Positions 1 through 64,000 of a stretch of 64,000 nt of DNA are shown piece by piece (the first letter of the stretch is position 1; each line of letters starts with the position of its first letter). The notes under the pieces are model-generated. The model did not search any database. It saw only the letters and a program-made list of their open reading frames with translations, and was not told where the DNA came from. The DNA comes from an uncultured Veillonellaceae bacterium (GTDB taxonomy: Bacteria > Bacillota > Negativicutes > Veillonellales > Dialisteraceae). Made by a program: the position numbers and the translations under genes. The DNA lies in contig CASEBK010000031.1 in the NCBI GenBank assembly GCA_949286115.1, positions 62,001 through 126,000 of the forward strand, written 5' to 3'.

Positions 1-3000
1 TTCCGGATGGTCTCCAGATCTTCGATAGCCTCCCGCGTGGCCCATCCCGATCCGGCCACGTCCTCCAACGTGGACAGGTAGAAATGTGCTGCCTCGTGGA
101 TCACTGTGGACTGGTCCGCCGCATCGAAGAGGTGGATCACGTTCTCTCCGGCATTGTAGGCTCCGCGGTACTGACTGCGCGCCGCTTCCTGATTGAACCG
201 GTCAATGATCGCCACGGCCTGATCATCGAAGACGACGAAGCAGCGGCCGTCTCGCCTCCCCTCATAGGTAATTCCCTTGATCCCGTGTTTGTTCAAATAC
301 AAGGATGCCTCGCGTGCCCCCGCGCCTCTTCCCGCTGTCAGTGTTCTTCCAAGGCATTCATATGCGCTCTCTCCTGTTATCTTCGTTTCCGCTGCAAATG
401 CCTTCATCGGATCTTCTTTCGCTTTCCTGATTTTCCTTGTTTTTCGATCGAAACCCTCCCGGAAATACAATTTATGCCAAAATGTTTCCTGCTCGTCTTC
501 TGAAAGGTCTTCTATTGCTTTCGTAAACAATTCCAAGACATGATGATCCTGTTCACTCATCGTCTTCTGTTCATCCAGCAGAACATCATTTTCTGGTATT
601 TCTACCTTGAACAGCGTAGAACTCTTTTTTGCGCGGAAGTCTCCGATTCTCAGCAAAGCAATAGCTCCATTCAGCCATTCCCTATATCTGTTTGCCGGTG
701 GTGTTTCCTTCCCCTTGATTCTGTCTACACTTTTCTGAATATCTTCTATAGCTGCCTGTATGCTCCCTTTTTCCATGAACTTGTCAATCGCAAGACTCTC
801 TGGATCGCCATATGCAAAAGTGATATCCCCCGACGTCCAATCGCCCTCTTCATTCAGATGGTATTCCTTCCCGTTATAAATGACCGAGTCCGTGTCGGCT
901 CTTAAAACTTCTTTGTATGCTTGCGATATTTCCCGGTTTTTTGCAAAATACAGTCCCCATCCATGGGCGGCGTTTCCTTCCCCGCTTCCGATTTTTCCGA
1001 GGTCGAATTGGTCGAAAGAATATGGACTCCCGTGCCATGCGGTCTGGAAGTATACCTTCGCCCGCGTCGCGGCGCGCTGTGTTTTCTCCTGCCGGTCTCC
1101 GTCCTTCTCCGGATCGTACCGCACGATGGACAGCCCCTGCGACTTGAGGAAATCCGTTACTTCCCGGCTCGTCCCTTTCGGAACGACGGCGGCGGAGAAC
1201 TCGCTGAATCCCACGGCCCGCTGCGGTTTGGCTTCGAAGTAGTCCGTGGTTACTTTCTCTGCCGCTTCAATGGCTTTTATTCCCCATTGAACGGACCCGC
1301 TGTTTGCTGTCACACGGAATCCCGCCTTTTTCATGACCGCAGCGATGGAAGCTGCCGATCTTTTCCCGCTTGCCGCCGCCTTCGCCAGAGCCGCATTCGC
1401 TTCGTCCATAGCGTCCCACGAGTCCCCGTTATAGTCCTTCGCCGCCTCTTTCCTGTATTCTTCCATGGCATTTTTATATGCGCTGTATCCCGGGGCCGTT
1501 TCGTCATCGGCTTCCAGCATATCCCGCATGCTTTTCATATCATCGATCGACGTGAATTTTCTGGCCATGACCGCCAGTACGGCGTTGTCCGTCAGGAATC
1601 CGTCCGTTTCTTTTCCCGCCCCCCGTTTCTTTTTCATGGCGGATACGATGTTTTCAAGCGTAGCTGGTTCCATCTTGTTTCCGATTTTTACATACGGATC
1701 CCCGAAGACTTCGTCCAGCTTCTCCTTCACCCATTCTTTATATCCATCCATATATTTATCCAGCGTTTTTCTCAGTTTTGCCTCGTCAACGATCTGTTCT
1801 TTTGCCTTCCTCACCTCTTCATACAAACGTTCTACCGTCTCCTGCTTCAGGATTTCGTTTTCATCAAAATATTTCTTCCTGTCATATTCTGCTCTCTCAA
1901 GCTCCCTTTCCAAATATTCGGTTCTTCGGCTCGTTTTCATCTTACGTTTCAGGGCCGCTATCCAGTCGTCCATCTTCTCTCCGATCTTTTCGGAGAGCTT
2001 TCTGTAAGCCTCTCCCCCGTATTTCAATGGCTTTCGCCTCGTTTTACTCATAACGGAGAATATTTCCGGATCCCCCAATATGGATTCGTACTCATAAACG
2101 CCTTTATCCTTCATCGGAATCTTTACCGACCGGTTCTTCTCTTCCTCCACATACCGGAGTTTCATCCCCATGCTGCTTTCTGCCGCGCGTTCTGCTCCGT
2201 TCCGGTTTCTGTTTCTGATGTGATACATCATTTCAGAAAGATCTCTGTCTGCTCCGACCTTTTTGAAATATTCCTCCCCGTCTTTTTTGAAGTCCTGCAC
2301 GTTCTTCTCTTTTGGCGCTTTGTATACGATCTCCGGGAATCTCGTCGTATAGGCGTCTCTGCTCCACACGTCGTTTCCGCTCTCCGGTGCCACCATATCC
2401 TTTGTTCCGATGAGTGTGATCTCTCCGAAATTCGCGAAGGGGATGTTTTTCTTTGTAACGGCAAGGGACGGCATGGGAAGGCCGCCCAGCTTTGCCGATG
2501 CCATGAGCTTATCCGCTGTGGTATTGTGATAAACCACAAGGTCTGCATCAGCACGTTCCTCTGCCATCTGTCGGTAGATATTGCCGGACTTGTATATCTT
2601 TGCTTTTTCTGTTACATTTAACGTAGAAGAAGGCGATGTGTGCTCCTCTTCGGCCGCCCTCGAAAGGCGGTCGCTCAGGATTGCATTTACATCGCTTTCT
2701 ATTTTTTTGTATTCTTCTTCCGTAAATACATTGTGGTTCTTATAAGTAAGAACGTCTCCTTTATTGGTTTCCACTGTCACTACTACATACTTTTTCTCCC
2801 CATTAATCATTAAAGCGCCATGAAGGTAATAAAACATCTTCCCGGCGCTTTTTTCTTTTTCACTGGCAGACTCTGTCATTACATTTGCATTCGCGATAAT
2901 TTCTTTCAGACGTTTTACCGCGAAAAGCTTTTCTTTTCTTGCAGCTGTATGGAGCATCTTCTTCCTTCCACTTCCCGTGAAAGCGATGTCCCCATTTTTC

Positions 3001-5903
3001 TTTTCCTCAAAACGAATTTTTCCAAGTATTGCATTATAAGCCGTTCCTCCCTGCAACCGGTTTCTGAAATAGATTTCCGCCTTTTCCCTCAGTTCCTTAA
3101 TATCCGTGTAGGGACCAAACTCGTCCCCTGTGAGTTCCGTCACGTTGAGTTCGTTCCGGTCCAGTTTCTTTCCTTCCGGTGTGGTCTGGAGATAGGCGTC
3201 TTTCCCTGCGGGCTTCTGTCCTGTCTGGATCTTCGCGATGTTCGCGTAGGGAATGTGGTAGGCTTCGTGGAGCGCTTCGGCCATTTTGGCGTAGATGAGG
3301 GCGGAGTCTCTGGCGGCCTGCGCCACGGCCGGATTTCCTCCGGAGAGGGCGCGGAGCGCGGGCACGTAGATCTCGCGGTAGGCGTCGTCGCTCATCTGCG
3401 CGCGGGTGATGAGATCGTCCCGGTCCATCTTGTCCACGTAGACCGTAAGGCCTTCCAGTGTCTCCAGCTTGTTCCTGAGTGCACGGATCTCGTCCCCCGC
3501 TGCCGCGGCTTCGGGATCGTCGGTGTGTTCGATCTCTTCCAGTGCCTCGTCGCACGCGATATCATAAGCGTCCCGGATACCGGGCGCTTTTTTGTTTTCT
3601 TTGTAAAATTTCGAGTACCACCCTTCGTTGACGGATACGCGGCGGCTCTCGTACTGACCTCCTTCGCCCACGATGTCGATGATCCCCACGTTGGAGAGGT
3701 GCGTCCTCTTCCGGTGGTCCTTGATGTAGGCGATCTTGTCTTCCACGTCTGTGAGCTGCGCGATCTGCTCTTTCACGCGGTCGATCGCCCGGCCGAGAGA
3801 TCCTTTCACGTCGTAGATGTCATCGGAGAGTACTTCTTCCATGGCGGCCCGTTCTTCGTTGTTCTCCTGGAAGTCCCGATCGAGGATCGCCTGCGCGGCC
3901 TTCTGCTCCCGCTCGTTCCTTGTTTCCGCCATGGCGTCGCGGGCGGCCTTCATTCTCCGTCTGGCTTCGCGGATATCCGCCAGCGTCCGCCCTCCCTTAT
4001 CGTAGGTGGCGTGGTCGGCGAGGATCTGCGCCGTCCCTTCGGAGACTTCCTGCATGTAAACGCCCGGTTTCAGTTCCAGAGGAGCGCCGCTTGCCACGGC
4101 GTCTGTCACTTCTTTTTCCGTGGCCACGTGTTTATCCACCAGTTCGGACAATGCCGCCCGTCCTTCTTCCGTTTCGGCTGCACTGGCGGCGTCTACATAG
4201 AGCGTGTCTTTCCCGGCCCGGGCCATCTGGTTCTGGATTGTCTCCGCGTAGACTTCCGGGGAACGTTTGTACAGATGATTGCTTTCCCTGTCTTCCACGA
4301 GTTTGACGGTCATGGCTTTTTCGTTTTCCCGCTTGTATTCTTCCACAGCGTCGTGGAGCTCCGGCCCGGTGAGCATCCGAAGCGCTTTATACTGCGCTCC
4401 TCCGCGAAGTCCTGCGCCGGGGAGGGCCATGCCGATCGCCGCGGGCGCGGCCTGCACCATGGCTTCCACGGCGTTCCATAAGATGTCCTTTCCGCTCTTC
4501 GCGTCGTTCCCGAAGACGGTCTCGTCGATATCCGCCACGGCCTGCTGGAGTCCTTCTTCGAGGATCTCCGCTCCGGCGCCCCGGGCGAGCTGCTTTGTCC
4601 CCTGCCATGCGGCGCTTTTCATCATGGCCGCCCGTCCCGCGGTGAGGAGTTTATTCCTTGCCATGGTATTCCTGATGAGCGCTTCGGCGGTCTGCTTCCC
4701 AAATGCCTTCTGTATGGGCCCAAAAACGGCGATTTCCGCCCCGATGGTCTCCATCCCTGCCTGCCACATGGCCTGCGTCCTTGCGCGGGCTATGGCCTCG
4801 TCTTTCGTGTACAGAGCGCGGCCTGTGGCGTCCCGTTTCGTCTTCATGCTCCAGTAGTTCTGCGCCGCCATCTGTTTGTACGAGCCGAGAAAAGTGGACA
4901 TGGCGACGATCCCCAGCCCGGATACAGCGGTTCCCACGGCAAGCGGTACGCCCGCTGCCCCTACGCCTGCAGCGGCCATAGCGCTTCCTGCGGCGGCTCC
5001 CGCTGCTGGAGCATAGCGAAGGACTTCCCGGAGCATCATGGCCCCCTGGGGCCCCATCTTTCCGATGAGCTGGTGCGCCCCGTTGTAGGTGGTCTGTACC
5101 ATGTTGGCCAGGTTCTCCACCGTGGCTCCTACGAAGAGGTCGTTCTTTCCGTAGACGTTCTCATACTGCTGCGACGCCGAGATGAGTGGGCGAAGCCGGG
5201 CTTCCGTTTCCGCATCGGAGAGGGTGCCGTCCATGTTCTGCGCCATGATCATGGAGGATTCGTAGTCTCTGAGACCCTGCCGCCATGCTTCGGCGATGGA
5301 GTTCCCGGCGGTGAGAGAGTAGGCGTCCACCGTGCGGCGGCTGTTCAGCACGTCGTTGTAGTCCCGGAGCGCCATGGAGGCGGCCACGGTGTTCGACGGG
5401 TCCACTTCTGGATAGAGTTCTTTGAGCGTCTTCGGTGTGAAGGGCTTCCCCTGCAGGAAATCCCGGCTCCGCTGCCCCTGATACGCTTTCGCCGCTTCGT
5501 TCAGCAGGTCCGGATCGTCGAGGAGCGCCTGCGGAGAGAGACCCAGGGCTTTCCCCGTCTGGTAGGCCAGCTTCTCCGTGTTCTCATCCGCCTCGCCGCC
5601 GAAGAGGTTTCTCCATACGCCGTTCCACTGCATCTTTACTGCATCCGCTACAGAGGACAGGCTCAGTCCGTTTCCGGCCGGTCCTGCCACCGCTTCTCCC
5701 CTTTCCATCCGCGGAGCAGGCTTCAGTCCTTCGTAGCTTTCAGAGCGCGCCATTTCCGTGGCGCTCATGGGGCGTCCGTTTTCATTCATCAGGATCGGCT
5801 GCGGCATGTCCTGCGGCCCCCGATACGCGCGGAGCGGCGTTTCCCCGCGAAGGGTCCGCACGACGCGGGCCATCCGATCGTTATCGCTTTCAAATTCTGT
5901 CAT
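1..5903 (-). CDS. Large polyvalent protein, partial (ADP-ribosyltransferase-like and metallopeptidase domains)
   Basis: The reading frame starts at 5903 (ATGA overlap with the upstream gene) and is still open at position 1, so at least 1967 codons are present and the C-terminus is missing. I read the frame at several points and it stays in register. Residues about 282-330 are a long Ala/Gly-rich hydrophobic stretch. Residues about 930-1075 resemble the LPD3 nuclease-like domain of phage polyvalent proteins. Residues about 1120-1175 contain a VVYHN...MPSLAVTKK module common in such proteins. Residues about 1300-1400 are charged and probably coiled coil. Residues about 1615-1680 contain TAWHGSPYSFDQFD and HGWGLYFAKN, matching the ART-PolyVal family. 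Residues 1936-1940 are HEAAH, a zincin motif. By position it replaces T7 gp16 and is probably packaged and injected to act on the host; that role is inferred. Confidence 0.88.
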   Translation of the reverse strand, partial: MTEFESDNDRMARVVRTLRGETPLRAYRGPQDMPQPILMNENGRPMSATEMARSESYEGLKPAPRMERGEAVAGPAGNGLSLSSVADAVKMQWNGVWRNLFGGEADENTEKLAYQTGKALGLSPQALLDDPDLLNEAAKAYQGQRSRDFLQGKPFTPKTLKELYPEVDPSNTVAASMALRDYNDVLNSRRTVDAYSLTAGNSIAEAWRQGLRDYESSMIMAQNMDGTLSDAETEARLRPLISASQQYENVYGKNDLFVGATVENLANMVQTTYNGAHQLIGKMGPQGAMMLREVLRYAPAAGAAAGSAMAAAGVGAAGVPLAVGTAVSGLGIVAMSTFLGSYKQMAAQNYWSMKTKRDATGRALYTKDEAIARARTQAMWQAGMETIGAEIAVFGPIQKAFGKQTAEALIRNTMARNKLLTAGRAAMMKSAAWQGTKQLARGAGAEILEEGLQQAVADIDETVFGNDAKSGKDILWNAVEAMVQAAPAAIGMALPGAGLRGGAQYKALRMLTGPELHDAVEEYKRENEKAMTVKLVEDRESNHLYKRSPEVYAETIQNQMARAGKDTLYVDAASAAETEEGRAALSELVDKHVATEKEVTDAVASGAPLELKPGVYMQEVSEGTAQILADHATYDKGGRTLADIREARRRMKAARDAMAETRNEREQKAAQAILDRDFQENNEERAAMEEVLSDDIYDVKGSLGRAIDRVKEQIAQLTDVEDKIAYIKDHRKRTHLSNVGIIDIVGEGGQYESRRVSVNEGWYSKFYKENKKAPGIRDAYDIACDEALEEIEHTDDPEAAAAGDEIRALRNKLETLEGLTVYVDKMDRDDLITRAQMSDDAYREIYVPALRALSGGNPAVAQAARDSALIYAKMAEALHEAYHIPYANIAKIQTGQKPAGKDAYLQTTPEGKKLDRNELNVTELTGDEFGPYTDIKELREKAEIYFRNRLQGGTAYNAILGKIRFEEKKNGDIAFTGSGRKKMLHTAARKEKLFAVKRLKEIIANANVMTESASEKEKSAGKMFYYLHGALMINGEKKYVVVTVETNKGDVLTYKNHNVFTEEEYKKIESDVNAILSDRLSRAAEEEHTSPSSTLNVTEKAKIYKSGNIYRQMAEERADADLVVYHNTTADKLMASAKLGGLPMPSLAVTKKNIPFANFGEITLIGTKDMVAPESGNDVWSRDAYTTRFPEIVYKAPKEKNVQDFKKDGEEYFKKVGADRDLSEMMYHIRNRNRNGAERAAESSMGMKLRYVEEEKNRSVKIPMKDKGVYEYESILGDPEIFSVMSKTRRKPLKYGGEAYRKLSEKIGEKMDDWIAALKRKMKTSRRTEYLERELERAEYDRKKYFDENEILKQETVERLYEEVRKAKEQIVDEAKLRKTLDKYMDGYKEWVKEKLDEVFGDPYVKIGNKMEPATLENIVSAMKKKRGAGKETDGFLTDNAVLAVMARKFTSIDDMKSMRDMLEADDETAPGYSAYKNAMEEYRKEAAKDYNGDSWDAMDEANAALAKAAASGKRSAASIAAVMKKAGFRVTANSGSVQWGIKAIEAAEKVTTDYFEAKPQRAVGFSEFSAAVVPKGTSREVTDFLKSQGLSIVRYDPEKDGDRQEKTQRAATRAKVYFQTAWHGSPYSFDQFDLGKIGSGEGNAAHGWGLYFAKNREISQAYKEVLRADTDSVIYNGKEYHLNEEGDWTSGDITFAYGDPESLAIDKFMEKGSIQAAIEDIQKSVDRIKGKETPPANRYREWLNGAIALLRIGDFRAKKSSTLFKVEIPENDVLLDEQKTMSEQDHHVLELFTKAIEDLSEDEQETFWHKLYFREGFDRKTRKIRKAKEDPMKAFAAETKITGESAYECLGRTLTAGRGAGAREASLYLNKHGIKGITYEGRRDGRCFVVFDDQAVAIIDRFNQEAARSQYRGAYNAGENVIHLFDAADQSTVIHEAAHFYLSTLEDVAGSGWATREAIEDLETIR

Positions 5904-8113
5904 GACATCATCCCGTTCTGTCTCTGGAAAAACAAGTTGTCTTCGGTGATCTGCCCCTTCATGAGGCGGTCCAGTTCATACACGTGCACGTCGTAGGAGC
6001 TTCCGTCATTGAAGTAGACGGTCCGGTAGTTCGGATCGTCTGTGGGAGTGACGGCTCGTATGCCCCGGATGCGGAGATCCGCCGCAGATACGGTCTCTTC
6101 TCCGGTGTTGATGTTCTTCGTGAGATTTTTCTTCAGCATGGACCTGAGCTCCTGCTGCGACGGCCACCGTTTGTTTTCGGCGTAGTACTCGCCCGCTTCC
6201 TGCTTCGTCATTTCCTGCGCTGTCCCCCACTGTGTCTGGTCGATCTGATTCGATGCCCCGTACATCTCTTTGGAGATCTCGTCTTTTCCCGCCATGATCT
6301 CCACGCCTTTCCCGTTCATTTGGTCGGCGAGTTTGTCTACGAGAGCCTGGAATTGTTCGGCAGAGATGATCATCCCCGAGTCCTGCACGGCTTTCCCCAG
6401 TTCGTCTATACTTCGGATGTCTCCGCCGGAGATCATCGCCTTCAGCCGGAAGATCTCGTCATTGGAGGCCTTTCCTGCGCCCCCGCTGCCCCGGCTCTGT
6501 CCGGTGGCCGCCGCGGTCTGCACGTCTTTCAGGGATTCGTGGAGCACGTAGTATTGCGCCATGTCCGTGAGTTCCGGCCGGAGGCGCGCCGCGTCTTCCA
6601 CATAGGATAGGATCTCCGCATTCCCCGCTCCGGCGTCTTTCATCTTCGCCACGTTGAGAGAAAGCTGGTTCCATGAGGACTGTTCTTTCTCCTTCTTCGT
6701 CTTTTTCGCGTCGTCAAATTCCTTGAGGAAGGCGTTTTTATACTGCTCTTCCCATGCCTCCTGCTCTTCCGGCGTTCCAGCCGCCCCACTGTATTCCTTT
6801 GCGAGTCCCTCCACGGAGGCGGCGTAGGCGTTCTCATCGTCGGTGTAGTAGCCGTGCTTCTTCATGAGGCGCGCCACGTCTCCCGCGCTTCTGCACGCCT
6901 GGAGCTCGTCTTTCGAGCAGTTCTGAAGGAGCCACTCTGCGTAGGCATGGCCCGAGTCTTCCGGCGTGTCGTACACCTGGAAGCGGTCTTCCGTGCTGTA
7001 TCGGTTTCCGTTCTCGTCCACTTCTTCGGTCTGGAAGGTCTGATACCGTCCCTGTCCGGTCCACTTGTACCCGAAGTAGTTATTTCCCGGCGCGGCGGCT
7101 CCCCGGCCGGATTCGTGTGCGGCCACGGCGGTCCCCCACGAGGGGTCCCATCCTTCGATGCCTGCGGCGGCCATATCCTTCGCCACGGCGTTCCCAATCG
7201 CCCCGAGAGCGGTCCCGTCTGCTTTGTTCGGCGCCCGGTACGGGTGGTCTTTCCCGAAGCGCTCCCACGCCTCCTCCGGTGATAGGGTGAGGGCGTCCTG
7301 GTGGGCGGCGAGCCATTCTTTCGCCCCTTCTTTCGTGGTCTTCGCCAGCCCTTTTCCGCGGGCGAAGGCTTCGTATTTCTGAAGCGTCGCCTCGTCGGCT
7401 CCCTTTTCCCGGAGCTTCGGCGTGAGGTCCAATATGTCTTCGGCGCTTCCGGTCTCCGCCATCTGTGATAGCGTCCCTTCCGCCATGTTGTTCAGCACAC
7501 CTTTCATCGCGTTGTCTATGGCTGCCGGATCCATGCCTAGAGAGGCGTAATTGGCCCGCATGCGGCCGTCCATCGAGTCGTAGAGGGTCATAAACTCCGT
7601 CGGGCTCTGGAGGATCTCGTTCTTTGTATTGTCCGCGTCGGCCACGCGCTGGCTCTCCGCATAGGTCTCTCTCCCTGTCCGCTGAAGCACGTTGATCTTC
7701 GTCAGGGTGGAATTGACGTTCGGGTCCGCTTCTTTTCGAAAGAGTTCGTTTTCCAGCCCGCTCCCGATGCCGTATCGCTTCATCACGTCGCTTCGGATCT
7801 TCTGCTCCGCGGCCGTGTAGGCGTCCTGCAGACCTTCGGCCGCTTTCCCCTGCATGGTGTAGGCGAGGCCGTTCGTCTCGTCGTACATGAGCGTGTTGAT
7901 CTGGCGCTTGTAGTCGTTCAGGGCGTCCTGCACGTTGTCGTAGATCCGCTTCTTCCCGATATCGTCGAGAGTGGCGATAGCAAAGCCGAGGGACCGGTTC
8001 ATCTGTTCGGCCCCGGTTTGGCTCGCCCCGTAGGCCGCCGGATCGTCCGCCGGGTTCACGTGCGCCCGGAGGGTGTTCCGGTTGACGCCCGGTGTGAATT
8101 GGGTAAGTTTCAT
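5900..8113 (-). CDS. Internal virion protein with glucosaminidase (GH73-like) domain
   Basis: About 737 residues from the start MKLTQFTPGV, chosen because it follows the stop of the upstream gene closely (TAAAATG) with GGAG upstream; longer starts would read into that gene. The N-terminal half is helical and charged. Around residue 333 the motif AAHESG and then NNYFGYKW match FlgJ/GH73 N-acetylglucosaminidases, where the Glu is catalytic. This is the tail-associated muralytic activity that lets a podovirus cross the cell wall. The C-terminal half is acidic, Lys/Glu-rich and probably coiled coil. It lies between the Gp14-like gene and the giant polyvalent protein, so it fills the slot of T7 gp15/gp16 core proteins. 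Which core protein it equals is inferred from order. Confidence 0.82.
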   Translation of the reverse strand: MKLTQFTPGVNRNTLRAHVNPADDPAAYGASQTGAEQMNRSLGFAIATLDDIGKKRIYDNVQDALNDYKRQINTLMYDETNGLAYTMQGKAAEGLQDAYTAAEQKIRSDVMKRYGIGSGLENELFRKEADPNVNSTLTKINVLQRTGRETYAESQRVADADNTKNEILQSPTEFMTLYDSMDGRMRANYASLGMDPAAIDNAMKGVLNNMAEGTLSQMAETGSAEDILDLTPKLREKGADEATLQKYEAFARGKGLAKTTKEGAKEWLAAHQDALTLSPEEAWERFGKDHPYRAPNKADGTALGAIGNAVAKDMAAAGIEGWDPSWGTAVAAHESGRGAAAPGNNYFGYKWTGQGRYQTFQTEEVDENGNRYSTEDRFQVYDTPEDSGHAYAEWLLQNCSKDELQACRSAGDVARLMKKHGYYTDDENAYAASVEGLAKEYSGAAGTPEEQEAWEEQYKNAFLKEFDDAKKTKKEKEQSSWNQLSLNVAKMKDAGAGNAEILSYVEDAARLRPELTDMAQYYVLHESLKDVQTAAATGQSRGSGGAGKASNDEIFRLKAMISGGDIRSIDELGKAVQDSGMIISAEQFQALVDKLADQMNGKGVEIMAGKDEISKEMYGASNQIDQTQWGTAQEMTKQEAGEYYAENKRWPSQQELRSMLKKNLTKNINTGEETVSAADLRIRGIRAVTPTDDPNYRTVYFNDGSSYDVHVYELDRLMKGQITEDNLFFQRQNGMMS

Positions 8114-8114
8114 T

Positions 8115-8876
8115 TTATCTGCTCCACGGGTTCTTGAATGCGTAGATGGAATTTCTGTTCGAGAGCCTGGACGGGTTCCATACCTTTGTCCCCGTTGTCG
8201 CCGCAAAGTTGTTCAGCAGATTATTCCCCGCCCGCTGCGCCGCGTTCTGGTAGGCGAAGGTGGGCGTTGTGTACCCCAAGCTGCCCCCTACCGTCCCGGT
8301 AAAGCCGCTGTTCATCTTGTCCATGAGGTTTCCCCCTGCTGAGGCGCTCTTTCCCGAAGAGAATGGGTTCCCGTAGGTGTTGTAGATCCCGTACATGCCT
8401 ATGGCCGTATTGATGAGAGTGGAGAGGCCCGCCTTCTTAGACTGGCTTCTCGTATTGGCCGCCGCGGCGCGGGCCTGCCTCCCCTGATTGATGTAATTCA
8501 CCTGGTTGGCCCACGCGGTAAGGGCGTCGTTTCTCTGGTTGGACAAAAGGTCCATGCTGTCCTGTCTGTACTGGTCAATGGCGGCTGTTCCCGCGTCCAG
8601 CACGCTTCCCCCGCCTGTGAGGCCGGACGCCCCGGCGCTGGCCGCCTGCTGGCCGAGGATGAGCCGCTTCCTGTCGTCGAGGCGTTTCTGCTGCTGCGCG
8701 TAGTTGTCCGCCACCTGTTCCCGCTGCCGGTCGGCGATCCTGGCGTTCTGCTCCGCTGCCTGCGCCTGCGCGTCGTAGGCCGCCGCCTGCGCCTTATACT
8801 GGCTCTGCTGCGTTCTGTACTGTCCATAACCCTGAAGCGCCGTAAGGCCCATCAGAGCTGCGCTCACTCCGCACAT
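8115..8876 (-). CDS. Internal virion protein, Gp14-like
   Basis: 253 residues. It opens with a short hydrophobic MCGVSAALMGLTALQGYGQY segment, then a long Gln/Ala-rich helix (residues about 20-75) and a Gly-rich linker, which is the typical layout of T7 gp14-family internal core proteins that form the outer-membrane pore during ejection. A further hydrophobic stretch near residues 150-165 (STLINTAIGMYGIYNTYG) fits membrane insertion. The start has GAGGG eight bases upstream. It overlaps the Gp13-like gene by 13 bases and is followed within two bases by the glucosaminidase protein, so the three are translated as one unit. Family membership rests on composition, motif style and gene order. Confidence 0.75.
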   Translation of the reverse strand: MCGVSAALMGLTALQGYGQYRTQQSQYKAQAAAYDAQAQAAEQNARIADRQREQVADNYAQQQKRLDDRKRLILGQQAASAGASGLTGGGSVLDAGTAAIDQYRQDSMDLLSNQRNDALTAWANQVNYINQGRQARAAAANTRSQSKKAGLSTLINTAIGMYGIYNTYGNPFSSGKSASAGGNLMDKMNSGFTGTVGGSLGYTTPTFAYQNAAQRAGNNLLNNFAATTGTKVWNPSRLSNRNSIYAFKNPWSR

Positions 8877-9370
8877 GGTTCCCTCCTGATCTCAAAATGC
8901 ACGAGTTCTTCCCCGTTCCACTGTTCGCGGAAGAGCTCCGTCTTTAGGCCCGGTATCCTGTCCGTCCCCCGGATATATCGTACGGCCTTTGTGTTCTCCG
9001 CGGAGATCCAGTTCGTGAGAGGGCCGTATTTCATGACCGACTTTCTGATGAAGTCATAGCCCACGGCCACGAGGGCTTTCCGGCTCCCCTTGACGGCTTC
9101 CGCAGCGAGCATCCACACGAGGTTCTTTTTCCCCTGCACGATGCCGTACACACAGAGGAGCGTTCCATCTCTTCGCGCTTCCCAGCACTCGGCGGACCGC
9201 TCGATGCTCTCTTTCACGTCGTCGTATGGATCCTGCCCGAAGAGCGCTTCTTCCGCCGCGTCTTCGGCGCGCATGTCTTCCGTGAGTTCTTCTGCCAGCT
9301 TCGCCGCGTCTTCTTTCCGCACCGGCCGGACTGCAACGTCATACACGGCCGCCCTCAGTTCTTCACGCAT
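8864..9370 (-). CDS. Gp13-like internal virion protein (GNAT-like fold, DUF2833 type)
   Basis: 168 residues. The sequence has the pattern of phage Gp13/DUF2833 proteins, which look like degenerate GNAT acetyltransferases: an N-terminal VRPVRKEDAAKLAEEL strand-helix, a central LLCVYGIVQGKKNLVWMLA beta pair, and a C-terminal NTKAVRYIRG helix. In T7 gp13 is needed for assembly of the internal core rather than for acetylation; enzymatic activity here is unlikely but not excluded. It sits between the tail nozzle and the Gp14-like gene with short overlaps at both ends, the normal T7-like order. A GGGAGG ribosome site lies nine bases before the start. Confidence 0.75.
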   Translation of the reverse strand: MREELRAAVYDVAVRPVRKEDAAKLAEELTEDMRAEDAAEEALFGQDPYDDVKESIERSAECWEARRDGTLLCVYGIVQGKKNLVWMLAAEAVKGSRKALVAVGYDFIRKSVMKYGPLTNWISAENTKAVRYIRGTDRIPGLKTELFREQWNGEELVHFEIRREPCAE

Positions 9371-12107
9371 TGATGACTACCTCCCTTACGATCGCCGCCA
9401 GATTGAACGGATAGGGCTCCGATGTCTCGATGAGAACGCGGCCGTGCTTCTCTACGCCCGGATTCGGGATGGTCACTTCTTTGTCGTCGGTGTATAGGGT
9501 AACTTCCTGTCCCTGGAGCTCGTCGTATTTGATCTCGTCCATGGGGCCTTTCCCGTTCCCCACTTTCCCTCCGAGGGAGTGGAGCAGGCGGAGAGAGACG
9601 CCGCGCACGTTCTTATTTCTTCCCTGTACGGTCCCCTGCTGTGTGTTGATCTCCACATTGGGCAGTTCGATCTTCGTCGTGTACGGCATGCCCACGATCA
9701 TCCTCTTCGCTTCTGCGGGGATCTGGAAATGCCCGTCTTCGTCGATTTCTATATCGCTGAAATACCGGCCGTCAGCGAGCACGCCCGCCTTTTCTCCCGC
9801 CAGATGCGGCGCGGCGGCCTCCGCCTTCCCTTCGATCTGTACGGCGCAGTCCATCATGACGGAATCCATGGGGTCGTCTGATTCGGCCGCCATGGTGAGC
9901 CGTTCGATGGTCCGCACTTCCTGTCCTCTGAGGTCCCGCTTCACGACGGCATATACACAATCTTCTTCCTCTTCTTCCACGTCGCATACGCTCTCGAAAT
10001 TCCCCTCTGTGACGAGGTGAGACCAGGCGTAGACCTTCTGGTCCTTCACGTAGGACAGACAGGCGATATGCCCGTTTTTCAGCGCGAAATAGAGCACGCT
10101 GTCGGGGTCCTGCATGTAGGTCTGGTCGATGATCTCCGTATCCTTCGTGAGATGCTTTGCAAGGAGGGTGAGATCCATGCCGTCGTAGTTGTCCGTCTCG
10201 AAGCTGTACCCCATGTCCCGCACGGTCTTTCCGCGCCGCTGGACATAGACGATGCGCCCGCCCACGACGGTCGGTATGGCGTCCGTACATCCCCGGCTCG
10301 TCTGGAGCTTCGGCACCGCTTCCGTCGGCGTCACGGTGGACGCGCCCGATACGGTCCATTCGTCCCCGTCTGTCATGATGATGAGGTCGGAAGCGGGCAC
10401 GATGTGCCGGATGGTGTTCTGCTTTCTGGAAATGAAAGAGAGCGCCACGGCGCTGTCGTCGGTGACGGTCCCGGAGGCTTTTCCCACGGAGAAGTTCCCG
10501 TAGTCTCCCGTTCGGGACATCCACAGGTAGTACGGCTGCTGTTTCGTTGCCGCCAGGCACAGCCGGTCCTGGAAGAATCCGATCGCCGAGGGCCAGCCAT
10601 AGTAGTCGCTCCACGCGCCCCACATGTATCCGGATACGGCTTTTGTGCTTCCCAGCGGCTCGATCACGTCGGCCTTCGCTTCGGTCCCGCTTACGACTTC
10701 TGTGATCTTCACGATCCCTTCGTGGGTGTAGGGGAGAATGGTGAGATCGGAGTTCCCCGCGGTGGAGACGATGCGGAGTCTTGTATATTCGTCCACGGTC
10801 CCCGACTCCGAGGCGTTGAAGTCATTATTGGACTTGTATTCCCGGTAGTCTTCCCATTCTTCGCCGTTCACAGATTTCTGGATCTTCACACTGCCGGACC
10901 ACGTGCCGTGGGTGATGATCTTCCACTGGTCTCCGCACAGGACGTCGGCGGATGTGCCCCCGCCGTTCTGCGTGACGGTCTGCGAAGGCATATCGTGCTG
11001 GATCTTCATATAGGAGCCCGTCATGGCGGGCTGAAAGAAATTCTTGCTCGCCGTGAGTGTTATGGAATCCGTAGTCCCGGAGGGCGTCAGCGTCAGTTCC
11101 GCTTCCCTTCGGATGGATACCCAGCCGGGATGTCCTGCCGACGCATTCCCACTTCTTGTTCCTGCGCTTCCTCCGGCCCCTCCGTCCCCATAGGACGTCC
11201 CTGCCGTCCCAGGACTCGTAGATCCATGTTTTCCGCTCTCCACGACACGAGCTCCGGTTCCTCCCCCTCCGCCTTTGCTTGTTTCTCCGTCGAAAGAAGA
11301 GCTTTCTCCATTTTCTCCGTCTCCGCCGTTGGCATTAGCTCCGCCGTCTGCTCCTCCTGCTCCTCCTGCTCCTATCACAATCGTATACTTCTTATTTTTC
11401 TCAAGTGTTTTCTGTATGGTCTTGACTTCTCCCGTTCCACCTGCGCCTCCGTTGTCATCATCCACCTCATGAAATGCCAGATGTGGGTCGTTGGTATAGT
11501 ACCCGACACGCGTCCATTCTCCGCCGCCTCCGCCCGCCCCGGCAATGGTGATGGTATATGTCCCGTCGGCGGGAGCGATGTACGTATAGGTACCCGGCGT
11601 CCCGTAGTATTCGTCTACTCCCTTTTCCAGTTCCGCTCCCAGGAGCGCGTCGTAATACTGGTCGGTAATTTCAAATTCTTCGAACCGCCAATCGTCATCG
11701 GCATATCGTGAGAGGGTCATGACGGGATGCGTCCCCGAGGCGATGAAGAGCACGTCCGCGGACTGAGCGAAGCGCAGCCGGTCCAGGTCGTCTTCAGTGT
11801 AGGGCGTTACGCATTCCTGGCCTAAGTACGTTCCGTCCTTCCACATCCTCACGTATCCTTCGCCCAGTTCCAGCATGTATCCCGTTCCAAAGGGTCGGAG
11901 GATGCAGCGCTTGTCCGGGTATTTAGCCTCTCCGCAGTATAGGGAGCCTCCCCGGCGGATGACGGACCCGTAGGGTCGGATATAGCAGTTCTCCGCGTTG
12001 ATGAGTGCACTGCCGTACTTGTCGATGTCCGTGCGGTTCGACACTTCCGGCGAGACTTCCCCTGCTGTGAAGGACGCCTGCATAACGTACATGGTCTCCG
12101 GGCTCAT
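9363..12107 (-). CDS. Tail nozzle (tubular protein B-like) with inserted glycine-rich domain
   Basis: 914 residues, encoded directly after and overlapping the tail tubular protein A gene, with GGAGG before the start. The first 150 residues (NRTDIDKYGSALINAENCYI, then PFGTGYMLELGEGYVRMW) and the region after about residue 330 (FFQDRLCLAATKQQPYYLWMSRTGDY) are typical of podovirus nozzle/stabilisation proteins. Between them, residues about 165-325, lies a block made largely of Gly, Ala, Ser and Asn, starting TYTYIAPADGTYTITIAGAG and including GGAGGADGGANANGG. Such glycine-rich sandwich domains are known at phage fibre tips and may bind the host surface. The insertion is an unusual place for one. 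The DNA over it is somewhat less GC-rich and repetitive. Confidence 0.85.
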   Translation of the reverse strand: MSPETMYVMQASFTAGEVSPEVSNRTDIDKYGSALINAENCYIRPYGSVIRRGGSLYCGEAKYPDKRCILRPFGTGYMLELGEGYVRMWKDGTYLGQECVTPYTEDDLDRLRFAQSADVLFIASGTHPVMTLSRYADDDWRFEEFEITDQYYDALLGAELEKGVDEYYGTPGTYTYIAPADGTYTITIAGAGGGGGEWTRVGYYTNDPHLAFHEVDDDNGGAGGTGEVKTIQKTLEKNKKYTIVIGAGGAGGADGGANANGGDGENGESSSFDGETSKGGGGGTGARVVESGKHGSTSPGTAGTSYGDGGAGGSAGTRSGNASAGHPGWVSIRREAELTLTPSGTTDSITLTASKNFFQPAMTGSYMKIQHDMPSQTVTQNGGGTSADVLCGDQWKIITHGTWSGSVKIQKSVNGEEWEDYREYKSNNDFNASESGTVDEYTRLRIVSTAGNSDLTILPYTHEGIVKITEVVSGTEAKADVIEPLGSTKAVSGYMWGAWSDYYGWPSAIGFFQDRLCLAATKQQPYYLWMSRTGDYGNFSVGKASGTVTDDSAVALSFISRKQNTIRHIVPASDLIIMTDGDEWTVSGASTVTPTEAVPKLQTSRGCTDAIPTVVGGRIVYVQRRGKTVRDMGYSFETDNYDGMDLTLLAKHLTKDTEIIDQTYMQDPDSVLYFALKNGHIACLSYVKDQKVYAWSHLVTEGNFESVCDVEEEEEDCVYAVVKRDLRGQEVRTIERLTMAAESDDPMDSVMMDCAVQIEGKAEAAAPHLAGEKAGVLADGRYFSDIEIDEDGHFQIPAEAKRMIVGMPYTTKIELPNVEINTQQGTVQGRNKNVRGVSLRLLHSLGGKVGNGKGPMDEIKYDELQGQEVTLYTDDKEVTIPNPGVEKHGRVLIETSEPYPFNLAAIVREVVINA

Positions 12108-12700
12108 CAGAATCTCCTCCTCCAGTAGGTATCCGGCCAGTCTGGCTTATGCTCGTCCTGAATGGCCGAAATGTACTTCGCCTGCATGACTGCCGCCTGG
12201 GCGAGCTGGTAGTTCTGCTGCTGGAGCTGGACAGACCCGCACAGGGGGTAAGCCAGCGCCGCTGCCAGGCTGTACGCGAGGGCCTGGCAGAAGACCGGCG
12301 GGAAGATCGCTGCGTTTTCCACGTCGGCGGTGTATTCGCAGTACGCTTCTTTGATATTCGCGCACACGCCTTTCTGCGTCTCGTTCACGGAGATGACGGT
12401 AAACTCTTCTTTCCTGTCGTCTTTCTTCCATGCCCCTGCTTTATCGAAGACGCCGCGCACGATGAGCGCCGCTGCCGGAAAGGCGTAGGTATAGTCCCAT
12501 CCCGCGGTCTCCACGTCGAGGAGGGCCAGCTTCACCTGCCGCTCCGCGAAGTCCCACACGTAGGAGGAAAGGAGGTTCTGCCGCACGAGATCGTAGTAGA
12601 GACGGCAGTTCCTGGCCTGTTCTGATTCTTCGTCCTGCGAGGCGATACGCCCCTGTCCGATCGCCCCGAGGGCCATGTTGCATATGTCGGTGTTGTTCAT
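12107..12700 (-). CDS. Tail tubular protein A (gatekeeper, Gp11-like)
   Basis: 197 residues. The opening DICNMALGAIGQGRI followed by EQARNCRLYYDLVRQNLLSSYVWDFAERQ is the signature of the T7 gp11-type adaptor, which links the portal to the tail nozzle. The C-terminal half is Ala- and Gln-rich (LAYSLAAALAYPLCG, QLQQQNYQLAQAAVMQA), also typical. It immediately precedes the nozzle gene (stop and start share one base region) and follows a strong hairpin in the leader. A GGGAGTGAG ribosome site is present upstream. Length agrees with the family. Confidence 0.88.
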   Translation of the reverse strand: MNNTDICNMALGAIGQGRIASQDEESEQARNCRLYYDLVRQNLLSSYVWDFAERQVKLALLDVETAGWDYTYAFPAAALIVRGVFDKAGAWKKDDRKEEFTVISVNETQKGVCANIKEAYCEYTADVENAAIFPPVFCQALAYSLAAALAYPLCGSVQLQQQNYQLAQAAVMQAKYISAIQDEHKPDWPDTYWRRRF

Positions 12701-12712
12701 GGTCTCACTCCC

Positions 12713-12771
12713 TTCTTCCAGCCGTCCCTCCGCAGCGAGGAGGAGGCACCGCAGACGAACGGCTGGAAGAA
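12713..12771 (-). other. Long hairpin in leader of tail genes
   Basis: The 13-base arms TTCTTCCAGCCGT (12713-12725) and ACGGCTGGAAGAA (12759-12771) are perfect inverted repeats, with a smaller CCTCC/GGAGG pairing in the loop. On the minus strand the structure ends only a few bases before the ribosome site of the tail tubular protein A gene and has no U-tract after it, so it looks more like a processing or translation-control structure than a terminator. It separates the capsid genes from the tail genes. Confidence 0.6.
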
Positions 12772-12796
12772 AAGGGGGAAGTCTCCTTCCCCTTCT

Positions 12797-12964
12797 TCAG
12801 CAATGCTCTTTCACGAGCCGGATCAGTTCTTTTTTCGTGGCGTCGTCCGGGTAGTCCACGCCCGCGTTATAGAGCTTCATGCGGAGCTCGTTGGCGGAGA
12901 GGTCTTCCAGCTTCCGGCCCACGGCCGCTTTTGGGAACGGCGTCCCCTTATCTGACGTCGACAT
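12797..12964 (-). CDS. Tiny HeH/SAP-like protein
   Basis: 55 residues (MSTSDKGTPF...RLVKEHC), starting inside the end of the cement-protein gene with a 17-base overlap in another frame. The segment LSANELRMKLYNAGVDYPDD followed by ATKKELIRLVKE is a helix-extended-helix of the HeH/LEM/SAP type: a short helix, an acidic loop, and a second amphipathic helix. Proteins of this kind are common between head and tail genes of phages and are thought to be nucleic-acid or protein binding, but the role is not known. Support is the overlap-coupled start, codon use like its neighbours and the recognisable fold pattern. Confidence 0.65.
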   Translation of the reverse strand: MSTSDKGTPFPKAAVGRKLEDLSANELRMKLYNAGVDYPDDATKKELIRLVKEHC

Positions 12965-13298
12965 CGAGCACCAGCGCCGAGGTGACTTTCCCGGTGGTCG
13001 CTCCGGTCACTGCCGCCTTCAGATACTTCTTCAGCCCGTGGGGGAGACGGACGGACGCTTTAGACCCTGCCTCTTTCTTGAGCGCAAGGGTCAGGAGCGT
13101 ATCCGCGCCAGACATGTCTTCGCTGTCTGCGGTGGTGAGCGTCACGGTGGCGTCCGCGTTCAGGGCCTCATCCACTTTCGCCATGAGAAAGAGGCCCTCG
13201 TAGGCGTCTCCGCCGCCGCTGTTGGCCACTACATTCCCGCCCGCGTCGCTTGCGAGGTCCTGATTCCACATGAAGGTGTTTTCTGCGTCGTAGATCAT
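12948..13298 (-). CDS. Capsid cement protein, Bbp16-like
   Basis: 116 residues, directly after the major capsid gene with an AAGGAGG ribosome site. It begins MIYDAENTFMWNQDL, has a Gly/Asp loop, and continues with beta-rich segments (YEGLFLMAKVDEALN, ATVTLTTADSED, KVTSALVLDVDVR). This pattern and position match the Bbp16 family that decorates and stabilises the BPP-1-type capsid. It probably forms trimers or dimers on the capsid surface. The overlapping downstream start of the tiny HeH protein suggests coupled translation. Confidence 0.75.
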   Translation of the reverse strand: MIYDAENTFMWNQDLASDAGGNVVANSGGGDAYEGLFLMAKVDEALNADATVTLTTADSEDMSGADTLLTLALKKEAGSKASVRLPHGLKKYLKAAVTGATTGKVTSALVLDVDVR

Positions 13299-14320
13299 TA
13301 CACTGCCTCCTTGATGACTGCTTCTTCCGTGGTGAGCGCCTGCTCTTCCAGGACGCGGATGCCGTTCACGTAGTACTCCGGAATGCCGCCCATGATGTCT
13401 TTCCGCGTGATGTACGCGTTGTTCTTGTCCACGTAGTAGAGGTTGATGAGCGTCATGAGTTCAGACGGGACGTACCACGCCGCGTCCACGCCGCTGAAGC
13501 TGCGGATCTTGTGCTGGGCGATGATCATGTTGTCGATGATCGCCTTCTTCTGCTCTTCCGTCGCGCTTTCCAGCTTGAGCTGTTCCATATCGATGTTTCG
13601 TACTGCTGCCACCATGCGCGGATCGCGGATCGCAAGTCCTGCTTTCCAGTTGAAGAGGGTAGTGACGCCGCGGAATTTCTTCCCGCTCTCGTCGGTGCAC
13701 CAGTCTTCGCCCATGTCCTGCTGTTTGAGGCCTGCGGTGCCGTACTTCGGGTAGACGCCCATGGCGGCCTGATCCCCGAAGCAGACGAGCCATGCTGAGG
13801 CCTGCTTGTTCTCCGTGGTCCCGCCTGCATTCACCACCTGATAGCTGTAGTCGTTCTTCTTGCCGCCGTACGCGTTGTACCGGCTCGCGAAGCCGTTAAA
13901 TTCATCGGGGTTCGCGTCGCTGTCTCCGTAGAAGATCATGTCCGCCACCTGCTGGGTCATGCCTTCCACGATGGCCGCGTCTTCGGACGCGCGGAATGCC
14001 GCCGGGTCGGGCTGAAGGTTCATGAGCTCCACGTCGATCTGGCTGTGCGCTTCCAGCATGGCGCACGTATCGGTGACCTGCCGCGTGGTGCTCTTCACAT
14101 TGCCCACGCCGCGGTTGATGCGGCGGAGCTCCGCTCTGGGTACGGACGTTCTCTGCGTGGTCTGGTTGCCCGTGGGCAGGTTCCCCTGGATCCACCGGAT
14201 GTGTTCCATGATGGGGTCGGACTGGCGCACGATGTCGATGATCTGCGCCATGGTGCCGTCTGGGTTGAGCCGTTTCTTGAGGTCGTTGAAAGTGAGTGCG
14301 TATTCGCCGATTGCTGTCAT
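13298..14320 (-). CDS. Major capsid protein
   Basis: 340 residues. It follows the scaffold gene (overlap of one base) and has a strong GGAGGG site. The N-terminal region ALTFNDLKKRLNPDG, the segment SDPIMEHIRWIQGNLPTGNQ and the conserved PRAELRRINRGVGNVKSTTR loop are characteristic of BPP-1/Bbp17-like HK97-fold capsid proteins. There is no obvious N-terminal prohead-protease propeptide; assembly depends on the separate scaffold protein next door. The expected strong expression fits its ribosome site. Neighbours (scaffold, Bbp19, cement) agree. Confidence 0.88.
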   Translation of the reverse strand: MTAIGEYALTFNDLKKRLNPDGTMAQIIDIVRQSDPIMEHIRWIQGNLPTGNQTTQRTSVPRAELRRINRGVGNVKSTTRQVTDTCAMLEAHSQIDVELMNLQPDPAAFRASEDAAIVEGMTQQVADMIFYGDSDANPDEFNGFASRYNAYGGKKNDYSYQVVNAGGTTENKQASAWLVCFGDQAAMGVYPKYGTAGLKQQDMGEDWCTDESGKKFRGVTTLFNWKAGLAIRDPRMVAAVRNIDMEQLKLESATEEQKKAIIDNMIIAQHKIRSFSGVDAAWYVPSELMTLINLYYVDKNNAYITRKDIMGGIPEYYVNGIRVLEEQALTTEEAVIKEAV

Positions 14321-14895
14321 TATTTCCCTCCGTATTTAGAAAAATCTGTGTTCGGGTACATGCTCTCCGCCGTGGCCTTCGTCTCCTGTGCCACGCCCTT
14401 GTCTTCGCCTATCATCTTTGCCACGTCCGACATGGTGCGGCAGAAGGCGAGGTTGTTCCCGAGGCCGGAGGCGTTCACTGCCTCTACGAAGCCCGGGTAT
14501 TTTCGCTCGAAGTAGTTCATGGACTGGTTGAGGTTCCGCATGGTGGGCTCCAGGTCAGCCCCGAGGGCCTTGACGGTGGCCGCCTGCTCCTGTTCCGCTG
14601 CCTGGGCTCTGGCTTCGTCGGCCATGCCCTGCGTCTTTTCCATCCAGTCGAAGCCGTACTTCGCAATGGCGTTTGCCTGCTCGTTGGAGAGATGCGCGTC
14701 CCTGCAAATATCCCCGAAGGCTTTCGTCATGTCGTCGTTTACGACGTATCCTTCGGGGATGGATCCTGTGAAATCGTAACTTTCCGGTAACTGGACTGCC
14801 TGATCGATGAGAGTGCCCTGTGCGTTCGTGTCATTGTTCACGGGCTGCCCCTGTGCGGTCCCTGCTTCCTGTCCGGTGGTCGGTTCGTTATCCAT
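14320..14895 (-). CDS. Capsid scaffold protein
   Basis: 191 residues, acidic, with a low-complexity N-terminus (Gln, Thr, Asn, Gly over the first 30 residues) and a long Ala/Glu/Gln-rich helical middle (MADEARAQAAEQEQAATVKA) that should form a coiled coil. The placement just before the major capsid gene and this composition are standard for phage scaffolding proteins, which guide procapsid assembly and then leave or are degraded. No protease motif is visible, so a combined protease-scaffold is less likely. It overlaps the Bbp19-like gene by eight bases and has a GAAGGAGG site. Confidence 0.75.
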   Translation of the reverse strand: MDNEPTTGQEAGTAQGQPVNNDTNAQGTLIDQAVQLPESYDFTGSIPEGYVVNDDMTKAFGDICRDAHLSNEQANAIAKYGFDWMEKTQGMADEARAQAAEQEQAATVKALGADLEPTMRNLNQSMNYFERKYPGFVEAVNASGLGNNLAFCRTMSDVAKMIGEDKGVAQETKATAESMYPNTDFSKYGGK

Positions 14896-15223
14896 TGTTT
14901 CCTCCTTCGAAAATCTGTTCCTGCTTCATGGAAAACTGTATGTACTCCCGCTCCGCCTGCTGGCGTATCTCCACGGATTCATACCCGAGGAGCCCGGCCA
15001 GTTCGTCGATGAGCTGGATCCCCACTTCCCGCATGCCTTCGTTGAAGTAGGTGAAGCTGTTTCCCGTCATGACTCTTGCGCGGTAGTTGGTCCTGTCGAG
15101 GATCCGCATAAGGATCCAGCGCCCCTCTTCGGTGGCGAGGATCTTCTTCCAGGCGTCCCTGTCTTTTTCTTCCCGCGCTTCCCGGAGATATTTCTCCCAC
15201 GCGGCGCTCCTTGCGTCTGTCAT
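14888..15223 (-). CDS. Bbp19-like phage protein
   Basis: 111 residues. The central pattern EGRWILMRILDRTNY followed by MTGNSFTYFNEGMREVGIQL is the hallmark of the Bbp19 family found between portal and scaffold genes of BPP-1-like podoviruses. Function is unknown; the conserved position suggests a head-assembly role. The N-terminus (residues 1-25) is a charged helix. The start overlaps the portal stop (ATGA) and the 3' end overlaps the scaffold start, so it is part of the tightly coupled head operon. Confidence 0.75.
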   Translation of the reverse strand: MTDARSAAWEKYLREAREEKDRDAWKKILATEEGRWILMRILDRTNYRARVMTGNSFTYFNEGMREVGIQLIDELAGLLGYESVEIRQQAEREYIQFSMKQEQIFEGGNNG

Positions 15224-16989
15224 ACGGCGCTGCCTCCCGGCGCGTTGATCCCCATGAGGGCCTGCAGAGCGGGGTTCCCGTCCTGCGCCGCTTCGGTGAG
15301 GTTCTTCGCCGCCTGCGCTGCCGGAGCCGCTGCCTGTGCGTACATGGCCTGCTGCTGGGCTTCGGCCTGCTGCTGCATCATCTGCTGTTCCTCCTGGATC
15401 ATTCTCTCCACTTCTTCAGCGGAGCGCTGCATCCGCCCCGGCGCGCCGAGCATTTCAAAATACTCCGTGACGGCCCCGATGGGGTCGACTTTCTTCACGG
15501 CGTCCGGCCAGAGCTGCGACATCTGCCCCGCGAAGGCCACCGCCTGTTCGATGTTGACGAGGCCGCTCATCTTCTGCGCCTGCGCGAGAGGGCTGATGTA
15601 TTCGATCTTCACTTCTTCCGCGGAGAGCCGCTCCGCCACGTCGTCCGGTATGGGCGGGAAGGCCCCCATCCGTTCGAGGATGTTGTACGTCCTCTCGATG
15701 ATGGGCGATAGAAATTCATCCTGAAGCCGCTCCACCACCGGGCCGAGCTGCTGGAGCTTTTCCTGCTGGAGGATCATCACTTCCCTGGCGGTCTTCTGCG
15801 GCGCGTCCACCGCGTTGGACAGCATGAGGAATAGATCGGCGCTGTAGATCCGCTTGATGGTCTCTTCCGCTGCCTGGATCTCCGCCGCCAGCCACTGCGG
15901 GTTGGACTGGATCTGGAACAGCGGCCGTACCCCGGCGGTCCCGAGCTGCATCTCCTTCGTGTACCCGCCGGGGATGAGGTTCACGCGCCGGATGTCTGCC
16001 GGACCCACCATGGGGGGCTTCACGAGGAGCTCTGCCGCGGTGAGCATGTCCCGCTTCATCTTCTGCAGCCCTTTGGCGTCGCCTTCGGCGTACCACCCCG
16101 GTCCGAATCCGTAGGTGTTTCCTCCCACCACCTGATACCGGGCGGTGGGTACGGGAAATTCTTCAAATCCCCCCGCGTAGAGGTACTTCCCGTCTCCCTG
16201 GCCTTCCAGCCAGTAGAGCGAGGCGTAGGGCATGTTCCGGTTCCCCGGCGTCCCCGGAATGCGGCTGTCGTTGGGAAGGACGAGCCACCACACGTTGAAT
16301 TTTCGTGAGTACCGTCCCCCGCTGTTCTGCAGCGCGTCTTTCACGGTCTGCGGGAGATTTTCTTCCCCAAACTGTTCCAGGATCTGCACGGCGTTCATCT
16401 GGAAGCACCGGGCGAAGGTGTTCACGGTCCCGCCCGGCCCTGTCCCGAGATAGTAGGTCCCGATGGTGTAGTTCTGGAAGCGCACGCCTGTTTCCATGGA
16501 TGGAAAAACTCCCATCGGGGCCTGCCCGAACGGGAGTTCCATGTAACAGTTGTGCACACAGTTGTAGAAATTGGACCGGTGGAGGAAGTACTCTGTGATC
16601 TTCTGCCTGACGTCTAAGACTTCCATGGCTTCCACGTCTCCCTCCGCTTCAGTCCGGGAGAAAGCCATCTTGAACCACTGCCGAGACGGCGGCGTGAGGC
16701 CGCTCATCACGCCCGCCCCGAAGGCGATCGCGCTCATCCACGCCACGCCGTCGGCGATCTTCACGTCCCGCCTCCGCCCGCGGTCCACCAGGTCGTCCGT
16801 GTCCCGAAATTCCCCGAGGAAGGGAAGCTGGTAGTCCCGGATGTCCTTCCAACGTTCTTCCCATGTCTGCCGCTCTGCCGCCATGGCTTTGACGCGCGCC
16901 ACGGCCACTTCTTTTCTGATCTGCTTCGGCGCCGCTTCGTCGGCCGGAAGAAATTCCCTGCTGGCGGCGTCCGCTGCGAGCGTCATCAT
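15220..16989 (-). CDS. Portal (head-to-tail connector) protein
   Basis: 589 residues. The N-terminal segment RRRDVKIADGVAWMSAIAFG followed by GVMSGLTPPSRQWFKMAF is diagnostic for the T7 gp8-type head-to-tail connecting protein, which forms the dodecameric DNA channel at one capsid vertex. The last 90 residues are rich in Gln, Ala and Met (MIQEEQQMMQQQAEAQQQAM), matching the C-terminal helical barrel of such portals. Length is usual for the family. It starts within the stop of the 73-residue gene and ends over the start of the Bbp19-like gene. Confidence 0.93.
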   Translation of the reverse strand: MMTLAADAASREFLPADEAAPKQIRKEVAVARVKAMAAERQTWEERWKDIRDYQLPFLGEFRDTDDLVDRGRRRDVKIADGVAWMSAIAFGAGVMSGLTPPSRQWFKMAFSRTEAEGDVEAMEVLDVRQKITEYFLHRSNFYNCVHNCYMELPFGQAPMGVFPSMETGVRFQNYTIGTYYLGTGPGGTVNTFARCFQMNAVQILEQFGEENLPQTVKDALQNSGGRYSRKFNVWWLVLPNDSRIPGTPGNRNMPYASLYWLEGQGDGKYLYAGGFEEFPVPTARYQVVGGNTYGFGPGWYAEGDAKGLQKMKRDMLTAAELLVKPPMVGPADIRRVNLIPGGYTKEMQLGTAGVRPLFQIQSNPQWLAAEIQAAEETIKRIYSADLFLMLSNAVDAPQKTAREVMILQQEKLQQLGPVVERLQDEFLSPIIERTYNILERMGAFPPIPDDVAERLSAEEVKIEYISPLAQAQKMSGLVNIEQAVAFAGQMSQLWPDAVKKVDPIGAVTEYFEMLGAPGRMQRSAEEVERMIQEEQQMMQQQAEAQQQAMYAQAAAPAAQAAKNLTEAAQDGNPALQALMGINAPGGSAV

Positions 16990-17207
16990 CCGAGCGTCGT
17001 CTTCCCGGACGCTGCCTGTCCGGCTATGGTCTGCTGAGAGAGCCTGGTGGCCGCGTAGCCTCTCTTTGCCCGCTGCTTTCTCGCCGCCTCACTGGACGAG
17101 GAGCCGGACGCGCTGATATCGCTGGTGGTCACGTTCGTCGCCGACGGCGCCACCTGCTGGATCTCCGGCGCCTTGATGTCTCCGCCTCCAAAAATGGATC
17201 CGCACAT
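16986..17207 (-). CDS. Small head-region protein of unknown role
   Basis: 73 residues, beginning MCGSIFGGGDIKAPEIQQVA, then a Ser/Ala-rich low-complexity stretch and a basic C-terminus (RKQRAKRGYAATRLSQQTI). Short proteins with an MCGS.FGGG opening occur between terminase and portal in T7/BPP-1-like phages; I know of no assigned function. An AAAGGAGG site precedes the start, and the stop overlaps the portal start, so it is a genuine coupled gene. The N-terminal Cys-Gly pair resembles that of the Gp14-like protein, but there is no lipobox signal. Confidence 0.7.
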   Translation of the reverse strand: MCGSIFGGGDIKAPEIQQVAPSATNVTTSDISASGSSSSEAARKQRAKRGYAATRLSQQTIAGQAASGKTTLG

Positions 17208-17219
17208 AGTACCCTCCTT

Positions 17220-18635
17220 TCACCACAGATCGTAGTCTGTGTTCACGATGTCCCCTCCGTCTTCGCTGACCACCGGCGCGGCGAATGTGAGCGCCAGCGC
17301 GTCGGCGTCGTTCGGCGAGGGGACGCCTTCTTTCTTCATCTCGTCCTTGCTTTTGAGCTGGATCTTCCCGTCCATCGTGGGCTTGATCTCCACATGGGTG
17401 AGATCGTCGATGAGCTGCCGATCCGCTGGGATGACGCCGCCGGTCTTCAGCCATTTCCTCATCTCGTTCCACATGTGGGCCCGCATGTTGACGCACTCCG
17501 GCGAGGGCGACGCGCCGGAGAAGGGAATGAGCGCCCAGGAGCGCCCCATGGTGACGCCCGCGCTGTAGATTCCTGTTCCGTATCCGAGGTCGATATACAC
17601 AGCCTGCGCGCGGTACTCGTCTTCGAAGCGGGCGATCATCCCGGCCACGGTCATGTCGTTGTCGTTTCTCGTGATGCGGGCGAGCTTCTTCGCGTAGAGC
17701 CCCTGCCTCATCCATATGGCCGTGGCGTCGCCTCCGCTCCACGCGGGGTCCACGCCGATCACCACGGGGGAGAATTTGTACTGCCCGTCGTGGAGGTTCC
17801 TTGCGAGGGAGGCTTTCACGAGCCCCAGTGAGATGAACTGAAGATCTGATGCGTCCGGAAATTCCCCGGTCACGCGGACCTTGAAGAAGTCGCTGTCTTC
17901 TCCGTAGGCTTCGGCCCACTGCGCGATCTTTTTCTTGTCGGAGAATCGCACGGTACGGCTGTCTACCTGCCGCGTGTCCCAGTACGCCCGGAATTTGTGG
18001 AACGCGTCGTAAAATCTCCCCGTATTTCTCGTGGGGTTCCCGAAGGCGCACCACAGACGCTCCGTGTTGGCGTCGGTGAGCGCCCCTTCGGCGACTTCCC
18101 AGATCTTGTCGTCTATGGCGGAGGCTTCGTCAAAGATGAGGAAAGTCCGGTTCCCCTGATTATGGAGGCCCGCGAAGGCTTCGGTGTTGTTGACGCTCCA
18201 CGGAATGGCGTCTACCCGCCAGTTTTTCTCATGCCCCGGCTCTGCGGAGAACATGGCTGTCGCCGTGACTTTCATCAGGGACCCCGCCAGGCACAGAGAG
18301 TGCCACTTCATGAGCTCCGGCCATGTCTTCGTGAGGAGCTGCGTCTCCGTGTTGGCGGTGACGACGCCCCGCGTGTTCTCATGGGTCGCCATGGCCCACA
18401 GGATGAGCCACGCCACGAGGGCGGATTTCCCGATACCGTGGCCGGAGGCTACCGCTTCCTGCACCACGCTGTCCGGCGAGATCCGCTCACCTATGCTTTT
18501 CAGCACGTCCCGCTGCCACGGCTCCGGTCCCGTCTGATCTTTCAGCATGCCCTCGCCCCACGGAAAGGCCCAGTACACGAAGCCCAGCGGGTCGTGCGTG
18601 AGGGCCGCCAGGTCATTGATCAGCTCTTGATTCAT
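17220..18635 (-). CDS. Terminase large subunit
   Basis: 471 residues. It is the ATP-driven DNA packaging motor and headful or site-specific nuclease. The Walker A region reads SGHGIGKSALVAWL (about residues 64-77), Walker B with catalytic acid reads TFLIFDEASAIDD (about 165-177), and the RNase H-like nuclease domain begins with VIGVDPAWSGGDATAIW (about 285-302), supplying the first metal-binding Asp. Length matches the family. It overlaps the end of the small terminase gene by 23 bases and precedes the portal genes, the usual order. Confidence 0.95.
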   Translation of the reverse strand: MNQELINDLAALTHDPLGFVYWAFPWGEGMLKDQTGPEPWQRDVLKSIGERISPDSVVQEAVASGHGIGKSALVAWLILWAMATHENTRGVVTANTETQLLTKTWPELMKWHSLCLAGSLMKVTATAMFSAEPGHEKNWRVDAIPWSVNNTEAFAGLHNQGNRTFLIFDEASAIDDKIWEVAEGALTDANTERLWCAFGNPTRNTGRFYDAFHKFRAYWDTRQVDSRTVRFSDKKKIAQWAEAYGEDSDFFKVRVTGEFPDASDLQFISLGLVKASLARNLHDGQYKFSPVVIGVDPAWSGGDATAIWMRQGLYAKKLARITRNDNDMTVAGMIARFEDEYRAQAVYIDLGYGTGIYSAGVTMGRSWALIPFSGASPSPECVNMRAHMWNEMRKWLKTGGVIPADRQLIDDLTHVEIKPTMDGKIQLKSKDEMKKEGVPSPNDADALALTFAAPVVSEDGGDIVNTDYDLW

Positions 18636-19092
18636 GTAGGCGTTCCCTCGCTTTCTTCAGTGCGTCCGTTGTCCCGATCTCGCCGGACAGCTCCAGCTCC
18701 TGCTTGTCCCGCCAGTGTTTCGGCTTTCTGTTCTTCAGCCAGAATATCGCCGCTATCGTGTCCGGCGGGATCTCCCGGACCGTCTCCCGTTCCGTCACGG
18801 ACACTTTCCCCGTCACGGGATCTTTCACCCGGTGTACCGTTTTCTCCGTCACCGTGCACCCGCACGCCCGTTTGTACAGCGCGTTTTCCACGCGGAAGTC
18901 TGCCACATCCTTACTGATCTTTAGGGCCTGACAAAGTTGACAGAATTTTTCCTTCCACCGGGAGAGAGTCCGGCAGCTGATCCCCATGTTGTGTGCGATG
19001 TCTTCTTCCGTGAGTCCCTGCCGAGCCCAGCCGCCGATGAGTTCGAGGCCGTCCGGAGAGATCCACTTATCCCACCGTTTCGGCGTCGGCAT
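18613..19092 (-). CDS. Terminase small subunit
   Basis: 159 residues. The N-terminus contains a helix-turn-helix (LTEEDIAHNMGISCRTLSRW, about residues 27-47) used for binding the packaging site. The C-terminal part (IAAIFWLKNRKPKHWRDKQE) is the motif that marks phage terminase small subunits and contacts the large subunit. A GGAGGTGAGG site precedes the start. The gene is the first of the late operon, just downstream of a bidirectional terminator. Confidence 0.88.
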   Translation of the reverse strand: MPTPKRWDKWISPDGLELIGGWARQGLTEEDIAHNMGISCRTLSRWKEKFCQLCQALKISKDVADFRVENALYKRACGCTVTEKTVHRVKDPVTGKVSVTERETVREIPPDTIAAIFWLKNRKPKHWRDKQELELSGEIGTTDALKKARERLHESRADQ

Positions 19093-19115
19093 GTCCTCAC
19101 CTCCTTTCTGGCACG

Positions 19116-19148
19116 AAAAAACGCCGGATGTAAAAATCCGACGTTTTC
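19116..19148. terminator. Intrinsic terminator between early and late regions
   Basis: Arms ACGCCGGAT (19121-19129) and ATCCGACGT (19136-19144) pair with one mismatch and are flanked by A5 on the left and T4 on the right, so the hairpin can work on both strands. On the minus strand it follows the early genes and precedes the terminase genes, implying that late transcription needs antitermination or its own promoter. Confidence 0.65.
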
Positions 19149-19204
19149 CTTTTTCGCTGGTACTATCTTACCACGTTTCTTCCCGGAAATTTTCCCATAA
19201 AATT

Positions 19205-19636
19205 TCAAATCCGAAGGATCCCCCGCTGGATTGCTTCCATGGCAATGAGCGCCACCACCCGGTCTCTCCGCCGGTAGAGCGTCTCTTTGTTCATGTGCAG
19301 CCTCTCAGTTTCGTCTCTCCACTTCGCCCCCCGCTCCATGCCCTCTATGAGATCCCGCCCGCTCGCATCCATCCCTGCTTTCACCCGGTCCACGCAGCCG
19401 ATCCACGCCTCCGGGTTTTCCAGATATAGCCCGCCCGCCATGTGTATGATGGGCAGCGGCGTCATGTTGATCTCCGCTTCCTTCGCCGTGGGGTTCGATA
19501 CGTAGCCCTCCCCGTGCATTTCCGGCGCGCCCTTTCGCGCTTTCCTTTCCGCCCGAGCACATGCCGTCTCTTCCCGGATCTCTTTCATGTGCTTCAGCAC
19601 GAATCTGACCTTCCGGTCCACCCAATCTCCGTACAT
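19205..19636 (-). CDS. Probable late-gene transcription regulator (ArpU/RinA-like)
   Basis: 143 residues, last gene of the early block and directly upstream of the terminase genes. The layout (basic N-terminus VDRKVRFVLKHMKEIREET, a variable middle, then an ERLHMNKETLYRRRDRVVAL helix-turn-helix at the C-terminus) resembles ArpU/RinA-type regulators, which sit in this position in many Gram-positive phages and switch on packaging and structural genes. The C-terminal motif looks like a sigma-70 region 4 HTH. No experimental family assignment is possible here; a late activator is the best reading of sequence plus position. Confidence 0.5.
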   Translation of the reverse strand: MYGDWVDRKVRFVLKHMKEIREETACARAERKARKGAPEMHGEGYVSNPTAKEAEINMTPLPIIHMAGGLYLENPEAWIGCVDRVKAGMDASGRDLIEGMERGAKWRDETERLHMNKETLYRRRDRVVALIAMEAIQRGILRI

Positions 19637-19645
19637 TTTTCCTCC

Positions 19646-19849
19646 TCATACGCCCCCGTATAGCGCCCGCGTCACGGCCTTCATCCACACTTCCAGCTCA
19701 TCAATGTCTCTTCCCATCTCAAGCAGCGCGTTCCGGATCTCTTCCTCCCCGCCGTTTCGGCCCGCTGCCTGACGTATCCTCCGCGCCTCTTCCAGCAGAG
19801 CTTCCGCTTCTCGTTCCAGTTTCTCCGCTTCGATCTCAATCACTTTCAC
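19646..19849 (-). CDS. Small coiled-coil protein
   Basis: 67 residues starting at a GTG codon that lies inside the end of the upstream gene, with GAGGAGAG before it. Nearly the whole protein is charged helix (IEAEKLEREAEALLEEARRI), predicted as a coiled coil, followed by a Gly/Glu turn and a second helix. Its function is not recognisable. The gene is tightly packed between neighbours, which supports that it is real. Confidence 0.55.
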   Translation of the reverse strand: MKVIEIEAEKLEREAEALLEEARRIRQAAGRNGGEEEIRNALLEMGRDIDELEVWMKAVTRALYGGV

Positions 19850-20129
19850 AGTCTCTCTCCTCTTTCATCCTCTTCGAGATTTCCCAGTATTCCTTCTTGT
19901 GCGCTTCTCCCAGTCCCTGGAATTTCCAACGCCTTTTCTCCCTGTCGTAGATATCGGCAGTCGTTCCGTCAACCATCACCATGAGGAAGCTGTATTTCGG
20001 GTGCATCATCATGATCTCCCGGACCCCCTCCTCGATATCCCGAAGCTCCTCCTCTTCGCTCTCATAATGCCTTATGACGCGCACGTTCGACATGCCCTCC
20101 GTCGCTTTTATCAGATCTCTTACATCCAT
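19836..20129 (-). CDS. Hypothetical early phage protein
   Basis: 97 residues, acidic. A GGAGGG ribosome site lies nine bases upstream. The middle segment YSFLMVMVDGTTADIYDR reads as a beta hairpin; both ends are charged helices. I recognise no family. A shorter possible frame (20062-20181, 39 codons) overlaps its start in another phase, but its support is weak. Confidence 0.55.
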   Translation of the reverse strand: MDVRDLIKATEGMSNVRVIRHYESEEEELRDIEEGVREIMMMHPKYSFLMVMVDGTTADIYDREKRRWKFQGLGEAHKKEYWEISKRMKEERDCESD

Positions 20130-20245
20130 TTCTCATTCCCTCCACGATTTCGTCTATACGCTCGATGAAGCTCAGCATCATATCGGCCTCTCCGGCTACG
20201 TCTTCTCTCAGCAGAAATATACGCCGTCCATGTCTCTGATCTCTC

Positions 20246-20416
20246 TCATTGGTCCTCCCTCCTCGCGAGCTCCGCCAGAATCACCGCTGCCGCGTCTTCG
20301 AGACTTTCGCTGTCCCATCGGACGACGGCCCCGATGATCTCATCCGTGAGCTCCCACTTCGCCTTTGCTTTCTTTCGGCGGGCCATTTCCAGCACCCGCC
20401 GTTCTGTTTCTTCCAT
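20246..20416 (-). CDS. Small hypothetical protein overlapping rep
   Basis: 56 residues (MEETERRVLEMARRKKAKAK...). It starts within the 3' part of the replication initiator gene in another frame, with a strong GGAAAGGAGG site before the ATG. A basic N-terminal helix is followed by an acidic helix ending LAELARREDQ. No family is recognised. The nested start over 136 bases suggests translational coupling with rep. Confidence 0.5.
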   Translation of the reverse strand: MEETERRVLEMARRKKAKAKWELTDEIIGAVVRWDSESLEDAAAVILAELARREDQ

Positions 20417-21126
20417 TCGCTCCTCCTTTCCCGGAATGCCGCAAGCTGTACGGGGAACCCGTCCCCGCCCACATAGTTCTCCACGGAGACGAGCTCCATC
20501 CCCTCCGGCGTGGGCGGAGTCTCTTTCCACCGCGCCGCGTGGATCGTCCGGTAGTGCACTTCCGGCTGGATGAGATTTTTCGACCCCACCCACCGCGTCT
20601 TCTGCTTTCCCTCCCTGACGTTCCTCTTCGCTTCCTTGATGAGATACTTCGCCAGATTCTTCGCGTCCTCCGGCTCCCCGTCGAACCGCTGGAAGCCGTA
20701 CCGGTTGATGAGGCCGTTCCCCCACAGAGACTCGCACTCCGCCCGCGTCACGCCGTCATTGATGATGAGGTGATGGTGGAGGCGCTTTCCTCTGTACTCC
20801 GTGGTGTAGATGTACCGGAGCTCCAGCCCCTTCTTCTTGTAGGCGCTCTTGAGCCGCCGAAGGAAATTGCGGATCTCTTTCTTCGCCGTCTCGTAGTCCG
20901 GCTCTTCCCGGTAGGTGAGGGTCACGTAGAGATCGTCCCTTTTGAAATTGGTGAGGATCGTCCGGCGGAGCTTCTCCTCCGCCCGCTTCCCATTCACCGC
21001 CGCCACGTCCTCCGGTGTCCGTCTCCAGTTCGGGGCGCGATTCTTCTTTCCGCCCAGCCGCCAGCAGAAATATTTTTTGATCTCCACATATCCGGGGGCT
21101 GTGAAAATTTCTTTTCGGTATGGCAT
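20281..21126 (-). CDS. HUH rolling-circle replication initiator
   Basis: 281 residues. It should nick the origin and join DNA ends through a tyrosine. The HUH metal-binding motif is LHHHLIIN (His117 and His119), preceded by the strand LRYIYTTEYRGKR and followed by ESLWGNG. The catalytic-tyrosine motif is AKYLIKE (Tyr161). This combination matches the rolling-circle replication-associated proteins (ORF2/G2P-like) found in phages and plasmids of Firmicutes. No strong ribosome site precedes the ATG at 21126, which may leave room for translational control. It is the only recognisable replication gene in this part of the prophage. The C-terminal 45 residues overlap a nested small gene and are low complexity. 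Confidence 0.8.
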   Translation of the reverse strand: MPYRKEIFTAPGYVEIKKYFCWRLGGKKNRAPNWRRTPEDVAAVNGKRAEEKLRRTILTNFKRDDLYVTLTYREEPDYETAKKEIRNFLRRLKSAYKKKGLELRYIYTTEYRGKRLHHHLIINDGVTRAECESLWGNGLINRYGFQRFDGEPEDAKNLAKYLIKEAKRNVREGKQKTRWVGSKNLIQPEVHYRTIHAARWKETPPTPEGMELVSVENYVGGDGFPVQLAAFRERRSEWKKQNGGCWKWPAERKQRRSGSSRMRSSGPSSDGTAKVSKTRQR

Positions 21127-21163
21127 GATATCGTCCGAGAAATAATACTCTTAGCAAGATCGC

Positions 21164-21187
21164 AAAAGGGGCGCGGGCCCCCTTGCT
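21164..21187 (-). promoter_or_regulatory. Possible attenuator hairpin in rep leader
   Basis: On the minus strand AAGGGG (21184-21179) pairs with CCCCTT (21171-21166) across a seven-base loop and is followed by TTTT, a short intrinsic-terminator-like element about 40 bases before the rep start. An alternative pairing, CTTGCT (21182-21187) with AGCAAG (21153-21158), uses part of the same arm, so the two structures exclude each other. The U-tract is short, so this is only a candidate. Confidence 0.35.
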
Positions 21188-21188
21188 G

Positions 21189-21217
21189 TCGACATTCCCG
21201 GGCTTTCGTGCTATACT
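21189..21217 (+). promoter_or_regulatory. Promoter of antisense RNA to rep leader
   Basis: TCGACA (21189-21194), a 17-base spacer and TATACT (21212-21217) make a near-consensus sigma-A promoter on the plus strand, where no plus-strand gene follows. The start of transcription would be near 21224. Confidence 0.6.
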
Positions 21218-21223
21218 TTTTTC

Positions 21224-21285
21224 GTAAGGATTTTTTGCACGAAATATCCGGGAAACGCTCCTGTGTCGCCAGGGGCGTTTTTCAT
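21224..21285 (+). ncRNA. Candidate counter-transcribed RNA over rep leader
   Basis: From the promoter just upstream, a transcript of about 60 bases would end at an intrinsic terminator: AAACGCTCCTG (21253-21263) pairs fully with CAGGGGCGTTT (21270-21280, one G-U pair, loop of six) and runs into TTTTT. It contains no open frame of note and is complementary to the leader of rep on the other strand. The arrangement is that of antisense RNAs controlling rolling-circle plasmid initiators such as pT181 repC. Transcription has not been shown; the call rests on promoter plus terminator. Confidence 0.5.
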
Positions 21286-21707
21286 TTGTTCCGCTGCCAG
21301 CGCAGGTGCCAGAGGATGTACTTTGCCCGTTCGGCAAGCCGCGCTTTCGGCAGGAGCACCGCCGTCCGATACCTGCAGTGGTGCCCCATGTCCCAGGCGC
21401 ATCCCCGGCAGTGCTTCGGGCAGAGGTTCTTTTTCCGCTTCGGGCAGGATATCTCTTCTCTCATGACGGCTCCGCACACAGGGCACACGCGGTTTCCCTC
21501 CGGCTTTAGCCATTGGATCTCCGCTGCCACGTTATGCATCTCTCCCGGCAGCTCGTACACGAGCCCCGTCCATCCCTCCGTCAGCCGGAAGGATACGCGC
21601 GGCCCCGTCGGGCTCTCCCGGTATCCGTCTCCGTCCGGTGTGAGGAAGAGACAGCCTCCCCGCAGGAAAAAAGAAGGCGCGTCCGGCCATGCGGCGATAT
21701 GCCCCAT
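21282..21707 (-). CDS. Cysteine-rich phage protein
   Basis: 141 residues from MGHIAAWPDAPSFFLRGG. The N-terminal half is beta-rich (CLFLTPDGDGY, RVSFRLTEGWTGLVYELPG). The C-terminal half has seven Cys in CPVCGAVM, then CPKRKKNLCPKHCRGCAW and HHCRYR, which can bind one or two zinc ions. The start follows the upstream stop by about 20 bases with AAAAAGG upstream. The family is not recognised; a nucleic-acid-binding role is possible. It is the gene immediately before rep and the antisense RNA terminator overlaps its last codons. Confidence 0.55.
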   Translation of the reverse strand: MGHIAAWPDAPSFFLRGGCLFLTPDGDGYRESPTGPRVSFRLTEGWTGLVYELPGEMHNVAAEIQWLKPEGNRVCPVCGAVMREEISCPKRKKNLCPKHCRGCAWDMGHHCRYRTAVLLPKARLAERAKYILWHLRWQRNK

Positions 21708-21727
21708 GTACTGGACGCCTTTTTCTC

Positions 21728-22147
21728 TCAGGCACCACCGCGCCGCCGGGCCGTGCACCGTCTCGCCAGCATGCGCCCCAGTGCTTCGTCCGTCTTTTCT
21801 TCCACGATACGGATCTCCTCTTCGTGCAGTGCGCGCCATTCTTCTACCTCCCCGCATGTCAGATAGGCTTTCAGCAGCCTCTTCGCCTTCGTCTCCCTGT
21901 CGTGGACGATCTGATGGATCTCCGGCGGCAGCATGATCACGTTGTCCTCCCGGTCCATGGATATGAGACCCGCCCTGTGGTCCACGTGGTGGAGCACCAT
22001 CCCCTCCATCGTCTCCGGCGGTTCCGCCCACGGGTCCCCGCCCACGAGGGGCAGGGCAAAATATCTCTTGTAAGCTTCCCAGCAGTCTACGTCCCGCTGC
22101 CACACCATCTCTCTAAGGGCGCCATAGCAGCTATTGATCCTCTTCAT
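21728..22147 (-). CDS. HNH-type nuclease-like protein
   Basis: 139 residues from MKRINSCYGALREMVWQRD (GGAGG upstream). The segment MVLHHVDHRAGLISMDREDN followed by VIMLPPEIHQIVHDRETK has the His-His...Asn...His spacing of HNH endonucleases (beta-beta-alpha metal fold). Missing Cys pairs mean it lacks the structural zinc site seen in many HNH proteins. HNH proteins in phages assist packaging or act as homing enzymes; this one lies in the early region rather than by the terminase, so its job is open. Confidence 0.6.
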   Translation of the reverse strand: MKRINSCYGALREMVWQRDVDCWEAYKRYFALPLVGGDPWAEPPETMEGMVLHHVDHRAGLISMDREDNVIMLPPEIHQIVHDRETKAKRLLKAYLTCGEVEEWRALHEEEIRIVEEKTDEALGRMLARRCTARRRGGA

Positions 22148-22340
22148 CGTCCGCCTCCAGCACAAAATATTCGCTCGTTCCATATCTCCTTGCCGTGAGC
22201 GCCAGCTCCCATCCCGGGTAGCCGTCCGCCAGCACGGCGAGGTCTTTTTTCATGCGCGTCACATCAGCGTCCACACATACCGCGCCGCCGTCATCGCGGC
22301 CAACGCCATCAGCGCCGCTCCGATCCATTTCCCCATTCAT
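22131..22340 (-). CDS. Small acidic hypothetical protein
   Basis: 69 residues from MNGEMDRSGADGVG, with GAGGAG seven bases upstream. The last 40 residues (MKKDLAVLADGYPGWELALT, then ARRYGTSEYFVLEADDEEDQ) look like a folded domain; the first 29 are low complexity. A second frame from 22336 would give a 25-residue hydrophobic peptide (MGKWIGAALMALAAMTAARY...) ending just before the inner ATG of this gene, so the true arrangement may be two tiny genes. No family is recognised. Confidence 0.45.
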   Translation of the reverse strand: MNGEMDRSGADGVGRDDGGAVCVDADVTRMKKDLAVLADGYPGWELALTARRYGTSEYFVLEADDEEDQ

Positions 22341-22488
22341 CCCGGATCTCCTCTTTCGTCTTCCCGAAATACATCGCAAGCGCCCTCTGCGCCATCGCCG
22401 CCGTCGTGATCCCGAAGAGATCCGCCAGCCGCGCCATATCGTCGTACACTTCCTTCGGCAGTGTCACCGTCAGCACCTTCGTCTCCAT
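22309..22488 (-). CDS. Ribbon-helix-helix DNA-binding protein
   Basis: 59 residues, METKVLTVTLPKEVYDDMAR... . The short strand KVLTVTLP followed by two helices (KEVYDDMARLADLF and TTAAMAQRALAMYF) is the classical ribbon-helix-helix (Arc/CopG) layout. It probably binds DNA as a dimer and represses an early promoter. A TAGGAGGGGG ribosome site lies close before the ATG, and the 3' end overlaps the next gene. Confidence 0.65.
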   Translation of the reverse strand: METKVLTVTLPKEVYDDMARLADLFGITTAAMAQRALAMYFGKTKEEIRDEWGNGSERR

Positions 22489-22497
22489 GTCCCCCTC

Positions 22498-22749
22498 CTA
22501 ATTCAGCCGCCTCATCTTTGCGCCCCGTTCCCGGATGCTCCTTCTCAATGCTTCCACGGCGATGAGCATGTCTTCCGTATCATTCCCGCAGGCCCCGGCG
22601 ATCATGCCCTGGATCGCACTCAGAAACTCCGACGTATCGTCGGTCGTGCTCACCACCCGGAGCTTCGTGTCGTCCAGCACCACGGCCAGCACGTATTTCT
22701 GCCCGGCAAGGACCTTCCGCGCCTTTTCATACGCTTTCTCCGCTTCCAT
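22498..22749 (-). CDS. Hypothetical early phage protein
   Basis: 83 residues from MEAEKAYEKARKVL, chosen for its GGAGG six bases upstream. It has a helix, then a beta pair (KYVLAVVLDDTKLRVVSTTD), then a helix containing LSAIQGMIAG and a basic tail (RSIRERGAKMRRLN). No family recognised. It overlaps the previous gene by 23 bases. Confidence 0.5.
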   Translation of the reverse strand: MEAEKAYEKARKVLAGQKYVLAVVLDDTKLRVVSTTDDTSEFLSAIQGMIAGACGNDTEDMLIAVEALRRSIRERGAKMRRLN

Positions 22750-23194
22750 CGGCGTCCTCCACATACCCCGGCATACACAGGATCTCCACATCGTGCGCCG
22801 GTTCCGATGTCACCCACAGCACGCGGCTCTCTCTGTCCACGTGCCAGTCATAGTCTTCCTTCGCATCCAGCAGGCCGAAAAGAGACTGCGGATACCACGC
22901 GGTGAGGCTCTTGTCATCGGCCCGCACCAGGTGATACAGATCATCCGGCCCGGCCACCATGCGGTTCACCGGCTTCGCCCGTACCTTTCCCGCAAGGTCT
23001 TCCCACAGCTGCGGCATGTTCTCCGTCTCCTGCTGCCACGACAGACGGAACGGGTCCTGCTCATCAGGCAGACGGACGATGACGCCGGGGTAGATATCTA
23101 TATACCGCGCCCCCTGCGCCCGGTAAAACGTCACCGGCACGTCCTTCTCATACCGCTTCAACAGTTCGCTCCGGATCTTTCTGTAGTTCAGCAT
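22727..23194 (-). CDS. Hypothetical early phage protein
   Basis: 155 residues with a GAGGAGGG site. It is acidic and mixed alpha/beta, with RYIDIYPGVIVRLPDEQDPF near the N-terminus and RVLWVTSEPAHDVEIL near the C-terminus. No motif points to an enzyme. It lies between two zinc-knuckle genes upstream and smaller genes downstream, all coupled by short overlaps. Confidence 0.55.
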   Translation of the reverse strand: MLNYRKIRSELLKRYEKDVPVTFYRAQGARYIDIYPGVIVRLPDEQDPFRLSWQQETENMPQLWEDLAGKVRAKPVNRMVAGPDDLYHLVRADDKSLTAWYPQSLFGLLDAKEDYDWHVDRESRVLWVTSEPAHDVEILCMPGYVEDADGSGESV

Positions 23195-23405
23195 GTTTTC
23201 TTTCCCTCCTCGTCGGTTTCTTCGTGGAATATCTCCACTCCAGATGCTTCACGGGCCGCTCCGGCCGGGCCGAGGCCGCAGGCACGCCGCAGTCCCGGTG
23301 GCACGGCATGCAGACTCCGTCCACCGTCGTCCACGTCTCCAGCCCCGGATAGATCGTCCGCCCGCACAGACAGCATGTCTTACCCGTTCCCTGTCTGTGC
23401 TTCAT
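23148..23405 (-). CDS. Small zinc-ribbon protein
   Basis: 85 residues, starting at ATG 23405 that overlaps the upstream stop (ATGA). Cys pairs CCLCGRTIYPG and CMPCHRDCG can form one zinc site. The C-terminal half is basic (RRERKHAELQ). The family is not recognised; a nucleic-acid-binding role is likely. It is third in a run of small metal-binding proteins in the early operon. Confidence 0.55.
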   Translation of the reverse strand: MKHRQGTGKTCCLCGRTIYPGLETWTTVDGVCMPCHRDCGVPAASARPERPVKHLEWRYSTKKPTRRERKHAELQKDPERTVEAV

Positions 23406-23689
23406 GGCCAATCCCTTTTTCTCTTGTCATACCGGTGTCGGAAATATCTCCGTGAACACGGCCCGCTGCAGAACGCCGCCCTGTGGTCTTTTTCGCTCCG
23501 CACCCGCACCGTCTTTCCGCACTGTTTACACTGAAACTCACGGATCACCGGCCCCGTTCCTTCTTCGTAGATATGCGTTTTCCCATACCTTCTCCAGTAC
23601 TTTTCCTGATGAAACTGCGAGCAGAACACCTGATTCTCCGTGTACGGTTCAAACGGCTCCCCGCACAGCTTACAGATCCGTGTTTCCAT
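23402..23689 (-). CDS. Double zinc-knuckle protein, paralog of a host gene
   Basis: 95 residues from METRICKLCGEPFEPYTENQ. It holds two treble-clef-like units: CKLCGEPF...VFCSQFH and CKQCGKTVRVRSEKDHRAAF followed by CSGPC. The second unit closely resembles the host protein encoded at 60322-60861 (CKHCGEEVRV...TKFCSQRC). Both have aromatic and basic residues after the last Cys. The role is unknown; single-stranded nucleic-acid binding is a fair guess. It overlaps the HU-like gene by 20 bases. Confidence 0.65.
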   Translation of the reverse strand: METRICKLCGEPFEPYTENQVFCSQFHQEKYWRRYGKTHIYEEGTGPVIREFQCKQCGKTVRVRSEKDHRAAFCSGPCSRRYFRHRYDKRKRDWP

Positions 23690-23954
23690 TGATGTACTCC
23701 CTGAGCGACTTGCTCGGATAGAAACGGACCGTCGCGTGCGCAGGCACCTCCGTCTCCCGCCCGCCGATCGTCCACGTCTTCGCTGGGATCTCCCGCACCT
23801 TGAAAGCGCCGAACCGTCGGAGATACACGTCGTCTCCGTCCCGCAGACAGTCCGCGACATACCGGCACAGCGCCTCCGTGAACTTCTCCGCGTCCTTCTT
23901 CAGAAATCCCTGCATCTGCATGTAGTCCAGCAGATCCTGCTTCCGTCTGTCCAT
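23670..23954 (-). CDS. HU/IHF-family DNA-binding protein
   Basis: 94 residues. It has the HU layout: an N-terminal helical dimer part (KKDAEKFTEALCRYVADCLR), the turn VYLRRFGAFKVREIPAKT, and a C-terminal VRFYPSKSLREYING ending, where HU has the conserved FxPSKxL motif. The DNA-embracing arm is short (WTIGGRETEVPAHAT). It probably bends DNA in replication, integration or packaging. An AAAGGAGG site precedes the start at 23954; the open frame extends further upstream but would overrun the LysM gene. Confidence 0.8.
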   Translation of the reverse strand: MDRRKQDLLDYMQMQGFLKKDAEKFTEALCRYVADCLRDGDDVYLRRFGAFKVREIPAKTWTIGGRETEVPAHATVRFYPSKSLREYINGNTDL

Positions 23955-23965
23955 GGTCTCCTCCT

Positions 23966-24247
23966 TTACTTTGCCCGCTCCACCGTCACTCGGAGCACCT
24001 GCCCGGGCCGTAGATCCCGCGCGTCGGCAAGTCCGTTTTCTCTCTGAATGTTCCATGCGATACGCCGCACGTCGTCCTCCGGCCGCGCCACCCGCGCCGC
24101 GAGGTCCCACACCGTGTCCCCCGCCTCCGCCGTGTAGCGATACTCCACCGTCTCCACGTCCTCTGCGGGCTGCCACGCATACGCCCCGCCCGCGGCCATG
24201 ATGAGCGCCGCTGCCAGCAGGAGCTTCTTCATCGATCTGCGTCTCAT
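23966..24247 (-). CDS. Secreted LysM protein (YneA-like)
   Basis: 93 residues. A signal peptide or membrane anchor (KKLLLAAALIMAAGGAYA) is followed by a single LysM domain (YTAEAGDTVWDLAARVA...LRPGQVLRV). This two-part layout, without a catalytic domain, is that of YneA/SosA-type cell-division inhibitors and matches the host gene at 30684-30956. The start at 24247 overlaps the upstream stop (ATGA) with AAGGAGG in front. A prophage copy could block host division during phage growth; this is inference from layout. Confidence 0.65.
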   Translation of the reverse strand: MRRRSMKKLLLAAALIMAAGGAYAWQPAEDVETVEYRYTAEAGDTVWDLAARVARPEDDVRRIAWNIQRENGLADARDLRPGQVLRVTVERAK

Positions 24248-24525
24248 GCGCCCTCCTTCTGCCTGTGTGCCAGCTCCTCCAGCACATCCCGGCCCTCATA
24301 CTCCCTGAGAAACGCGCAGAGCGTGTTCTCACGGATCCTCATATCATTCCCGAAACGCAGCGCCGGGAGCATCCCCGCTTTCACCAGCTGATAGATCCTT
24401 CCGGGCGACGTGCCCATCCGGGCCGCCGCTTCCTTGGCGCTCATCAGGGAATCCCCCGTATCTTCCTTCCGCCTGACCAGCTCTTCCAGGAGCCCGATCA
24501 GATGGTCCATCCGCCCTTCCTTCAT
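24244..24525 (-). CDS. MerR/excisionase-type HTH protein
   Basis: 93 residues. A short N-terminal helix is followed by the winged HTH pattern MSAKEAAARMGTSPGRIYQL, then AGMLPALRFGNDMRIRENTL, typical of excisionase-family (HTH_17) proteins. It may be the excisionase partner of the integrase or an early regulator. AGGAGG lies eight bases before the start. It is coupled to the LysM gene by an ATGA overlap. Confidence 0.65.
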   Translation of the reverse strand: MKEGRMDHLIGLLEELVRRKEDTGDSLMSAKEAAARMGTSPGRIYQLVKAGMLPALRFGNDMRIRENTLCAFLREYEGRDVLEELAHRQKEGA

Positions 24526-24540
24526 TTCTCTTTCCTCCTC

Positions 24541-24765
24541 TCACCAGTGCCCGTACTGATCGGCTCCGTATCCACCGCATTCATCCTTCGGTTTCGTTTT
24601 TTTTCCCCCCCCCGGGTCTTCCTTCCCGGCCTCCTTCACGATGAATACCGGCTCGAAAAATACACCGTCCTGCTGCTCGATCCGCTTCAGTTCCCGGATC
24701 GCTCTCCCAATTCCCGATACATCTTTTACGTGGATCGCTGCACGAATAGCCCTATCGCATCGCAT
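24541..24765 (-). CDS. Small hypothetical protein with G9A8 tract
   Basis: 74 residues with an AAAAGGAGG site. The N-terminal 50 residues are a helix (RAIRELKRIEQQDG) and a strand (FFEPVFIVKEAGKE). The rest is low complexity. The coding strand contains nine G followed by eight A (24613-24597), an unstable homopolymer pair. A one-base change there would move the reading frame into a different basic tail. No family recognised. Confidence 0.45.
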   Translation of the reverse strand: MRCDRAIRAAIHVKDVSGIGRAIRELKRIEQQDGVFFEPVFIVKEAGKEDPGGGKKTKPKDECGGYGADQYGHW

Positions 24766-24834
24766 GATCTTCTCCTCCTTTTCCCGTTAAAATTCTCCCT
24801 GCTATACTGATAAGCAGAAAGGATGTGCATCTTT

Positions 24835-25143
24835 ATGGAATCCAAAGAAATCATCGACTTCTTGAAAACCCATCGAGACACCGCCGTCTCCGGAGACGCC
24901 CTGCGCGAATACCCGGCCTCCCTCGTGGAATACCTCAAAAGAGAAGGCCTCATCTTCGACCCGTTCCCCGGCGCGCCGCCCTTCCCGCTGCACCGCTGGT
25001 GCGTCTCCGAAAAAGGCAAACAGGCCATCATGGAAGCCGACGAACATAAACGCGGGGCCTCTCGTGAATTGCGCAGAGATATCGTTTCCTATGCCACACT
25101 GGCCGCTTCTCTCATATCGGCCGCTGCCTCGCTCCTAAAATAA
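24835..25143 (+). CDS. Plus-strand orphan: HTH-like protein with C-terminal membrane helix
   Basis: 102 residues from MESKEIIDFLKTHRDTAVSG, the ATG best spaced from AGAAAGGA; an earlier ATG at 24823 touches that site. The first 80 residues have a winged-helix feel (SGDALREYPASLVEYLKREG, then RWCVSEKGKQAIMEAD). The last 20 (IVSYATLAASLISAAASLLK) form a hydrophobic helix that could anchor it in the membrane. A TATACT box at 24803-24808 gives it its own promoter against the direction of the early operon. Function unknown; an independently expressed lysogen gene is likely. Confidence 0.6.
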   Translation: MESKEIIDFLKTHRDTAVSGDALREYPASLVEYLKREGLIFDPFPGAPPFPLHRWCVSEKGKQAIMEADEHKRGASRELRRDIVSYATLAASLISAAASLLK

Positions 25144-25221
25144 GAGCCTCCCTACCGTCACCCCGATAGAGAAACACGACAGCGCCAGACAAATCAGCAT
25201 GATCACATCGCTCTTGTCCAT
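25135..25221 (-). CDS. Tiny membrane peptide
   Basis: 28 residues (MDKSDVIMLICLALSCFSIG...) with GGGAGG nine bases upstream. A short charged N-terminus is followed by one hydrophobic helix and a GRLLF end. It converges on the plus-strand orphan gene, overlapping its last bases. Too short for family assignment; it may be a phage membrane peptide or holin-like element. Confidence 0.4.
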   Translation of the reverse strand: MDKSDVIMLICLALSCFSIGVTVGRLLF

Positions 25222-25247
25222 TTCTCTTTTTCCTCCCTTCTCCGCGT

Positions 25248-25355
25248 TCAGGTAGAAACAGCCATACCTATCTGAAACGCCAGCACCGCGATCGATACGA
25301 TCAGAGCCACCCAGCTCTCGATCTCCGCTCTGTCCTCCGGTCTCATTTCTTTCAT
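25248..25355 (-). CDS. Tiny membrane peptide
   Basis: 35 codons including stop from ATG 25355, or 32 from the better-spaced ATG 25346 (AGGAGG 11 bases upstream). The sequence MRPEDRAEIESWVALIVSIA... has a charged head and one hydrophobic helix. It is in tandem with a second tiny membrane peptide. No family recognised. Confidence 0.4.
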   Translation of the reverse strand: MKEMRPEDRAEIESWVALIVSIAVLAFQIGMAVST

Positions 25356-25361
25356 CGCCTC

Positions 25362-25535
25362 CTATACCGGCCTATCCCCAAGCACGGTACGCACGCATTG
25401 GAAAATATTCTCCACATCTCCCAGCTGCGCGCCGTGCTTTTTCAATACCCCGATCACATCCAGCGCGGCCCGTTCCATGGCCGCCTGCCGCGCCGCAAGA
25501 TCCTCCCGGCTCCGTATGGGCGTATGCTCGATCAT
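25362..25535 (-). CDS. Small hypothetical protein
   Basis: 57 residues from MIEHTPIRSREDLAARQAAM, preceded by AAGGAGGAGG. Mostly one long helix followed by LKKHGAQLGDVENIFQCVRT. No family recognised. It is placed between the 91-residue gene and the tiny membrane peptides in the early operon. Confidence 0.5.
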   Translation of the reverse strand: MIEHTPIRSREDLAARQAAMERAALDVIGVLKKHGAQLGDVENIFQCVRTVLGDRPV

Positions 25536-25548
25536 CTCTTCCTCCTCC

Positions 25549-25824
25549 TTATCCCTTGCTCTCCTCTTCCGCCAGCGCGCGCCGGTATTCAAGCTCTTCC
25601 TCCACGGCCGTGTGGAGATCGTCGAAGGTCTCGCACATGACGCGGCCCTCATCATTGATCACGAGGTGCGGCGCATCGTCGCCCCAGATTTCGCTCTCGT
25701 AGAGGTAGAACCGGCTGCCGTGGATGTAGTCCATGTCGATCATGTACCATGTGCCGCGGCGGCCTTTGAACTTCTGTTCGTCTGTCCGTAAGATCATACC
25801 GGTTTCCCCTTTCACTCTATCCAT
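25549..25824 (-). CDS. Hypothetical early phage protein
   Basis: 91 residues with AAGGAGAG before the start; an inner ATG (MILRTDEQKF) with GGGGAA is also possible. The segment RGTWYMIDMDYIHGSRFYLY followed by PHLVINDEGRVMCETFDDL is a compact beta-rich domain, ending in an acidic helix. It is the first gene after cro, so it is expressed earliest after induction. No family recognised. Confidence 0.5.
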   Translation of the reverse strand: MDRVKGETGMILRTDEQKFKGRRGTWYMIDMDYIHGSRFYLYESEIWGDDAPHLVINDEGRVMCETFDDLHTAVEEELEYRRALAEEESKG

Positions 25825-25855
25825 CTCTTCTCTCCTTCCCCGCGCAAAGTTTCGT

Positions 25856-26068
25856 TTACGAGACTTTGTCGCAAAAAAATATAGCTATCATTTTGTCTGG
25901 TGTGAGGTTAAGCGCATTTACTACTTTAACGATTTCTCCTCTCGTGAACTCGTTAATTCCCCGTACTTTCTTATTCCACGTTGACCTATTCATTTTTATT
26001 TCTCCTAAAAATTCCTTTATGGAATATCCTTTCAACTCAATTTCTGCGTATAGAGCGTTTTTATTCAT
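25856..26068 (-). CDS. Cro-like repressor
   Basis: 70 residues from MNKNALYAEIELKGYSIKEF (GGGAGGTG upstream). It is a small lambda-type HTH: YSIKEFLGEIKMNRSTWNKK is the recognition pair and EIVKVVNALNLTPDKMIAIF the following helices. It is divergent from the CI-like repressor, sharing a 150-base control region, and heads the early operon. As in other temperate phages it should favour lytic growth by blocking the repressor promoter. Confidence 0.75.
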   Translation of the reverse strand: MNKNALYAEIELKGYSIKEFLGEIKMNRSTWNKKVRGINEFTRGEIVKVVNALNLTPDKMIAIFFCDKVS

Positions 26069-26082
26069 CTTTTCACCTCCCT

Positions 26083-26202
26083 TGATGTTTCCTGTTCGAT
26101 ACATAAATACTATCACCATGAATCTCTGTTGTAAATACTCAAGGAAACTTTTTTCTATTTTTTCTCATTTTTGTTGATTTTTAGAAACATCAGTCGTATA
26201 TT
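26083..26202. promoter_or_regulatory. cro/cI divergent promoters and operators
   Basis: Minus strand: TTTACA (26135-26130), 17 bases, TAGTAT (26112-26107) drives cro. Plus strand: TTGATT (26174-26179), 17 bases, TATATT (26197-26202) drives the repressor. Inverted elements TGATGTTTC (26083-26091) and GAAACATCA (26184-26192), plus AAGGAAAC (26141-26148) against GTTTCCT (26087-26093), are likely operator half-sites sharing GTTTC. One lies inside the repressor promoter, one downstream of the cro -10. Confidence 0.55.
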
Positions 26203-26219
26203 ATCCACAGGAGGTAAAA

Positions 26220-26603
26220 ATGGAAATATCTGAAATTCTAAAAAATCGGCGAAAAGAGTTAGGCCTTACGCTTGAATATATTGCCGAATATGTCGGTGTT
26301 GGAAAAGGTACTGTCCAAAAGTGGGAAACTGGCCAAATCAATAATATGAAACGTGATAAAATCGGACTCCTTTCTGAAGTATTAAAAATTTCTCCATCAA
26401 TCCTTATTTATGGAGATTCCTTCAAAAAAGAGCCAAATAGTCTATCCCCTGCTTGCTCCATGAATTGTACTGAGAATGAAAAAGAAATGATTCGCAAATA
26501 CCGGTGCCTTTCTCCAGAAGGAAGAGCAACAGTGGATGCAGTAATCAATATCCAGTACAAGGCTTCCCGTCCTCAAGTCAAGAGCGACGAGGAAATATCC
26601 TGA
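26220..26603 (+). CDS. CI-like phage repressor (XRE family)
   Basis: 127 residues. The N-terminal HTH (EILKNRRKELGLTLEYIAEY, then VGKGTVQKWETGQI) is a typical XRE domain. The remaining 60 residues are short and lack the Ser-Lys peptidase pair of LexA-like repressors, so cleavage by RecA is not expected; induction must work another way. The tail RCLSPEGRATVDAVINIQYK occurs in many Firmicute phage repressors. It has a CAGGAGGT site and is followed by the membrane-anchored cargo gene in the same operon. The DNA is AT-rich compared with the early genes. Confidence 0.8.
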   Translation: MEISEILKNRRKELGLTLEYIAEYVGVGKGTVQKWETGQINNMKRDKIGLLSEVLKISPSILIYGDSFKKEPNSLSPACSMNCTENEKEMIRKYRCLSPEGRATVDAVINIQYKASRPQVKSDEEIS

Positions 26604-26627
26604 TTTTAAATTTCCGAGGAGGAAAAA

Positions 26628-27494
26628 ATGAAAAAGATTAAACTCTTCTGTCTTATTGTTTCTGTCCCTTGTTTAACTTGTATCGGGCTCTACGCATACA
26701 GCGCGTTTTATCCTTTTGCTCCCCTTATCGAAGGCGTTTATACAACCAAGGCAAAAAGGCTTGAATATAGAGATGCTGATCGCATTATAGAAAATAAATT
26801 ATTAGGACAGCCTCTCCCAAATGGAGAACGTCCGTATGTTTCTCCATACGATCGCATTCAAGTATTAAAAGCCACTCATTCAGCAAATCAAGAACGCCCT
26901 CACTTTTTTGATCGCGCGCTTCTCATTAAATCCACCGGCGATCGTTCCATTGACCTCGTTTCTGTCTCTTTGGACGATAAGTATCCTCCCACCATCATAA
27001 AAAAGGAAAACATTTATTTAACAATAGATGCTCCTTTTTACAAAAAAATCCGACTTGCATTTAATACTTTATTTGGCACAGAGCCTTCACTTAGAGATCA
27101 AGATTTGGAATTTATCACCACAAATAACGAACCTGCTGGTCATTATATATATTCTGGCCATTACGGTAGGAGCGGTTCCCCTACTTCCTATATTCCGAAA
27201 TCAGATTATAAAATTTATATTGGAAGATTAGAAGAAACCCCATATATAAAGTATGATTCTGACCTTTCCCATATTGCAGAATTCCTTTTTAACAAAAAAT
27301 CTTCTATCCCCTTTGGCGTTGACATTAATAATTTTTCCGAAAAATATATTCCTATATTGACGGATGAAATTTCTACTGCCAAGTATGAAGATGAGCAACG
27401 AATAAATCGTGTTTCAGCCAAGATAAAAGCAGCTCTTTCCTATACTGATGAAGATTTTCAAAAAGATTTTCACGACATACTATCAAATGATTAG
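26628..27494 (+). CDS. Membrane-anchored protein of unknown function (lysogenic cargo)
   Basis: 288 residues. The first 25 residues (KKIKLFCLIVSVPCLTCIGL) form a membrane anchor; the rest is predicted outside the membrane, with no Cys in a lipobox. It follows the repressor by 24 bases with GAGGAGG, so it is probably expressed in the lysogen. Codon use is strongly AT-rich, unlike the structural genes, as is common for cargo genes of recent origin. I recognise no family. By place and topology a superinfection-exclusion or surface-modifying role is conceivable, but nothing in the sequence proves it. Confidence 0.6.
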   Translation: MKKIKLFCLIVSVPCLTCIGLYAYSAFYPFAPLIEGVYTTKAKRLEYRDADRIIENKLLGQPLPNGERPYVSPYDRIQVLKATHSANQERPHFFDRALLIKSTGDRSIDLVSVSLDDKYPPTIIKKENIYLTIDAPFYKKIRLAFNTLFGTEPSLRDQDLEFITTNNEPAGHYIYSGHYGRSGSPTSYIPKSDYKIYIGRLEETPYIKYDSDLSHIAEFLFNKKSSIPFGVDINNFSEKYIPILTDEISTAKYEDEQRINRVSAKIKAALSYTDEDFQKDFHDILSND

Positions 27495-27547
27495 TAAGAA
27501 CGAAGAGGAAATCTCTTAGTCATAGATTTTCATAGAAAGGAAACATA

Positions 27548-27856
27548 ATGGAAGAAAAAACGATACGCTCTATGGTCTCCGCCGGATCGTGGCTCATCTC
27601 CTCCCACGCCAGAAAGCGCATGATCCAGCGGGGCATCACCACGGAAGAGATAGAGAAAGCGCTCCTCTCCGGCGAGATCATCGAAGACTATCCTCATGCA
27701 TTTTACGGCCCGGCGTGTCTTCTTTTTGCGCTGGTCCTTCCCGGCGGCCCGCTCCACGTGGTCTGCGGCGAGACATCCGGCTCCATTACCGTCATTACCG
27801 TTTACCGTCCTTCCCCCTCGGAATGGGACGCATCGTTCAAGAAAAGGAGATCCTGA
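27548..27856 (+). CDS. DUF4258 protein, probable toxin
   Basis: 102 residues. The motif SSHARKRMIQRGITTEEIEK followed by ALLSGEIIEDYPHAFYGPAC is the DUF4258 signature (RelE-like fold suspected). The strand pair LVLPGGPLHVVCGE and SITVITVYRPS completes the domain. DUF4258 genes commonly stand directly before a YgiT-type zinc-finger gene as a type II toxin-antitoxin pair, exactly as here (three-base gap). A GAAAGGAAA site precedes the start. Activity as an RNA-cleaving toxin is inferred from family context. Confidence 0.7.
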   Translation: MEEKTIRSMVSAGSWLISSHARKRMIQRGITTEEIEKALLSGEIIEDYPHAFYGPACLLFALVLPGGPLHVVCGETSGSITVITVYRPSPSEWDASFKKRRS

Positions 27857-27859
27857 ATC

Positions 27860-28096
27860 ATGAATCCGAAAACCTGCATCATGTGCGGCGCTCATCTGGA
27901 AGAGAAGCTTACGTCTTATGTGGAAGATCTGGGCGGCTGCATCGTCATCGTAAAAAATGTTCCGTCCTTCGTCTGCGCGCAGTGCGGAGAGACCTTTTAC
28001 TCTCCCGCCGTCTCCAGACGCCTCGACGAGATCCTCTCCGTCGTGAAGACGTCCATGTCCGAAGTGACGATCATCAACTACCACCCCGCCGCCTGA
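27860..28096 (+). CDS. YgiT-type zinc-finger protein, probable antitoxin
   Basis: 78 residues. Two Cys pairs, TCIMCG (Cys6, Cys9) and VCAQCGETFY (Cys39, Cys42), form the zinc site of YgiT/MqsA N-terminal domains; the helix SPAVSRRLDEILSVVKTSMS follows. No HTH domain is attached, so it lacks the DNA-binding half of MqsA and probably neutralises the toxin without strong autorepression. It starts three bases after the DUF4258 stop, overlapping its ribosome site (AAGGAGATCC). Confidence 0.7.
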   Translation: MNPKTCIMCGAHLEEKLTSYVEDLGGCIVIVKNVPSFVCAQCGETFYSPAVSRRLDEILSVVKTSMSEVTIINYHPAA

Positions 28097-28100
28097 TTTT

Positions 28101-28187
28101 TCAAATTAAAAGGCCTGCCCCATACGCCAATATGAGACAGGCCAGCAGCAGGCGCCGCCAGCACCCGCTGCCCGTGTAATCCACCAT
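28101..28187 (-). CDS. 28-residue hydrophobic peptide in its own transcription unit
   Basis: MVDYTGSGCW then RRLLLACLILAYGAGLLI: a polar head, two Arg and one membrane helix. It lies on the minus strand between the toxin-antitoxin pair and the integrase. An extended -10 promoter (28209-28214) lies just upstream and a strong terminator covers its last codons. The ribosome site (CCCTGGA) is weak. The compact layout resembles type I toxins, but a non-coding RNA is also possible. Confidence 0.45.
   Translation of the reverse strand: MVDYTGSGCWRRLLLACLILAYGAGLLI
28112..28143 (-). terminator. Strong minus-strand terminator
   Basis: GGCCTGTCTCATA pairs completely (two G-U pairs) with TATGGGGCAGGCC across a six-base loop and is followed by TTTTAATTT on the minus strand. 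On the plus strand there is no U-tract, so it serves the minus-strand peptide unit. Confidence 0.65.
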
Positions 28188-28208
28188 TCCAGGGCCGATT
28201 ACGTACCC

Positions 28209-28217
28209 ATTATACCA
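28209..28217 (-). promoter_or_regulatory. Extended -10 promoter of peptide unit
   Basis: On the minus strand TGGTATAAT (28217-28209) is an extended -10 element (TGnTATAAT). The -35 position holds only GGAAAA, which extended -10 promoters tolerate. Transcription would start near 28202, 15 bases before the peptide ATG. Confidence 0.5.
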
Positions 28218-28259
28218 TACATACCGGCCCCTTTTCCCTCATGAAAGGAGCTGTTTTTT

Positions 28260-29366
28260 ATGTCTATCAGAAAGCGCGGCGACAAATATTATTACACAGT
28301 GTTCTACACCGACGAACGCGGCGTCCGCCGCCGCGTGGAGCGCGTCGGTACAGACAATCTCCGCGATACGAAGAAGCTGGAGCGCGCCGCCCAGGCGGCG
28401 GCAGACCGGGACCGCTATCAGGCGTCCGCCTCCATCACGGTGGACCGCTTTTACGAGCAGTGGCTGGAAGAAGCGCTCACGGAGAATGCCTTCAAAGTGA
28501 ATACCATACGCAGCTACCGCGCGGCCGTGAAGAATCATATCCTGCCTCAATTCAGCGGCATGAAGCTTCAGGCCCTCACCCCGCGTCTTCTTCAGAATTT
28601 TTTGAACGGTCTGTCTTCTTCCCTCTCCTCCGCGTCCATCAGAATCATCTGCTCCGCGCTCCGCACGTCTCTTGCCTATGCGGCGGACATCTGCGAGTAC
28701 ATCCCGGACTCTCCCGCGTCCCGGATCCACGCGCCCCGCTGCCAGACCGCGCCAGAAGAGACGGAAATTTTCTCCCCGGAGGATATCGAGGCGATCTTCA
28801 GTCGGTTCAAAGAAGGAGACCCCCTCTTCCTCCTTATTCGCCTTGCCTATTACACCGGCATGCGCGCCGGAGAATGCTGTGCCCTGCAGTGGCCGGACGT
28901 GGATCTCCGGCGGCGCGAGATCTATGTCCATCAGACCGCCGTGCAGGACGTATCCTGGACCGTTCAGGAGCTCCCGAAGACAAGGGCCTCTGTGCGCCGC
29001 GTATCCTTTGCTGCCGCTCTGCGCCCTCTTCTTCAGGAAGCACGGCTCCGTCAGCGTAAAGACCGTTTCCGCTATGGCCGGTACTACCGTGAAGGCAACT
29101 TCGTCTGCGCCATGGAATGCGGAAGCATGACGACGCCGAACAACGTTCGCTACTTTAACCAGTGGTGCAAGGATGCCATCGGTCACGGCTCCTTCCACAC
29201 GCTGCGCCACACCTATGCCACGATGATGCTTGAGGCCGGCGCGGATCTGGAACTCGTGAGCAAACAGCTCGGCCACAGCAGCCTCGCCGTCACCGCCCGC
29301 GTATACAGCCACGTCCTCGACCGGCGGAAGAAAAAGCTCGTCTCCCTCATGGACAAGGCCCTGTGA
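28260..29366 (+). CDS. int: Phage integrase, tyrosine recombinase
   Basis: 368 residues. An N-terminal arm-binding domain ([20 protein letters not shown]) is followed by the SAM-like core-binding domain (residues about 60-150) and the catalytic domain. Catalytic residues are visible: Arg in [15 protein letters not shown], His-x-x-Arg in [11 protein letters not shown], His in LGHSSLAVT and the nucleophilic Tyr in [17 protein letters not shown] precedes the start. It is the rightmost phage gene and points toward the chromosome junction, where repeats follow its stop codon. Confidence 0.93.
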
Positions 29367-29411
29367 CTTTGCCGCATATTTGATCCTCACTGCGGCAAAG
29401 TCTGCGGCAAA
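29365..29411. repeat. TGCGGCAAA repeats beside integrase
   Basis: GACTTTGCCGCA (29365-29376) is the inverse of TGCGGCAAAGTC (29391-29402), and TGCGGCAAA occurs again at 29403-29411. The three copies begin on the last bases of the integrase gene. They may be integrase arm or core sites near the attachment site; the inverted pair could also act as a terminator. The stretch from here to 29638 is AT-rich and shows no gene apart from the weak promoter-like sequence before the next recombinase. Confidence 0.5.
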
Positions 29412-29638
29412 TCCCCGCAAGCCCCGACCACGTCTTGCTTCTCCAATTCCATTAAATTATCGGAAGTAATATTTTCTGCAAAATTTCCTTTTATTCGATG
29501 GTTTTTGCATTTTTTACGATTCCATATATCCCATGATTTTTAAGGCCGTCTCTTGATTTCTTTATTGATTTTATATTACCATACATATACTTCAAAGACG
29601 AATGGCATATACGGATTTTTACACCAAATGAGGTCTTT

Positions 29639-30628
29639 ATGGCAGAACGGTCAGACTTTTTTATTCGAAAAAATTATCTTGCACAGGATCATTCAGAGCT
29701 TTCTGATAAGAGCTTACAGTCTATTTCTGGTACGAAGGCGGAAAACACGATCGATGCGTATGAGTCCGACTGGAATGATTTCTGCGACTGGTGTTCTTAT
29801 CAAAAAGAAGCTCCCCTTCTGGCTTCCCCTGTGATCATCGTGAATTATATTAATGATCTAGCCGATTATGCGACCGTTGCCACTATACGCCGACGCGTAA
29901 GTGCTATTTCTGAAAATTATAATGCCGCAGGTCTATCTAATAAGAATCCTTGTCGTGATTGGATGGTACGAGAGACCATAATAGGTCTCAGCCGACAAAA
30001 AGGCGTAGCACAAAAAGGAAAGACACCCATCTTCTGGAGTGAGATCGCCAGAATGGTTTCACTGATGAATACACATAAAATGGTTGGCATGCGGGATAAA
30101 GTGATTCTTCTTTTGGGATTTATGGGGGCTTTCCGCCGCAGTGAGCTTTCCAGTTTGGATGTGGAAAATCTTTCTTTTTTTCCACAGGGGATGGTAGTGA
30201 CTATCACTCATTCAAAAACAGATCAGACATCATCTGGCCAACAGATTGGGATTCCTTATATTGAGAACGAAAATATGTGTGCGGTAAGAGCGGTAAAAAA
30301 ATGGATTAAGATGGCGAATATCACCGCTGGACCGTTACTTCGCAGTATCTCTAAAAGTGATACTGTATTAGAGCGGCGCCTAAATGATCGAAGCATCAAT
30401 TTGGTCATCAAAAAATATGTCAGCCTGATCGGACTGAATCCAGAGCTGTATGGAGCGCACAGCCTGCGCCACGGATTCGCCACTTCCGCCGCGCTGTCCG
30501 GCCTGGAGGAACGCATCATTATGAAGCAGACCCGGCATCGGTCGGTCGAAATGGTGCGGCGATATATCAACGAAGGCGATCTCTTCGTCAATAACCCGGT
30601 GTCGATGATGTTCAATCACCAGAAATAA
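29639..30628 (+). CDS. Second tyrosine recombinase
   Basis: 329 residues. It has a core-binding domain (residues about 20-120, including TIDAYESDWNDFCDWCSYQK) and a catalytic domain with Arg in MGAFRRSELSSLDVE, His-x-x-Arg in HSLRHGFATSA, His-Arg in QTRHRSVEMV and Tyr in RRYINEG. It lacks the arm-binding domain of the phage integrase and is much more AT-rich than its neighbours. It lies outside the probable phage boundary and ends in an 18-base terminator. It could be a stand-alone invertase, a Xer-like enzyme or a remnant of another element; no substrate repeats were identified. Confidence 0.85.
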   Translation: MAERSDFFIRKNYLAQDHSELSDKSLQSISGTKAENTIDAYESDWNDFCDWCSYQKEAPLLASPVIIVNYINDLADYATVATIRRRVSAISENYNAAGLSNKNPCRDWMVRETIIGLSRQKGVAQKGKTPIFWSEIARMVSLMNTHKMVGMRDKVILLLGFMGAFRRSELSSLDVENLSFFPQGMVVTITHSKTDQTSSGQQIGIPYIENENMCAVRAVKKWIKMANITAGPLLRSISKSDTVLERRLNDRSINLVIKKYVSLIGLNPELYGAHSLRHGFATSAALSGLEERIIMKQTRHRSVEMVRRYINEGDLFVNNPVSMMFNHQK

Positions 30629-30631
30629 AAA

Positions 30632-30684
30632 AGCCAAAGAAAAACGACACCCGTCAAACTTGCGGATGTCGTTTTTCTTTGGCT
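30632..30684. terminator. Perfect bidirectional terminator
   Basis: AGCCAAAGAAAAACGACA (30632-30649) and its exact complement (30667-30684) form an 18-base stem with a 17-base loop, flanked by A/T tracts. It separates the plus-strand recombinase from the minus-strand LysM gene. Confidence 0.75.
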
Positions 30685-30956
30685 CATGGTCTGGGTATTC
30701 TGATAATCTGTCCGGGATGCAGCATTCCCGGATCGGAGATGTGATTGATCTGCTGCAGGTCATATACATAGCGGCGGATATCCGTATCGTCGCCGACGTG
30801 CTGGGCGGCGATGTCCCAGAGCGTCTGGTGCTCTTCCACGATCACTTCCGCTGACGGCGGCATGGGATCCGGAAAAGAAGCCTGTGCGGCTGCGGCACAG
30901 AGAAATCCCGCCGACAGAAAAAGAAAAGCAAAACGTCTGATCTTACAGGCTCTCAT
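30684..30956 (-). CDS. yneA: YneA-like SOS cell-division inhibitor (LysM protein)
   Basis: 90 residues from MRACKIRRFAFLFLSAGFLC, chosen for GGGGA spacing. A single N-terminal membrane anchor or signal (FAFLFLSAGFLCAAAAQA) is followed by a LysM domain (VIVEEHQTLWDIAAQHVG...LHPGQIIRIPRP). The gene is divergent from lexA, as yneA is in Bacillus, and two LexA-box-like sites lie between them. YneA blocks division at the septum during the SOS response. The layout and place support this role; sequence identity to YneA itself is expected to be low. Confidence 0.7.
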   Translation of the reverse strand: MRACKIRRFAFLFLSAGFLCAAAAQASFPDPMPPSAEVIVEEHQTLWDIAAQHVGDDTDIRRYVYDLQQINHISDPGMLHPGQIIRIPRP

Positions 30957-30998
30957 GGTCATCCCCCGCTTTGTGCTGACAAGCTTTCTTCCAGAAAG

Positions 30999-31012
30999 CA
31001 AATGTTCGTTCA
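30999..31012 (-). promoter_or_regulatory. LexA-box-like site before yneA
   Basis: TGAACGAACATTTG on the minus strand fits the Gram-positive LexA consensus CGAACRNRYGTTYC at 11 of 14 positions. It shares TGAACG and TTTG with the site before lexA. Confidence 0.45.
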
Positions 31013-31077
31013 TAGAACTTGCGTTTGCTTTTCTATATACTACTACGGAAATATTGTTCGGTCAAGCGTATTTTCCA

Positions 31078-31117
31078 TGAACGCGTGTTTGTATTTTTGT
31101 CAAGAATCCTTTATAAT
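31078..31117 (+). promoter_or_regulatory. lexA promoter with LexA box
   Basis: TGAACGCGTGTTTG (31078-31091) matches the LexA consensus at 12 of 14 positions, failing only at both ends. It overlaps the -35 element TTTGTA (31088-31093), followed after 18 bases by TATAAT (31112-31117). This fits autorepression of lexA. Confidence 0.6.
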
Positions 31118-31183
31118 GAAACCAATAAAAAAGCAAAACGTTTTTCATTGGCCCTTCTATGCTGACAGAAAGGATGAGGTATT

Positions 31184-31816
31184 GTGCCGAGAAAATTAGG
31201 ATATGACCGCAATCTGACGAGCCGCGAAAAAAGCATCCTTGAATATATTCGCCAGAAGATCGAGGAGTCGGGCTATCCCCCGACGGTGCGCGAGATCTGT
31301 GATGCGGTCGGTCTCCGATCCACTTCGACTGTCCACGGGTATCTGGGACGTCTTGAAAAGCTAGGCATGATCAAAAGGAATCCAGCCAGCTCCCGGGCTA
31401 TCGAGCTCACGGAGGATATGTCTTGGCGGCACAAAAAGATCCTGCCGACGCCGGTCGTGGGCGCAGTCCGTGCCGGTGATCCCATCGTGGCGGACGAACG
31501 GGTGGAGACGGTGCTTCCCCTTCCGGCAGAGCTGCTCGGAAGCAGCGAAAACTGCTTCATTCTGACGGTGCGCGGCGACAGCATGATCAATGCGGGCATC
31601 ATGGAAGGCGATCTGCTCGTGGTAGCGCAGCAGGATACCGCCAGAGACGGCGAGATCGTCGTGGCCCTTGTGGGCAATGACGACGCAACGGTCAAGCGCT
31701 TCTACCGCGAAGCCGATCACATTCGCCTCCAGCCGGAAAATGATGAATACCAGCCGATCCGCTCCAAGGATGTGATGATCCTCGGAAAGGTTATCGGACT
31801 GTATCGGCATTACTGA
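31184..31816 (+). CDS. lexA: SOS repressor LexA
   Basis: 210 residues, GTG start with AAAGGATGAGG upstream. The winged HTH (TVREICDAVGLRSTSTVHGY) is at residues about 34-53. The self-cleavage bond is Ala97-Gly98 in VGAVRAGDP. The catalytic Ser133 is in RGDSMINAG and Lys171 in ATVKRFYRE. It represses DNA-damage genes until activated RecA triggers cleavage. Divergent yneA and the box over its own promoter give the classical SOS arrangement. Confidence 0.97.
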   Translation: MPRKLGYDRNLTSREKSILEYIRQKIEESGYPPTVREICDAVGLRSTSTVHGYLGRLEKLGMIKRNPASSRAIELTEDMSWRHKKILPTPVVGAVRAGDPIVADERVETVLPLPAELLGSSENCFILTVRGDSMINAGIMEGDLLVVAQQDTARDGEIVVALVGNDDATVKRFYREADHIRLQPENDEYQPIRSKDVMILGKVIGLYRHY

Positions 31817-31836
31817 GAGCCGTAATAAGCGCACAA

Positions 31837-31869
31837 AAAAGAAGGTATTTCCATGAGATACCTTCTTTT
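31837..31869. terminator. Bidirectional terminator
   Basis: AAAAGAAGGTAT (31837-31848) pairs perfectly with ATACCTTCTTTT (31858-31869). It ends both lexA and the convergent obg operon. Confidence 0.75.
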
Positions 31870-31873
31870 CTTT

Positions 31874-32755
31874 TTATCTTTCATTGCTTTCAGGCAGGCG
31901 ATAATGGCCGTCTTCGCCGGTGACGATCTGCCCTTCTTTCAGCAAATGGCCGGCAGCCCGCTTGAAGGCGGCTTTACTGAGACCAAACGCTGTTTTGATG
32001 GCCAGCGGATCGCTCTTATCGCCAAAGGGCATGACCCCATGATGGGCCTTCAAGTATTGGAGGAGCCGCGCGCTGTCCGCATCGAGCGCTTTTTCTTTCT
32101 GCGGGCGCAGAGATACGTTGAGGCGTCCGTCCTCCCGCAGGAACGTTACACGGGCGGTCACTTCCTGCCCCATCGTCAGAGAGGGCGGCATCTCCTGCTG
32201 ATGCAGAAACGCGATCCATTTTTCACGGGTGATGATGAACGCACCGTCGGGCGTGATGTTGTAGATCGTGCCTGTGATCTTTCCGCCCACCTTGATGCCC
32301 CTGGCTGGCCGGGCGAGGCGGCGCATGGCTTCATCCACGTGCATGGAGACGGCCAGACGCCCTGTTTTATCTACATAGAGCCGTACCCAGATCTTCTGCC
32401 CCGCTTTGACGGTGCCGATGGTCTCTGTGTGCGGCAGGAAGATGCCCCGCTCGGTCCCGGCTTCGACAAATGCGCCGAAACGGGTGGTCAGAAGGACTTC
32501 CACATAGCCGACGCCTCCGACGGGGATCTGCGGCAGCCGCATGCTGGCGGTCATGCGATGATGGGGATCATGATACAGAAAAACTCTGACTGTATCCCCC
32601 GCTTTGACCTCGCCGGTCTGCTGATCCCGATGCAGAAGGATATCATCGGCGGAATTTCCCGTCCCCGCATCAAGAAACGCGCCGAAAGACGCAAGGCGGG
32701 CAACGGTCATCTCTGCGATAGAGTTTTCCTTCCACACGGGGCTTGCCTCAGTCAT
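31874..32755 (-). CDS. cvfB: CvfB-family S1 RNA-binding protein
   Basis: 293 residues. Three S1-like beta-barrels occur in order: ENSIAEMTVARLASFGAFLD at the N-terminus, VEVLLTTRFGAFVEAGTERG (about residues 85-105), and GGKITGTIYNITPDGAFIIT (about 155-175). A winged-helix domain (IKTAFGLSKAAFKRAAGHLL) closes the protein. This is the CvfB/YitL layout; in Staphylococcus it binds RNA and affects virulence gene expression. It overlaps rsfS by eight bases and is the last gene of the obg operon. Confidence 0.88.
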   Translation of the reverse strand: MTEASPVWKENSIAEMTVARLASFGAFLDAGTGNSADDILLHRDQQTGEVKAGDTVRVFLYHDPHHRMTASMRLPQIPVGGVGYVEVLLTTRFGAFVEAGTERGIFLPHTETIGTVKAGQKIWVRLYVDKTGRLAVSMHVDEAMRRLARPARGIKVGGKITGTIYNITPDGAFIITREKWIAFLHQQEMPPSLTMGQEVTARVTFLREDGRLNVSLRPQKEKALDADSARLLQYLKAHHGVMPFGDKSDPLAIKTAFGLSKAAFKRAAGHLLKEGQIVTGEDGHYRLPESNER

Positions 32756-33119
32756 GAGCGGCCTCGGCTTCTTCCGGCTCGTGATATTCCGTCACAGGCG
32801 CTTCTCCCCAGAGGTGATCCAGCTCATAGCGGCGTCTTTCTTCATCGGTGAAGATATGGACGATGATGTCGCTGAAGTCAAGGAGGACCCAGTCCCCTTC
32901 CCGCAGCCCTTCATGACGAAGCGGACGCTCTCCCGCCGCTTCCATCTTCTCCTCCACTTCTTCCGCAGCGGCCTGCGCCTGCTTCTGGTTGCGTACGGTG
33001 GACAAGACGAAATAATCGGCGACGGAGGTCAGATCCGTCACATGAAGGATGCGGATCTGTACGCCCTTTTTATCTGCGATAGCTTTGCAGATGATATCCA
33101 GTTTTTCCTGTGCTGTCAT
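32748..33119 (-). CDS. rsfS: Ribosomal silencing factor RsfS
   Basis: 123 residues. The motif LHVTDLTSVADYFVLSTVRN followed by GLREGDWVLLDFSDIIVHIF is the signature of RsfS/Iojap, which binds ribosomal protein L14 and prevents 50S-30S joining when nutrients are short. The acidic C-terminal tail is variable. It is located after the LCP gene and before cvfB, its common place in Negativicutes and Clostridia. Confidence 0.95.
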   Translation of the reverse strand: MTAQEKLDIICKAIADKKGVQIRILHVTDLTSVADYFVLSTVRNQKQAQAAAEEVEEKMEAAGERPLRHEGLREGDWVLLDFSDIIVHIFTDEERRRYELDHLWGEAPVTEYHEPEEAEAAHD

Positions 33120-33129
33120 TCCTGTCTCC

Positions 33130-33999
33130 TTACTGGTCTATGGTCAGACCAACGACTTTCTGTATTTCTATGGGATTGATCTCCCAGACTTTCTGATTTC
33201 CATCCGACCGCACTTCACCGGGAAGGATGGCAAAATGCAGATGATCTTCCGGGAAGCCCATCACGGCATACGCCGCGGAAGCTGCTTCTTCTTTTGTGAT
33301 ATTCGTATCCGGAGAAGTCCAGTAATATCGGGTAAGAGCCCACACATAGGGCCGGAGATGGCTGCGGCTCTGCGCCAGGAACGCTTTGAAGAACCGTTCT
33401 TCCCGCTGGATGCGGCCGATCTCCCCTTCTTCCTGGTCGATATAGCGGAGGTAACCGTAGGCGTCTGCTCCCTGAAGGGTCTGGAAGCCCTGCCGAAGAG
33501 CAATGTCCGCCGTACCGGATGCGTCATCATGACGCATCGTCTTTTCCACATACAGATCGACGCCGCCGAACCGGTCCGTCAATGCGGCAAAGCTGGCATC
33601 ATCAAAGACGGCGTATCGGCTGACCCGGATATGGAGCAGATTTTCCACGGCGCTCACTGTTTTTTCTGCGCCGCCTTCCGCATAGGCATCCTTCAGAAGC
33701 AGAAGCGGCTCGTCGCTGCGGTTGATCTTCGTGTTGCCCGGCAGGGAGATCGCGTAGAACGTCTCATTCCCGCGATTGAGCGCGGCGAGGATGAGACTGT
33801 CTGCCTGTGGTCGGTCCCCCTGTTTCGTCCCGATGAAAAGATAATACTGCGCGGCGCTGCGGGCGGAAGCGGCAGGTACTTTCGGCGCATGGAGCCAGCT
33901 CACCAGAGCAAGGATACTGTATATGGCAAGCGCCGTCACACAGAGCGCCGCCGCGAGGCAGAAAAATAATTTCTTGTAGCGAATGCGCGATCTCTTCAT
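33130..33999 (-). CDS. LytR-CpsA-Psr family protein
   Basis: 289 residues. One N-terminal membrane helix (KLFFCLAAALCVTALAIYSI) is followed by an LCP domain: ADSLILAALNRGNETFYAIS, the Arg-rich loop, FGGVDLYVEKTM and LRYIDQEEGEIGRIQREERF. LCP proteins transfer glycopolymers from lipid carriers to peptidoglycan outside the membrane. Overlap with yqeK by four bases shows co-translation. Confidence 0.88.
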   Translation of the reverse strand: MKRSRIRYKKLFFCLAAALCVTALAIYSILALVSWLHAPKVPAASARSAAQYYLFIGTKQGDRPQADSLILAALNRGNETFYAISLPGNTKINRSDEPLLLLKDAYAEGGAEKTVSAVENLLHIRVSRYAVFDDASFAALTDRFGGVDLYVEKTMRHDDASGTADIALRQGFQTLQGADAYGYLRYIDQEEGEIGRIQREERFFKAFLAQSRSHLRPYVWALTRYYWTSPDTNITKEEAASAAYAVMGFPEDHLHFAILPGEVRSDGNQKVWEINPIEIQKVVGLTIDQ

Positions 34000-34577
34000 G
34001 ATCTTTGCTTCTGCGCCAATACGAGCGCATTTCGTCCGGCCAAGGTCAATTCGTAGATGTAGGCATGCTGCCAGGCCAGGTGCGCGATGGTAGAGTCATA
34101 CGCTTCGATAAGCGCCTCTGTCAAGTCTTTTCCGGCCCGCGCGCGCAGGGTATCCACACCGGGAAAGTCCCGGGATGGCTCGATATAGTCCGCCAGGAAA
34201 ACGATCTTTTCCAGAAGCGTCATGTCCGGCTTGCCTGTGGTGTGATAGAAGACCGCGTTCAGTACTTCCGGATCCTTGATGCCCCAGTGAAGGCGCGCAT
34301 AAACACTTCCGGCGGGACCGTGGAGCAGCGCGCGGCTCGCAAGGACCGGCGCATCGAGGAAAAAGCCCGCGCGCTGTACGAGTGCCTGCATCTCCTCGAG
34401 GGTCTTTTCCTTGGCACAGTCATGCACCCACCCGGCAAGCTCCGCTTTGTCTGGATCAGCACCGTATCGCTCCGCCAGTTCCCGAGAGGATGCGGCGACG
34501 CCTTCTGTGTGGCGGAACCGTTTCGATGAAAGACTGCTTTTTAGTTCTTTTTGGATCAAATGAAGCTGCATCACCAA
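33996..34577 (-). CDS. yqeK: HD-domain nucleotide phosphatase YqeK (Ap4A hydrolase)
   Basis: 193 residues. The HD residues are in FRHTEGVAAS, GWVHDCAKEK, LHGPAGSVYAR and VFYHTTGKPDMT, with ADYIEPSRDFPGVD near the end. YqeK enzymes cleave diadenosine tetraphosphate symmetrically to ADP. The gene overlaps nadD by seven bases, the standard pairing in Firmicutes. Confidence 0.92.
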   Translation of the reverse strand: MVMQLHLIQKELKSSLSSKRFRHTEGVAASSRELAERYGADPDKAELAGWVHDCAKEKTLEEMQALVQRAGFFLDAPVLASRALLHGPAGSVYARLHWGIKDPEVLNAVFYHTTGKPDMTLLEKIVFLADYIEPSRDFPGVDTLRARAGKDLTEALIEAYDSTIAHLAWQHAYIYELTLAGRNALVLAQKQRS

Positions 34578-35182
34578 GCCCCCTTGTACAGCTGTTTCTC
34601 CTGAATAAAGGAAATGACCGCATCCGGGATGAGGTACCGCACGGAACGGTCTGCCCGAATGAGCCCGCGGAGGATCGTCGAGGAGATCTCGAGCTCCGGC
34701 GTGCGGAGGAAATGGATCTTCTGGCGGCCGAGAGCGCCAAAATACCGCACGGAGTCTCTGACCTTTTCCACATCGCCAGGACGGCTCGCGCAGATGAAGT
34801 GACAGGAGGCCAGAAGCTCCCGGTTATACTTCCATGTAGGAAGATCCGCTACGGCGTCAGTCCCAGCGATGAAATAAAACTCCGTGGTCGGCGCAGCCGT
34901 TTCTTGGAGAAGGCGGATGGTATCCACCGTGTAGGACGGCCCTTCCCTTTCCCGTTCGATGGGAGAGACTTCGAAATGCGGATTGTCCGCGACAGCCAGC
35001 TCCACCATGCGGTATCGGGTGTACTTGTCGATGTGGTGCATGGCTTTATTGGGCGTGTCTGCCGTAGGTATGAACAGGACCTTTTCCAAGGCGAACTCCT
35101 GCCACGCCGCTTCTGCGATGACCAGATGGCCGATGTGGATCGGATTGAACGAACCGCCGAATACGCCTATACGCCGAGCCAT
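34571..35182 (-). CDS. nadD: Nicotinate-nucleotide adenylyltransferase
   Basis: 203 residues from MARRIGVFGGSFNPIHIGHL. The GGSFNPxHxGH nucleotide-binding motif is at the N-terminus, and EISSTILRGLIRADRSVRYL supplies the ISSTxxR motif. The enzyme makes deamido-NAD from nicotinate mononucleotide and ATP. Upstream in-frame codons would enter the small membrane-protein gene and lack a ribosome site. Confidence 0.95.
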   Translation of the reverse strand: MARRIGVFGGSFNPIHIGHLVIAEAAWQEFALEKVLFIPTADTPNKAMHHIDKYTRYRMVELAVADNPHFEVSPIEREREGPSYTVDTIRLLQETAAPTTEFYFIAGTDAVADLPTWKYNRELLASCHFICASRPGDVEKVRDSVRYFGALGRQKIHFLRTPELEISSTILRGLIRADRSVRYLIPDAVISFIQEKQLYKGAW

Positions 35183-35355
35183 AGCAACACCGCTTCCACG
35201 AAAGCAATACACACGGCCATGAAGCACAGCCATTCCAGAAAATGATAGACTTCAAAACGCCCTTTCAGCGTACGGGTATGGTAGTAGACCCACCACCGCC
35301 ATTTTTCCGCCGGAGAGGGCCGTTTTTCTTTCTTTTCAGAGGGCAGATCGGTCAT
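35167..35355 (-). CDS. Small membrane protein
   Basis: 62 residues between proA and nadD. A charged N-terminus (PSEKKEKRPSPAEKWRWWVY) is followed by a single hydrophobic helix (LEWLCFMAVCIAFVEAVLLW). It overlaps both neighbours (proA by four bases, nadD by sixteen), so it is co-translated. The family is not recognised. Confidence 0.6.
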   Translation of the reverse strand: MTDLPSEKKEKRPSPAEKWRWWVYYHTRTLKGRFEVYHFLEWLCFMAVCIAFVEAVLLWLGV

Positions 35356-36605
35356 CCTCGGATCTGCCCATTTCCAAAGATCTTGTATTTATACGTCACG
35401 AGCGGTTCCAGTCCCACCGGCCCGCGCACATGGAGCTTCTGGGTGCTGATGCCGATCTCCGCGCCGAAGCCGAACTCAAATCCGTCGGTGAAGCGCGTGG
35501 AGGCATTTGCATAGACGCAGGCCGCGTCTACGCCGTTCATGAATGCCCGGATCGTCTCTTTGTTTTCAGAAACGATGCATTCCGAGTGTTTCGTCCCATA
35601 GGTCCGGATGTGCGCGAGCGCTTCTTCCAGAGAATCGACGATCCGCACAGAGAGGATGAGCGTTCCGTATTCAGTGCGCCAGTCGTTTTCAGAGGCCGGT
35701 ACAGCCGATGGCCAGAGAGCGCAGACGGCTTCATCCCCGCGAATTTCCACGCCTTTTTCTTCCAGTGCTGGGAAAATGCGTGAAACGGCGGCGGACGCGA
35801 CATCTCTGTGGATGAGCAGCGTCTCCATGGCGTTGCACACAGAGGGGCGCTGGGTCTTCGCGTTGATCACAATGGGAAGCGCTTTTGCAAGGTCGGCTTC
35901 TTTATCGATATAAGTGTGGCACACGCCGCTTCCGGTCTCGATGACAGGCACGGTGCTCGTTTCTACCACGAAACGGATCAGCCCCGCTCCACCTCTTGGA
36001 ATGGCCAGATCGACAAGGCCCCGCAGAGTGAGGAGCGCAGAAACGAGCGCACGGTCAGGGTCGAGGATGCTCGTCACTGCCGCCTCATTGATGCCAGCCC
36101 GGCGAAGCACGCCGTGAAGGATATCCGTCATCGCTTCATTGGTGAAATGGGCTTCTTTCCCGCCGCGGAGGATGCAGGCGTTCCCGCTCTTGAGGCAGAG
36201 TGCCGCTGCATCAGCCGTGACATTGGGTCTCGATTCATAGATCATGGCGATGACCCCGAAAGGAACGGTCGTGCGGATGATCTCCAGCCCATTCCCGAGT
36301 GTCCAGCGGGCCAGCGTCTGTCCGCACGGATCAGGCAGAGCGACGAGCTCCGCCGCGCCCTCTGCGATCTCTTCGATGCGCGCTTCTGTGAGCGTGAGCC
36401 GCTCCGTCATGGATTCGCTCAGTCCGTATTCCCCGGCTTTGGCGAGATCTTTGGCATTCGCTGCAAGGAGCTGTTCCTTTTCCGAAAGGAGCGCATCATG
36501 GAACGACTGAAGCAGACGGTTCCGCTCTTCTCCGGAGAGGAGCGCCAGCTGTGACGCCGCACGGCGCGCTTCCTGCACGGATGCGATCAATTCTTCCGTA
36601 TTCAT
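35352..36605 (-). CDS. proA: Gamma-glutamyl phosphate reductase
   Basis: 417 residues, usual length. The catalytic Cys lies in QRPSVCNAMETLLIH; the nucleotide-binding part includes GVIAMIYESRPNVTADAAAL and CILRGGKEA. It reduces gamma-glutamyl phosphate to glutamate semialdehyde, the second step of proline synthesis. Twelve bases separate it from proB, which makes its substrate. Confidence 0.97.
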   Translation of the reverse strand: MNTEELIASVQEARRAASQLALLSGEERNRLLQSFHDALLSEKEQLLAANAKDLAKAGEYGLSESMTERLTLTEARIEEIAEGAAELVALPDPCGQTLARWTLGNGLEIIRTTVPFGVIAMIYESRPNVTADAAALCLKSGNACILRGGKEAHFTNEAMTDILHGVLRRAGINEAAVTSILDPDRALVSALLTLRGLVDLAIPRGGAGLIRFVVETSTVPVIETGSGVCHTYIDKEADLAKALPIVINAKTQRPSVCNAMETLLIHRDVASAAVSRIFPALEEKGVEIRGDEAVCALWPSAVPASENDWRTEYGTLILSVRIVDSLEEALAHIRTYGTKHSECIVSENKETIRAFMNGVDAACVYANASTRFTDGFEFGFGAEIGISTQKLHVRGPVGLEPLVTYKYKIFGNGQIRG

Positions 36606-36617
36606 CCTGTTCCTCCT

Positions 36618-37763
36618 TCAATGAAGCACGAAGAGGTTGTCTCTGTGGATCACCGTATCATATGGCGCTTCATAGCCCAGCGCGGCGTTCATCTCCGAAG
36701 TGTGCATACCGCATATCTTTTCCACATCTTTACGGCTGAAATGTGTGATGCCCCGGGCGAGCTCTTCATCCCCGCAGAAAACAGAGATGATATCGCCATC
36801 CTGAAAATCGCCGTCCGCACCGGTGACGCCTACAGGCAGGATGCTCGAACCCTTGTGGAGCACCGCGTCCCGGCAGCCTTCATCGACAAAGAGTTTCCCT
36901 TTGAGGTCCGCGCCGATGATCATCTTTCGTTTTTTCATCTGGGGATGCACATCTTCACTGCGGAAAAAGGTGCCGATCGCCTCCCCGTCCATGAGGCGAT
37001 ACAGAACGGATGGCACGGTGCTCTTGGCGATGATCATGTCGATGCCGGAATGGACGCAGATCTCCGCGGCGAGAAGCTTTGTGTACATGCCCCCTGTCCC
37101 CCGCGCCGTGCCGGGACCTTCAGCCATCTGAAAGAGCGAGCGGCTGAAGGAAGGGATCTCCGAAAGGAGCTTCGCATCGTCATATTTCGACGGGTTCTTA
37201 TCGTAGAGCCCGTCTACGTCAGAAAGGATGACGAGAAGGTCCGCATCGGCGATGCTCGCGACGATGGCCGAGAGGGTGTCGTTATCGCCGATCTTGATCT
37301 CGTCGGCAGCGACAGCATCGTTCTCATTGATGATGGGCAGCACCCCCAATTCGAGGAGCGCCATCATCATGCCCCGGGCATACATGTACCTTTTCGGATT
37401 GAGAGAATCGCCCTTTGTCAGGAGCACCTGCCCTACGTGGCGGCCATACTCGTGGAAGATCCTTTCATAGACATTCATGAGGAATCCCTGCCCGACGGCG
37501 GCCGCTGCCTGCTTGTACGGAAGGTAGGCCGGCTTTTCGCGGAATCCGAGGACGGGCACGCCCACGCCGATCGCGCCGGACGTGACGAGGATCACCTGAA
37601 TGCCCCGATTCATGAGGTCGCAGATCTGGCGCGCCAGCTGGTCGATGAACCGGAGATTCAGCTTCCCATTGTCATAGGTGATGGAGCTGGTGCCCACCTT
37701 GACGACGATTTTCTTTTTGTTTTCGATGCGCTCTTTGAGGGAAGCGCCGTTACGGCAACTCAT
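36618..37763 (-). CDS. proB: Glutamate 5-kinase
   Basis: 381 residues. The amino-acid kinase domain carries KIVVKVGTSSITYDNGKLNL, LVTSGAIGVG and LPIINENDAVAADEIKIGDN. A PUA domain follows (KGSSILPVGVTGADGDFQDG). It phosphorylates glutamate to start proline synthesis and is usually feedback-inhibited by proline. It overlaps yhbY by 14 bases, placing it within the obg operon. Confidence 0.97.
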   Translation of the reverse strand: MSCRNGASLKERIENKKKIVVKVGTSSITYDNGKLNLRFIDQLARQICDLMNRGIQVILVTSGAIGVGVPVLGFREKPAYLPYKQAAAAVGQGFLMNVYERIFHEYGRHVGQVLLTKGDSLNPKRYMYARGMMMALLELGVLPIINENDAVAADEIKIGDNDTLSAIVASIADADLLVILSDVDGLYDKNPSKYDDAKLLSEIPSFSRSLFQMAEGPGTARGTGGMYTKLLAAEICVHSGIDMIIAKSTVPSVLYRLMDGEAIGTFFRSEDVHPQMKKRKMIIGADLKGKLFVDEGCRDAVLHKGSSILPVGVTGADGDFQDGDIISVFCGDEELARGITHFSRKDVEKICGMHTSEMNAALGYEAPYDTVIHRDNLFVLH

Positions 37764-38040
37764 AGTGAGACTTCTTTTCTTTCTGCTTGAAGAGAACGCA
37801 GCTCCGGCCGATGATCTGGACGATCTCGCAGCCCAGCGCTTCCGCCAGGACCTCCGCCGTATGGGAGATCTCTTCTTCCGAATTCTGATTGACCCTGACC
37901 TTGATCAGTTCCCGGGCAGAAAGCGCGGCGTCTGCACTTTCGATGACAGAGGGCACGAGCCCTTCCTTTCCGATCTGCACCACCGCCGGAAAATTGACCG
38001 CGATGGCCTTCAAGTACTGTTTCTGTTTGCCGGTGAGCAT
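37750..38040 (-). CDS. yhbY: CRS1/YhbY-type ribosome-associated RNA-binding protein
   Basis: 96 residues with the full YhbY fold: LTGKQKQYLKAIAVNFPAVV, the GKEGL loop (QIGKEGLVPSVIESADAAL), then ELIKVRVNQNSEE and CEIVQIIGRSCVLFKQ. It binds pre-50S particles. The obg-yhbY-proB order is widespread in Firmicutes. Confidence 0.95.
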   Translation of the reverse strand: MLTGKQKQYLKAIAVNFPAVVQIGKEGLVPSVIESADAALSARELIKVRVNQNSEEEISHTAEVLAEALGCEIVQIIGRSCVLFKQKEKKSHYELP

Positions 38041-38050
38041 AAATCCTCCG

Positions 38051-39340
38051 TTATTCCTCCGTGTCTCTGCCCTTGTCAGAGAACGTAAATTCTACGCCGT
38101 ACAGGTCGACTGTATCGCCTTCCTGGATGCCTTCTTTTTTCAGAAGTCGGTCCAGGCCCATGTATTTCCACGCTCGCTCGAAGCGCCGCAGCGAGAACGC
38201 GTCGTCGAAATTCGTCATGTTGACCAGCTTTTCCACTCGCTTGCCTTTTACGAAATACACGCCGTCTTCAACGGTGATCTCGAATTCATCTTTCGGCACA
38301 TCATAGACGATGGTCTTCTCCGGTGCCGCTTCGGGAAGCGCCGGCGTTTCCTGAAGGATCTGCCAGGCCCGCTCCATGAGCGGCTTGACGCCTTCCCCGG
38401 TGAGCGTACAGATGGGGAAACATTCGAAGCCCTCCGCTTCGATCTTCTGCTGCAGTTCGGCGAGCTCTTCCGGAGTGACAATGAGATCGATCTTGTTGAG
38501 CGCGACGATCTGCTTTTTCTTCGCAAGAGCCGGACTGTACAGTTCCAGTTCGTTGTTGATGACGTGAAAGTCCTCAAAAGGATCGCGCCCTTCGCTCCCC
38601 GCCGCATCCAGCACATGGATGAGCACGCGGGTCCGCTCTACATGGCGGAGGAAATCATGGCCGAGACCCACGCCGCGGCTCGCTCCCTCGATGAGTCCGG
38701 GGATATCCGCCATGATGAAGCTCCTGTCGTCGGAGAGCGCCACCACGCCAAGGTGCGGCGTGAGCGTCGTGAAATGATACGCCGCCACTTCCGGCCGAGC
38801 GCCGGACACTTTGCGGATCAGGCTCGATTTACCTACACTGGGGAATCCGAGCAGCCCCACATCGGCCAGCACCTTCAGCTCAAGGCGGATCTCTTTCATC
38901 TCGCCGGGCTCGCCTTTTTCCGCATAGGTAGGCGCACGGACGGCGCTCGTCGCAAAGTGCGCGTTGCCCCGACCGCCGCGGCCGCCTTTCACGAGAAGAG
39001 CCTCCTGCCCTTCATGGGTCATGTCAGCCAGGAGCTCGTCTGTTTTCACGTCATACACCATGGTGCCCAGCGGCACTTTAATGATCACATCGTCGGCAGA
39101 CTTGCCGTACATGTCTTTGGACCCGCCGTTCTCGCCGTTTTTGGCGGCGAATTTTCTGTGGCGGCGGAAATCCATGAGCGTATTCATATTGCTCACGGCG
39201 CGAATGATGACGGACCCGCCTTCCCCGCCATCGCCGCCGCTGGGACCGCCGCGGGGCACGTATTTCTCCCGGCGGAAGGAGACCATCCCGTCTCCCCCTG
39301 CACCGGACTGCACAATGATCCTTGCTTTGTCGATGAACAT
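38051..39340 (-). CDS. obg: GTPase Obg
   Basis: 429 residues from MFIDKARIIVQSGAGGDGMV (GGAGTAAAGGA upstream); the open frame upstream crosses the promoter and is not coding. The Gly-rich Obg fold (residues 1-158) is followed by the G domain with P-loop GFPSVGKSSL, DIPGLIEGAS and NKIDL. The C-terminal OCT domain (YDVPKDEFEITVEDGVYFVK...) is characteristic of Gram-positive Obg. It acts in 50S assembly and stress signalling. Confidence 0.97.
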   Translation of the reverse strand: MFIDKARIIVQSGAGGDGMVSFRREKYVPRGGPSGGDGGEGGSVIIRAVSNMNTLMDFRRHRKFAAKNGENGGSKDMYGKSADDVIIKVPLGTMVYDVKTDELLADMTHEGQEALLVKGGRGGRGNAHFATSAVRAPTYAEKGEPGEMKEIRLELKVLADVGLLGFPSVGKSSLIRKVSGARPEVAAYHFTTLTPHLGVVALSDDRSFIMADIPGLIEGASRGVGLGHDFLRHVERTRVLIHVLDAAGSEGRDPFEDFHVINNELELYSPALAKKKQIVALNKIDLIVTPEELAELQQKIEAEGFECFPICTLTGEGVKPLMERAWQILQETPALPEAAPEKTIVYDVPKDEFEITVEDGVYFVKGKRVEKLVNMTNFDDAFSLRRFERAWKYMGLDRLLKKEGIQEGDTVDLYGVEFTFSDKGRDTEE

Positions 39341-39406
39341 TCCTTTACTCCTGTGCGCTACACCGGCAAAAGACTCCTGTCCGCCGGGCATACATATGTA
39401 ATTTAT

Positions 39407-39436
39407 ATTATATCGTAAACGCCGGAAAAACGAAAA
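39407..39436 (-). promoter_or_regulatory. Promoter of the obg operon
   Basis: TATAAT on the minus strand (39412-39407) with TTTTCG 18 bases upstream. It lies after the ctpA terminator and about 65 bases before the obg start, so the obg-to-cvfB genes form their own transcription unit. Confidence 0.5.
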
Positions 39437-39486
39437 GGCCTTTGCCAAATTTCCCCATCTTTTGCGCTGGTGAAGCCGGCGTCCGT

Positions 39487-39509
39487 AAAAAAAGAGCCCC
39501 ACGCGGGGC
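39487..39509 (-). terminator. Terminator after ctpA
   Basis: GCCCC (39496-39500) and GGGGC (39505-39509) pair around ACGC and, on the minus strand, are followed by seven T (39493-39487 side). Confidence 0.7.
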
Positions 39510-39524
39510 GGAGCTCCTACTGTT

Positions 39525-40679
39525 TCATGAATAATCTTCTGTCTGAAGAGCTTCTATAGCGGCATGGAGCACCGTATCCGACGCGGGGTCGAAGAGAAGA
39601 CCGGTCTGCATGACCGCAAGATCAGGTTGGATACCGATTTTGTCGATATGCCGTCCGGCGGCGGTCAGATACTGCGCGACGGAGAGCTTCAGCGCTTCGT
39701 CATTTTCCAGAGGGTGGATGACCTGCACGGTCCCTTTGCCAAAACTGCGCTCTCCGATGACGAGCCCGGCGCCTCTGTCCTGCACGGCTCCGGCAAGGAT
39801 CTCGGAAGCAGACGCACTGTTTCTGTCGATGAGCACTGCAAGGGGAATGGGATGATCCGTGCCGCTCACAGAAAATTCCTGTCGGTTCCCATTCTTTTCC
39901 TGGTAACTCACCACGGGACCTGCGGTGAGGATCTGATCGGCGACAGCAACCACCGCGTCGATGAGGCCGCCGGGATTCATGCGCAGGTCGATGATGAGCT
40001 CCTTCATACCTTTGTCTGCGAGCGCTTCATATTGCGAACGGAATTCATCTGGCGTATGCGATGCGAAGGAATAGATGTGGATATATCCGATGCCGTCTGC
40101 GGCCATGGTGCTGCTCACCGTAGGGAGACTCACATTGGAGCGTTCCACCTGGAAGGTCTTTTCCTCTTCACCTCGGAAGACAGTGATCTCCACCGATGTG
40201 CCTGATTTCCCGCGAATGCGTCCTGCTGCGTCGGTGATATCCATGGTGCTCGCGGATGTACCGTTGATGGCGAGGATCTCATCGCCAGGCAGAAGTCCTG
40301 CGCTCTCTGCAGCGCTTCCCGGAAATACGGACAAAACGTAGATGTACCCGTCGTGATCAGCGCCGATGACCACACCGATGCCTCCGTATTCACCGTTCGT
40401 CTGCTCCATGAGACTGTCGTATGAGTCGCCGGAGAGGAACTGGGAATAGGGATCACCCAGCGCGGCCACCATGCCCCCCGCCGCTCCGGATAGAAGCTCC
40501 GTATCCGACACGGAGCGAAAATATTCCTGATGGATAGACCGATAGGTCTGGATCAGGCGGAACAGTGCTGCCGGGTCATCCGTCGCCGTAAGGAGCGAAA
40601 GTCCAGACAGCGAGACAGAGCCGGCCGCGACCGACGTCACCCACAGGAGAAGCATCTTCTTTTTGATGGAAAGTTTCAT
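39525..40679 (-). CDS. ctpA: C-terminal processing peptidase, S41 family
   Basis: 384 residues. An N-terminal membrane anchor (LLLWVTSVAAGSVSLSGLSL) is followed by a PDZ domain (GGIGVVIGADHDGYIYVLSV, about residues 97-180) and the S41 domain. The catalytic Ser is in RNSASASEIL (about residue 290) and Lys in SFGKGTVQ (about 315). CtpA enzymes degrade or trim envelope proteins, often division or cell-wall hydrolase partners, which fits its place after the M23 activator and ftsEX. Confidence 0.92.
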   Translation of the reverse strand: MKLSIKKKMLLLWVTSVAAGSVSLSGLSLLTATDDPAALFRLIQTYRSIHQEYFRSVSDTELLSGAAGGMVAALGDPYSQFLSGDSYDSLMEQTNGEYGGIGVVIGADHDGYIYVLSVFPGSAAESAGLLPGDEILAINGTSASTMDITDAAGRIRGKSGTSVEITVFRGEEEKTFQVERSNVSLPTVSSTMAADGIGYIHIYSFASHTPDEFRSQYEALADKGMKELIIDLRMNPGGLIDAVVAVADQILTAGPVVSYQEKNGNRQEFSVSGTDHPIPLAVLIDRNSASASEILAGAVQDRGAGLVIGERSFGKGTVQVIHPLENDEALKLSVAQYLTAAGRHIDKIGIQPDLAVMQTGLLFDPASDTVLHAAIEALQTEDYS

Positions 40680-40700
40680 GGAAGCCTCAGATACGGAAAA

Positions 40701-40734
40701 ACCGAAGGAAGGAGCCGGATGCCTTTCCTTCGGT
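40701..40734. terminator. Terminator between M23 gene and ctpA
   Basis: ACCGAAGGAA (40701-40710) pairs with TTCCTTCGGT (40725-40734). The minus strand continues with TTTTT. Partial read-through into ctpA is possible. Confidence 0.7.
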
Positions 40735-40748
40735 TGAAAATGGAGGAG

Positions 40749-41885
40749 TTACAGATAGCCCATCGGATCGACCGGCGAGCCGTTGATGCGGACTTCGAAA
40801 TGGCAGTGCGGCCCGGTGACGTTGCCGGTCTGTCCGGAATAGGCCACCACTTCGCCCTTGGAGACAGACTGCCCTGCTCCTGCGATGAGACTGCTGTTGT
40901 GCGCGTAGAGCGTCTGGATGCCGTTCCCGTGGTCGATGATGATCGTATACCCGTAGCCGCTGATCCAGTCGGCTTCGATCACGGTGCCGCTGTCGGCTGC
41001 ATGGACCGGAGTCCCTTCCGGCACGCCGATATCCATGCCAGCATGGGATATCTCGATGCCGAAGATCGGATGGATACGGTAGCCGAAAGGCGATGTGATG
41101 GGGCCGCTGCACGGCCAAGAGAGCTGCCCTGTGCCGACGACGCCGGTATAGCCACCGCCTGCCTGCTGCTCCCGGAGCCGGGCTTCGATCTTTGCCTGCA
41201 CGTCCGCGCTGGCCTGCTGCAGTTCGCTTTCGAGCTGTTCCGCCGCTGCGCGGTGTGCCTGTGCTTCTTCGAGGGCACGCTGCTGCTCCACTTTCTTCGC
41301 TTCGATTGCTTCCTGCGCCTTCACTGCATCGGCTTCAAGGGCATCGAGCTGCGCCTTTTCCTGCTCCAGCTCTGCCCTCTTGGCTTCGATCTGGCGCTGC
41401 TGCTCCTGTATCTCAAGGATCAGCGAGAAATCAGCGCGAATGATCCGCTTCAGGAGCTCCAACCGATTCGCGAAGTCGCTGAAACTCTTTGAGCCGATGA
41501 TGACATCTACATAGTTCAGCTGCCCGTGCATGTAGATCGCGCGCACGCGTCTGGCCAGAACGGCCTGACGCGCATGAAGCGCGTCCAGTGCCCGCTGCAA
41601 AGCGAGCTCATTCTGTCGGATCTGCTCATTGAGGCGCGCCTGCTCGCCGCGAATCCGCGAGAGCTCAGCGTTGGCTGCATCCAATTCCGTCTGAATGGCG
41701 TCCAGTCGGTCCATGACCGCCTGAATGACCTCTTTCGCATTGGCCTGATCCGCCTGTGCTGCCGAGATCTGGCTCTGGATGTCGGCCAGCTGGTCTTCCA
41801 GATCGTCTGCGACGGATGGCACGGCCGCGCCGGTGACGATGACGGCGGCAAGGAGCGCGGCCGTCCAGGTATGATACCGTTTCAT
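40749..41885 (-). CDS. envC: EnvC-like murein hydrolase activator (coiled coil plus M23)
   Basis: 378 residues. A signal peptide (WTAALLAAVIVTGAAVPSVA) leads into about 200 residues of coiled coil (DLEDQLADIQSQISAAQADQ onward), then a LytM/M23 domain. The zinc ligands look intact: His and Asp in SHAGMDIG and His-x-His in GPHCHFEV, so unlike E. coli EnvC it may itself be an active endopeptidase. It follows ftsX by four bases, matching the FtsEX-EnvC/PcsB system that couples division to cell-wall cutting. Confidence 0.88.
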   Translation of the reverse strand: MKRYHTWTAALLAAVIVTGAAVPSVADDLEDQLADIQSQISAAQADQANAKEVIQAVMDRLDAIQTELDAANAELSRIRGEQARLNEQIRQNELALQRALDALHARQAVLARRVRAIYMHGQLNYVDVIIGSKSFSDFANRLELLKRIIRADFSLILEIQEQQRQIEAKRAELEQEKAQLDALEADAVKAQEAIEAKKVEQQRALEEAQAHRAAAEQLESELQQASADVQAKIEARLREQQAGGGYTGVVGTGQLSWPCSGPITSPFGYRIHPIFGIEISHAGMDIGVPEGTPVHAADSGTVIEADWISGYGYTIIIDHGNGIQTLYAHNSSLIAGAGQSVSKGEVVAYSGQTGNVTGPHCHFEVRINGSPVDPMGYL

Positions 41886-41889
41886 AGGC

Positions 41890-42774
41890 TCACACTTTCA
41901 TATATTTCCGAATGGAGATCGCGCTGCCCAGTGCGCCGATCAGAATGCCTGCGCCGAGGAGAAGCAGCGTCACGTGGAGCATGAAGGGATAGATACCGAT
42001 GAACGGGATGAAAAGAAGTCCCGCCGCGGCCGCTTCATCGAGCATGACTTTGTACAGCTCCCACAGCACGGCAGACGCGATGCCTGAGCCCACGAGGCCG
42101 ATGATCATGCCTTCAAAAAGGAACGGCCAGCGGATGAAGCTGTTCGTCGCACCAACGTATTTCATGATCTGGATCTCTCTGCGCCGGGCAAAGACGGTCA
42201 GACGGATCGTATTGGAAATGATAAAGAGCTCTGCTCCGGCGAGGAACACGATGAGCACGATGCCGCTCACGCGGATGGCCTGAGAGACTTTGTAGAGCTG
42301 CTCGATAATGTCCTGTCCATACTGGACCGATTCGACTTCCTCGTATTTGGCAACAGCGGCCGCAGCTGATTTCAGTGCTTCCGGATCGCTGAAGGAGAGC
42401 TGATAAGATGAGGGCAGCGGATTGCCGTTCACGGCATCGAGAATGCCGGCCTGATCGCCCAGACGTTCCCGGAATTCCTCCATGGCCTGGTCTTTATTCG
42501 TAAAGGACAGATTGGACAGCTCAGGCAGCGCTTTGAGCCGGCGTCCTACGCCCATCACCTGTTCGGTCGTCAATCCGTCTTTGAGGTACACGCTCATTTC
42601 TACCTGGCTCTCCAGATAGCCTGCCATATGATTCATGTTCAGCACGACAGCAAGAAACACGCCGAGGATGAACATGGACAGCGTCACCGTTAGAACGGAG
42701 GCCACGGCCATGAACTTGTTGCGCACGAGAGAGTGCAGCGTCTCTTTCAAAAAATAGCCGAGCGAACTAAACAT
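41890..42774 (-). CDS. ftsX: Cell-division protein FtsX
   Basis: 294 residues from [20 protein letters not shown], the ATG eleven bases after GGGAGG; an ATG three codons earlier touches the site. The first membrane helix (FMAVASVLTVTLSMFILGVF) is followed by an extracellular domain (about residues 45-165) and three more helices, the usual FtsX topology. It transmits FtsE ATPase action to the M23 protein encoded next. It overlaps the ftsE stop. Confidence 0.95.
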   Translation of the reverse strand: MFSSLGYFLKETLHSLVRNKFMAVASVLTVTLSMFILGVFLAVVLNMNHMAGYLESQVEMSVYLKDGLTTEQVMGVGRRLKALPELSNLSFTNKDQAMEEFRERLGDQAGILDAVNGNPLPSSYQLSFSDPEALKSAAAAVAKYEEVESVQYGQDIIEQLYKVSQAIRVSGIVLIVFLAGAELFIISNTIRLTVFARRREIQIMKYVGATNSFIRWPFLFEGMIIGLVGSGIASAVLWELYKVMLDEAAAAGLLFIPFIGIYPFMLHVTLLLLGAGILIGALGSAISIRKYMKV

Positions 42775-43456
42775 GCAGATCATAGCCTCCCTTTTTCACG
42801 TCGCTGACGATATGGCCGTCTTCGATGCTGACGACACGCTTATGCATGGCATTCACCAGCTCTTTATTGTGCGTCACCATGATGATCGTCGTGCCCATGT
42901 GATTGATGTTATTGAAAAGCTCCATGATCTCTTCCGATGTGGCCGGATCAAGGTTGCCCGTCGGTTCATCGGCAATGAGAAGTGTCGGCCGGTTCACCAG
43001 GGCCCGGGCAATGGCCACGCGCTGCTGCTCGCCGCCGGAGAGCTGGGTCGGATACTCGCCCGCTTTGTTCCGGAGGTTGACCAGATCAAGCACGCGGTTC
43101 ACCTTTTCCCGGATCTCTTTAGAGCGCTGCACGCCGGTGACGCGCAGAACGAAGGCGATATTTTCAAAGACTGTCTTTTCTGTGAGCAGTCGGAAATCCT
43201 GGAAGACGATGCCCAGTTTCCTCCGATAATACGGCACGCGGCTCTTCTTCAGCTTATTGACTTCTACCCCGTTGACGATGACAGAGCCCTTGTACGGCAC
43301 CAGTTCGTGCGTGAGCATCTTGATGAATGTGGATTTCCCCGCGCCGGATGGGCCGACGATGAAAACGAATTCGCCTTTATCTACGTGGATATTGATATCC
43401 CGCAGTGCGATCCGCGTTTTGGTGTACTCGATATATACGTGTTCCAGCGTGATCAT
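42767..43456 (-). CDS. ftsE: Cell-division ATPase FtsE
   Basis: 229 residues. Walker A is [12 protein letters not shown], the signature [15 protein letters not shown], Walker [14 protein letters not shown]. Together with FtsX it forms an ABC-type mechanotransmitter at the septum. A strong promoter lies 90 bases upstream. Confidence 0.96.
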
Positions 43457-43543
43457 ACGTGTTCTCCAATGATGAATGCTTCGGTCAGGCTCCTGGCCCT
43501 GCCGATCTGACGCCGCCGCCTTGTTCCTGGCGGTACTCTTACT

Positions 43544-43572
43544 TTTATAATCTACTTTTGGAAAATCCGCAA
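43544..43572 (-). promoter_or_regulatory. Promoter of ftsE-ftsX-envC
   Basis: TTGCGG (43572-43567), 17 bases, TATAAA (43549-43544) on the minus strand. It lies between the transketolase terminator and ftsE. The leader between it and ftsE is GC-rich and shows no gene. Confidence 0.6.
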
Positions 43573-43654
43573 GTCATTTCACCCGTTTTTACGGGGGAAG
43601 GCACCGCACTGACGCGGAAAGAAGCCTGCCATGAAACGGGAGCCGGGCAAACGA

Positions 43655-43686
43655 AAAACGGCCCTGCCCGATACGGAACAGGACCG
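43655..43686 (-). terminator. Terminator after transketolase genes
   Basis: CGGTCCTG pairs with CAGGGCCG around an eleven-base loop and is followed by TTTTT on the minus strand. Confidence 0.7.
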
Positions 43687-43701
43687 ATTTGCATTTGCCC
43701 T

Positions 43702-44637
43702 TTATTTTTTCTTATACAGTCGAAGCGCAGTTTCTGCGATGTGCGCCGCAGTGAGGCCGTAGGCTTTCAGCAGGTCGTCCGCCTTGCCCGACTCGCCGAA
43801 GCTGTCTTCCACGCCCACCATCGACATGAGGACCGGACAATGTTTGACCACCACTTCTGCTACAGCGCTGCCAAGGCCGCCCTTCACGGAATGTTCTTCC
43901 GCCGTGACGATCGCACCGGTCTCATTCGCCGCTTTAATGATGGCTTCCTCATCGATCGGTTTGATGGAGCTCATATTGATGACCCGTGCAGTGATGCCGG
44001 CTCCCCTCAGGATATCTGCCGCCTGAAGCGCCTTCCCGACCATGATGCCGCAGGCGATGATGGTGATGTCATATCCCTTGCGGAGGATGGACGCTTTCCC
44101 CGGAATAAAAGGCGTATCCGGCGCGGTGACATCTTCACATTTGGCGCGGCCCATGCGGATATAGACCGGTCCGTGGTAGGAAGCGGCCCATTTGACGGCC
44201 CCCTTCGTTTCTTCCGCATCGGCTGGAACGATGACCGTCATGTTCGGGAGGACGCGCATCAGCGCGATGTCTTCGAGCATCTGATGGGTCGCGCCATCTT
44301 CGCCGACGGTGAGTCCCGCGTGAGTCAGCGCCACCTTTACATTGAGTTTCGGGTAGCAGATGGAATTGCGGATCTGTTCATAAGCTCTGCCTGCGCCGAA
44401 GATGGCAAACGTCGAGGCGAAGGGTATCTTTCCTGCCGCTGCAAGACCTGCCGCGACGCTCATCATATTTCCTTCGGCGATGCCGCAGTCGAAGAAGCGA
44501 TCCGGATAGACTTTGGCGAAATCCTGCGTTTTGGTCGATGCGGACAGATCGGCGTCGAGAACGACCAGATCGGGATAGACTGCTCCCAGTTCTTTCAATG
44601 CTTCGCCGTATGCATCACGAGTTGCCTTCCCCATCAT
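43702..44637 (-). CDS. Transketolase, C-terminal subunit
   Basis: 311 residues from MMGKATRDAYGEALKELGAV, start overlapping the stop of the N-terminal subunit gene. It contains the pyrimidine-binding domain (VVLDADLSASTKTQDFAKVY; FDCGIAEGNMMSVAAGLAAA) and the C-terminal domain (VVTAEEHSVKGGLGSAVAEV). Together with the N-terminal subunit it moves two-carbon units between sugar phosphates. Split transketolases are normal in many anaerobes, so this is not a broken gene. Confidence 0.94.
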   Translation of the reverse strand: MMGKATRDAYGEALKELGAVYPDLVVLDADLSASTKTQDFAKVYPDRFFDCGIAEGNMMSVAAGLAAAGKIPFASTFAIFGAGRAYEQIRNSICYPKLNVKVALTHAGLTVGEDGATHQMLEDIALMRVLPNMTVIVPADAEETKGAVKWAASYHGPVYIRMGRAKCEDVTAPDTPFIPGKASILRKGYDITIIACGIMVGKALQAADILRGAGITARVINMSSIKPIDEEAIIKAANETGAIVTAEEHSVKGGLGSAVAEVVVKHCPVLMSMVGVEDSFGESGKADDLLKAYGLTAAHIAETALRLYKKK

Positions 44638-45470
44638 TCTGCCTCCTCTACTTCTTTCACGAACTGTACGCACTGCTCTTCCGTCGGCGCTTTGCCGTGC
44701 CAGCCTACCTGGCCTTCCACTTCCGGCACGCCCTTGCCTTTGATCGTCTTCATAATGATGACGGACGGCTGTCCCTTGACGACTCTGGCTTCCTCAATGG
44801 CTTCATGAAGCGACTGGAAATCATGACCGTCGGCGTGCGCCACATGCCAGCCGAAGGCTTTGAATTTCTCATCGATCGGCTCGGGAGAAAGGACATCCGT
44901 GATCTTTCCGTCGATCTGAAGGCCGTTATTATCTACGAAAGCGAGCAGATTGTCCAGTTTATAGTGATGGGCAAACATGGCGGCTTCCCAGATCTGCCCT
45001 TCCTCCAACTCGCCGTCGCCGAGGATCGCATAGACTCGCCAGACGGCATGATCCAGCTTGCCGGCCACCGCCATGCCGCAGGCCGCGCTGAACCCCTGCC
45101 CCAGGGAACCCGTCGTCATGTCTACACCGGGGGTATGTTTCATATCCGGATGCCCCTGAAGCACGGCTCCTTCCTGACGGAGATGATCCAGCCATTCTTT
45201 TGGGAAGTACCCCTTTTCAGCAAGAGCCGCATAAAGGCACGGCGCGCCGTGTCCTTTGGAGAGGACCAAACGATCCCGATCTGCCTTCTGCGGATCGGCC
45301 GGATCGACGTTCATCTCCCGAAAATACAGAAGCGTCATCACATCGGCGATCGAGAGCGAACCGCCGGTATGGCCGGAGCTGGCTTTCGTGATCATTTTCA
45401 GAATATCCACCCGAAGCTGTTTGGCTTTTTCACGGAGTGCCCTGATTTCTTCCGCTGTCAATTTTTCCAT
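44634..45470 (-). CDS. Transketolase, N-terminal subunit
   Basis: 278 residues with the thiamine-diphosphate domain: KASSGHTGGSLSIADVMTLL, LVLSKGHGAPCLYAALAEKG, GSLGQGFSAACGMAVAGKLD and LGDGELEEGQIWEAAMFA with NNGLQIDG. It pairs with the downstream C-terminal subunit. It follows csaB by ten bases. Confidence 0.95.
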   Translation of the reverse strand: MEKLTAEEIRALREKAKQLRVDILKMITKASSGHTGGSLSIADVMTLLYFREMNVDPADPQKADRDRLVLSKGHGAPCLYAALAEKGYFPKEWLDHLRQEGAVLQGHPDMKHTPGVDMTTGSLGQGFSAACGMAVAGKLDHAVWRVYAILGDGELEEGQIWEAAMFAHHYKLDNLLAFVDNNGLQIDGKITDVLSPEPIDEKFKAFGWHVAHADGHDFQSLHEAIEEARVVKGQPSVIIMKTIKGKGVPEVEGQVGWHGKAPTEEQCVQFVKEVEEAE

Positions 45471-45480
45471 CTTGTCCCCC

Positions 45481-46566
45481 TTAGTGTTTCACTACGTCCT
45501 GTAGGATCTGAACGGTTTCTTCTGCTTTTTTCCGGAGCGCTTCGACGGCTTCCCACGAGCCGAAAGAAGTGCGCCCGGAAAGGAGCGCTTCTGTTTTATT
45601 ATACAATTTTTCCGCATCGAATGCAGAGATCGGGAAGATCGCCTCCTGCCCGACGGCGCGCAGGAAATTATCGATCTTCGGATCATAGGATATCCCGATG
45701 AAAGGCACATGCATGAGCGCTGCGAAGATCAGTGCGTGAAGGCGCATCCCTACGAGCAGATCCAGACTGCCGATGATCGACATGAGCTCCGGTGCAGAGA
45801 ACGTACCTTCCAAAAAGCGGAAATGCTCCGGTTTCCGGCGGCAAAGCCGCTCTGCCATCTGCTGATCCTCCGGCCACTGCATGGGTATAAAGAGGACTGT
45901 CCAATCTTCTTCAGCCAGCCGGTCGAGATAATCGCCAAACGGTTCTGCCCACCGGTCGGCATCCAGCCAGTTCCGCACGGAAATGCCGATGACTTTCTTC
46001 CCGACCGATATCCCGGCCTGCCGCAGGATCTCCTGCCCTCTGTCCAAAGGCACCCTCGGCAGTGAAAATACGGAATCTGCCGTCGTATAGACCGGCGCCC
46101 GCACGCCCAGCGATTCCAGAAGTTTCCGTGACTTCTCATCACGCACAGTGATCGCATCCACATGAGACAAAACGTGCCCCAGAAGAGAACATACCCATTT
46201 TCGGCGGAGCGGCCCTATGCCCTGACCGTATAGGAAGACCCTCTTTCGACAAAGGATTCCTGCAAGGATAATGGACAGGTAATACAGAAGGCTGCGGCTG
46301 CTCGTCACGTCCTGCAGGAGGCTTCCCCCGCCGCTGATCAGGAGATCGCAGGAAAGAAGGCTTCGCCCGATGGAAAGACCGCCGAAACGCGGGATGGCTT
46401 TCGTGTGAAAGCGCCGCGCCGTCTCTTCCGGCTTTCCGGAGATGACAGTCGTCTCCACATCGGGAAATACTTCTCGAAGAGCCCGGAGGATCGCATAGAG
46501 CATCGCTTCGTCTCCGGCGTTGCTGAACCCGTAGTAGCCGGAGATCACTACCTTATACCCGGCCAT
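45481..46566 (-). CDS. csaB: Polysaccharide pyruvyl transferase CsaB
   Basis: 361 residues. The opening VVISGYYGFSNAGDEAMLYA and LLISGGGSLLQDVTSSRSLL are characteristic of CsaB, and LVGMRLHALIFAALMHVPFI is the conserved C-terminal motif. CsaB adds pyruvate ketals to cell-wall polysaccharide, which in Bacillus anchors SLH-domain surface proteins. It overlaps the DUF5693 gene by 14 bases; the two are commonly paired. Confidence 0.9.
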   Translation of the reverse strand: MAGYKVVISGYYGFSNAGDEAMLYAILRALREVFPDVETTVISGKPEETARRFHTKAIPRFGGLSIGRSLLSCDLLISGGGSLLQDVTSSRSLLYYLSIILAGILCRKRVFLYGQGIGPLRRKWVCSLLGHVLSHVDAITVRDEKSRKLLESLGVRAPVYTTADSVFSLPRVPLDRGQEILRQAGISVGKKVIGISVRNWLDADRWAEPFGDYLDRLAEEDWTVLFIPMQWPEDQQMAERLCRRKPEHFRFLEGTFSAPELMSIIGSLDLLVGMRLHALIFAALMHVPFIGISYDPKIDNFLRAVGQEAIFPISAFDAEKLYNKTEALLSGRTSFGSWEAVEALRKKAEETVQILQDVVKH

Positions 46567-48571
46567 AACGTTCTCCGAAAAATTTCGTCATCCGTACGAG
46601 CACGACCACGGCGGCGACGGCAAATATACCGGCCAGAGTGCCGGCGGCCAGACCGTCCAGACCGCGGATGAAGCTCAGGATGAAAGGACTTCGCATGTGA
46701 GCGAAGGTCTCCACCATGGACCCCTGCCCTACGGTCACAGCGACGATGAGCAGGTAATGAAGCACCTGAGGCCAGCGCTGATACAGTGCCGCCAGTGCCA
46801 GGAAGACTGACGGATGACCGAAAAGGAATTCCTTTTCCCGCGGACGCGCGTACATATGATCTTCCAGGAACCTGCGAAGTGCGATCTCAAATCCGGGAAC
46901 GGGGGCCATATTGTTTCCGCTCCGACCGACGAACATGAAAGCGGCAAAGGCCAGGAATCCCAGTCCCGCCAGAAGACCGAGCCGGATCGGGATGCGGCAG
47001 AAATTCCGAATGAAATCAACGAAATCCCGGTCGCTTGCCACGACTTTGCCAAAGAAAGGAAAATGCTGGATATAGATGAGCGTGATCAGCACGAGCGGCA
47101 GGACGAAGGTGAGTTTGACGCCGCGAAAGATCTCGATTTCCAGGAAGAAACGGATATCGCCCAGGATGGCGCTCACAAAGATGCCGCCGCAGAGCGAGAG
47201 TAGCCCGCAGCACCACAGCACGGCCGCGCCTTCTCCAAAAAGCGCCAGCGCCCCTTTGGGAGCAGCTGCTTCCGCTTTCTTTTTCAGGCAGTATCCCAGG
47301 AACAGGGACACGATGACTACCGGAGTTGCGATCTCCGTACCGAGTGCCAGTGCCTGAAGCGGAAAGAGTGACTGCGGCCAGGCCCAGTAGAGCCCCTGCG
47401 TCACAAGGAAGCCGGCTCCCCAGATGGGCCATGTCCATCTGGAAAGACAGGGAAACAGGAAGAGGAGCGCCGCCACGCAGAGGGAAAGCGCCCCCATGAG
47501 AACTGCCGCGCGGAGGATGCGGCTGGGGAAGTACGGCTCCATCTGCGAAGCACGGCCTGTCTGGAATCCATGCTCTTCCAGCCGTTCTTTCGTCCTGGAG
47601 ATATAAATGGCGTTCGTTTCATCGAGGCTCTTCCCTTCCAGCGCATATTTGTAGGAAGGGAACAGGTTCATGCGGATATTTCGCTCGATGTCGCTGATGT
47701 AGAACCGGGCAGACGCTTCCTCCGGCGTGAGCTGAATCAGTTCATTCTGCGCCATTGCATAGAGACGGACCGTATTATAGTCCGACGATTTGACCATATC
47801 GAGCGCGCCGGCCTGATTCTCAAAACCGAGCTGCGACTGTGCTTCGATCAGAACGATGGGGATATGGCGGGCTGCCATGGCGTCCCGGAAATAATCCATC
47901 TGTTCTTTGTAACCGAACGCTTCCTTGCCCACGAAGAGGACGGCGCTCACCTTGTCGGAAGCGTCGACCGCACGCAGGAATTCATCCACCGACTCTTTGT
48001 CAGGATGGCTCACGTTGAGCGGCCGGAGCACCAGATAAAAACCGGAAGCCGCTGCTTCTTTCACGCGGGCCGGCAGGATGCCCACCGGCATATCGAGAAA
48101 CTTCATCCAGTCCGCTTGGATCTCCATGGTCTCTACGCCATTCAGCGTGAAGATGCGGATCTGGTGGGGACTCATGCGGAGACGAAGATTGCGCTCCAGG
48201 TCGCGGAAAAATTCCCAACCATTTGCCTTGCTCGAAGGCTGGATGTAGATCCGGTCCCGATAGATCTCCCCGTTTGCATCCGAAAAAGCGGCCATATCAG
48301 CGCCGCGGTAGATCATCGCATCGCTGCGATCCATGATTTTTGTAGGCGTATCATCATACAGGGCCAGCGAAGTAATACCGCTGGCCTTGTACAATGCAAA
48401 AAGATCTTCTTTTGTTCTTCCTTCCAGTTTGTCGTAGTCGTAGACCATCTCTACGGTCTGATCATTGGCTTCCAGGTGGTACCGCTCATAAGAGATATAA
48501 GCGGCCGCCAGAAAGCCGATCAGGATCAGGCCGAACAGGATCCGAAAGGAAGCCCCGTGAAGGCGCATCAT
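46553..48571 (-). CDS. DUF5693 family membrane protein
   Basis: 672 residues. One N-terminal helix (FGLILIGFLAAAYISYERYH) is followed by a large extracytoplasmic domain (about residues 35-355) and then some ten membrane helices to the C-terminus. Function is unknown; the constant link with csaB suggests a role in secondary cell-wall polymer modification or export, perhaps together with surface-layer anchoring. It follows prfB by ten bases. Confidence 0.8.
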   Translation of the reverse strand: MMRLHGASFRILFGLILIGFLAAAYISYERYHLEANDQTVEMVYDYDKLEGRTKEDLFALYKASGITSLALYDDTPTKIMDRSDAMIYRGADMAAFSDANGEIYRDRIYIQPSSKANGWEFFRDLERNLRLRMSPHQIRIFTLNGVETMEIQADWMKFLDMPVGILPARVKEAAASGFYLVLRPLNVSHPDKESVDEFLRAVDASDKVSAVLFVGKEAFGYKEQMDYFRDAMAARHIPIVLIEAQSQLGFENQAGALDMVKSSDYNTVRLYAMAQNELIQLTPEEASARFYISDIERNIRMNLFPSYKYALEGKSLDETNAIYISRTKERLEEHGFQTGRASQMEPYFPSRILRAAVLMGALSLCVAALLFLFPCLSRWTWPIWGAGFLVTQGLYWAWPQSLFPLQALALGTEIATPVVIVSLFLGYCLKKKAEAAAPKGALALFGEGAAVLWCCGLLSLCGGIFVSAILGDIRFFLEIEIFRGVKLTFVLPLVLITLIYIQHFPFFGKVVASDRDFVDFIRNFCRIPIRLGLLAGLGFLAFAAFMFVGRSGNNMAPVPGFEIALRRFLEDHMYARPREKEFLFGHPSVFLALAALYQRWPQVLHYLLIVAVTVGQGSMVETFAHMRSPFILSFIRGLDGLAAGTLAGIFAVAAVVVLVRMTKFFGERYGRV

Positions 48572-48581
48572 TTTCCGCTCC

Positions 48582-49716
48582 TTACGCTTTGAACTTTTGC
48601 TTCTTCAAATATCCTTCAATGAATTCATCCAGATCTCCGTCCATGACGGCCTGGATATTGCCGGTCTCGATACCGGTCCGGTTATCTTTGACCAGTGTAT
48701 AGGGCTGGAATACGTAGGAACGGATCTGGCTCCCCCACTCGATGGCCTGCTGTTCCCCTTCAATGCTCTTTTTCAGCTTTTCACGCTTTTCAAGCTCCAG
48801 TTCAAAGAGCTTGGAGCGGAGCATTCGCAGACACTGTTCCTTGTTCTGGAGCTGAGACCGCTCGGTCTGGCAGGCGGCGACGATGCCCGTCGGGATATGA
48901 GTCATGCGCACGGCAGAGCTCGTCTTGTTGATGTGCTGGCCGCCTGCGCCGGAAGAACGATAATAATCAACGCGCACATCGGCCATATTGAGATCGACTT
49001 CCACGTCGTCGGTGATCTCCGGCATGACGTCCACAGCCGAAAAAGATGTATGACGGCGCTTTGCCGCGTCAAAAGGCGAAATGCGGACCAGACGGTGCAC
49101 GCCCTTTTCCGACTTCAGCATGCCATAGGCATACTTGCCTTTGAACATATATTCCGCCGTCTTGATGCCGGCCTCATCGCCGGGAAGCATGTTGAGCTCT
49201 TCCACTTCGAAGCCGTGATCCTGCGCCCATTTCAGATACATGCGGATCAGCATCTGCGTCCAGTCCTGCGCTTCGGTCCCGCCGGCGCCGGCATGGAATG
49301 ACACGATCGCATTGTTGTCATCGTATTCATCAGAAAGCAACAGTTCGATCTCCTTTTTGTCGAGCTGCGCCTTGAGACGCGCCATCTCTTCCGCGATCTC
49401 CGGTTCCATGGACTGGTCATCCTCTTCGATCGCCATGTCGAGGATCTCTTTGAGGCTTTCTGCCTGATCAAAGAGCCTGGTGTACGTATCGTACGCTTCC
49501 TTGGCTTCCGTCGCTTCCTGAGAGATCTTTCGCGCTTTTTCTGCATTATCCCAGAATGAAGGATCACTCATCTGCACATCGTAACTGGTGATCTTTTCTT
49601 TCAGTTTAGGTAAGTCAAAGTGAATCCCTGATTTCTCTTTCGTGATTCAGCAGATCGGCCAATGTTTTTTTCAAATCTTCCAGCATCTGTTTTGTCATCT
49701 CGCTTTCTTTTGTCAT
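48582..49716 (-). CDS. prfB: Peptide chain release factor 2 with programmed +1 frameshift
   Basis: The gene is read in two frames. From ATG 49716 (or ATG 49698) a short first frame ends at TGA (49617-49615) right after CTT: AGGGATTCACTTTGAC. The ribosome slips one base and continues DLPKLKEKITSYDVQMSDPS... to the stop at 48582, as in most bacterial prfB genes where low RF2 favours the shift. The AGGGA before CTT serves as the stimulatory Shine-Dalgarno-like element. The second frame contains SPFDAAKRRHTSF and the GGQ motif (SSGAGGQHINKTSS). RF2 terminates at UGA and UAA. The start of the first frame is not certain. Confidence 0.93.
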
Positions 49717-49760
49717 GCCTCGATGGGCATAAAATAAACAGAATTGTTTGACCATCAAAT

Positions 49761-52274
49761 TCAGGATCTGTCCTGATTCTCGGAAGCAGGCTCCGCTTCC
49801 GCCGTCACAGCGGCATTGGTGTTTTCATCCACATAATGCTCTTTAGCGTTTTTCAGCGGGTCCGTTTTGGTCTCTGAAGCGACTTCCTTCTGCGCCGGCG
49901 TCTGTGCATTGTTATCCGTGGTGAAGCGGATCTGGATGTGATAGAGATAGAGGATGATAGTCTCCATCATGGCATGCTGCATCTCTTCATACATATCGAA
50001 TGCTTCGACTTTGTATTCCACGATCGGATTTCTCTGCCCGTAAGAACGCAGGTTGATGCCTTCTTTCAGCATGTCCATATCGTCCAGGTGTTCCATCCAC
50101 TTAGCGTCGACCACTTTGAGCATGATCGCCTTTTCCAGCTCGCGCATCATCAGCGAGCCGATGGAAGCCTCACGCGCATCGTACGTATCATGCGCGCATT
50201 TTTTGAGCTTTTCTTCCACTTCTTCCCGGGAAAGATCTTCGATCTCTTCCAGCTTGATCTCGCCGGGCGCAAGGAAGTATTTTTCACAGTACTTGAGGAG
50301 TCCTGCGAAATCCCATTCTTCCGGATAGAGCTTCGCATTGGCATAGGTGTCGAGCCCTTCATTGATGAGGGTATCCACCATGTTCATGATTTGGCTCTTC
50401 ATATCCTCGCCTTCGAGGATGCGGCGCCGTTCTTCATAGAGGACCTTGCGCTGCTGGTTCATGACATCGTCGTATTCGAGGACGTATTTACGGATATCGA
50501 AGTTCCGCGTTTCCACGCGTTTCTGCGCTTTCCGGATGGCATTGGAGACCATGGTGCTCTTGATCTCTTCATCTTCCTCGAGCCCCATTTTTTCCATAAA
50601 TTTCTTGATGTTGTCCCCGCCGAAGATGCGCATCAGATCATCTTCCAGAGAGAGGAAGAACTGGCTGCTCCCCGGGTCGCCCTGACGGCCTGCGCGGCCG
50701 CGGAGCTGGTTATCGATACGCCGGCTCTCGTGGCGTTCCGTCCCGATGATGGCAAGGCCGCCCAACTCTGCCACGCCCTCTCCAAGGACGATATCCGTAC
50801 CGCGGCCGGCCATATTCGTCGCGATGGTGACCTGCCCCTTCTGACCGGCCTGTGCGACGATATGCGCTTCCAGCTCATGGTACTTCGCGTTCAGCACGTT
50901 GTGCACGATGCCTGCCTGTGTCAGCATGCGGGAAAGCTCTTCGGACTGCTCGATGGATGTCGTACCGATGAGGATCGGTTGCCCCGTCTTGTGGCGGCGC
51001 AGTACTTCCCGTACGACCGCTTTATACTTGCCCCGCTTGCTCTTAAAGACCACATCCGGCAGATCTTTTCGCTGTATCGGTTTATTCGTCGGGATCTGGA
51101 CGACTTCCAGTCCGTAGATTTTGATGAATTCCTGTTCTTCCGTCTTGGCCGTACCGGTCATGCCGGCCAGCTTGTCATACATGCGGAAATAGTTCTGGAA
51201 CGTGATGGTGGCCAGCGTCTGGCTCTCCCGCTCCACCTGCAGACCTTCCTTGGCTTCGATCGCCTGATGGAGCCCGTCGGAGTAGCGGCGGCCGTACATC
51301 AGACGGCCCGTAAATTCATCGACGATGATGACCTTGCCGTCTTTTACGACATAATCTCGGTCGCGGATCATCATGGTCTGTGCACGGAGCGCCTGCGTAA
51401 AGAGATGGTTCAGCTCCAAATTTTCCGTATCGTACAGATTCTTGACGCCGAGCAGCTTTTCCATCTTGGCGACGCCCGCTTCGGTCGGTGCGACGGTCTT
51501 CTGCTTTTCATCGATGGTATAGTCCTCATCTTTGACAAGCTTCGGCACGCACTTGGCGAGGCGATAGTAGTCGTCCGTCGATTTCTGTCCCGGACCTGAA
51601 ATGATGAGCGGCGTTCTCGCTTCATCGATCAGGATGCTGTCTACTTCATCGATGAGGCAGTAATGCAGCGGCCGCTGCACCATCTGATCCAGAGATACCA
51701 CCATGTTGTCACGCAGATAGTCAAAGCCGAATTCATTGTTCGTCCCGTATGTGATATCTGAATTGTATGCCAGTTTTCTCTGGTGGAAATCCATGTCATG
51801 CACGATGAGGCCGACGGAGAGACCGAGGAATTTGTAGACCTGCCCCATCCATTCGCTGTCGCGCTTTGCCAGGTAATCATTGACCGTGATGACATGGACG
51901 CCTTTGCCTTCCAGCGCGTTCAGATAGGTCGGCGCTGTCGCGACGAGCGTCTTGCCTTCACCGGTGCTCATCTCGGCGATCTTGCCCTGATGGAGGACGA
52001 TTCCGCCGATCAGCTGCACGTCGAAATGGCGCATCCCGAGCACACGGCGAGATGCTTCGCGCACCACGGCGAACGCTTCCGGCAGAAGATCGTCGAGCGT
52101 CTCCCCTTTGGCCAGCCGTTCTTTGAATTCCAGCGTCTTGCCTGCGAGCGACGTATCGCTCAGATTCCGCATCTTTTCTTCCAGCGGATTGATCTTCTGT
52201 TCAACGATTCTGCGAAGTTTTTTGACTTCCTTCTCATTGGAACCGTTGAACAGTCTATCAAGAATCTTCAGCAT
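49761..52274 (-). CDS. secA: Preprotein translocase ATPase SecA
   Basis: 837 residues from [20 protein letters not shown] (AAAGGAGCTGC upstream). Motor motifs include [20 protein letters not shown] (Walker A), [20 protein letters not shown], and [20 protein letters not shown]. It drives Sec-dependent export with SecYEG. The C-terminus is a Glu/Ala/Asn-rich linker without the Cys-rich zinc motif found in many SecA proteins; other Firmicutes also lack it, so this is not a truncation. Confidence 0.97.
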
Positions 52275-52372
52275 GTATGCAGCTCCTTTTTGTGTCAGCA
52301 GGGACTTCCGCGCCTCCACAGGGACGACCGGGAAGCCCTTGTTCTCTCACTAAAAATGCGTATATCAATGAT

Positions 52373-52401
52373 ATTTTAGCAAACTCTGCATAAGTAGTCA
52401 A
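52373..52401 (-). promoter_or_regulatory. Promoter of secA
   Basis: TTGACT (52401-52396), 17 bases, TAAAAT (52378-52373) on the minus strand, about 100 bases before secA. The rest of the gap between hpf and secA holds the hpf terminator and nothing else that I can see. Confidence 0.7.
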
Positions 52402-52456
52402 AACAGGGTACGTATGGAAATATCACAAAGACGAGCGAACGTTTTCAGACAAAGGA

Positions 52457-52485
52457 AAAGAGAGAAGCTGACTGCTTCCCTCTTT
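52457..52485 (-). terminator. Terminator after hpf
   Basis: AAGAGGGAAGC pairs with GCTTCTCTCTT (one mismatch) around a five-base loop, followed by TTTCC on the minus strand. Confidence 0.6.
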
Positions 52486-52496
52486 CTTTTTTCTCA

Positions 52497-53030
52497 TTAT
52501 TTCTCTGCTTCGATCAGACCGTACTTTCCGTCATCACGGCGATAGACCACTGCGGGGCTTTCCGTCTGCGCATCGAAGAACATGAAGAAATTGTGTTCCA
52601 GCAGATTCATCTGGAGAATCGCTTCTTCCGGAGACATCGGGGAGATCTGGAACCGCTTCGTCCGCACGATCTCAAATTCCGCATCGGAGGCCGCCGGTTC
52701 TTTTTCTTCCATGAACTGCGTGCTCAGCACTTTCTGTTCTTTGAATCTCTTGGCGAGGCGCGTCTTGTATTTGTGGATCTGCCGCTCCACCTTGTCAAAG
52801 ACCAAATCGATGGACTTGTACATATCGTCAGATTTTTCCACGCCGCGAAGGATGACCCCATCTACATAGACAGTGACTTCACAGGTCCTCGTCATATTGG
52901 AAATCCGGAGAAGTACGTTCATTTTGATCGGTCTGTCAAAATATCTCTGGATTTTTCCCGTATGTTTTTCTACATATTGATGCAGGGCATCTGTCATTTC
53001 CAGATTTTTCCCTCTGATTGTTAATTCCAT
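52497..53030 (-). CDS. hpf: Ribosome hibernation promoting factor, long form
   Basis: 177 residues. The N-terminal S30AE domain (MELTIRGKNLEMTDALHQYV; VEVT-like strand ACEVTVYVDG-type pattern here TCEVTVYVDGVILRG) covers about residues 1-100. The C-terminal domain (RTKRFQISPMSPEEAILQMN...YLIEA-type end) mediates dimerisation and makes this the long form that joins two 70S ribosomes into 100S particles. It has its own promoter and GGAGGAG site. Confidence 0.95.
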   Translation of the reverse strand: MELTIRGKNLEMTDALHQYVEKHTGKIQRYFDRPIKMNVLLRISNMTRTCEVTVYVDGVILRGVEKSDDMYKSIDLVFDKVERQIHKYKTRLAKRFKEQKVLSTQFMEEKEPAASDAEFEIVRTKRFQISPMSPEEAILQMNLLEHNFFMFFDAQTESPAVVYRRDDGKYGLIEAEK

Positions 53031-53080
53031 AAATAACTCCTCCTTTCATCGCCAGACTGTGCTGTCTGGTTTTCATTAAT

Positions 53081-53109
53081 ATTATATAACATTCTTGTAA
53101 AGATTTGAA
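53081..53109 (-). promoter_or_regulatory. Promoter of hpf
   Basis: TATAAT (53086-53081) with TTCAAA 17 bases upstream on the minus strand. A small hairpin, CCAGAC/GTCTGG (53052-53069), lies in the leader before the ribosome site. Confidence 0.55.
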
Positions 53110-53261
53110 GCTAAAACGCATCGTTCCATGCGCGGCACTTATAGTAAATATCTATATGTCCCAAAAATATTTTTATTCGCTTTGACGGCTTGACAAAGAG
53201 CTTCCTTTCTGGGTCGTTTGGCTTTTTCTCACTTCTGCCCGGAACTTCAACTCTTCAGTAA

Positions 53262-53288
53262 AAAAGAGCCCCGTCATGAGGCTCTTTT
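53262..53288. terminator. Terminator after amino-acid transporter genes
   Basis: AAAAGAGCC (53262-53270) pairs perfectly with GGCTCTTTT (53280-53288). It serves the minus-strand ATPase gene. The stretch to 53110 upstream of hpf holds no gene. Confidence 0.75.
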
Positions 53289-53296
53289 CAAAATAG

Positions 53297-54027
<731 letters not shown>

Positions 54028-54031
<4 letters not shown>

Positions 54032-54678
54032 TTCGTCCTCCGTTCCAGGAATCCTACCACACGGGAGATCGCAAGAGTCATCATGAGGTACAGCGCAGCT
54101 ACGGTGAGCCAGATCTCAAAGGAACCGTAGGTCTGCGCGATGATGAGCTGCCCGCGGCGGGTCAGTTCTTCAAAACCGATGACCGACACCAGAGACGAGT
54201 CCTTCAGCATGGCGATGAATTCATTGCCGAGAGGAGGCAGGATATTTCGCACCGCCTGCGGCAGGATGACATAGACCATGGTCTGCCACCACGTGAGGCC
54301 AAGGGAGCGGCCCGCTTCCATCTGCCCAGGATCAATGGACTGGATGCCCGCGCGGAAGATCTCGGAAATATAAGCGCCGCTATTGATGCCGCAGGCCATG
54401 ACAGCGGCAGCAAAAGGCTCGATCTGCTGCCCTGTCGCCATAGGAAGCGCGAAATAGATGAGAAAGATCTGCACAAGAAGCGGCGTGCCGCGGATGCAGT
54501 CCGCATAAATGGCCGCCAATATCCGCAGGACTCTGATCTGCGATATGCGCGCGATCCCTACGAAAAGGCCGATAAAAAAGCCTACCGCGACACTCACTGC
54601 GGTGATCTCGACCGTCACTGCCGCACCCATGAGGAGGAGCGGCAGCGCACGCTCGATCAGTCCAAAATCAAATGTCAT
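54028..54678 (-). CDS. Polar amino-acid ABC transporter permease
   Basis: 216 residues from [20 protein letters not shown] (GGAAAGGATCGC upstream). Five hydrophobic segments and the EAA loop ([40 protein letters not shown]) mark the HisM/GlnP family. No substrate-binding protein is encoded beside it, so the transporter must use one from elsewhere; the transported amino acid cannot be named. Confidence 0.92.
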
Positions 54679-54750
54679 TTGCGATCCTTTCCTGTGCCCG
54701 CGCAGCAAATCCCGTTGGCGGGTCCGAAATATTATGCAATGTATTTATTA

Positions 54751-54779
54751 ATTATAAAAAAGTTTGAAATCTCCGTCAA
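54751..54779 (-). promoter_or_regulatory. Promoter of amino-acid transporter operon
   Basis: TTGACG (54779-54774), 17 bases, TATAAT (54756-54751) on the minus strand, about 70 bases before the permease start. Confidence 0.75.
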
Positions 54780-54792
54780 TCGAAAGCACACA

Positions 54793-54825
54793 AAAAGCAG
54801 ACATCCCCTCGGAACATCTGCTTTT
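54793..54825. terminator. Terminator after gltX
   Basis: AAAAGCAGA (54793-54801) and TCTGCTTTT (54817-54825) pair perfectly and are followed on the minus strand by T-rich DNA. Confidence 0.7.
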
Positions 54826-54831
54826 CTTGCA

Positions 54832-56307
54832 TCAGGCTCTGGCTGCTTCGCAGAAGGCCAGCGCTTTTTCAAGCCGCGCCAGCGTCTTCTCCCGGCCGAA
54901 CAGCACGATCATCTCATACATGCCCGGCCCTTTAGTGACGCCGGTGAGGGCGATGCGGGCCGGTTCGAAAGCGGCCTTGCCCTTGATGCCGGTCTCTTTC
55001 ATGACGCTCTTGAAGCATGCCGTCACCGCCTCTTCCGTCAGCTCCGGCAGAGCTTTCAGCGCCGCGATGAAAGCTTTCAGGATGACAGCGCTCGTATCCG
55101 CTTTCAGGATCTCTACGACGTCAGGCGCTTCAAAGGGTGGCACATCTTCGAAGAAGAGCTTCAGCTGTTCCGGTGCCTGCGCCCCATAAGAGATGCGGTC
55201 GTGCATATACCAGACCACTTTCTGCAGCCAGTTCCTCTTTTCATCTGGCAGCGGAGCGGTCACATAGCCTGCTTTTTCGAGGAACGGCAGCACGAAATCG
55301 AGGAGTTCTTCCGGGGATAATTTCTTCATGTACTGGAAATTGATCCAGTTCAGCTTTTCAATGTCGAAGACGGCGTCATTTGAGGAAACGCGGTCCATGG
55401 AGAACGAACGGATCAGCTCTTCCCGGGAGAAAATCTCCTGCTCCCCTTTCGGCGCCCAGCCGAGGAGCGCCAGATAATTGACGACCGCCTCCGGGAGGTA
55501 TCCCATGTCCTTATAGGCGGTGACGGAAGTCGCGCCGTGGCGTTTGCTCATCTTCTTATGGTCTGCGCCGAGGATGAGGGAGATATGCCCAAACTCCGGC
55601 ACCTCATATCCAAGGGCATGATAGATCGCGATCTGCCGGGGCGTGTTGGATAGATGCTCTTCTGCGCGAATGACATGCGTCACGCCCATGAGGGAATCAT
55701 CCACGACGACGGCAAAATTGTAGACGGGGATGCCGTCCGATTTCATGATGATGAAGTCCCCGACGCCGGACGACTGAAATTCCACATGGCCGCGGACCAT
55801 GTCATCAAAGGCGATCGTCTCGCCTTCCGGCACGCGGAGACGGACTACCGGTCTGCGGCCTTCCGCCTGATACTGAGCGATCTGCTCTTCCGTGAGATGA
55901 CGGCAGTGTCCGCCGTATACTGGGGTCTTTCCTTCTTTGAGCTGTTCCTGCCGCTCTGCTTCCAGTTCATCCTGAGAGCAATAGCAGTAATAGGCTTTCC
56001 CTTCTGCAATGAGTCGCTGGACCTCTTTCTGGTAGATCGCAAGACGCTCCGTCTGGCGATACGGTCCGTTTGGTCCGCCTACGTCGATGCCTTCATCCCA
56101 GTCGAGGCCGAGCCAACGCATGGACTCCTTGATGTTTTCTTCCGATTCCCGCGAAGAACGGCTAAGGTCGGTGTCTTCGATGCGGACGAGGAACTTTCCG
56201 CCGGCATGGCGGGCCACCAGCCAGTTGAACAGTGCAGAACGGGCGCCGCCGATATGGAACGGCCCTGTCGGACTCGGTGCAAAACGGACTTTGATTTCTT
56301 TTGCCAT
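54832..56307 (-). CDS. gltX: Glutamyl-tRNA synthetase
   Basis: 491 residues from MAKEIKVRFAPSPTGPFHIG, the start set by the family's FAPSPTG opening. The HIGH motif appears as FHIGGARSALFNW and KMSKS as KKMSKRHGATSV. It charges tRNA-Glu and, if the organism uses the amidotransferase route, also tRNA-Gln; that cannot be judged here. It overlaps no gene but starts two bases before the ispDF stop. Confidence 0.97.
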   Translation of the reverse strand: MAKEIKVRFAPSPTGPFHIGGARSALFNWLVARHAGGKFLVRIEDTDLSRSSRESEENIKESMRWLGLDWDEGIDVGGPNGPYRQTERLAIYQKEVQRLIAEGKAYYCYCSQDELEAERQEQLKEGKTPVYGGHCRHLTEEQIAQYQAEGRRPVVRLRVPEGETIAFDDMVRGHVEFQSSGVGDFIIMKSDGIPVYNFAVVVDDSLMGVTHVIRAEEHLSNTPRQIAIYHALGYEVPEFGHISLILGADHKKMSKRHGATSVTAYKDMGYLPEAVVNYLALLGWAPKGEQEIFSREELIRSFSMDRVSSNDAVFDIEKLNWINFQYMKKLSPEELLDFVLPFLEKAGYVTAPLPDEKRNWLQKVVWYMHDRISYGAQAPEQLKLFFEDVPPFEAPDVVEILKADTSAVILKAFIAALKALPELTEEAVTACFKSVMKETGIKGKAAFEPARIALTGVTKGPGMYEMIVLFGREKTLARLEKALAFCEAARA

Positions 56308-56308
56308 C

Positions 56309-57478
56309 TTATGATCTCCTCCTGTAGAGCAGCGCCGACGCCAGAGCGGCGATCCCCTCTCTGCGCCCCACAGCTCCCAAAGTTTCATTGGTTGTAGCTT
56401 TTATATTAATCTGTCCCGATGAAATATGCAATGCACCGGCCAGATTTTCCTTCATATTCGCAATGTACGGTGCAAGCTTCGGCGCTTCGGCTATGACGGT
56501 GCTGTCGATATTTCCTACGGCATAGCCTTCCTTCCGAATGATCTCTCTCACCTGGCCGAGCAGCTCCAGGCTGGAGATATTGAGATACCGGTCATCCGTA
56601 TCGGGAAAATAGTGACCGATATCCGGGCAGCCGGCCGCTCCAAGAAGCGCATCCATCACCGCATGGACCAGCACGTCCGCATCAGAATGACCGTCCAGAC
56701 CGCCTCGTTCGGCGATACGCACGCCGCCCAGGATGAGAGGCCGTCCCTCTGCCAGGCGATGGATATCGTATCCCTGCCCGACGCGAAACGGCGGTATATC
56801 GCCTTCTGCTGCCCTAAGCAATCGCTCGCGGTCCTCCGGCACGGTCACTTTGAAATACGCTTCCTTTCCTTCCAGGCACTTCACAGGCACGCCGCAAACT
56901 TCGCACACAGAGGCGTCGTCTGTCACATGCATACCTTTCTCCCTCACTTTCTTCATGCAGGCGCGGAACAGGCGAGTCTGCGCACCCTGCGGCGTCTGAG
57001 CCCGCATGAGGCGCGACCGGTCCGGCGTGCGGCAGACGAATCCCGAACTGTCCGTGCACTTGATCGTGTCGATGCAGGGCACACAGTAGAGCGCCGCCTG
57101 CGTGCCGCTTTCAAGCTCTCGGATCAGGCGGTCGATCGCCGCCCCGTCCACGAGAGGACGCGCTCCGTCATGGATGAGGACCGTTTCCGAAGAAGGCGAA
57201 AGCGCCGAGAGGCCGTTTGCGACCGAATCCATGCGCGCCGCACCGCCATCTGCGTACCTGACGGGAATGCGTCCATCCACCCGCCTTACGGACGCAGCGA
57301 ATGCCTCCCGCTCTGCCGGATCTGTCACAAGGATGATCTCATCAAGAAAAAGACTCTGCATCACATGGTACAGAGTATATTCGATGAGCGGACGTCCGCC
57401 GATCTCCTCGAGCAGTTTGTTCCGCCCTGCGCCAAACCGCTCGCCCCGTCCGGCGGCGACAAGGATCATGCTGTTCAT
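56309..57478 (-). CDS. ispDF: Bifunctional IspD-IspF enzyme
   Basis: 389 residues, a fusion of two MEP-pathway enzymes. Residues 1-225 are IspD ([33 protein letters not shown]). Residues about 232-389 are IspF ([44 protein letters not shown]-type [11 protein letters not shown]). They catalyse the CTP transfer and cyclisation steps of isoprenoid synthesis. The fused form is less common in Firmicutes than separate genes. It overlaps the yacL gene by four bases. Confidence 0.96.
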
Positions 57479-58584
57479 ACGTTCAGATCTTCCAATTTCG
57501 CAAAGATCATCCGGCCCATCGAATTCTGAAGAACCGAAGTAATGATGACAGGCACTTCATGACCGATGGCACGGCTGCCATTCTCCACAACGATCATCGT
57601 ACCGTCTTCCAAATAGGCAACGCCCTGATTCTCCTCGCGGCCCTGCTTCACCAGTTGAACGAAGAGCTGTTCGCCGGGGATCACCGTGGGCTTCACTGCG
57701 CTGGCCAGATCGTTCAGATTCAGCACAGCCACGCCCTGCAGCTCGGCCACTTTATTCAAATTGTAATCGTTCGTGATGATCTTGAGATTTTTTTCGCGGG
57801 CCAGCTTCACCAGCTTGGAGTCCACTTCGTTCACATCTTCAAAATCATCCGTCACGATACGGATCGCTTCTTTGTTGCTCTTGCGGAACTGGTTCAGGAT
57901 ATCCAGACCGCGGCGGCCGCGGTTCCGCTTCAGCACATCCGACGAGTCGGCGATCTTCTGCAGTTCCTCCAATACGAAGACCGGCACGATGAGCTGCCCT
58001 TCCAGAAAGCCGCTGCGATAGACGTCTACGATGCGCCCGTCGATGATGATATTCGTATCCAGCAGTTTTCCGCTGGAACCGTCTTTTGGTTTTTCTTTGC
58101 TCTTCGTTTTGGCTTCCGCATGCAGGTGGAGCCAATTCACCAATTCATTCCGCTTGCTGATGCAGAGATGGATACCAAGGTAACCGAGGATGATACTGAG
58201 CACCACGGATACATAGGGCCCGATATAGGGCACACGGTCAAAGGCGATGCCCACCAGATTGGCGATGATCAGACCCAGGAAGAGCCCTGCCGTACCGAGA
58301 ACGAGATCCTGCGTGGAGATCGTGGAGAGCGACTTTTCCGCCCATGACGTAAAAGCGAAAAGGCTCCGGATGAGATACGGAGAAACGGCATTGCCGATGA
58401 GCCCGCCCACGACAGCTCCGATCAGCATGAATGCTAGTGAAAGGAACGTCACCCCGAGGATGGTCTCGGACAGGAACGTATACGGCAGGACAGAAGCCAG
58501 CAGCGAATCGGACTGGCTGAACAGCACGATCCCGAGCACACTGAAGAGCAGTATGAACGTTGGTCTTAATATTTTCTCAAGCAT
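57475..58584 (-). CDS. yacL: PIN/TRAM domain membrane protein (YacL)
   Basis: 369 residues. Four N-terminal membrane helices (residues about 10-150) are followed by a PIN nuclease domain ([58 protein letters not shown]) with the conserved Asp residues, and a TRAM RNA-binding domain at the C-terminus ([20 protein letters not shown]). Its substrate is unknown. The yacL-ispD-ispF-gltX order beside radA is conserved in Firmicutes. Confidence 0.93.
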
Positions 58585-58616
58585 GAAAGTATCCTCAATT
58601 CAGCGTATGATAGACA

Positions 58617-58630
58617 GCCGACATGTCGGC
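58617..58630. promoter_or_regulatory. 14-base palindrome upstream of yacL
   Basis: GCCGACATGTCGGC is a perfect palindrome about 33 bases before the yacL start. It may be an operator or a leader hairpin; no regulator is known to me for it. Confidence 0.35.
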
Positions 58631-58732
58631 GTCAGATTGGCAGGTGACAAATCACTAAAATGTAACATATATTTTATCATAGAAACAAGTTTTCTGCCAA
58701 ACATACAGGGATTTCTCATGAATTTCTTAAGA

Positions 58733-60133
58733 TCAGTCAGCCTGCCTTTTCAATACGGCCAGCGCTTCGCTGACTTTTTCCACGTAAAACACTTGCACCG
58801 GCCGAGTCTGCTTTGCAAGAAATGCCTCCGCTTCTTTTTTATTGCCTGCGGGGAGGAGGAAACGATCCATCTGCATCTTCATCGCTTCTTTCAGACGCAG
58901 CCCCACATGAGAAACGGGGAGCACATCGCCAGTGAGCCCGATCTCCCCCATGGCCGTCATATTTCGCGGGATCGGCGCATCCCATTTGACGGATACCACA
59001 GCGAGCGCCGCCGCCAGATCGGCCGCCGTTTCCCGGACTTTGAAACCGCCTGCCACATTGAGATAGACGTCATCTTCCGAGAAAGGCACGCGCGCCCGCT
59101 TTTCGAGGACCGCCAGCAACACGATCATCCTGTTATAGTCGTAGCCTACAGAGATCCGCCGGGGCACCGCCAGTACGGAGCGTACGGAAAGGGCCTGGAT
59201 CTCTGCCAGAATGGCCCGCTGTCCTTCCATGCAGGCGGCGACGATACTGCCTGCGGTTTCCGCCCCGCGCCGCTGCAGCAGATAGGCGGACGGATCTTCG
59301 ATCCCCACCAGTCCTTCGCGGTTCATCACAAAGAGCCCAGATTCTGCCGTAGAGCCGAACCGGTTCTTCACTGTGCGGAGGATGCGGAACTGATAGCTCC
59401 TGTCTCCTTCCAGATACAGCACGACATCCACCATGTGTTCCAGGAGACGCGGTCCGGCCAGATTGCCTTCTTTCGTCACATGTCCCACGATGAGCACCGT
59501 GATATTTTCTTCTTTTGCAAGGCGGACCAGGAGCGCTGTGCAGTCCCTGATCTGCGCCGGACTTCCCATGGGAGACGCGGTCTCCCCCATGTACATAGTC
59601 TGGATGGAGTCGACCACAAGCACTTTCGGTCTGAGCTTTTTGGCTTCTGCAAGCACATCGCCAAGATCGGCTCCGGACATGACGAAGCACCGGTCGCCGT
59701 CCACGTGAAGGCGATCGGCACGCATCTTGATCTGCATCTCCGATTCCTCGTCGCTGCAGTAGAGCACAGACTTGCCTTCTTCACATACGGCGCGGCAGAT
59801 CTGAAAGACCAGCGTCGATTTCCCGATGCCCGGTTCACCGCCAAGGAGGATGACCGCGCCCTGCACCAGGCCGCCGCCGAGGGGCCTGTCTACTTCGGGC
59901 ATATGGAGCAGGAAACGGCCATGCTGGCTGGTCTCAATAGAGGACAGCTTCTGCGGATTTTTTGACGCGTGCAGGGACGCCAGAGGCTGAACGGCTGCAG
60001 AAGAAGTCCGCTCGGTCCGCTCTTCCATGGTATTCCATTCGCCGCACACGGGGCAGCGCCCCATCCAGCGGGGCGACTCTGCGCCGCAGTTGGCGCAGAC
60101 GAATTTCACCTTGACTTTATTTCCCGCCATCAT
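58733..60133 (-). CDS. radA: DNA repair protein RadA
   Basis: 466 residues. The N-terminal zinc finger (FVCANCGAESPRWMGRCPVC) is followed by a RecA-like ATPase with Walker A GGEPGIGKSTLV, the family-specific KNRFGSTAESGLF motif, and a C-terminal Lon-protease-like domain (YLNVAGGFKVRETAADLAAA). RadA drives branch migration in recombination. The -10 TATAAT lies about 35 bases upstream. Confidence 0.97.
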   Translation of the reverse strand: MMAGNKVKVKFVCANCGAESPRWMGRCPVCGEWNTMEERTERTSSAAVQPLASLHASKNPQKLSSIETSQHGRFLLHMPEVDRPLGGGLVQGAVILLGGEPGIGKSTLVFQICRAVCEEGKSVLYCSDEESEMQIKMRADRLHVDGDRCFVMSGADLGDVLAEAKKLRPKVLVVDSIQTMYMGETASPMGSPAQIRDCTALLVRLAKEENITVLIVGHVTKEGNLAGPRLLEHMVDVVLYLEGDRSYQFRILRTVKNRFGSTAESGLFVMNREGLVGIEDPSAYLLQRRGAETAGSIVAACMEGQRAILAEIQALSVRSVLAVPRRISVGYDYNRMIVLLAVLEKRARVPFSEDDVYLNVAGGFKVRETAADLAAALAVVSVKWDAPIPRNMTAMGEIGLTGDVLPVSHVGLRLKEAMKMQMDRFLLPAGNKKEAEAFLAKQTRPVQVFYVEKVSEALAVLKRQAD

Positions 60134-60215
60134 ATGCTCCCATCATTCAAGTCTACAGATTTATTATAGCAAGATTCCCTCATGAAGGGGAAAGAAATCA
60201 TTTCTATTTTTCATC

Positions 60216-60263
60216 GAACAGATTTTCTTTTCTCTGCGGATCGAGTCAAAAGAAAATCTGTTC
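60216..60263. repeat. Perfect 16-base inverted repeat upstream of radA
   Basis: GAACAGATTTTCTTTT (60216-60231) and AAAAGAAAATCTGTTC (60248-60263) are perfect arms around a 16-base loop. It lies between the zinc-knuckle gene terminator and the radA promoter. AT-rich arms and no U-tract speak against a plain terminator; it may be a binding site or RNA structure. Confidence 0.5.
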
Positions 60264-60280
60264 CCTTTTAGCTATAGAAA

Positions 60281-60313
60281 AAGAGCCCTTCCCTTCTACA
60301 GGAAAGAGCTCTT
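60281..60313 (-). terminator. Terminator after zinc-knuckle gene
   Basis: AAGAGC (60281-60286) pairs with GCTCTT (60308-60313) and the minus strand continues TTTTTC. An inner TTCC/GGAA pairing strengthens it. Confidence 0.6.
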
Positions 60314-60321
60314 TCTTTTCA

Positions 60322-60861
60322 TCAGCCGGCTGTCCCTTCCATCGTTTTCATCGCGGCCTCCCGTTCCTTTTTTCGCATCGTGTGCCACTGGGTGCTGCAT
60401 TCTTTAGAACAGAAAACGGAGCGGCGGTCATGAGAATCCGTGATGACTACTTTCTTTCCGCAGTTTCGACACTGAAACGTGCGTGTCTCCTTTTTGCCGC
60501 GCTTTACCCGTTTGGAATGCTTCCAATACAGATTCTCACAGCGCTGCGAACAAAATTTAGTGCGCAGGTCATTGTCCTCTGTGACGCGCACTTCCTCACC
60601 GCAGTGCTTGCACTTGAACATGCGGATGGCCGGTTTGTTCGGATCGGAGATGATGGGCGTGCCGCCAAATGCCCGGCCGCCGTGACGATTCGCGTACCGG
60701 CAGCAGTCCGGACAGCAATATTTCTGACTGTACTGATGCGGATAAAACGTCGTGCCGCACACCGGACATTTCTTTTTTTCCAGCCGCCATGCGGGAACGA
60801 TCTTCTCTTTTGTCGCCATACTTTCCCCCTGCGGCAGCCCTTTCTCTGAGCTGCCCTCCAT
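60322..60861 (-). CDS. Multi zinc-knuckle protein
   Basis: 179 residues, ATG at 60861 (AGGAA upstream) or 60819 (GGGGGA upstream). Three Cys-rich units follow each other: CPVCGTTFYPHQYSQKYCCP (about residues 32-52), CKHCGEEVRV with KFCSQRC (about 83-110), and CRNCGKKVVI with VFCSKEC (about 130-157). Each has the CxxC...CxxxC pattern of a treble clef, separated by basic linkers (HSKRVKRGKKETRTF). Units two and three match the smaller prophage protein at 23402-23689. Function unknown; RNA or DNA binding is likely. Confidence 0.7.
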   Translation of the reverse strand: MEGSSEKGLPQGESMATKEKIVPAWRLEKKKCPVCGTTFYPHQYSQKYCCPDCCRYANRHGGRAFGGTPIISDPNKPAIRMFKCKHCGEEVRVTEDNDLRTKFCSQRCENLYWKHSKRVKRGKKETRTFQCRNCGKKVVITDSHDRRSVFCSKECSTQWHTMRKKEREAAMKTMEGTAG

Positions 60862-60935
60862 TTCTTTATTCCTATTCTCTCCGATTGGCCGCAGCTTGTC
60901 AACGCTGCGCCGGTCCGCGCGAAAACATAAAGAAA

Positions 60936-60959
60936 AGACGGGACCGCCGGGCCCCGTCT
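60936..60959 (-). terminator. Terminator after dapA
   Basis: AGACGGG pairs with CCCGTCT around a ten-base loop and the minus strand continues with TTTTC. Confidence 0.6.
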
Positions 60960-60972
60960 CTTGCTATGACTT

Positions 60973-61872
60973 TTACATCAGGCCATAGTCTTTGAGCATC
61001 TGGATGATGTGTGCTTTTTCACTTTCACTGGCTTCTACCATGGGAAGGCGGAATTTTCCGCCGGGCAGCCCCAGAAGGTTCACTGCCGTCTTCACAGGGA
61101 TCGGGCTCGTAATGAAGAAGAGCCCCTTATTGATCGGATAGGTCTTCTTGTGGAGCTCAAAGGCTTTTTTCACATCGCCTTTTTCGTAGGCATCCACCAT
61201 GGCCAGCATATCATCGCCGATAATGTGGCTGGAAACGCTGATGATCCCCACACCGCCGGCCGTAAGGATCGGATAGGTGTAGGAGTCGTCGCCGCTGTAG
61301 ACCATGAAGTCTTCCGGAAGCAGCATCTTCTCCTGGGTGACCTGATCCCAGTTCCCAGTCGCATCCTTGATCCCTACGATGTTCGGGCAGGCATCGACCA
61401 ACCGCGTGATCGTTGCAGGCTGGATGCACGCGCTGGTGCGCCCCGGCACATTGTACAGGATGACCGGAAGATGGATGGCGCTCGCGATGGCCTTGAAATG
61501 CTGGAACATCCCTTCCTGGGTGGGTTTCACATAGTAAGGCACGATGGCCAGCACCGCATCCACGCCAAGTTTTTCCACTTTTTTGGCAAACGCGATGGAA
61601 GCCGCCGTATCGATCTCGCCGACATTGCCGATGACCGGGACTTTTTGGCCTTCCGCTTTCGCCCCGACCGCTTTCACCATGCAGTCGTACAGTTTGAGTT
61701 TTTCTTCTTCAGAGAGCACAGCGCCTTCGCCGGTCGTACCGCCGACCAGGATGCCTTCCGAGCCGTGTGCAATCAGGTGTCTGGCCAGAGCGGCCGCGCT
61801 TTCATAATCTACAGCGCCGTCTTCAGCAAACGGCGTGATCATCGCAGTGATGACGCGTCCAAAATTCTTCAT
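60973..61872 (-). CDS. dapA: 4-hydroxy-tetrahydrodipicolinate synthase
   Basis: 299 residues. Motifs include GTTGEGAVLSEEEKLKLYDC, YNVPGRTSACIQP with the Tyr of the catalytic triad, and the Schiff-base Lys in NIVGIKDATGNWDQ. It joins pyruvate to aspartate semialdehyde, entering diaminopimelate and lysine synthesis. Last gene of the dapB-asd-dapA operon. Confidence 0.97.
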   Translation of the reverse strand: MKNFGRVITAMITPFAEDGAVDYESAAALARHLIAHGSEGILVGGTTGEGAVLSEEEKLKLYDCMVKAVGAKAEGQKVPVIGNVGEIDTAASIAFAKKVEKLGVDAVLAIVPYYVKPTQEGMFQHFKAIASAIHLPVILYNVPGRTSACIQPATITRLVDACPNIVGIKDATGNWDQVTQEKMLLPEDFMVYSGDDSYTYPILTAGGVGIISVSSHIIGDDMLAMVDAYEKGDVKKAFELHKKTYPINKGLFFITSPIPVKTAVNLLGLPGGKFRLPMVEASESEKAHIIQMLKDYGLM

Positions 61873-61908
61873 AAGGCATATCTCCTTTCCCTTCGCAGAG
61901 AGCCTGCG

Positions 61909-62943
61909 TCAAATCAAATCATTGGCGATCATGTATTCAGCGATCTGGAGCGCATTCAGCGCGGCCCCCTTCCGGATCTGATCCCCGCAGACCCAGAGGT
62001 TGAGCCCGTTAGGCGAGACGAGATCTTTCCGGATACGGCCGACGAGCACATCGTTTTTATTGGACGTATCAAGCGGCATGGGGTATTCCTGTTCCTGCGG
62101 ATCGTCTTTCACCGCAGCGCCGGGGAAGGCATTGATGGCCTTTTTCGCCGCTTCCACGGAGACCGGCGCCTCCGTTTCGATATAGATGGACTCCGCATGG
62201 CTCCGCACGACCGGTACGCGCACCGCTGTAGGCGTGATGCCAATGGAATCATCATGGAAGATCTTGTGGGTCTCGTTCACCATCTTCATCTCTTCCTTCG
62301 TGTAGTCCGTGTCGAGGAAGACATCGATCTGCGGGATGAGATTGTACGCGATGGGATAATGTTTTGCCAGGCTGGCGCTCGGGAGGATGCGCGGCTCGTA
62401 GGTCTCCCCTTGCGCCGCGGCCGCCGTTTCGCCGTAGAGTTCATCGATCCCTTCTTTCCCTGCGCCGGAGACCGCCTGATAGGTGCTGACGACGATACGG
62501 CGAATGGGGGAAATATCATGAATGGGCTTCAGCGCCATGAGCATGATGATCGTGGAGCAGTTCGGATTGGCGATGATCCCGTGATGTTTTTTGATATCTT
62601 CTGGATTGATCTCCGGAACGACGAGCGGCACCTCCGGATCCATGCGGAATGTGCTGGAGTTGTCGATGACGACCGCCCCGCGCTTTACAGCTTCCGGCGC
62701 GAGCGTCTTGCTGATGCTTCCGCCCGCAAAGAGAGCGATATCGATATGTTCAAAAGATTCCGGCCGGGCTTCTTCTACAGTATATTCGTGTCCGCATACG
62801 GAGATCTTCTTTCCTGCAGAACGGGCCGATGCCAGCAGTTTCAGGCTGGCGAAAGGAAACTGTCTTTCTTCGATCAGGCGGATGAATTCCTGCCCAACGG
62901 CGCCGGTCGCGCCGAGAATGGCTACATTCGGGAGACGACTCAT
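61909..62943 (-). CDS. asd: Aspartate-semialdehyde dehydrogenase
   Basis: 344 residues. The NADP-binding start is VAILGATGAVGQEFI, the catalytic Cys is in ANPNCSTIIML, and SGAGKEGIDEL and LVSPNGLNLWVCGDQIRKGA are conserved. It supplies aspartate semialdehyde to the dap enzymes and to the threonine/methionine branch. Located between dapB and dapA. Confidence 0.97.
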   Translation of the reverse strand: MSRLPNVAILGATGAVGQEFIRLIEERQFPFASLKLLASARSAGKKISVCGHEYTVEEARPESFEHIDIALFAGGSISKTLAPEAVKRGAVVIDNSSTFRMDPEVPLVVPEINPEDIKKHHGIIANPNCSTIIMLMALKPIHDISPIRRIVVSTYQAVSGAGKEGIDELYGETAAAAQGETYEPRILPSASLAKHYPIAYNLIPQIDVFLDTDYTKEEMKMVNETHKIFHDDSIGITPTAVRVPVVRSHAESIYIETEAPVSVEAAKKAINAFPGAAVKDDPQEQEYPMPLDTSNKNDVLVGRIRKDLVSPNGLNLWVCGDQIRKGAALNALQIAEYMIANDLI

Positions 62944-62961
62944 CTGTTGGATTCCCCTTTC

Positions 62962-63753
62962 TCAGTCCAGATAATGTTCCAGGCCATAGGTGACGCCCGG
63001 GACAGATACGACTTTCCGGCAGGCCAGCATGACGCCGGGCATAAAGGATTTCCGGTCAAGCGAATCATGACGTACCGTCAGGATCTCGCCATAGCCGCCG
63101 AAAAGCACTTCCTGATGCGCCACATAGCCAGGCAGACGGACGCTGTGGATGGTGATGCCGTCATATTTGGCGCCCCGTGCGCCGGGGATGCTTTCCGTCG
63201 TCTTATCTTCTTCCAGTGCTTCCGTCCGTGCCTTAGCCATCTTTTCTGCAGTGAGCTTGGCCGTACCGGACGGCGCGTCGTACTTTTTATTGTGATGCAG
63301 CTCGATGATCTCCGCATTGGGCAGATATCTGGAAACTTTTTCGCAGATCTCCATCATGAGCACGGCGCCGAGGGAGAAATTCGGCGCGATGAGCGCATGA
63401 GCGCCTGTCTTTTCTGCGATGGCAGACAGCTCCTTCCGCTGCTCCGCCGTGAGGCCAGTCGTACCGATGACGATGTGGACCCCTGCGCTGAGCACTTTTT
63501 TCGCATTTTCAAAGATCACTGCAGGGCTGGTGAAATCCACCACCACATCCGGTTTCGCCGCGGCAAGCGCTTCGTCCAGCGTCGCGGCGATCCTGATGCC
63601 ATTCGACGCAAGTCCCGCCGCTTCGCCGGCGTCTTCTCCGCAGTGCTTTGGATCGACCGCTCCGGTCAGCTCCAGATCTTTTTCGCCTGCCAGTGTACGC
63701 ACGACTTCACTGCCCATGCGGCCGGCAGCGCCGTTCACCAATACATGAATCAT
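62962..63753 (-). CDS. dapB: 4-hydroxy-tetrahydrodipicolinate reductase
   Basis: 263 residues from MIHVLVNGAAGRMGSEVVRT (GAAGGAGG upstream). The nucleotide site GAAGRMG is followed by VDFTSP, GTTGL and the catalytic ELHHNKKYDAPSGTA. It uses the dapA product. A promoter lies directly upstream. Confidence 0.97.
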   Translation of the reverse strand: MIHVLVNGAAGRMGSEVVRTLAGEKDLELTGAVDPKHCGEDAGEAAGLASNGIRIAATLDEALAAAKPDVVVDFTSPAVIFENAKKVLSAGVHIVIGTTGLTAEQRKELSAIAEKTGAHALIAPNFSLGAVLMMEICEKVSRYLPNAEIIELHHNKKYDAPSGTAKLTAEKMAKARTEALEEDKTTESIPGARGAKYDGITIHSVRLPGYVAHQEVLFGGYGEILTVRHDSLDRKSFMPGVMLACRKVVSVPGVTYGLEHYLD

Positions 63754-63828
63754 ACCGAAAACCTCCTTCAGCGTTCCTGCGCCGTGTTTACAGCGGCCAG
63801 CCACGCCCGTATATTCTGTATAATCTTT

Positions 63829-63857
63829 AACTTACTATAAAAAGTTCAGACCGTCAA
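63829..63857 (-). promoter_or_regulatory. Promoter of dapB-asd-dapA
   Basis: TTGACG (63857-63852), 17 bases, TAAGTT (63834-63829) on the minus strand, about 75 bases before dapB. No riboswitch structure is visible in this short leader. Confidence 0.55.
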
Positions 63858-63867
63858 TGAAAAAAAC

Positions 63868-64000
63868 TCATTTAACTTTTCTATCGCCGCTATCATTGCC
63901 ATGCACGGCCGCCCGCAGCTCTCTGGCCGACTGGACGGCGCTCTCGTTGGGCGGACGGTTTCCGGAGATCATCCAGGCGATATCCTGAATGTGTTCTTCT
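63868..64000 (-). CDS. recN: Probable RecN C-terminus, partial
   Basis: Only the last 43 residues lie in the window: EEHIQDIAWMISGNRPPNES, then AVQSARELRAAVHGNDSG and a short tail to TGA. RecN proteins end with such an E-R-V-x-E-I-A-x-M-L-S-G...A-x-E-L pattern, so a DNA double-strand-break repair ATPase is the best reading. The fragment is short and the call could be wrong. Confidence 0.55.
   Translation of the reverse strand, partial: EEHIQDIAWMISGNRPPNESAVQSARELRAAVHGNDSGDRKVK

Follow-up and report, generated by a model that had tools for sequence, protein, structure and literature searches.

The window, a 64,000-nucleotide stretch (C31:62001-126000) of a 1.86-Mb genome, cuts at its left edge through a giant minus-strand gene that lies among the virion genes of a prophage (Table 1). 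A Bbp16-like protein and a protease are also encoded among the virion genes to the right of this gene, and a tail-fibre protein, Mtd and a reverse transcriptase are encoded to its left, outside the window. This gene order is that of Bordetella phage BPP-1, including Mtd and the diversity-generating retroelement. A 20-bp repeat that occurs exactly twice in the genome bounds a segment of 40.4 kb (C31:51048-91469), and a tyrosine integrase gene sits immediately within its right end; the prophage therefore looks complete and intact.

Table 1 Features of the giant gene and its prophage in the window (residue numbers refer to the giant protein).
Feature	Window position	Strand	Remarks
Bbp10-type giant polyvalent protein, residues 1-1967 of 3282	3..5903	-	remainder left of window, C31:58055-62002
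Zincin HEAAH motif, residues 1936-1940	84..98	-	candidate third ligand E2015 left of window
ART domain, residues 1618-1900, split by a long insert; H1624, Y1652, D1893	204..1052	-	profile, alignment, model
PBECR5 RNase-like domain, residues 1118-1338, candidate catalytic H1126	1890..2552	-	Pfam E=7.2e-22
LPD3 domain, residues 934-1046	2766..3104	-	Pfam E=4.7e-16, passes cut-off
Conserved N-terminal block, residues 301-900	3204..5003	-	comparison with relatives
Gly/Ala-rich hydrophobic stretch, residues about 300-342	4878..5006	-	composition
Endolysin with glucosaminidase domain, bbp11 position	5900..8206	-	overlaps giant gene start
T7 gp14-family internal virion protein, bbp12 position	8115..8876	-	
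Second internal virion protein (phrog_308)	8864..9370	-	
Nozzle/tail protein, bbp13 position	9363..12107	-	
Major capsid protein (GP7 family)	13298..14320	-	
Head-tail connector (portal)	15220..16989	-	
Terminase large and small subunits	17220..19092	-	
Phage tyrosine integrase	28260..29366	+	inside att repeats
Right copy of 20-bp att repeat	29450..29469	.	left copy C31:51048-51067, outside window

In the end regions examined (L003:3018-3097 and window 29420-29499), the att repeat consists of one 13-bp arm and a 7-bp spacer. The left att end also has a second arm in perfect inverted orientation, giving TTACTTCCGATAA-TTTAATG-TTATCGGAAGTAA, as in the core site of a tyrosine recombinase. Another tyrosine recombinase gene (window 29639-30628) lies about 170 bp outside the right repeat; it was rejected as the phage integrase in favour of the one inside the repeats. 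An Xer/dif integration site was also considered, with no good dif match. The retroelement (C31:53859-56386) comprises a TR at L003:7036-7147, a VR in Mtd at 7224-7335 and the RT at 5859-6917; TR and VR are mismatched at 11 of their 112 positions, each of which is an adenine in the template, and an Avd gene was not found in its BPP-1 position, the VR-TR interval. Near the left end of the prophage, an Amidase_2 protein (L003:4027-4593) and a short protein (3274-3639) that has hydrophobic segments at its termini and contains a coiled coil likely make up a lysis module.

Within the window, the giant frame stays open from an ATG for 1967 codons, a run with a chance probability of about 10^-54 at 56% GC. 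The first-pass annotation had reported a frame of at least this length with its C-terminus missing. Reading the contig beyond the window confirmed the frame and recovered the remainder: the stop lies at L003:10055 (C31:58055), about 3.9 kb past the left edge, and the complete gene encodes 3282 aa with zero internal stops. The LPD3-like region and the hydrophobic region noted in the same annotation were also borne out, the former by its Pfam match and the latter as a Gly/Ala-rich segment at residues 301-342, a character that many relatives share; this segment may insert into a membrane. The strongest Pfam match of the whole protein, PBECR5 (78.8 bits against a cut-off of 25), was absent from that annotation; the histidine in its N-terminal helix (in LVVYHN) aligns across three members and corresponds here to H1126. 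LPD3, PBECR5, ART and zincin all lie within one frame that is encoded among virion genes, as in the polyvalent proteins defined by Iyer et al. 2017. These data support the earlier assignment of a giant polyvalent protein with ART and zincin domains, encoded among the internal-virion-protein genes of a podovirus prophage. PADLOC assigned the giant protein to no known defence family. An HEAYH motif at residues 879-883 raised the possibility of a second peptidase, which was dismissed because relatives do not conserve the motif.

The ART-PolyVal profile of Pfam matched residues 1623-1665 with an E-value of 0.0023 in the window part (19.1 bits) and 4.8e-5 in a 350-aa segment (24.6 bits), both below the curated cut-off of 31.2 bits. 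This profile recognises the N-terminal motif only, and the low score is probably explained by the long insert that splits the domain. Six relatives from the same gene slot match ART-PolyVal, with E-values of up to 5.1e-24. In an alignment of 50 homologues with both ART and zincin, H1624 and Y1652 are invariant, while D1893 is D in 46 sequences and N in four. Because these sequences had been picked by motif, the HG histidine and the HExxH residues were partly a condition of entry, which was not so for Y1652, D1893 and, partly, E2015. An AlphaFold model of residues 1604-2060 built on this alignment had a mean pLDDT of 87.5 and matched phage or viral proteins annotated as ART-PolyVal or as large polyvalent proteins, in line with an ART-like fold; an earlier model from six sequences (pLDDT 56) was set aside. 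A Foldseek search of the model against the PDB gave nothing below E=1; MbcT, RES toxins and tankyrase, which have ART-like folds, were among the weak matches and were not counted as evidence. Profile searches with the ART domain, the zincin and the N- and C-terminal blocks likewise gave no significant match among PDB sequences. Overall, the ART-PolyVal domain of the first-pass annotation finds support in conserved motifs and a confident structure prediction, but neither in a Pfam score above the cut-off nor in a significant match to a solved structure.

The HEAAH zincin motif, also predicted earlier, held up. H1936, E1937, H1940 and the candidate third zinc ligand E2015 are kept in 50/50 of the same motif-picked homologues and are invariant in 11/11 sequences including Bbp10, which is the HEXXH and downstream glutamate arrangement of polyvalent-protein zincins. 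No zincin was among the PDB matches of the two-domain ART-zincin model. The zincin stands at the head of a conserved C-terminal block that Bbp10 also has, and the Bbp10 zincin has already been published as a member of the CLCA_X family (PMC3650047). Such a domain could be structural or serve packaging only, without acting as a protease in practice, given that encapsidation of the coliphage N4 virion RNA polymerase (vRNAP) depends on its zincin-holding region although the protein is not cleaved (PMC5512222). However, a purely structural domain would not need the H, E, H and third E that all 50 homologues keep, and we consider this explanation improbable.

Scanning viral and genome contigs with single sequences gave no matches, but scanning with profiles did. 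The ART-zincin profile was matched in 54 of 380 genomes of the host class, and viral contigs held at least 549 stretches with a zincin relative and 377 with an ART relative; relatives in viral contigs number in the hundreds. The C-terminal part matches Bbp10, with 40 phage records in all. We then compared the protein block by block with 33 other large proteins, some of them found with the ART-zincin profile, which inflates the counts there, so that the numbers are a guide and not a survey: residues 301-900 are common to 8-15 relatives, residues 1201-1600 to 0-2, the ART zone to 10-11, the zincin region (residues 1901-2100) to 27-28 and the C-terminus beyond residue 2100 to 11-21. This pattern shows two conserved blocks, residues 301-900 and 1901-3282, flanking a variable cargo zone; the zincin falls within the second block, whereas the presence of ART and PBECR5 varies from one relative to another. 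The cargo sets of the relatives differ, drawing on MuF_C, LPD3, LPD22, LPD23, ddrB-ParB, helicase and ART, and in some relatives a lysozyme-type SLT domain is fused into the giant protein itself. A 4599-aa relative in the same family (L032:4516-18315), for example, has an SLT transglycosylase domain fused in its N-terminal part and a PBECR5 match of E=7.2e-77.

Among known systems, BPP-1 Bbp10 (2052 aa) is a homologue by sequence, and the two genes share a slot flanked by bbp11-like and by bbp9/Mtd-like genes. The two proteins share a homologous zincin and C-terminal block, with an RNase-like PBECR domain before the zincin; Bbp10, however, is about 1200 residues shorter and has LPD22 and PBECR1, whereas the protein here has LPD3, PBECR5 and ART. 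The first-pass annotation had placed the gene in the slot of T7 gp16. This was only roughly right: both lie downstream of a gp14-family gene, but the true relative is Bbp10; moreover, gp16 carries a cell-wall enzyme that is here a separate upstream gene, and the N-terminal block lacks a significant solved-structure match. The N4 vRNAP (about 3500 aa) is likewise giant and ejected, and its HExxH domain precedes about 1100 residues that are mostly helical (PMC12633501), but we found no RNA polymerase domain here and no detectable sequence match to solved structures, so this likeness is an analogy only. The polyvalent proteins described in 2017 (PMC5512222), which are proposed to enter the host together with the viral DNA, are likewise multidomain, encoded among virion genes and able to combine zincin, ART and PBECR in one chain; the present protein has its own domain combination and a full-length gene, and no other difference in kind was found. 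Neither the class nor any of the domains nor the Bbp10 zincin is new to the literature; what is new is the domain combination, the full length and intact context, and the quantified division into scaffold and cargo.

The host is probably a member of the Negativicutes, a class with two membranes. Taken as a whole, the giant protein is likely an internal virion (ejection) protein of the Bbp10 type from a temperate podovirus resembling BPP-1, and its conserved N- and C-terminal blocks would probably serve packaging and passage through the two-membrane host envelope. The middle zone would be a cargo bay, here with LPD3, the PBECR5 RNase-like domain and ART, and the zincin would most likely cut its own polypeptide, in the head or after delivery, thereby freeing the cargo. 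Early in infection, the ART would modify host proteins and PBECR5 would cut RNA. We infer that the zincin mainly serves the delivery protein itself, in processing or packaging, and that ART and PBECR5 are injected cargo, a role that fits, by analogy, with T4 Alt and the RNase effectors discussed in PMC5512222. A literature search for virion proteomics of any Bbp10 homologue found none.

Since the zincin is conserved together with the delivery blocks, including in Bbp10, a self-cutting or packaging role seems more likely than the cutting of a host target. Iyer et al. 2017 (PMC5512222) proposed zincins as self-processing modules of polyvalent proteins; the same source counts against self-cleavage in that the N4 vRNAP, whose zincin is comparable, goes uncleaved into the virion. 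That unprocessed packaging would also suit a zincin that is itself the effector and, after injection, cleaves a host defence or regulatory protein while the polypeptide stays whole, as Iyer et al. allowed for (PMC5512222). Yet the zincin tracks the conserved delivery block despite very different cargo, and does so in Bbp10 as well, which is unlike an arms-race effector and makes this role unlikely. Returning to self-processing or packaging, we suggest, tentatively and with some doubt, that BPP-1-like podoviruses share one conserved delivery chassis (an N-terminal membrane block and a zincin with the C-terminal block) into which unrelated effectors are exchanged, the zincin being a general release switch; if true, this would be a modular natural system delivering proteins into the bacterial cytoplasm.

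The locus is unusually complete: the prophage looks intact, the gene is available in full, the well-studied BPP-1 has a homologue, and conserved scaffold is clearly set apart from variable cargo. The proposal of 2017, by which zincins release injected domains, can therefore be put to a direct test, and the locus places the polyvalent architecture in two-membrane Firmicutes.

The same genome encodes, on contig C3, an 821-aa relative with LPD3 and LPD23 (L004:10137-12602), which ends at the ART motif (...AWHG). This break at ART, together with the sub-cut-off ART match of the giant protein, would be expected if the cargo domains were decayed passengers, inactive in this prophage. However, the ART catalytic residues are kept here and in essentially all homologues, the frame is intact across 3282 codons and the part common to the giant protein and this paralogue has a dN of 0.19 and a dS of 0.67; we therefore regard decay as very improbable. 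The paralogue is about 90% identical over residues 688-938 and less so afterwards, and it is followed by an apparent IS3-type transposase; it appears to be a broken second copy. Relatives L079, L081, L082, L084-L088 and L094 carry a further HExxH, mostly HEIQH, as does the LPD23-containing L004 protein; this motif possibly marks a second peptidase type among the cargo.
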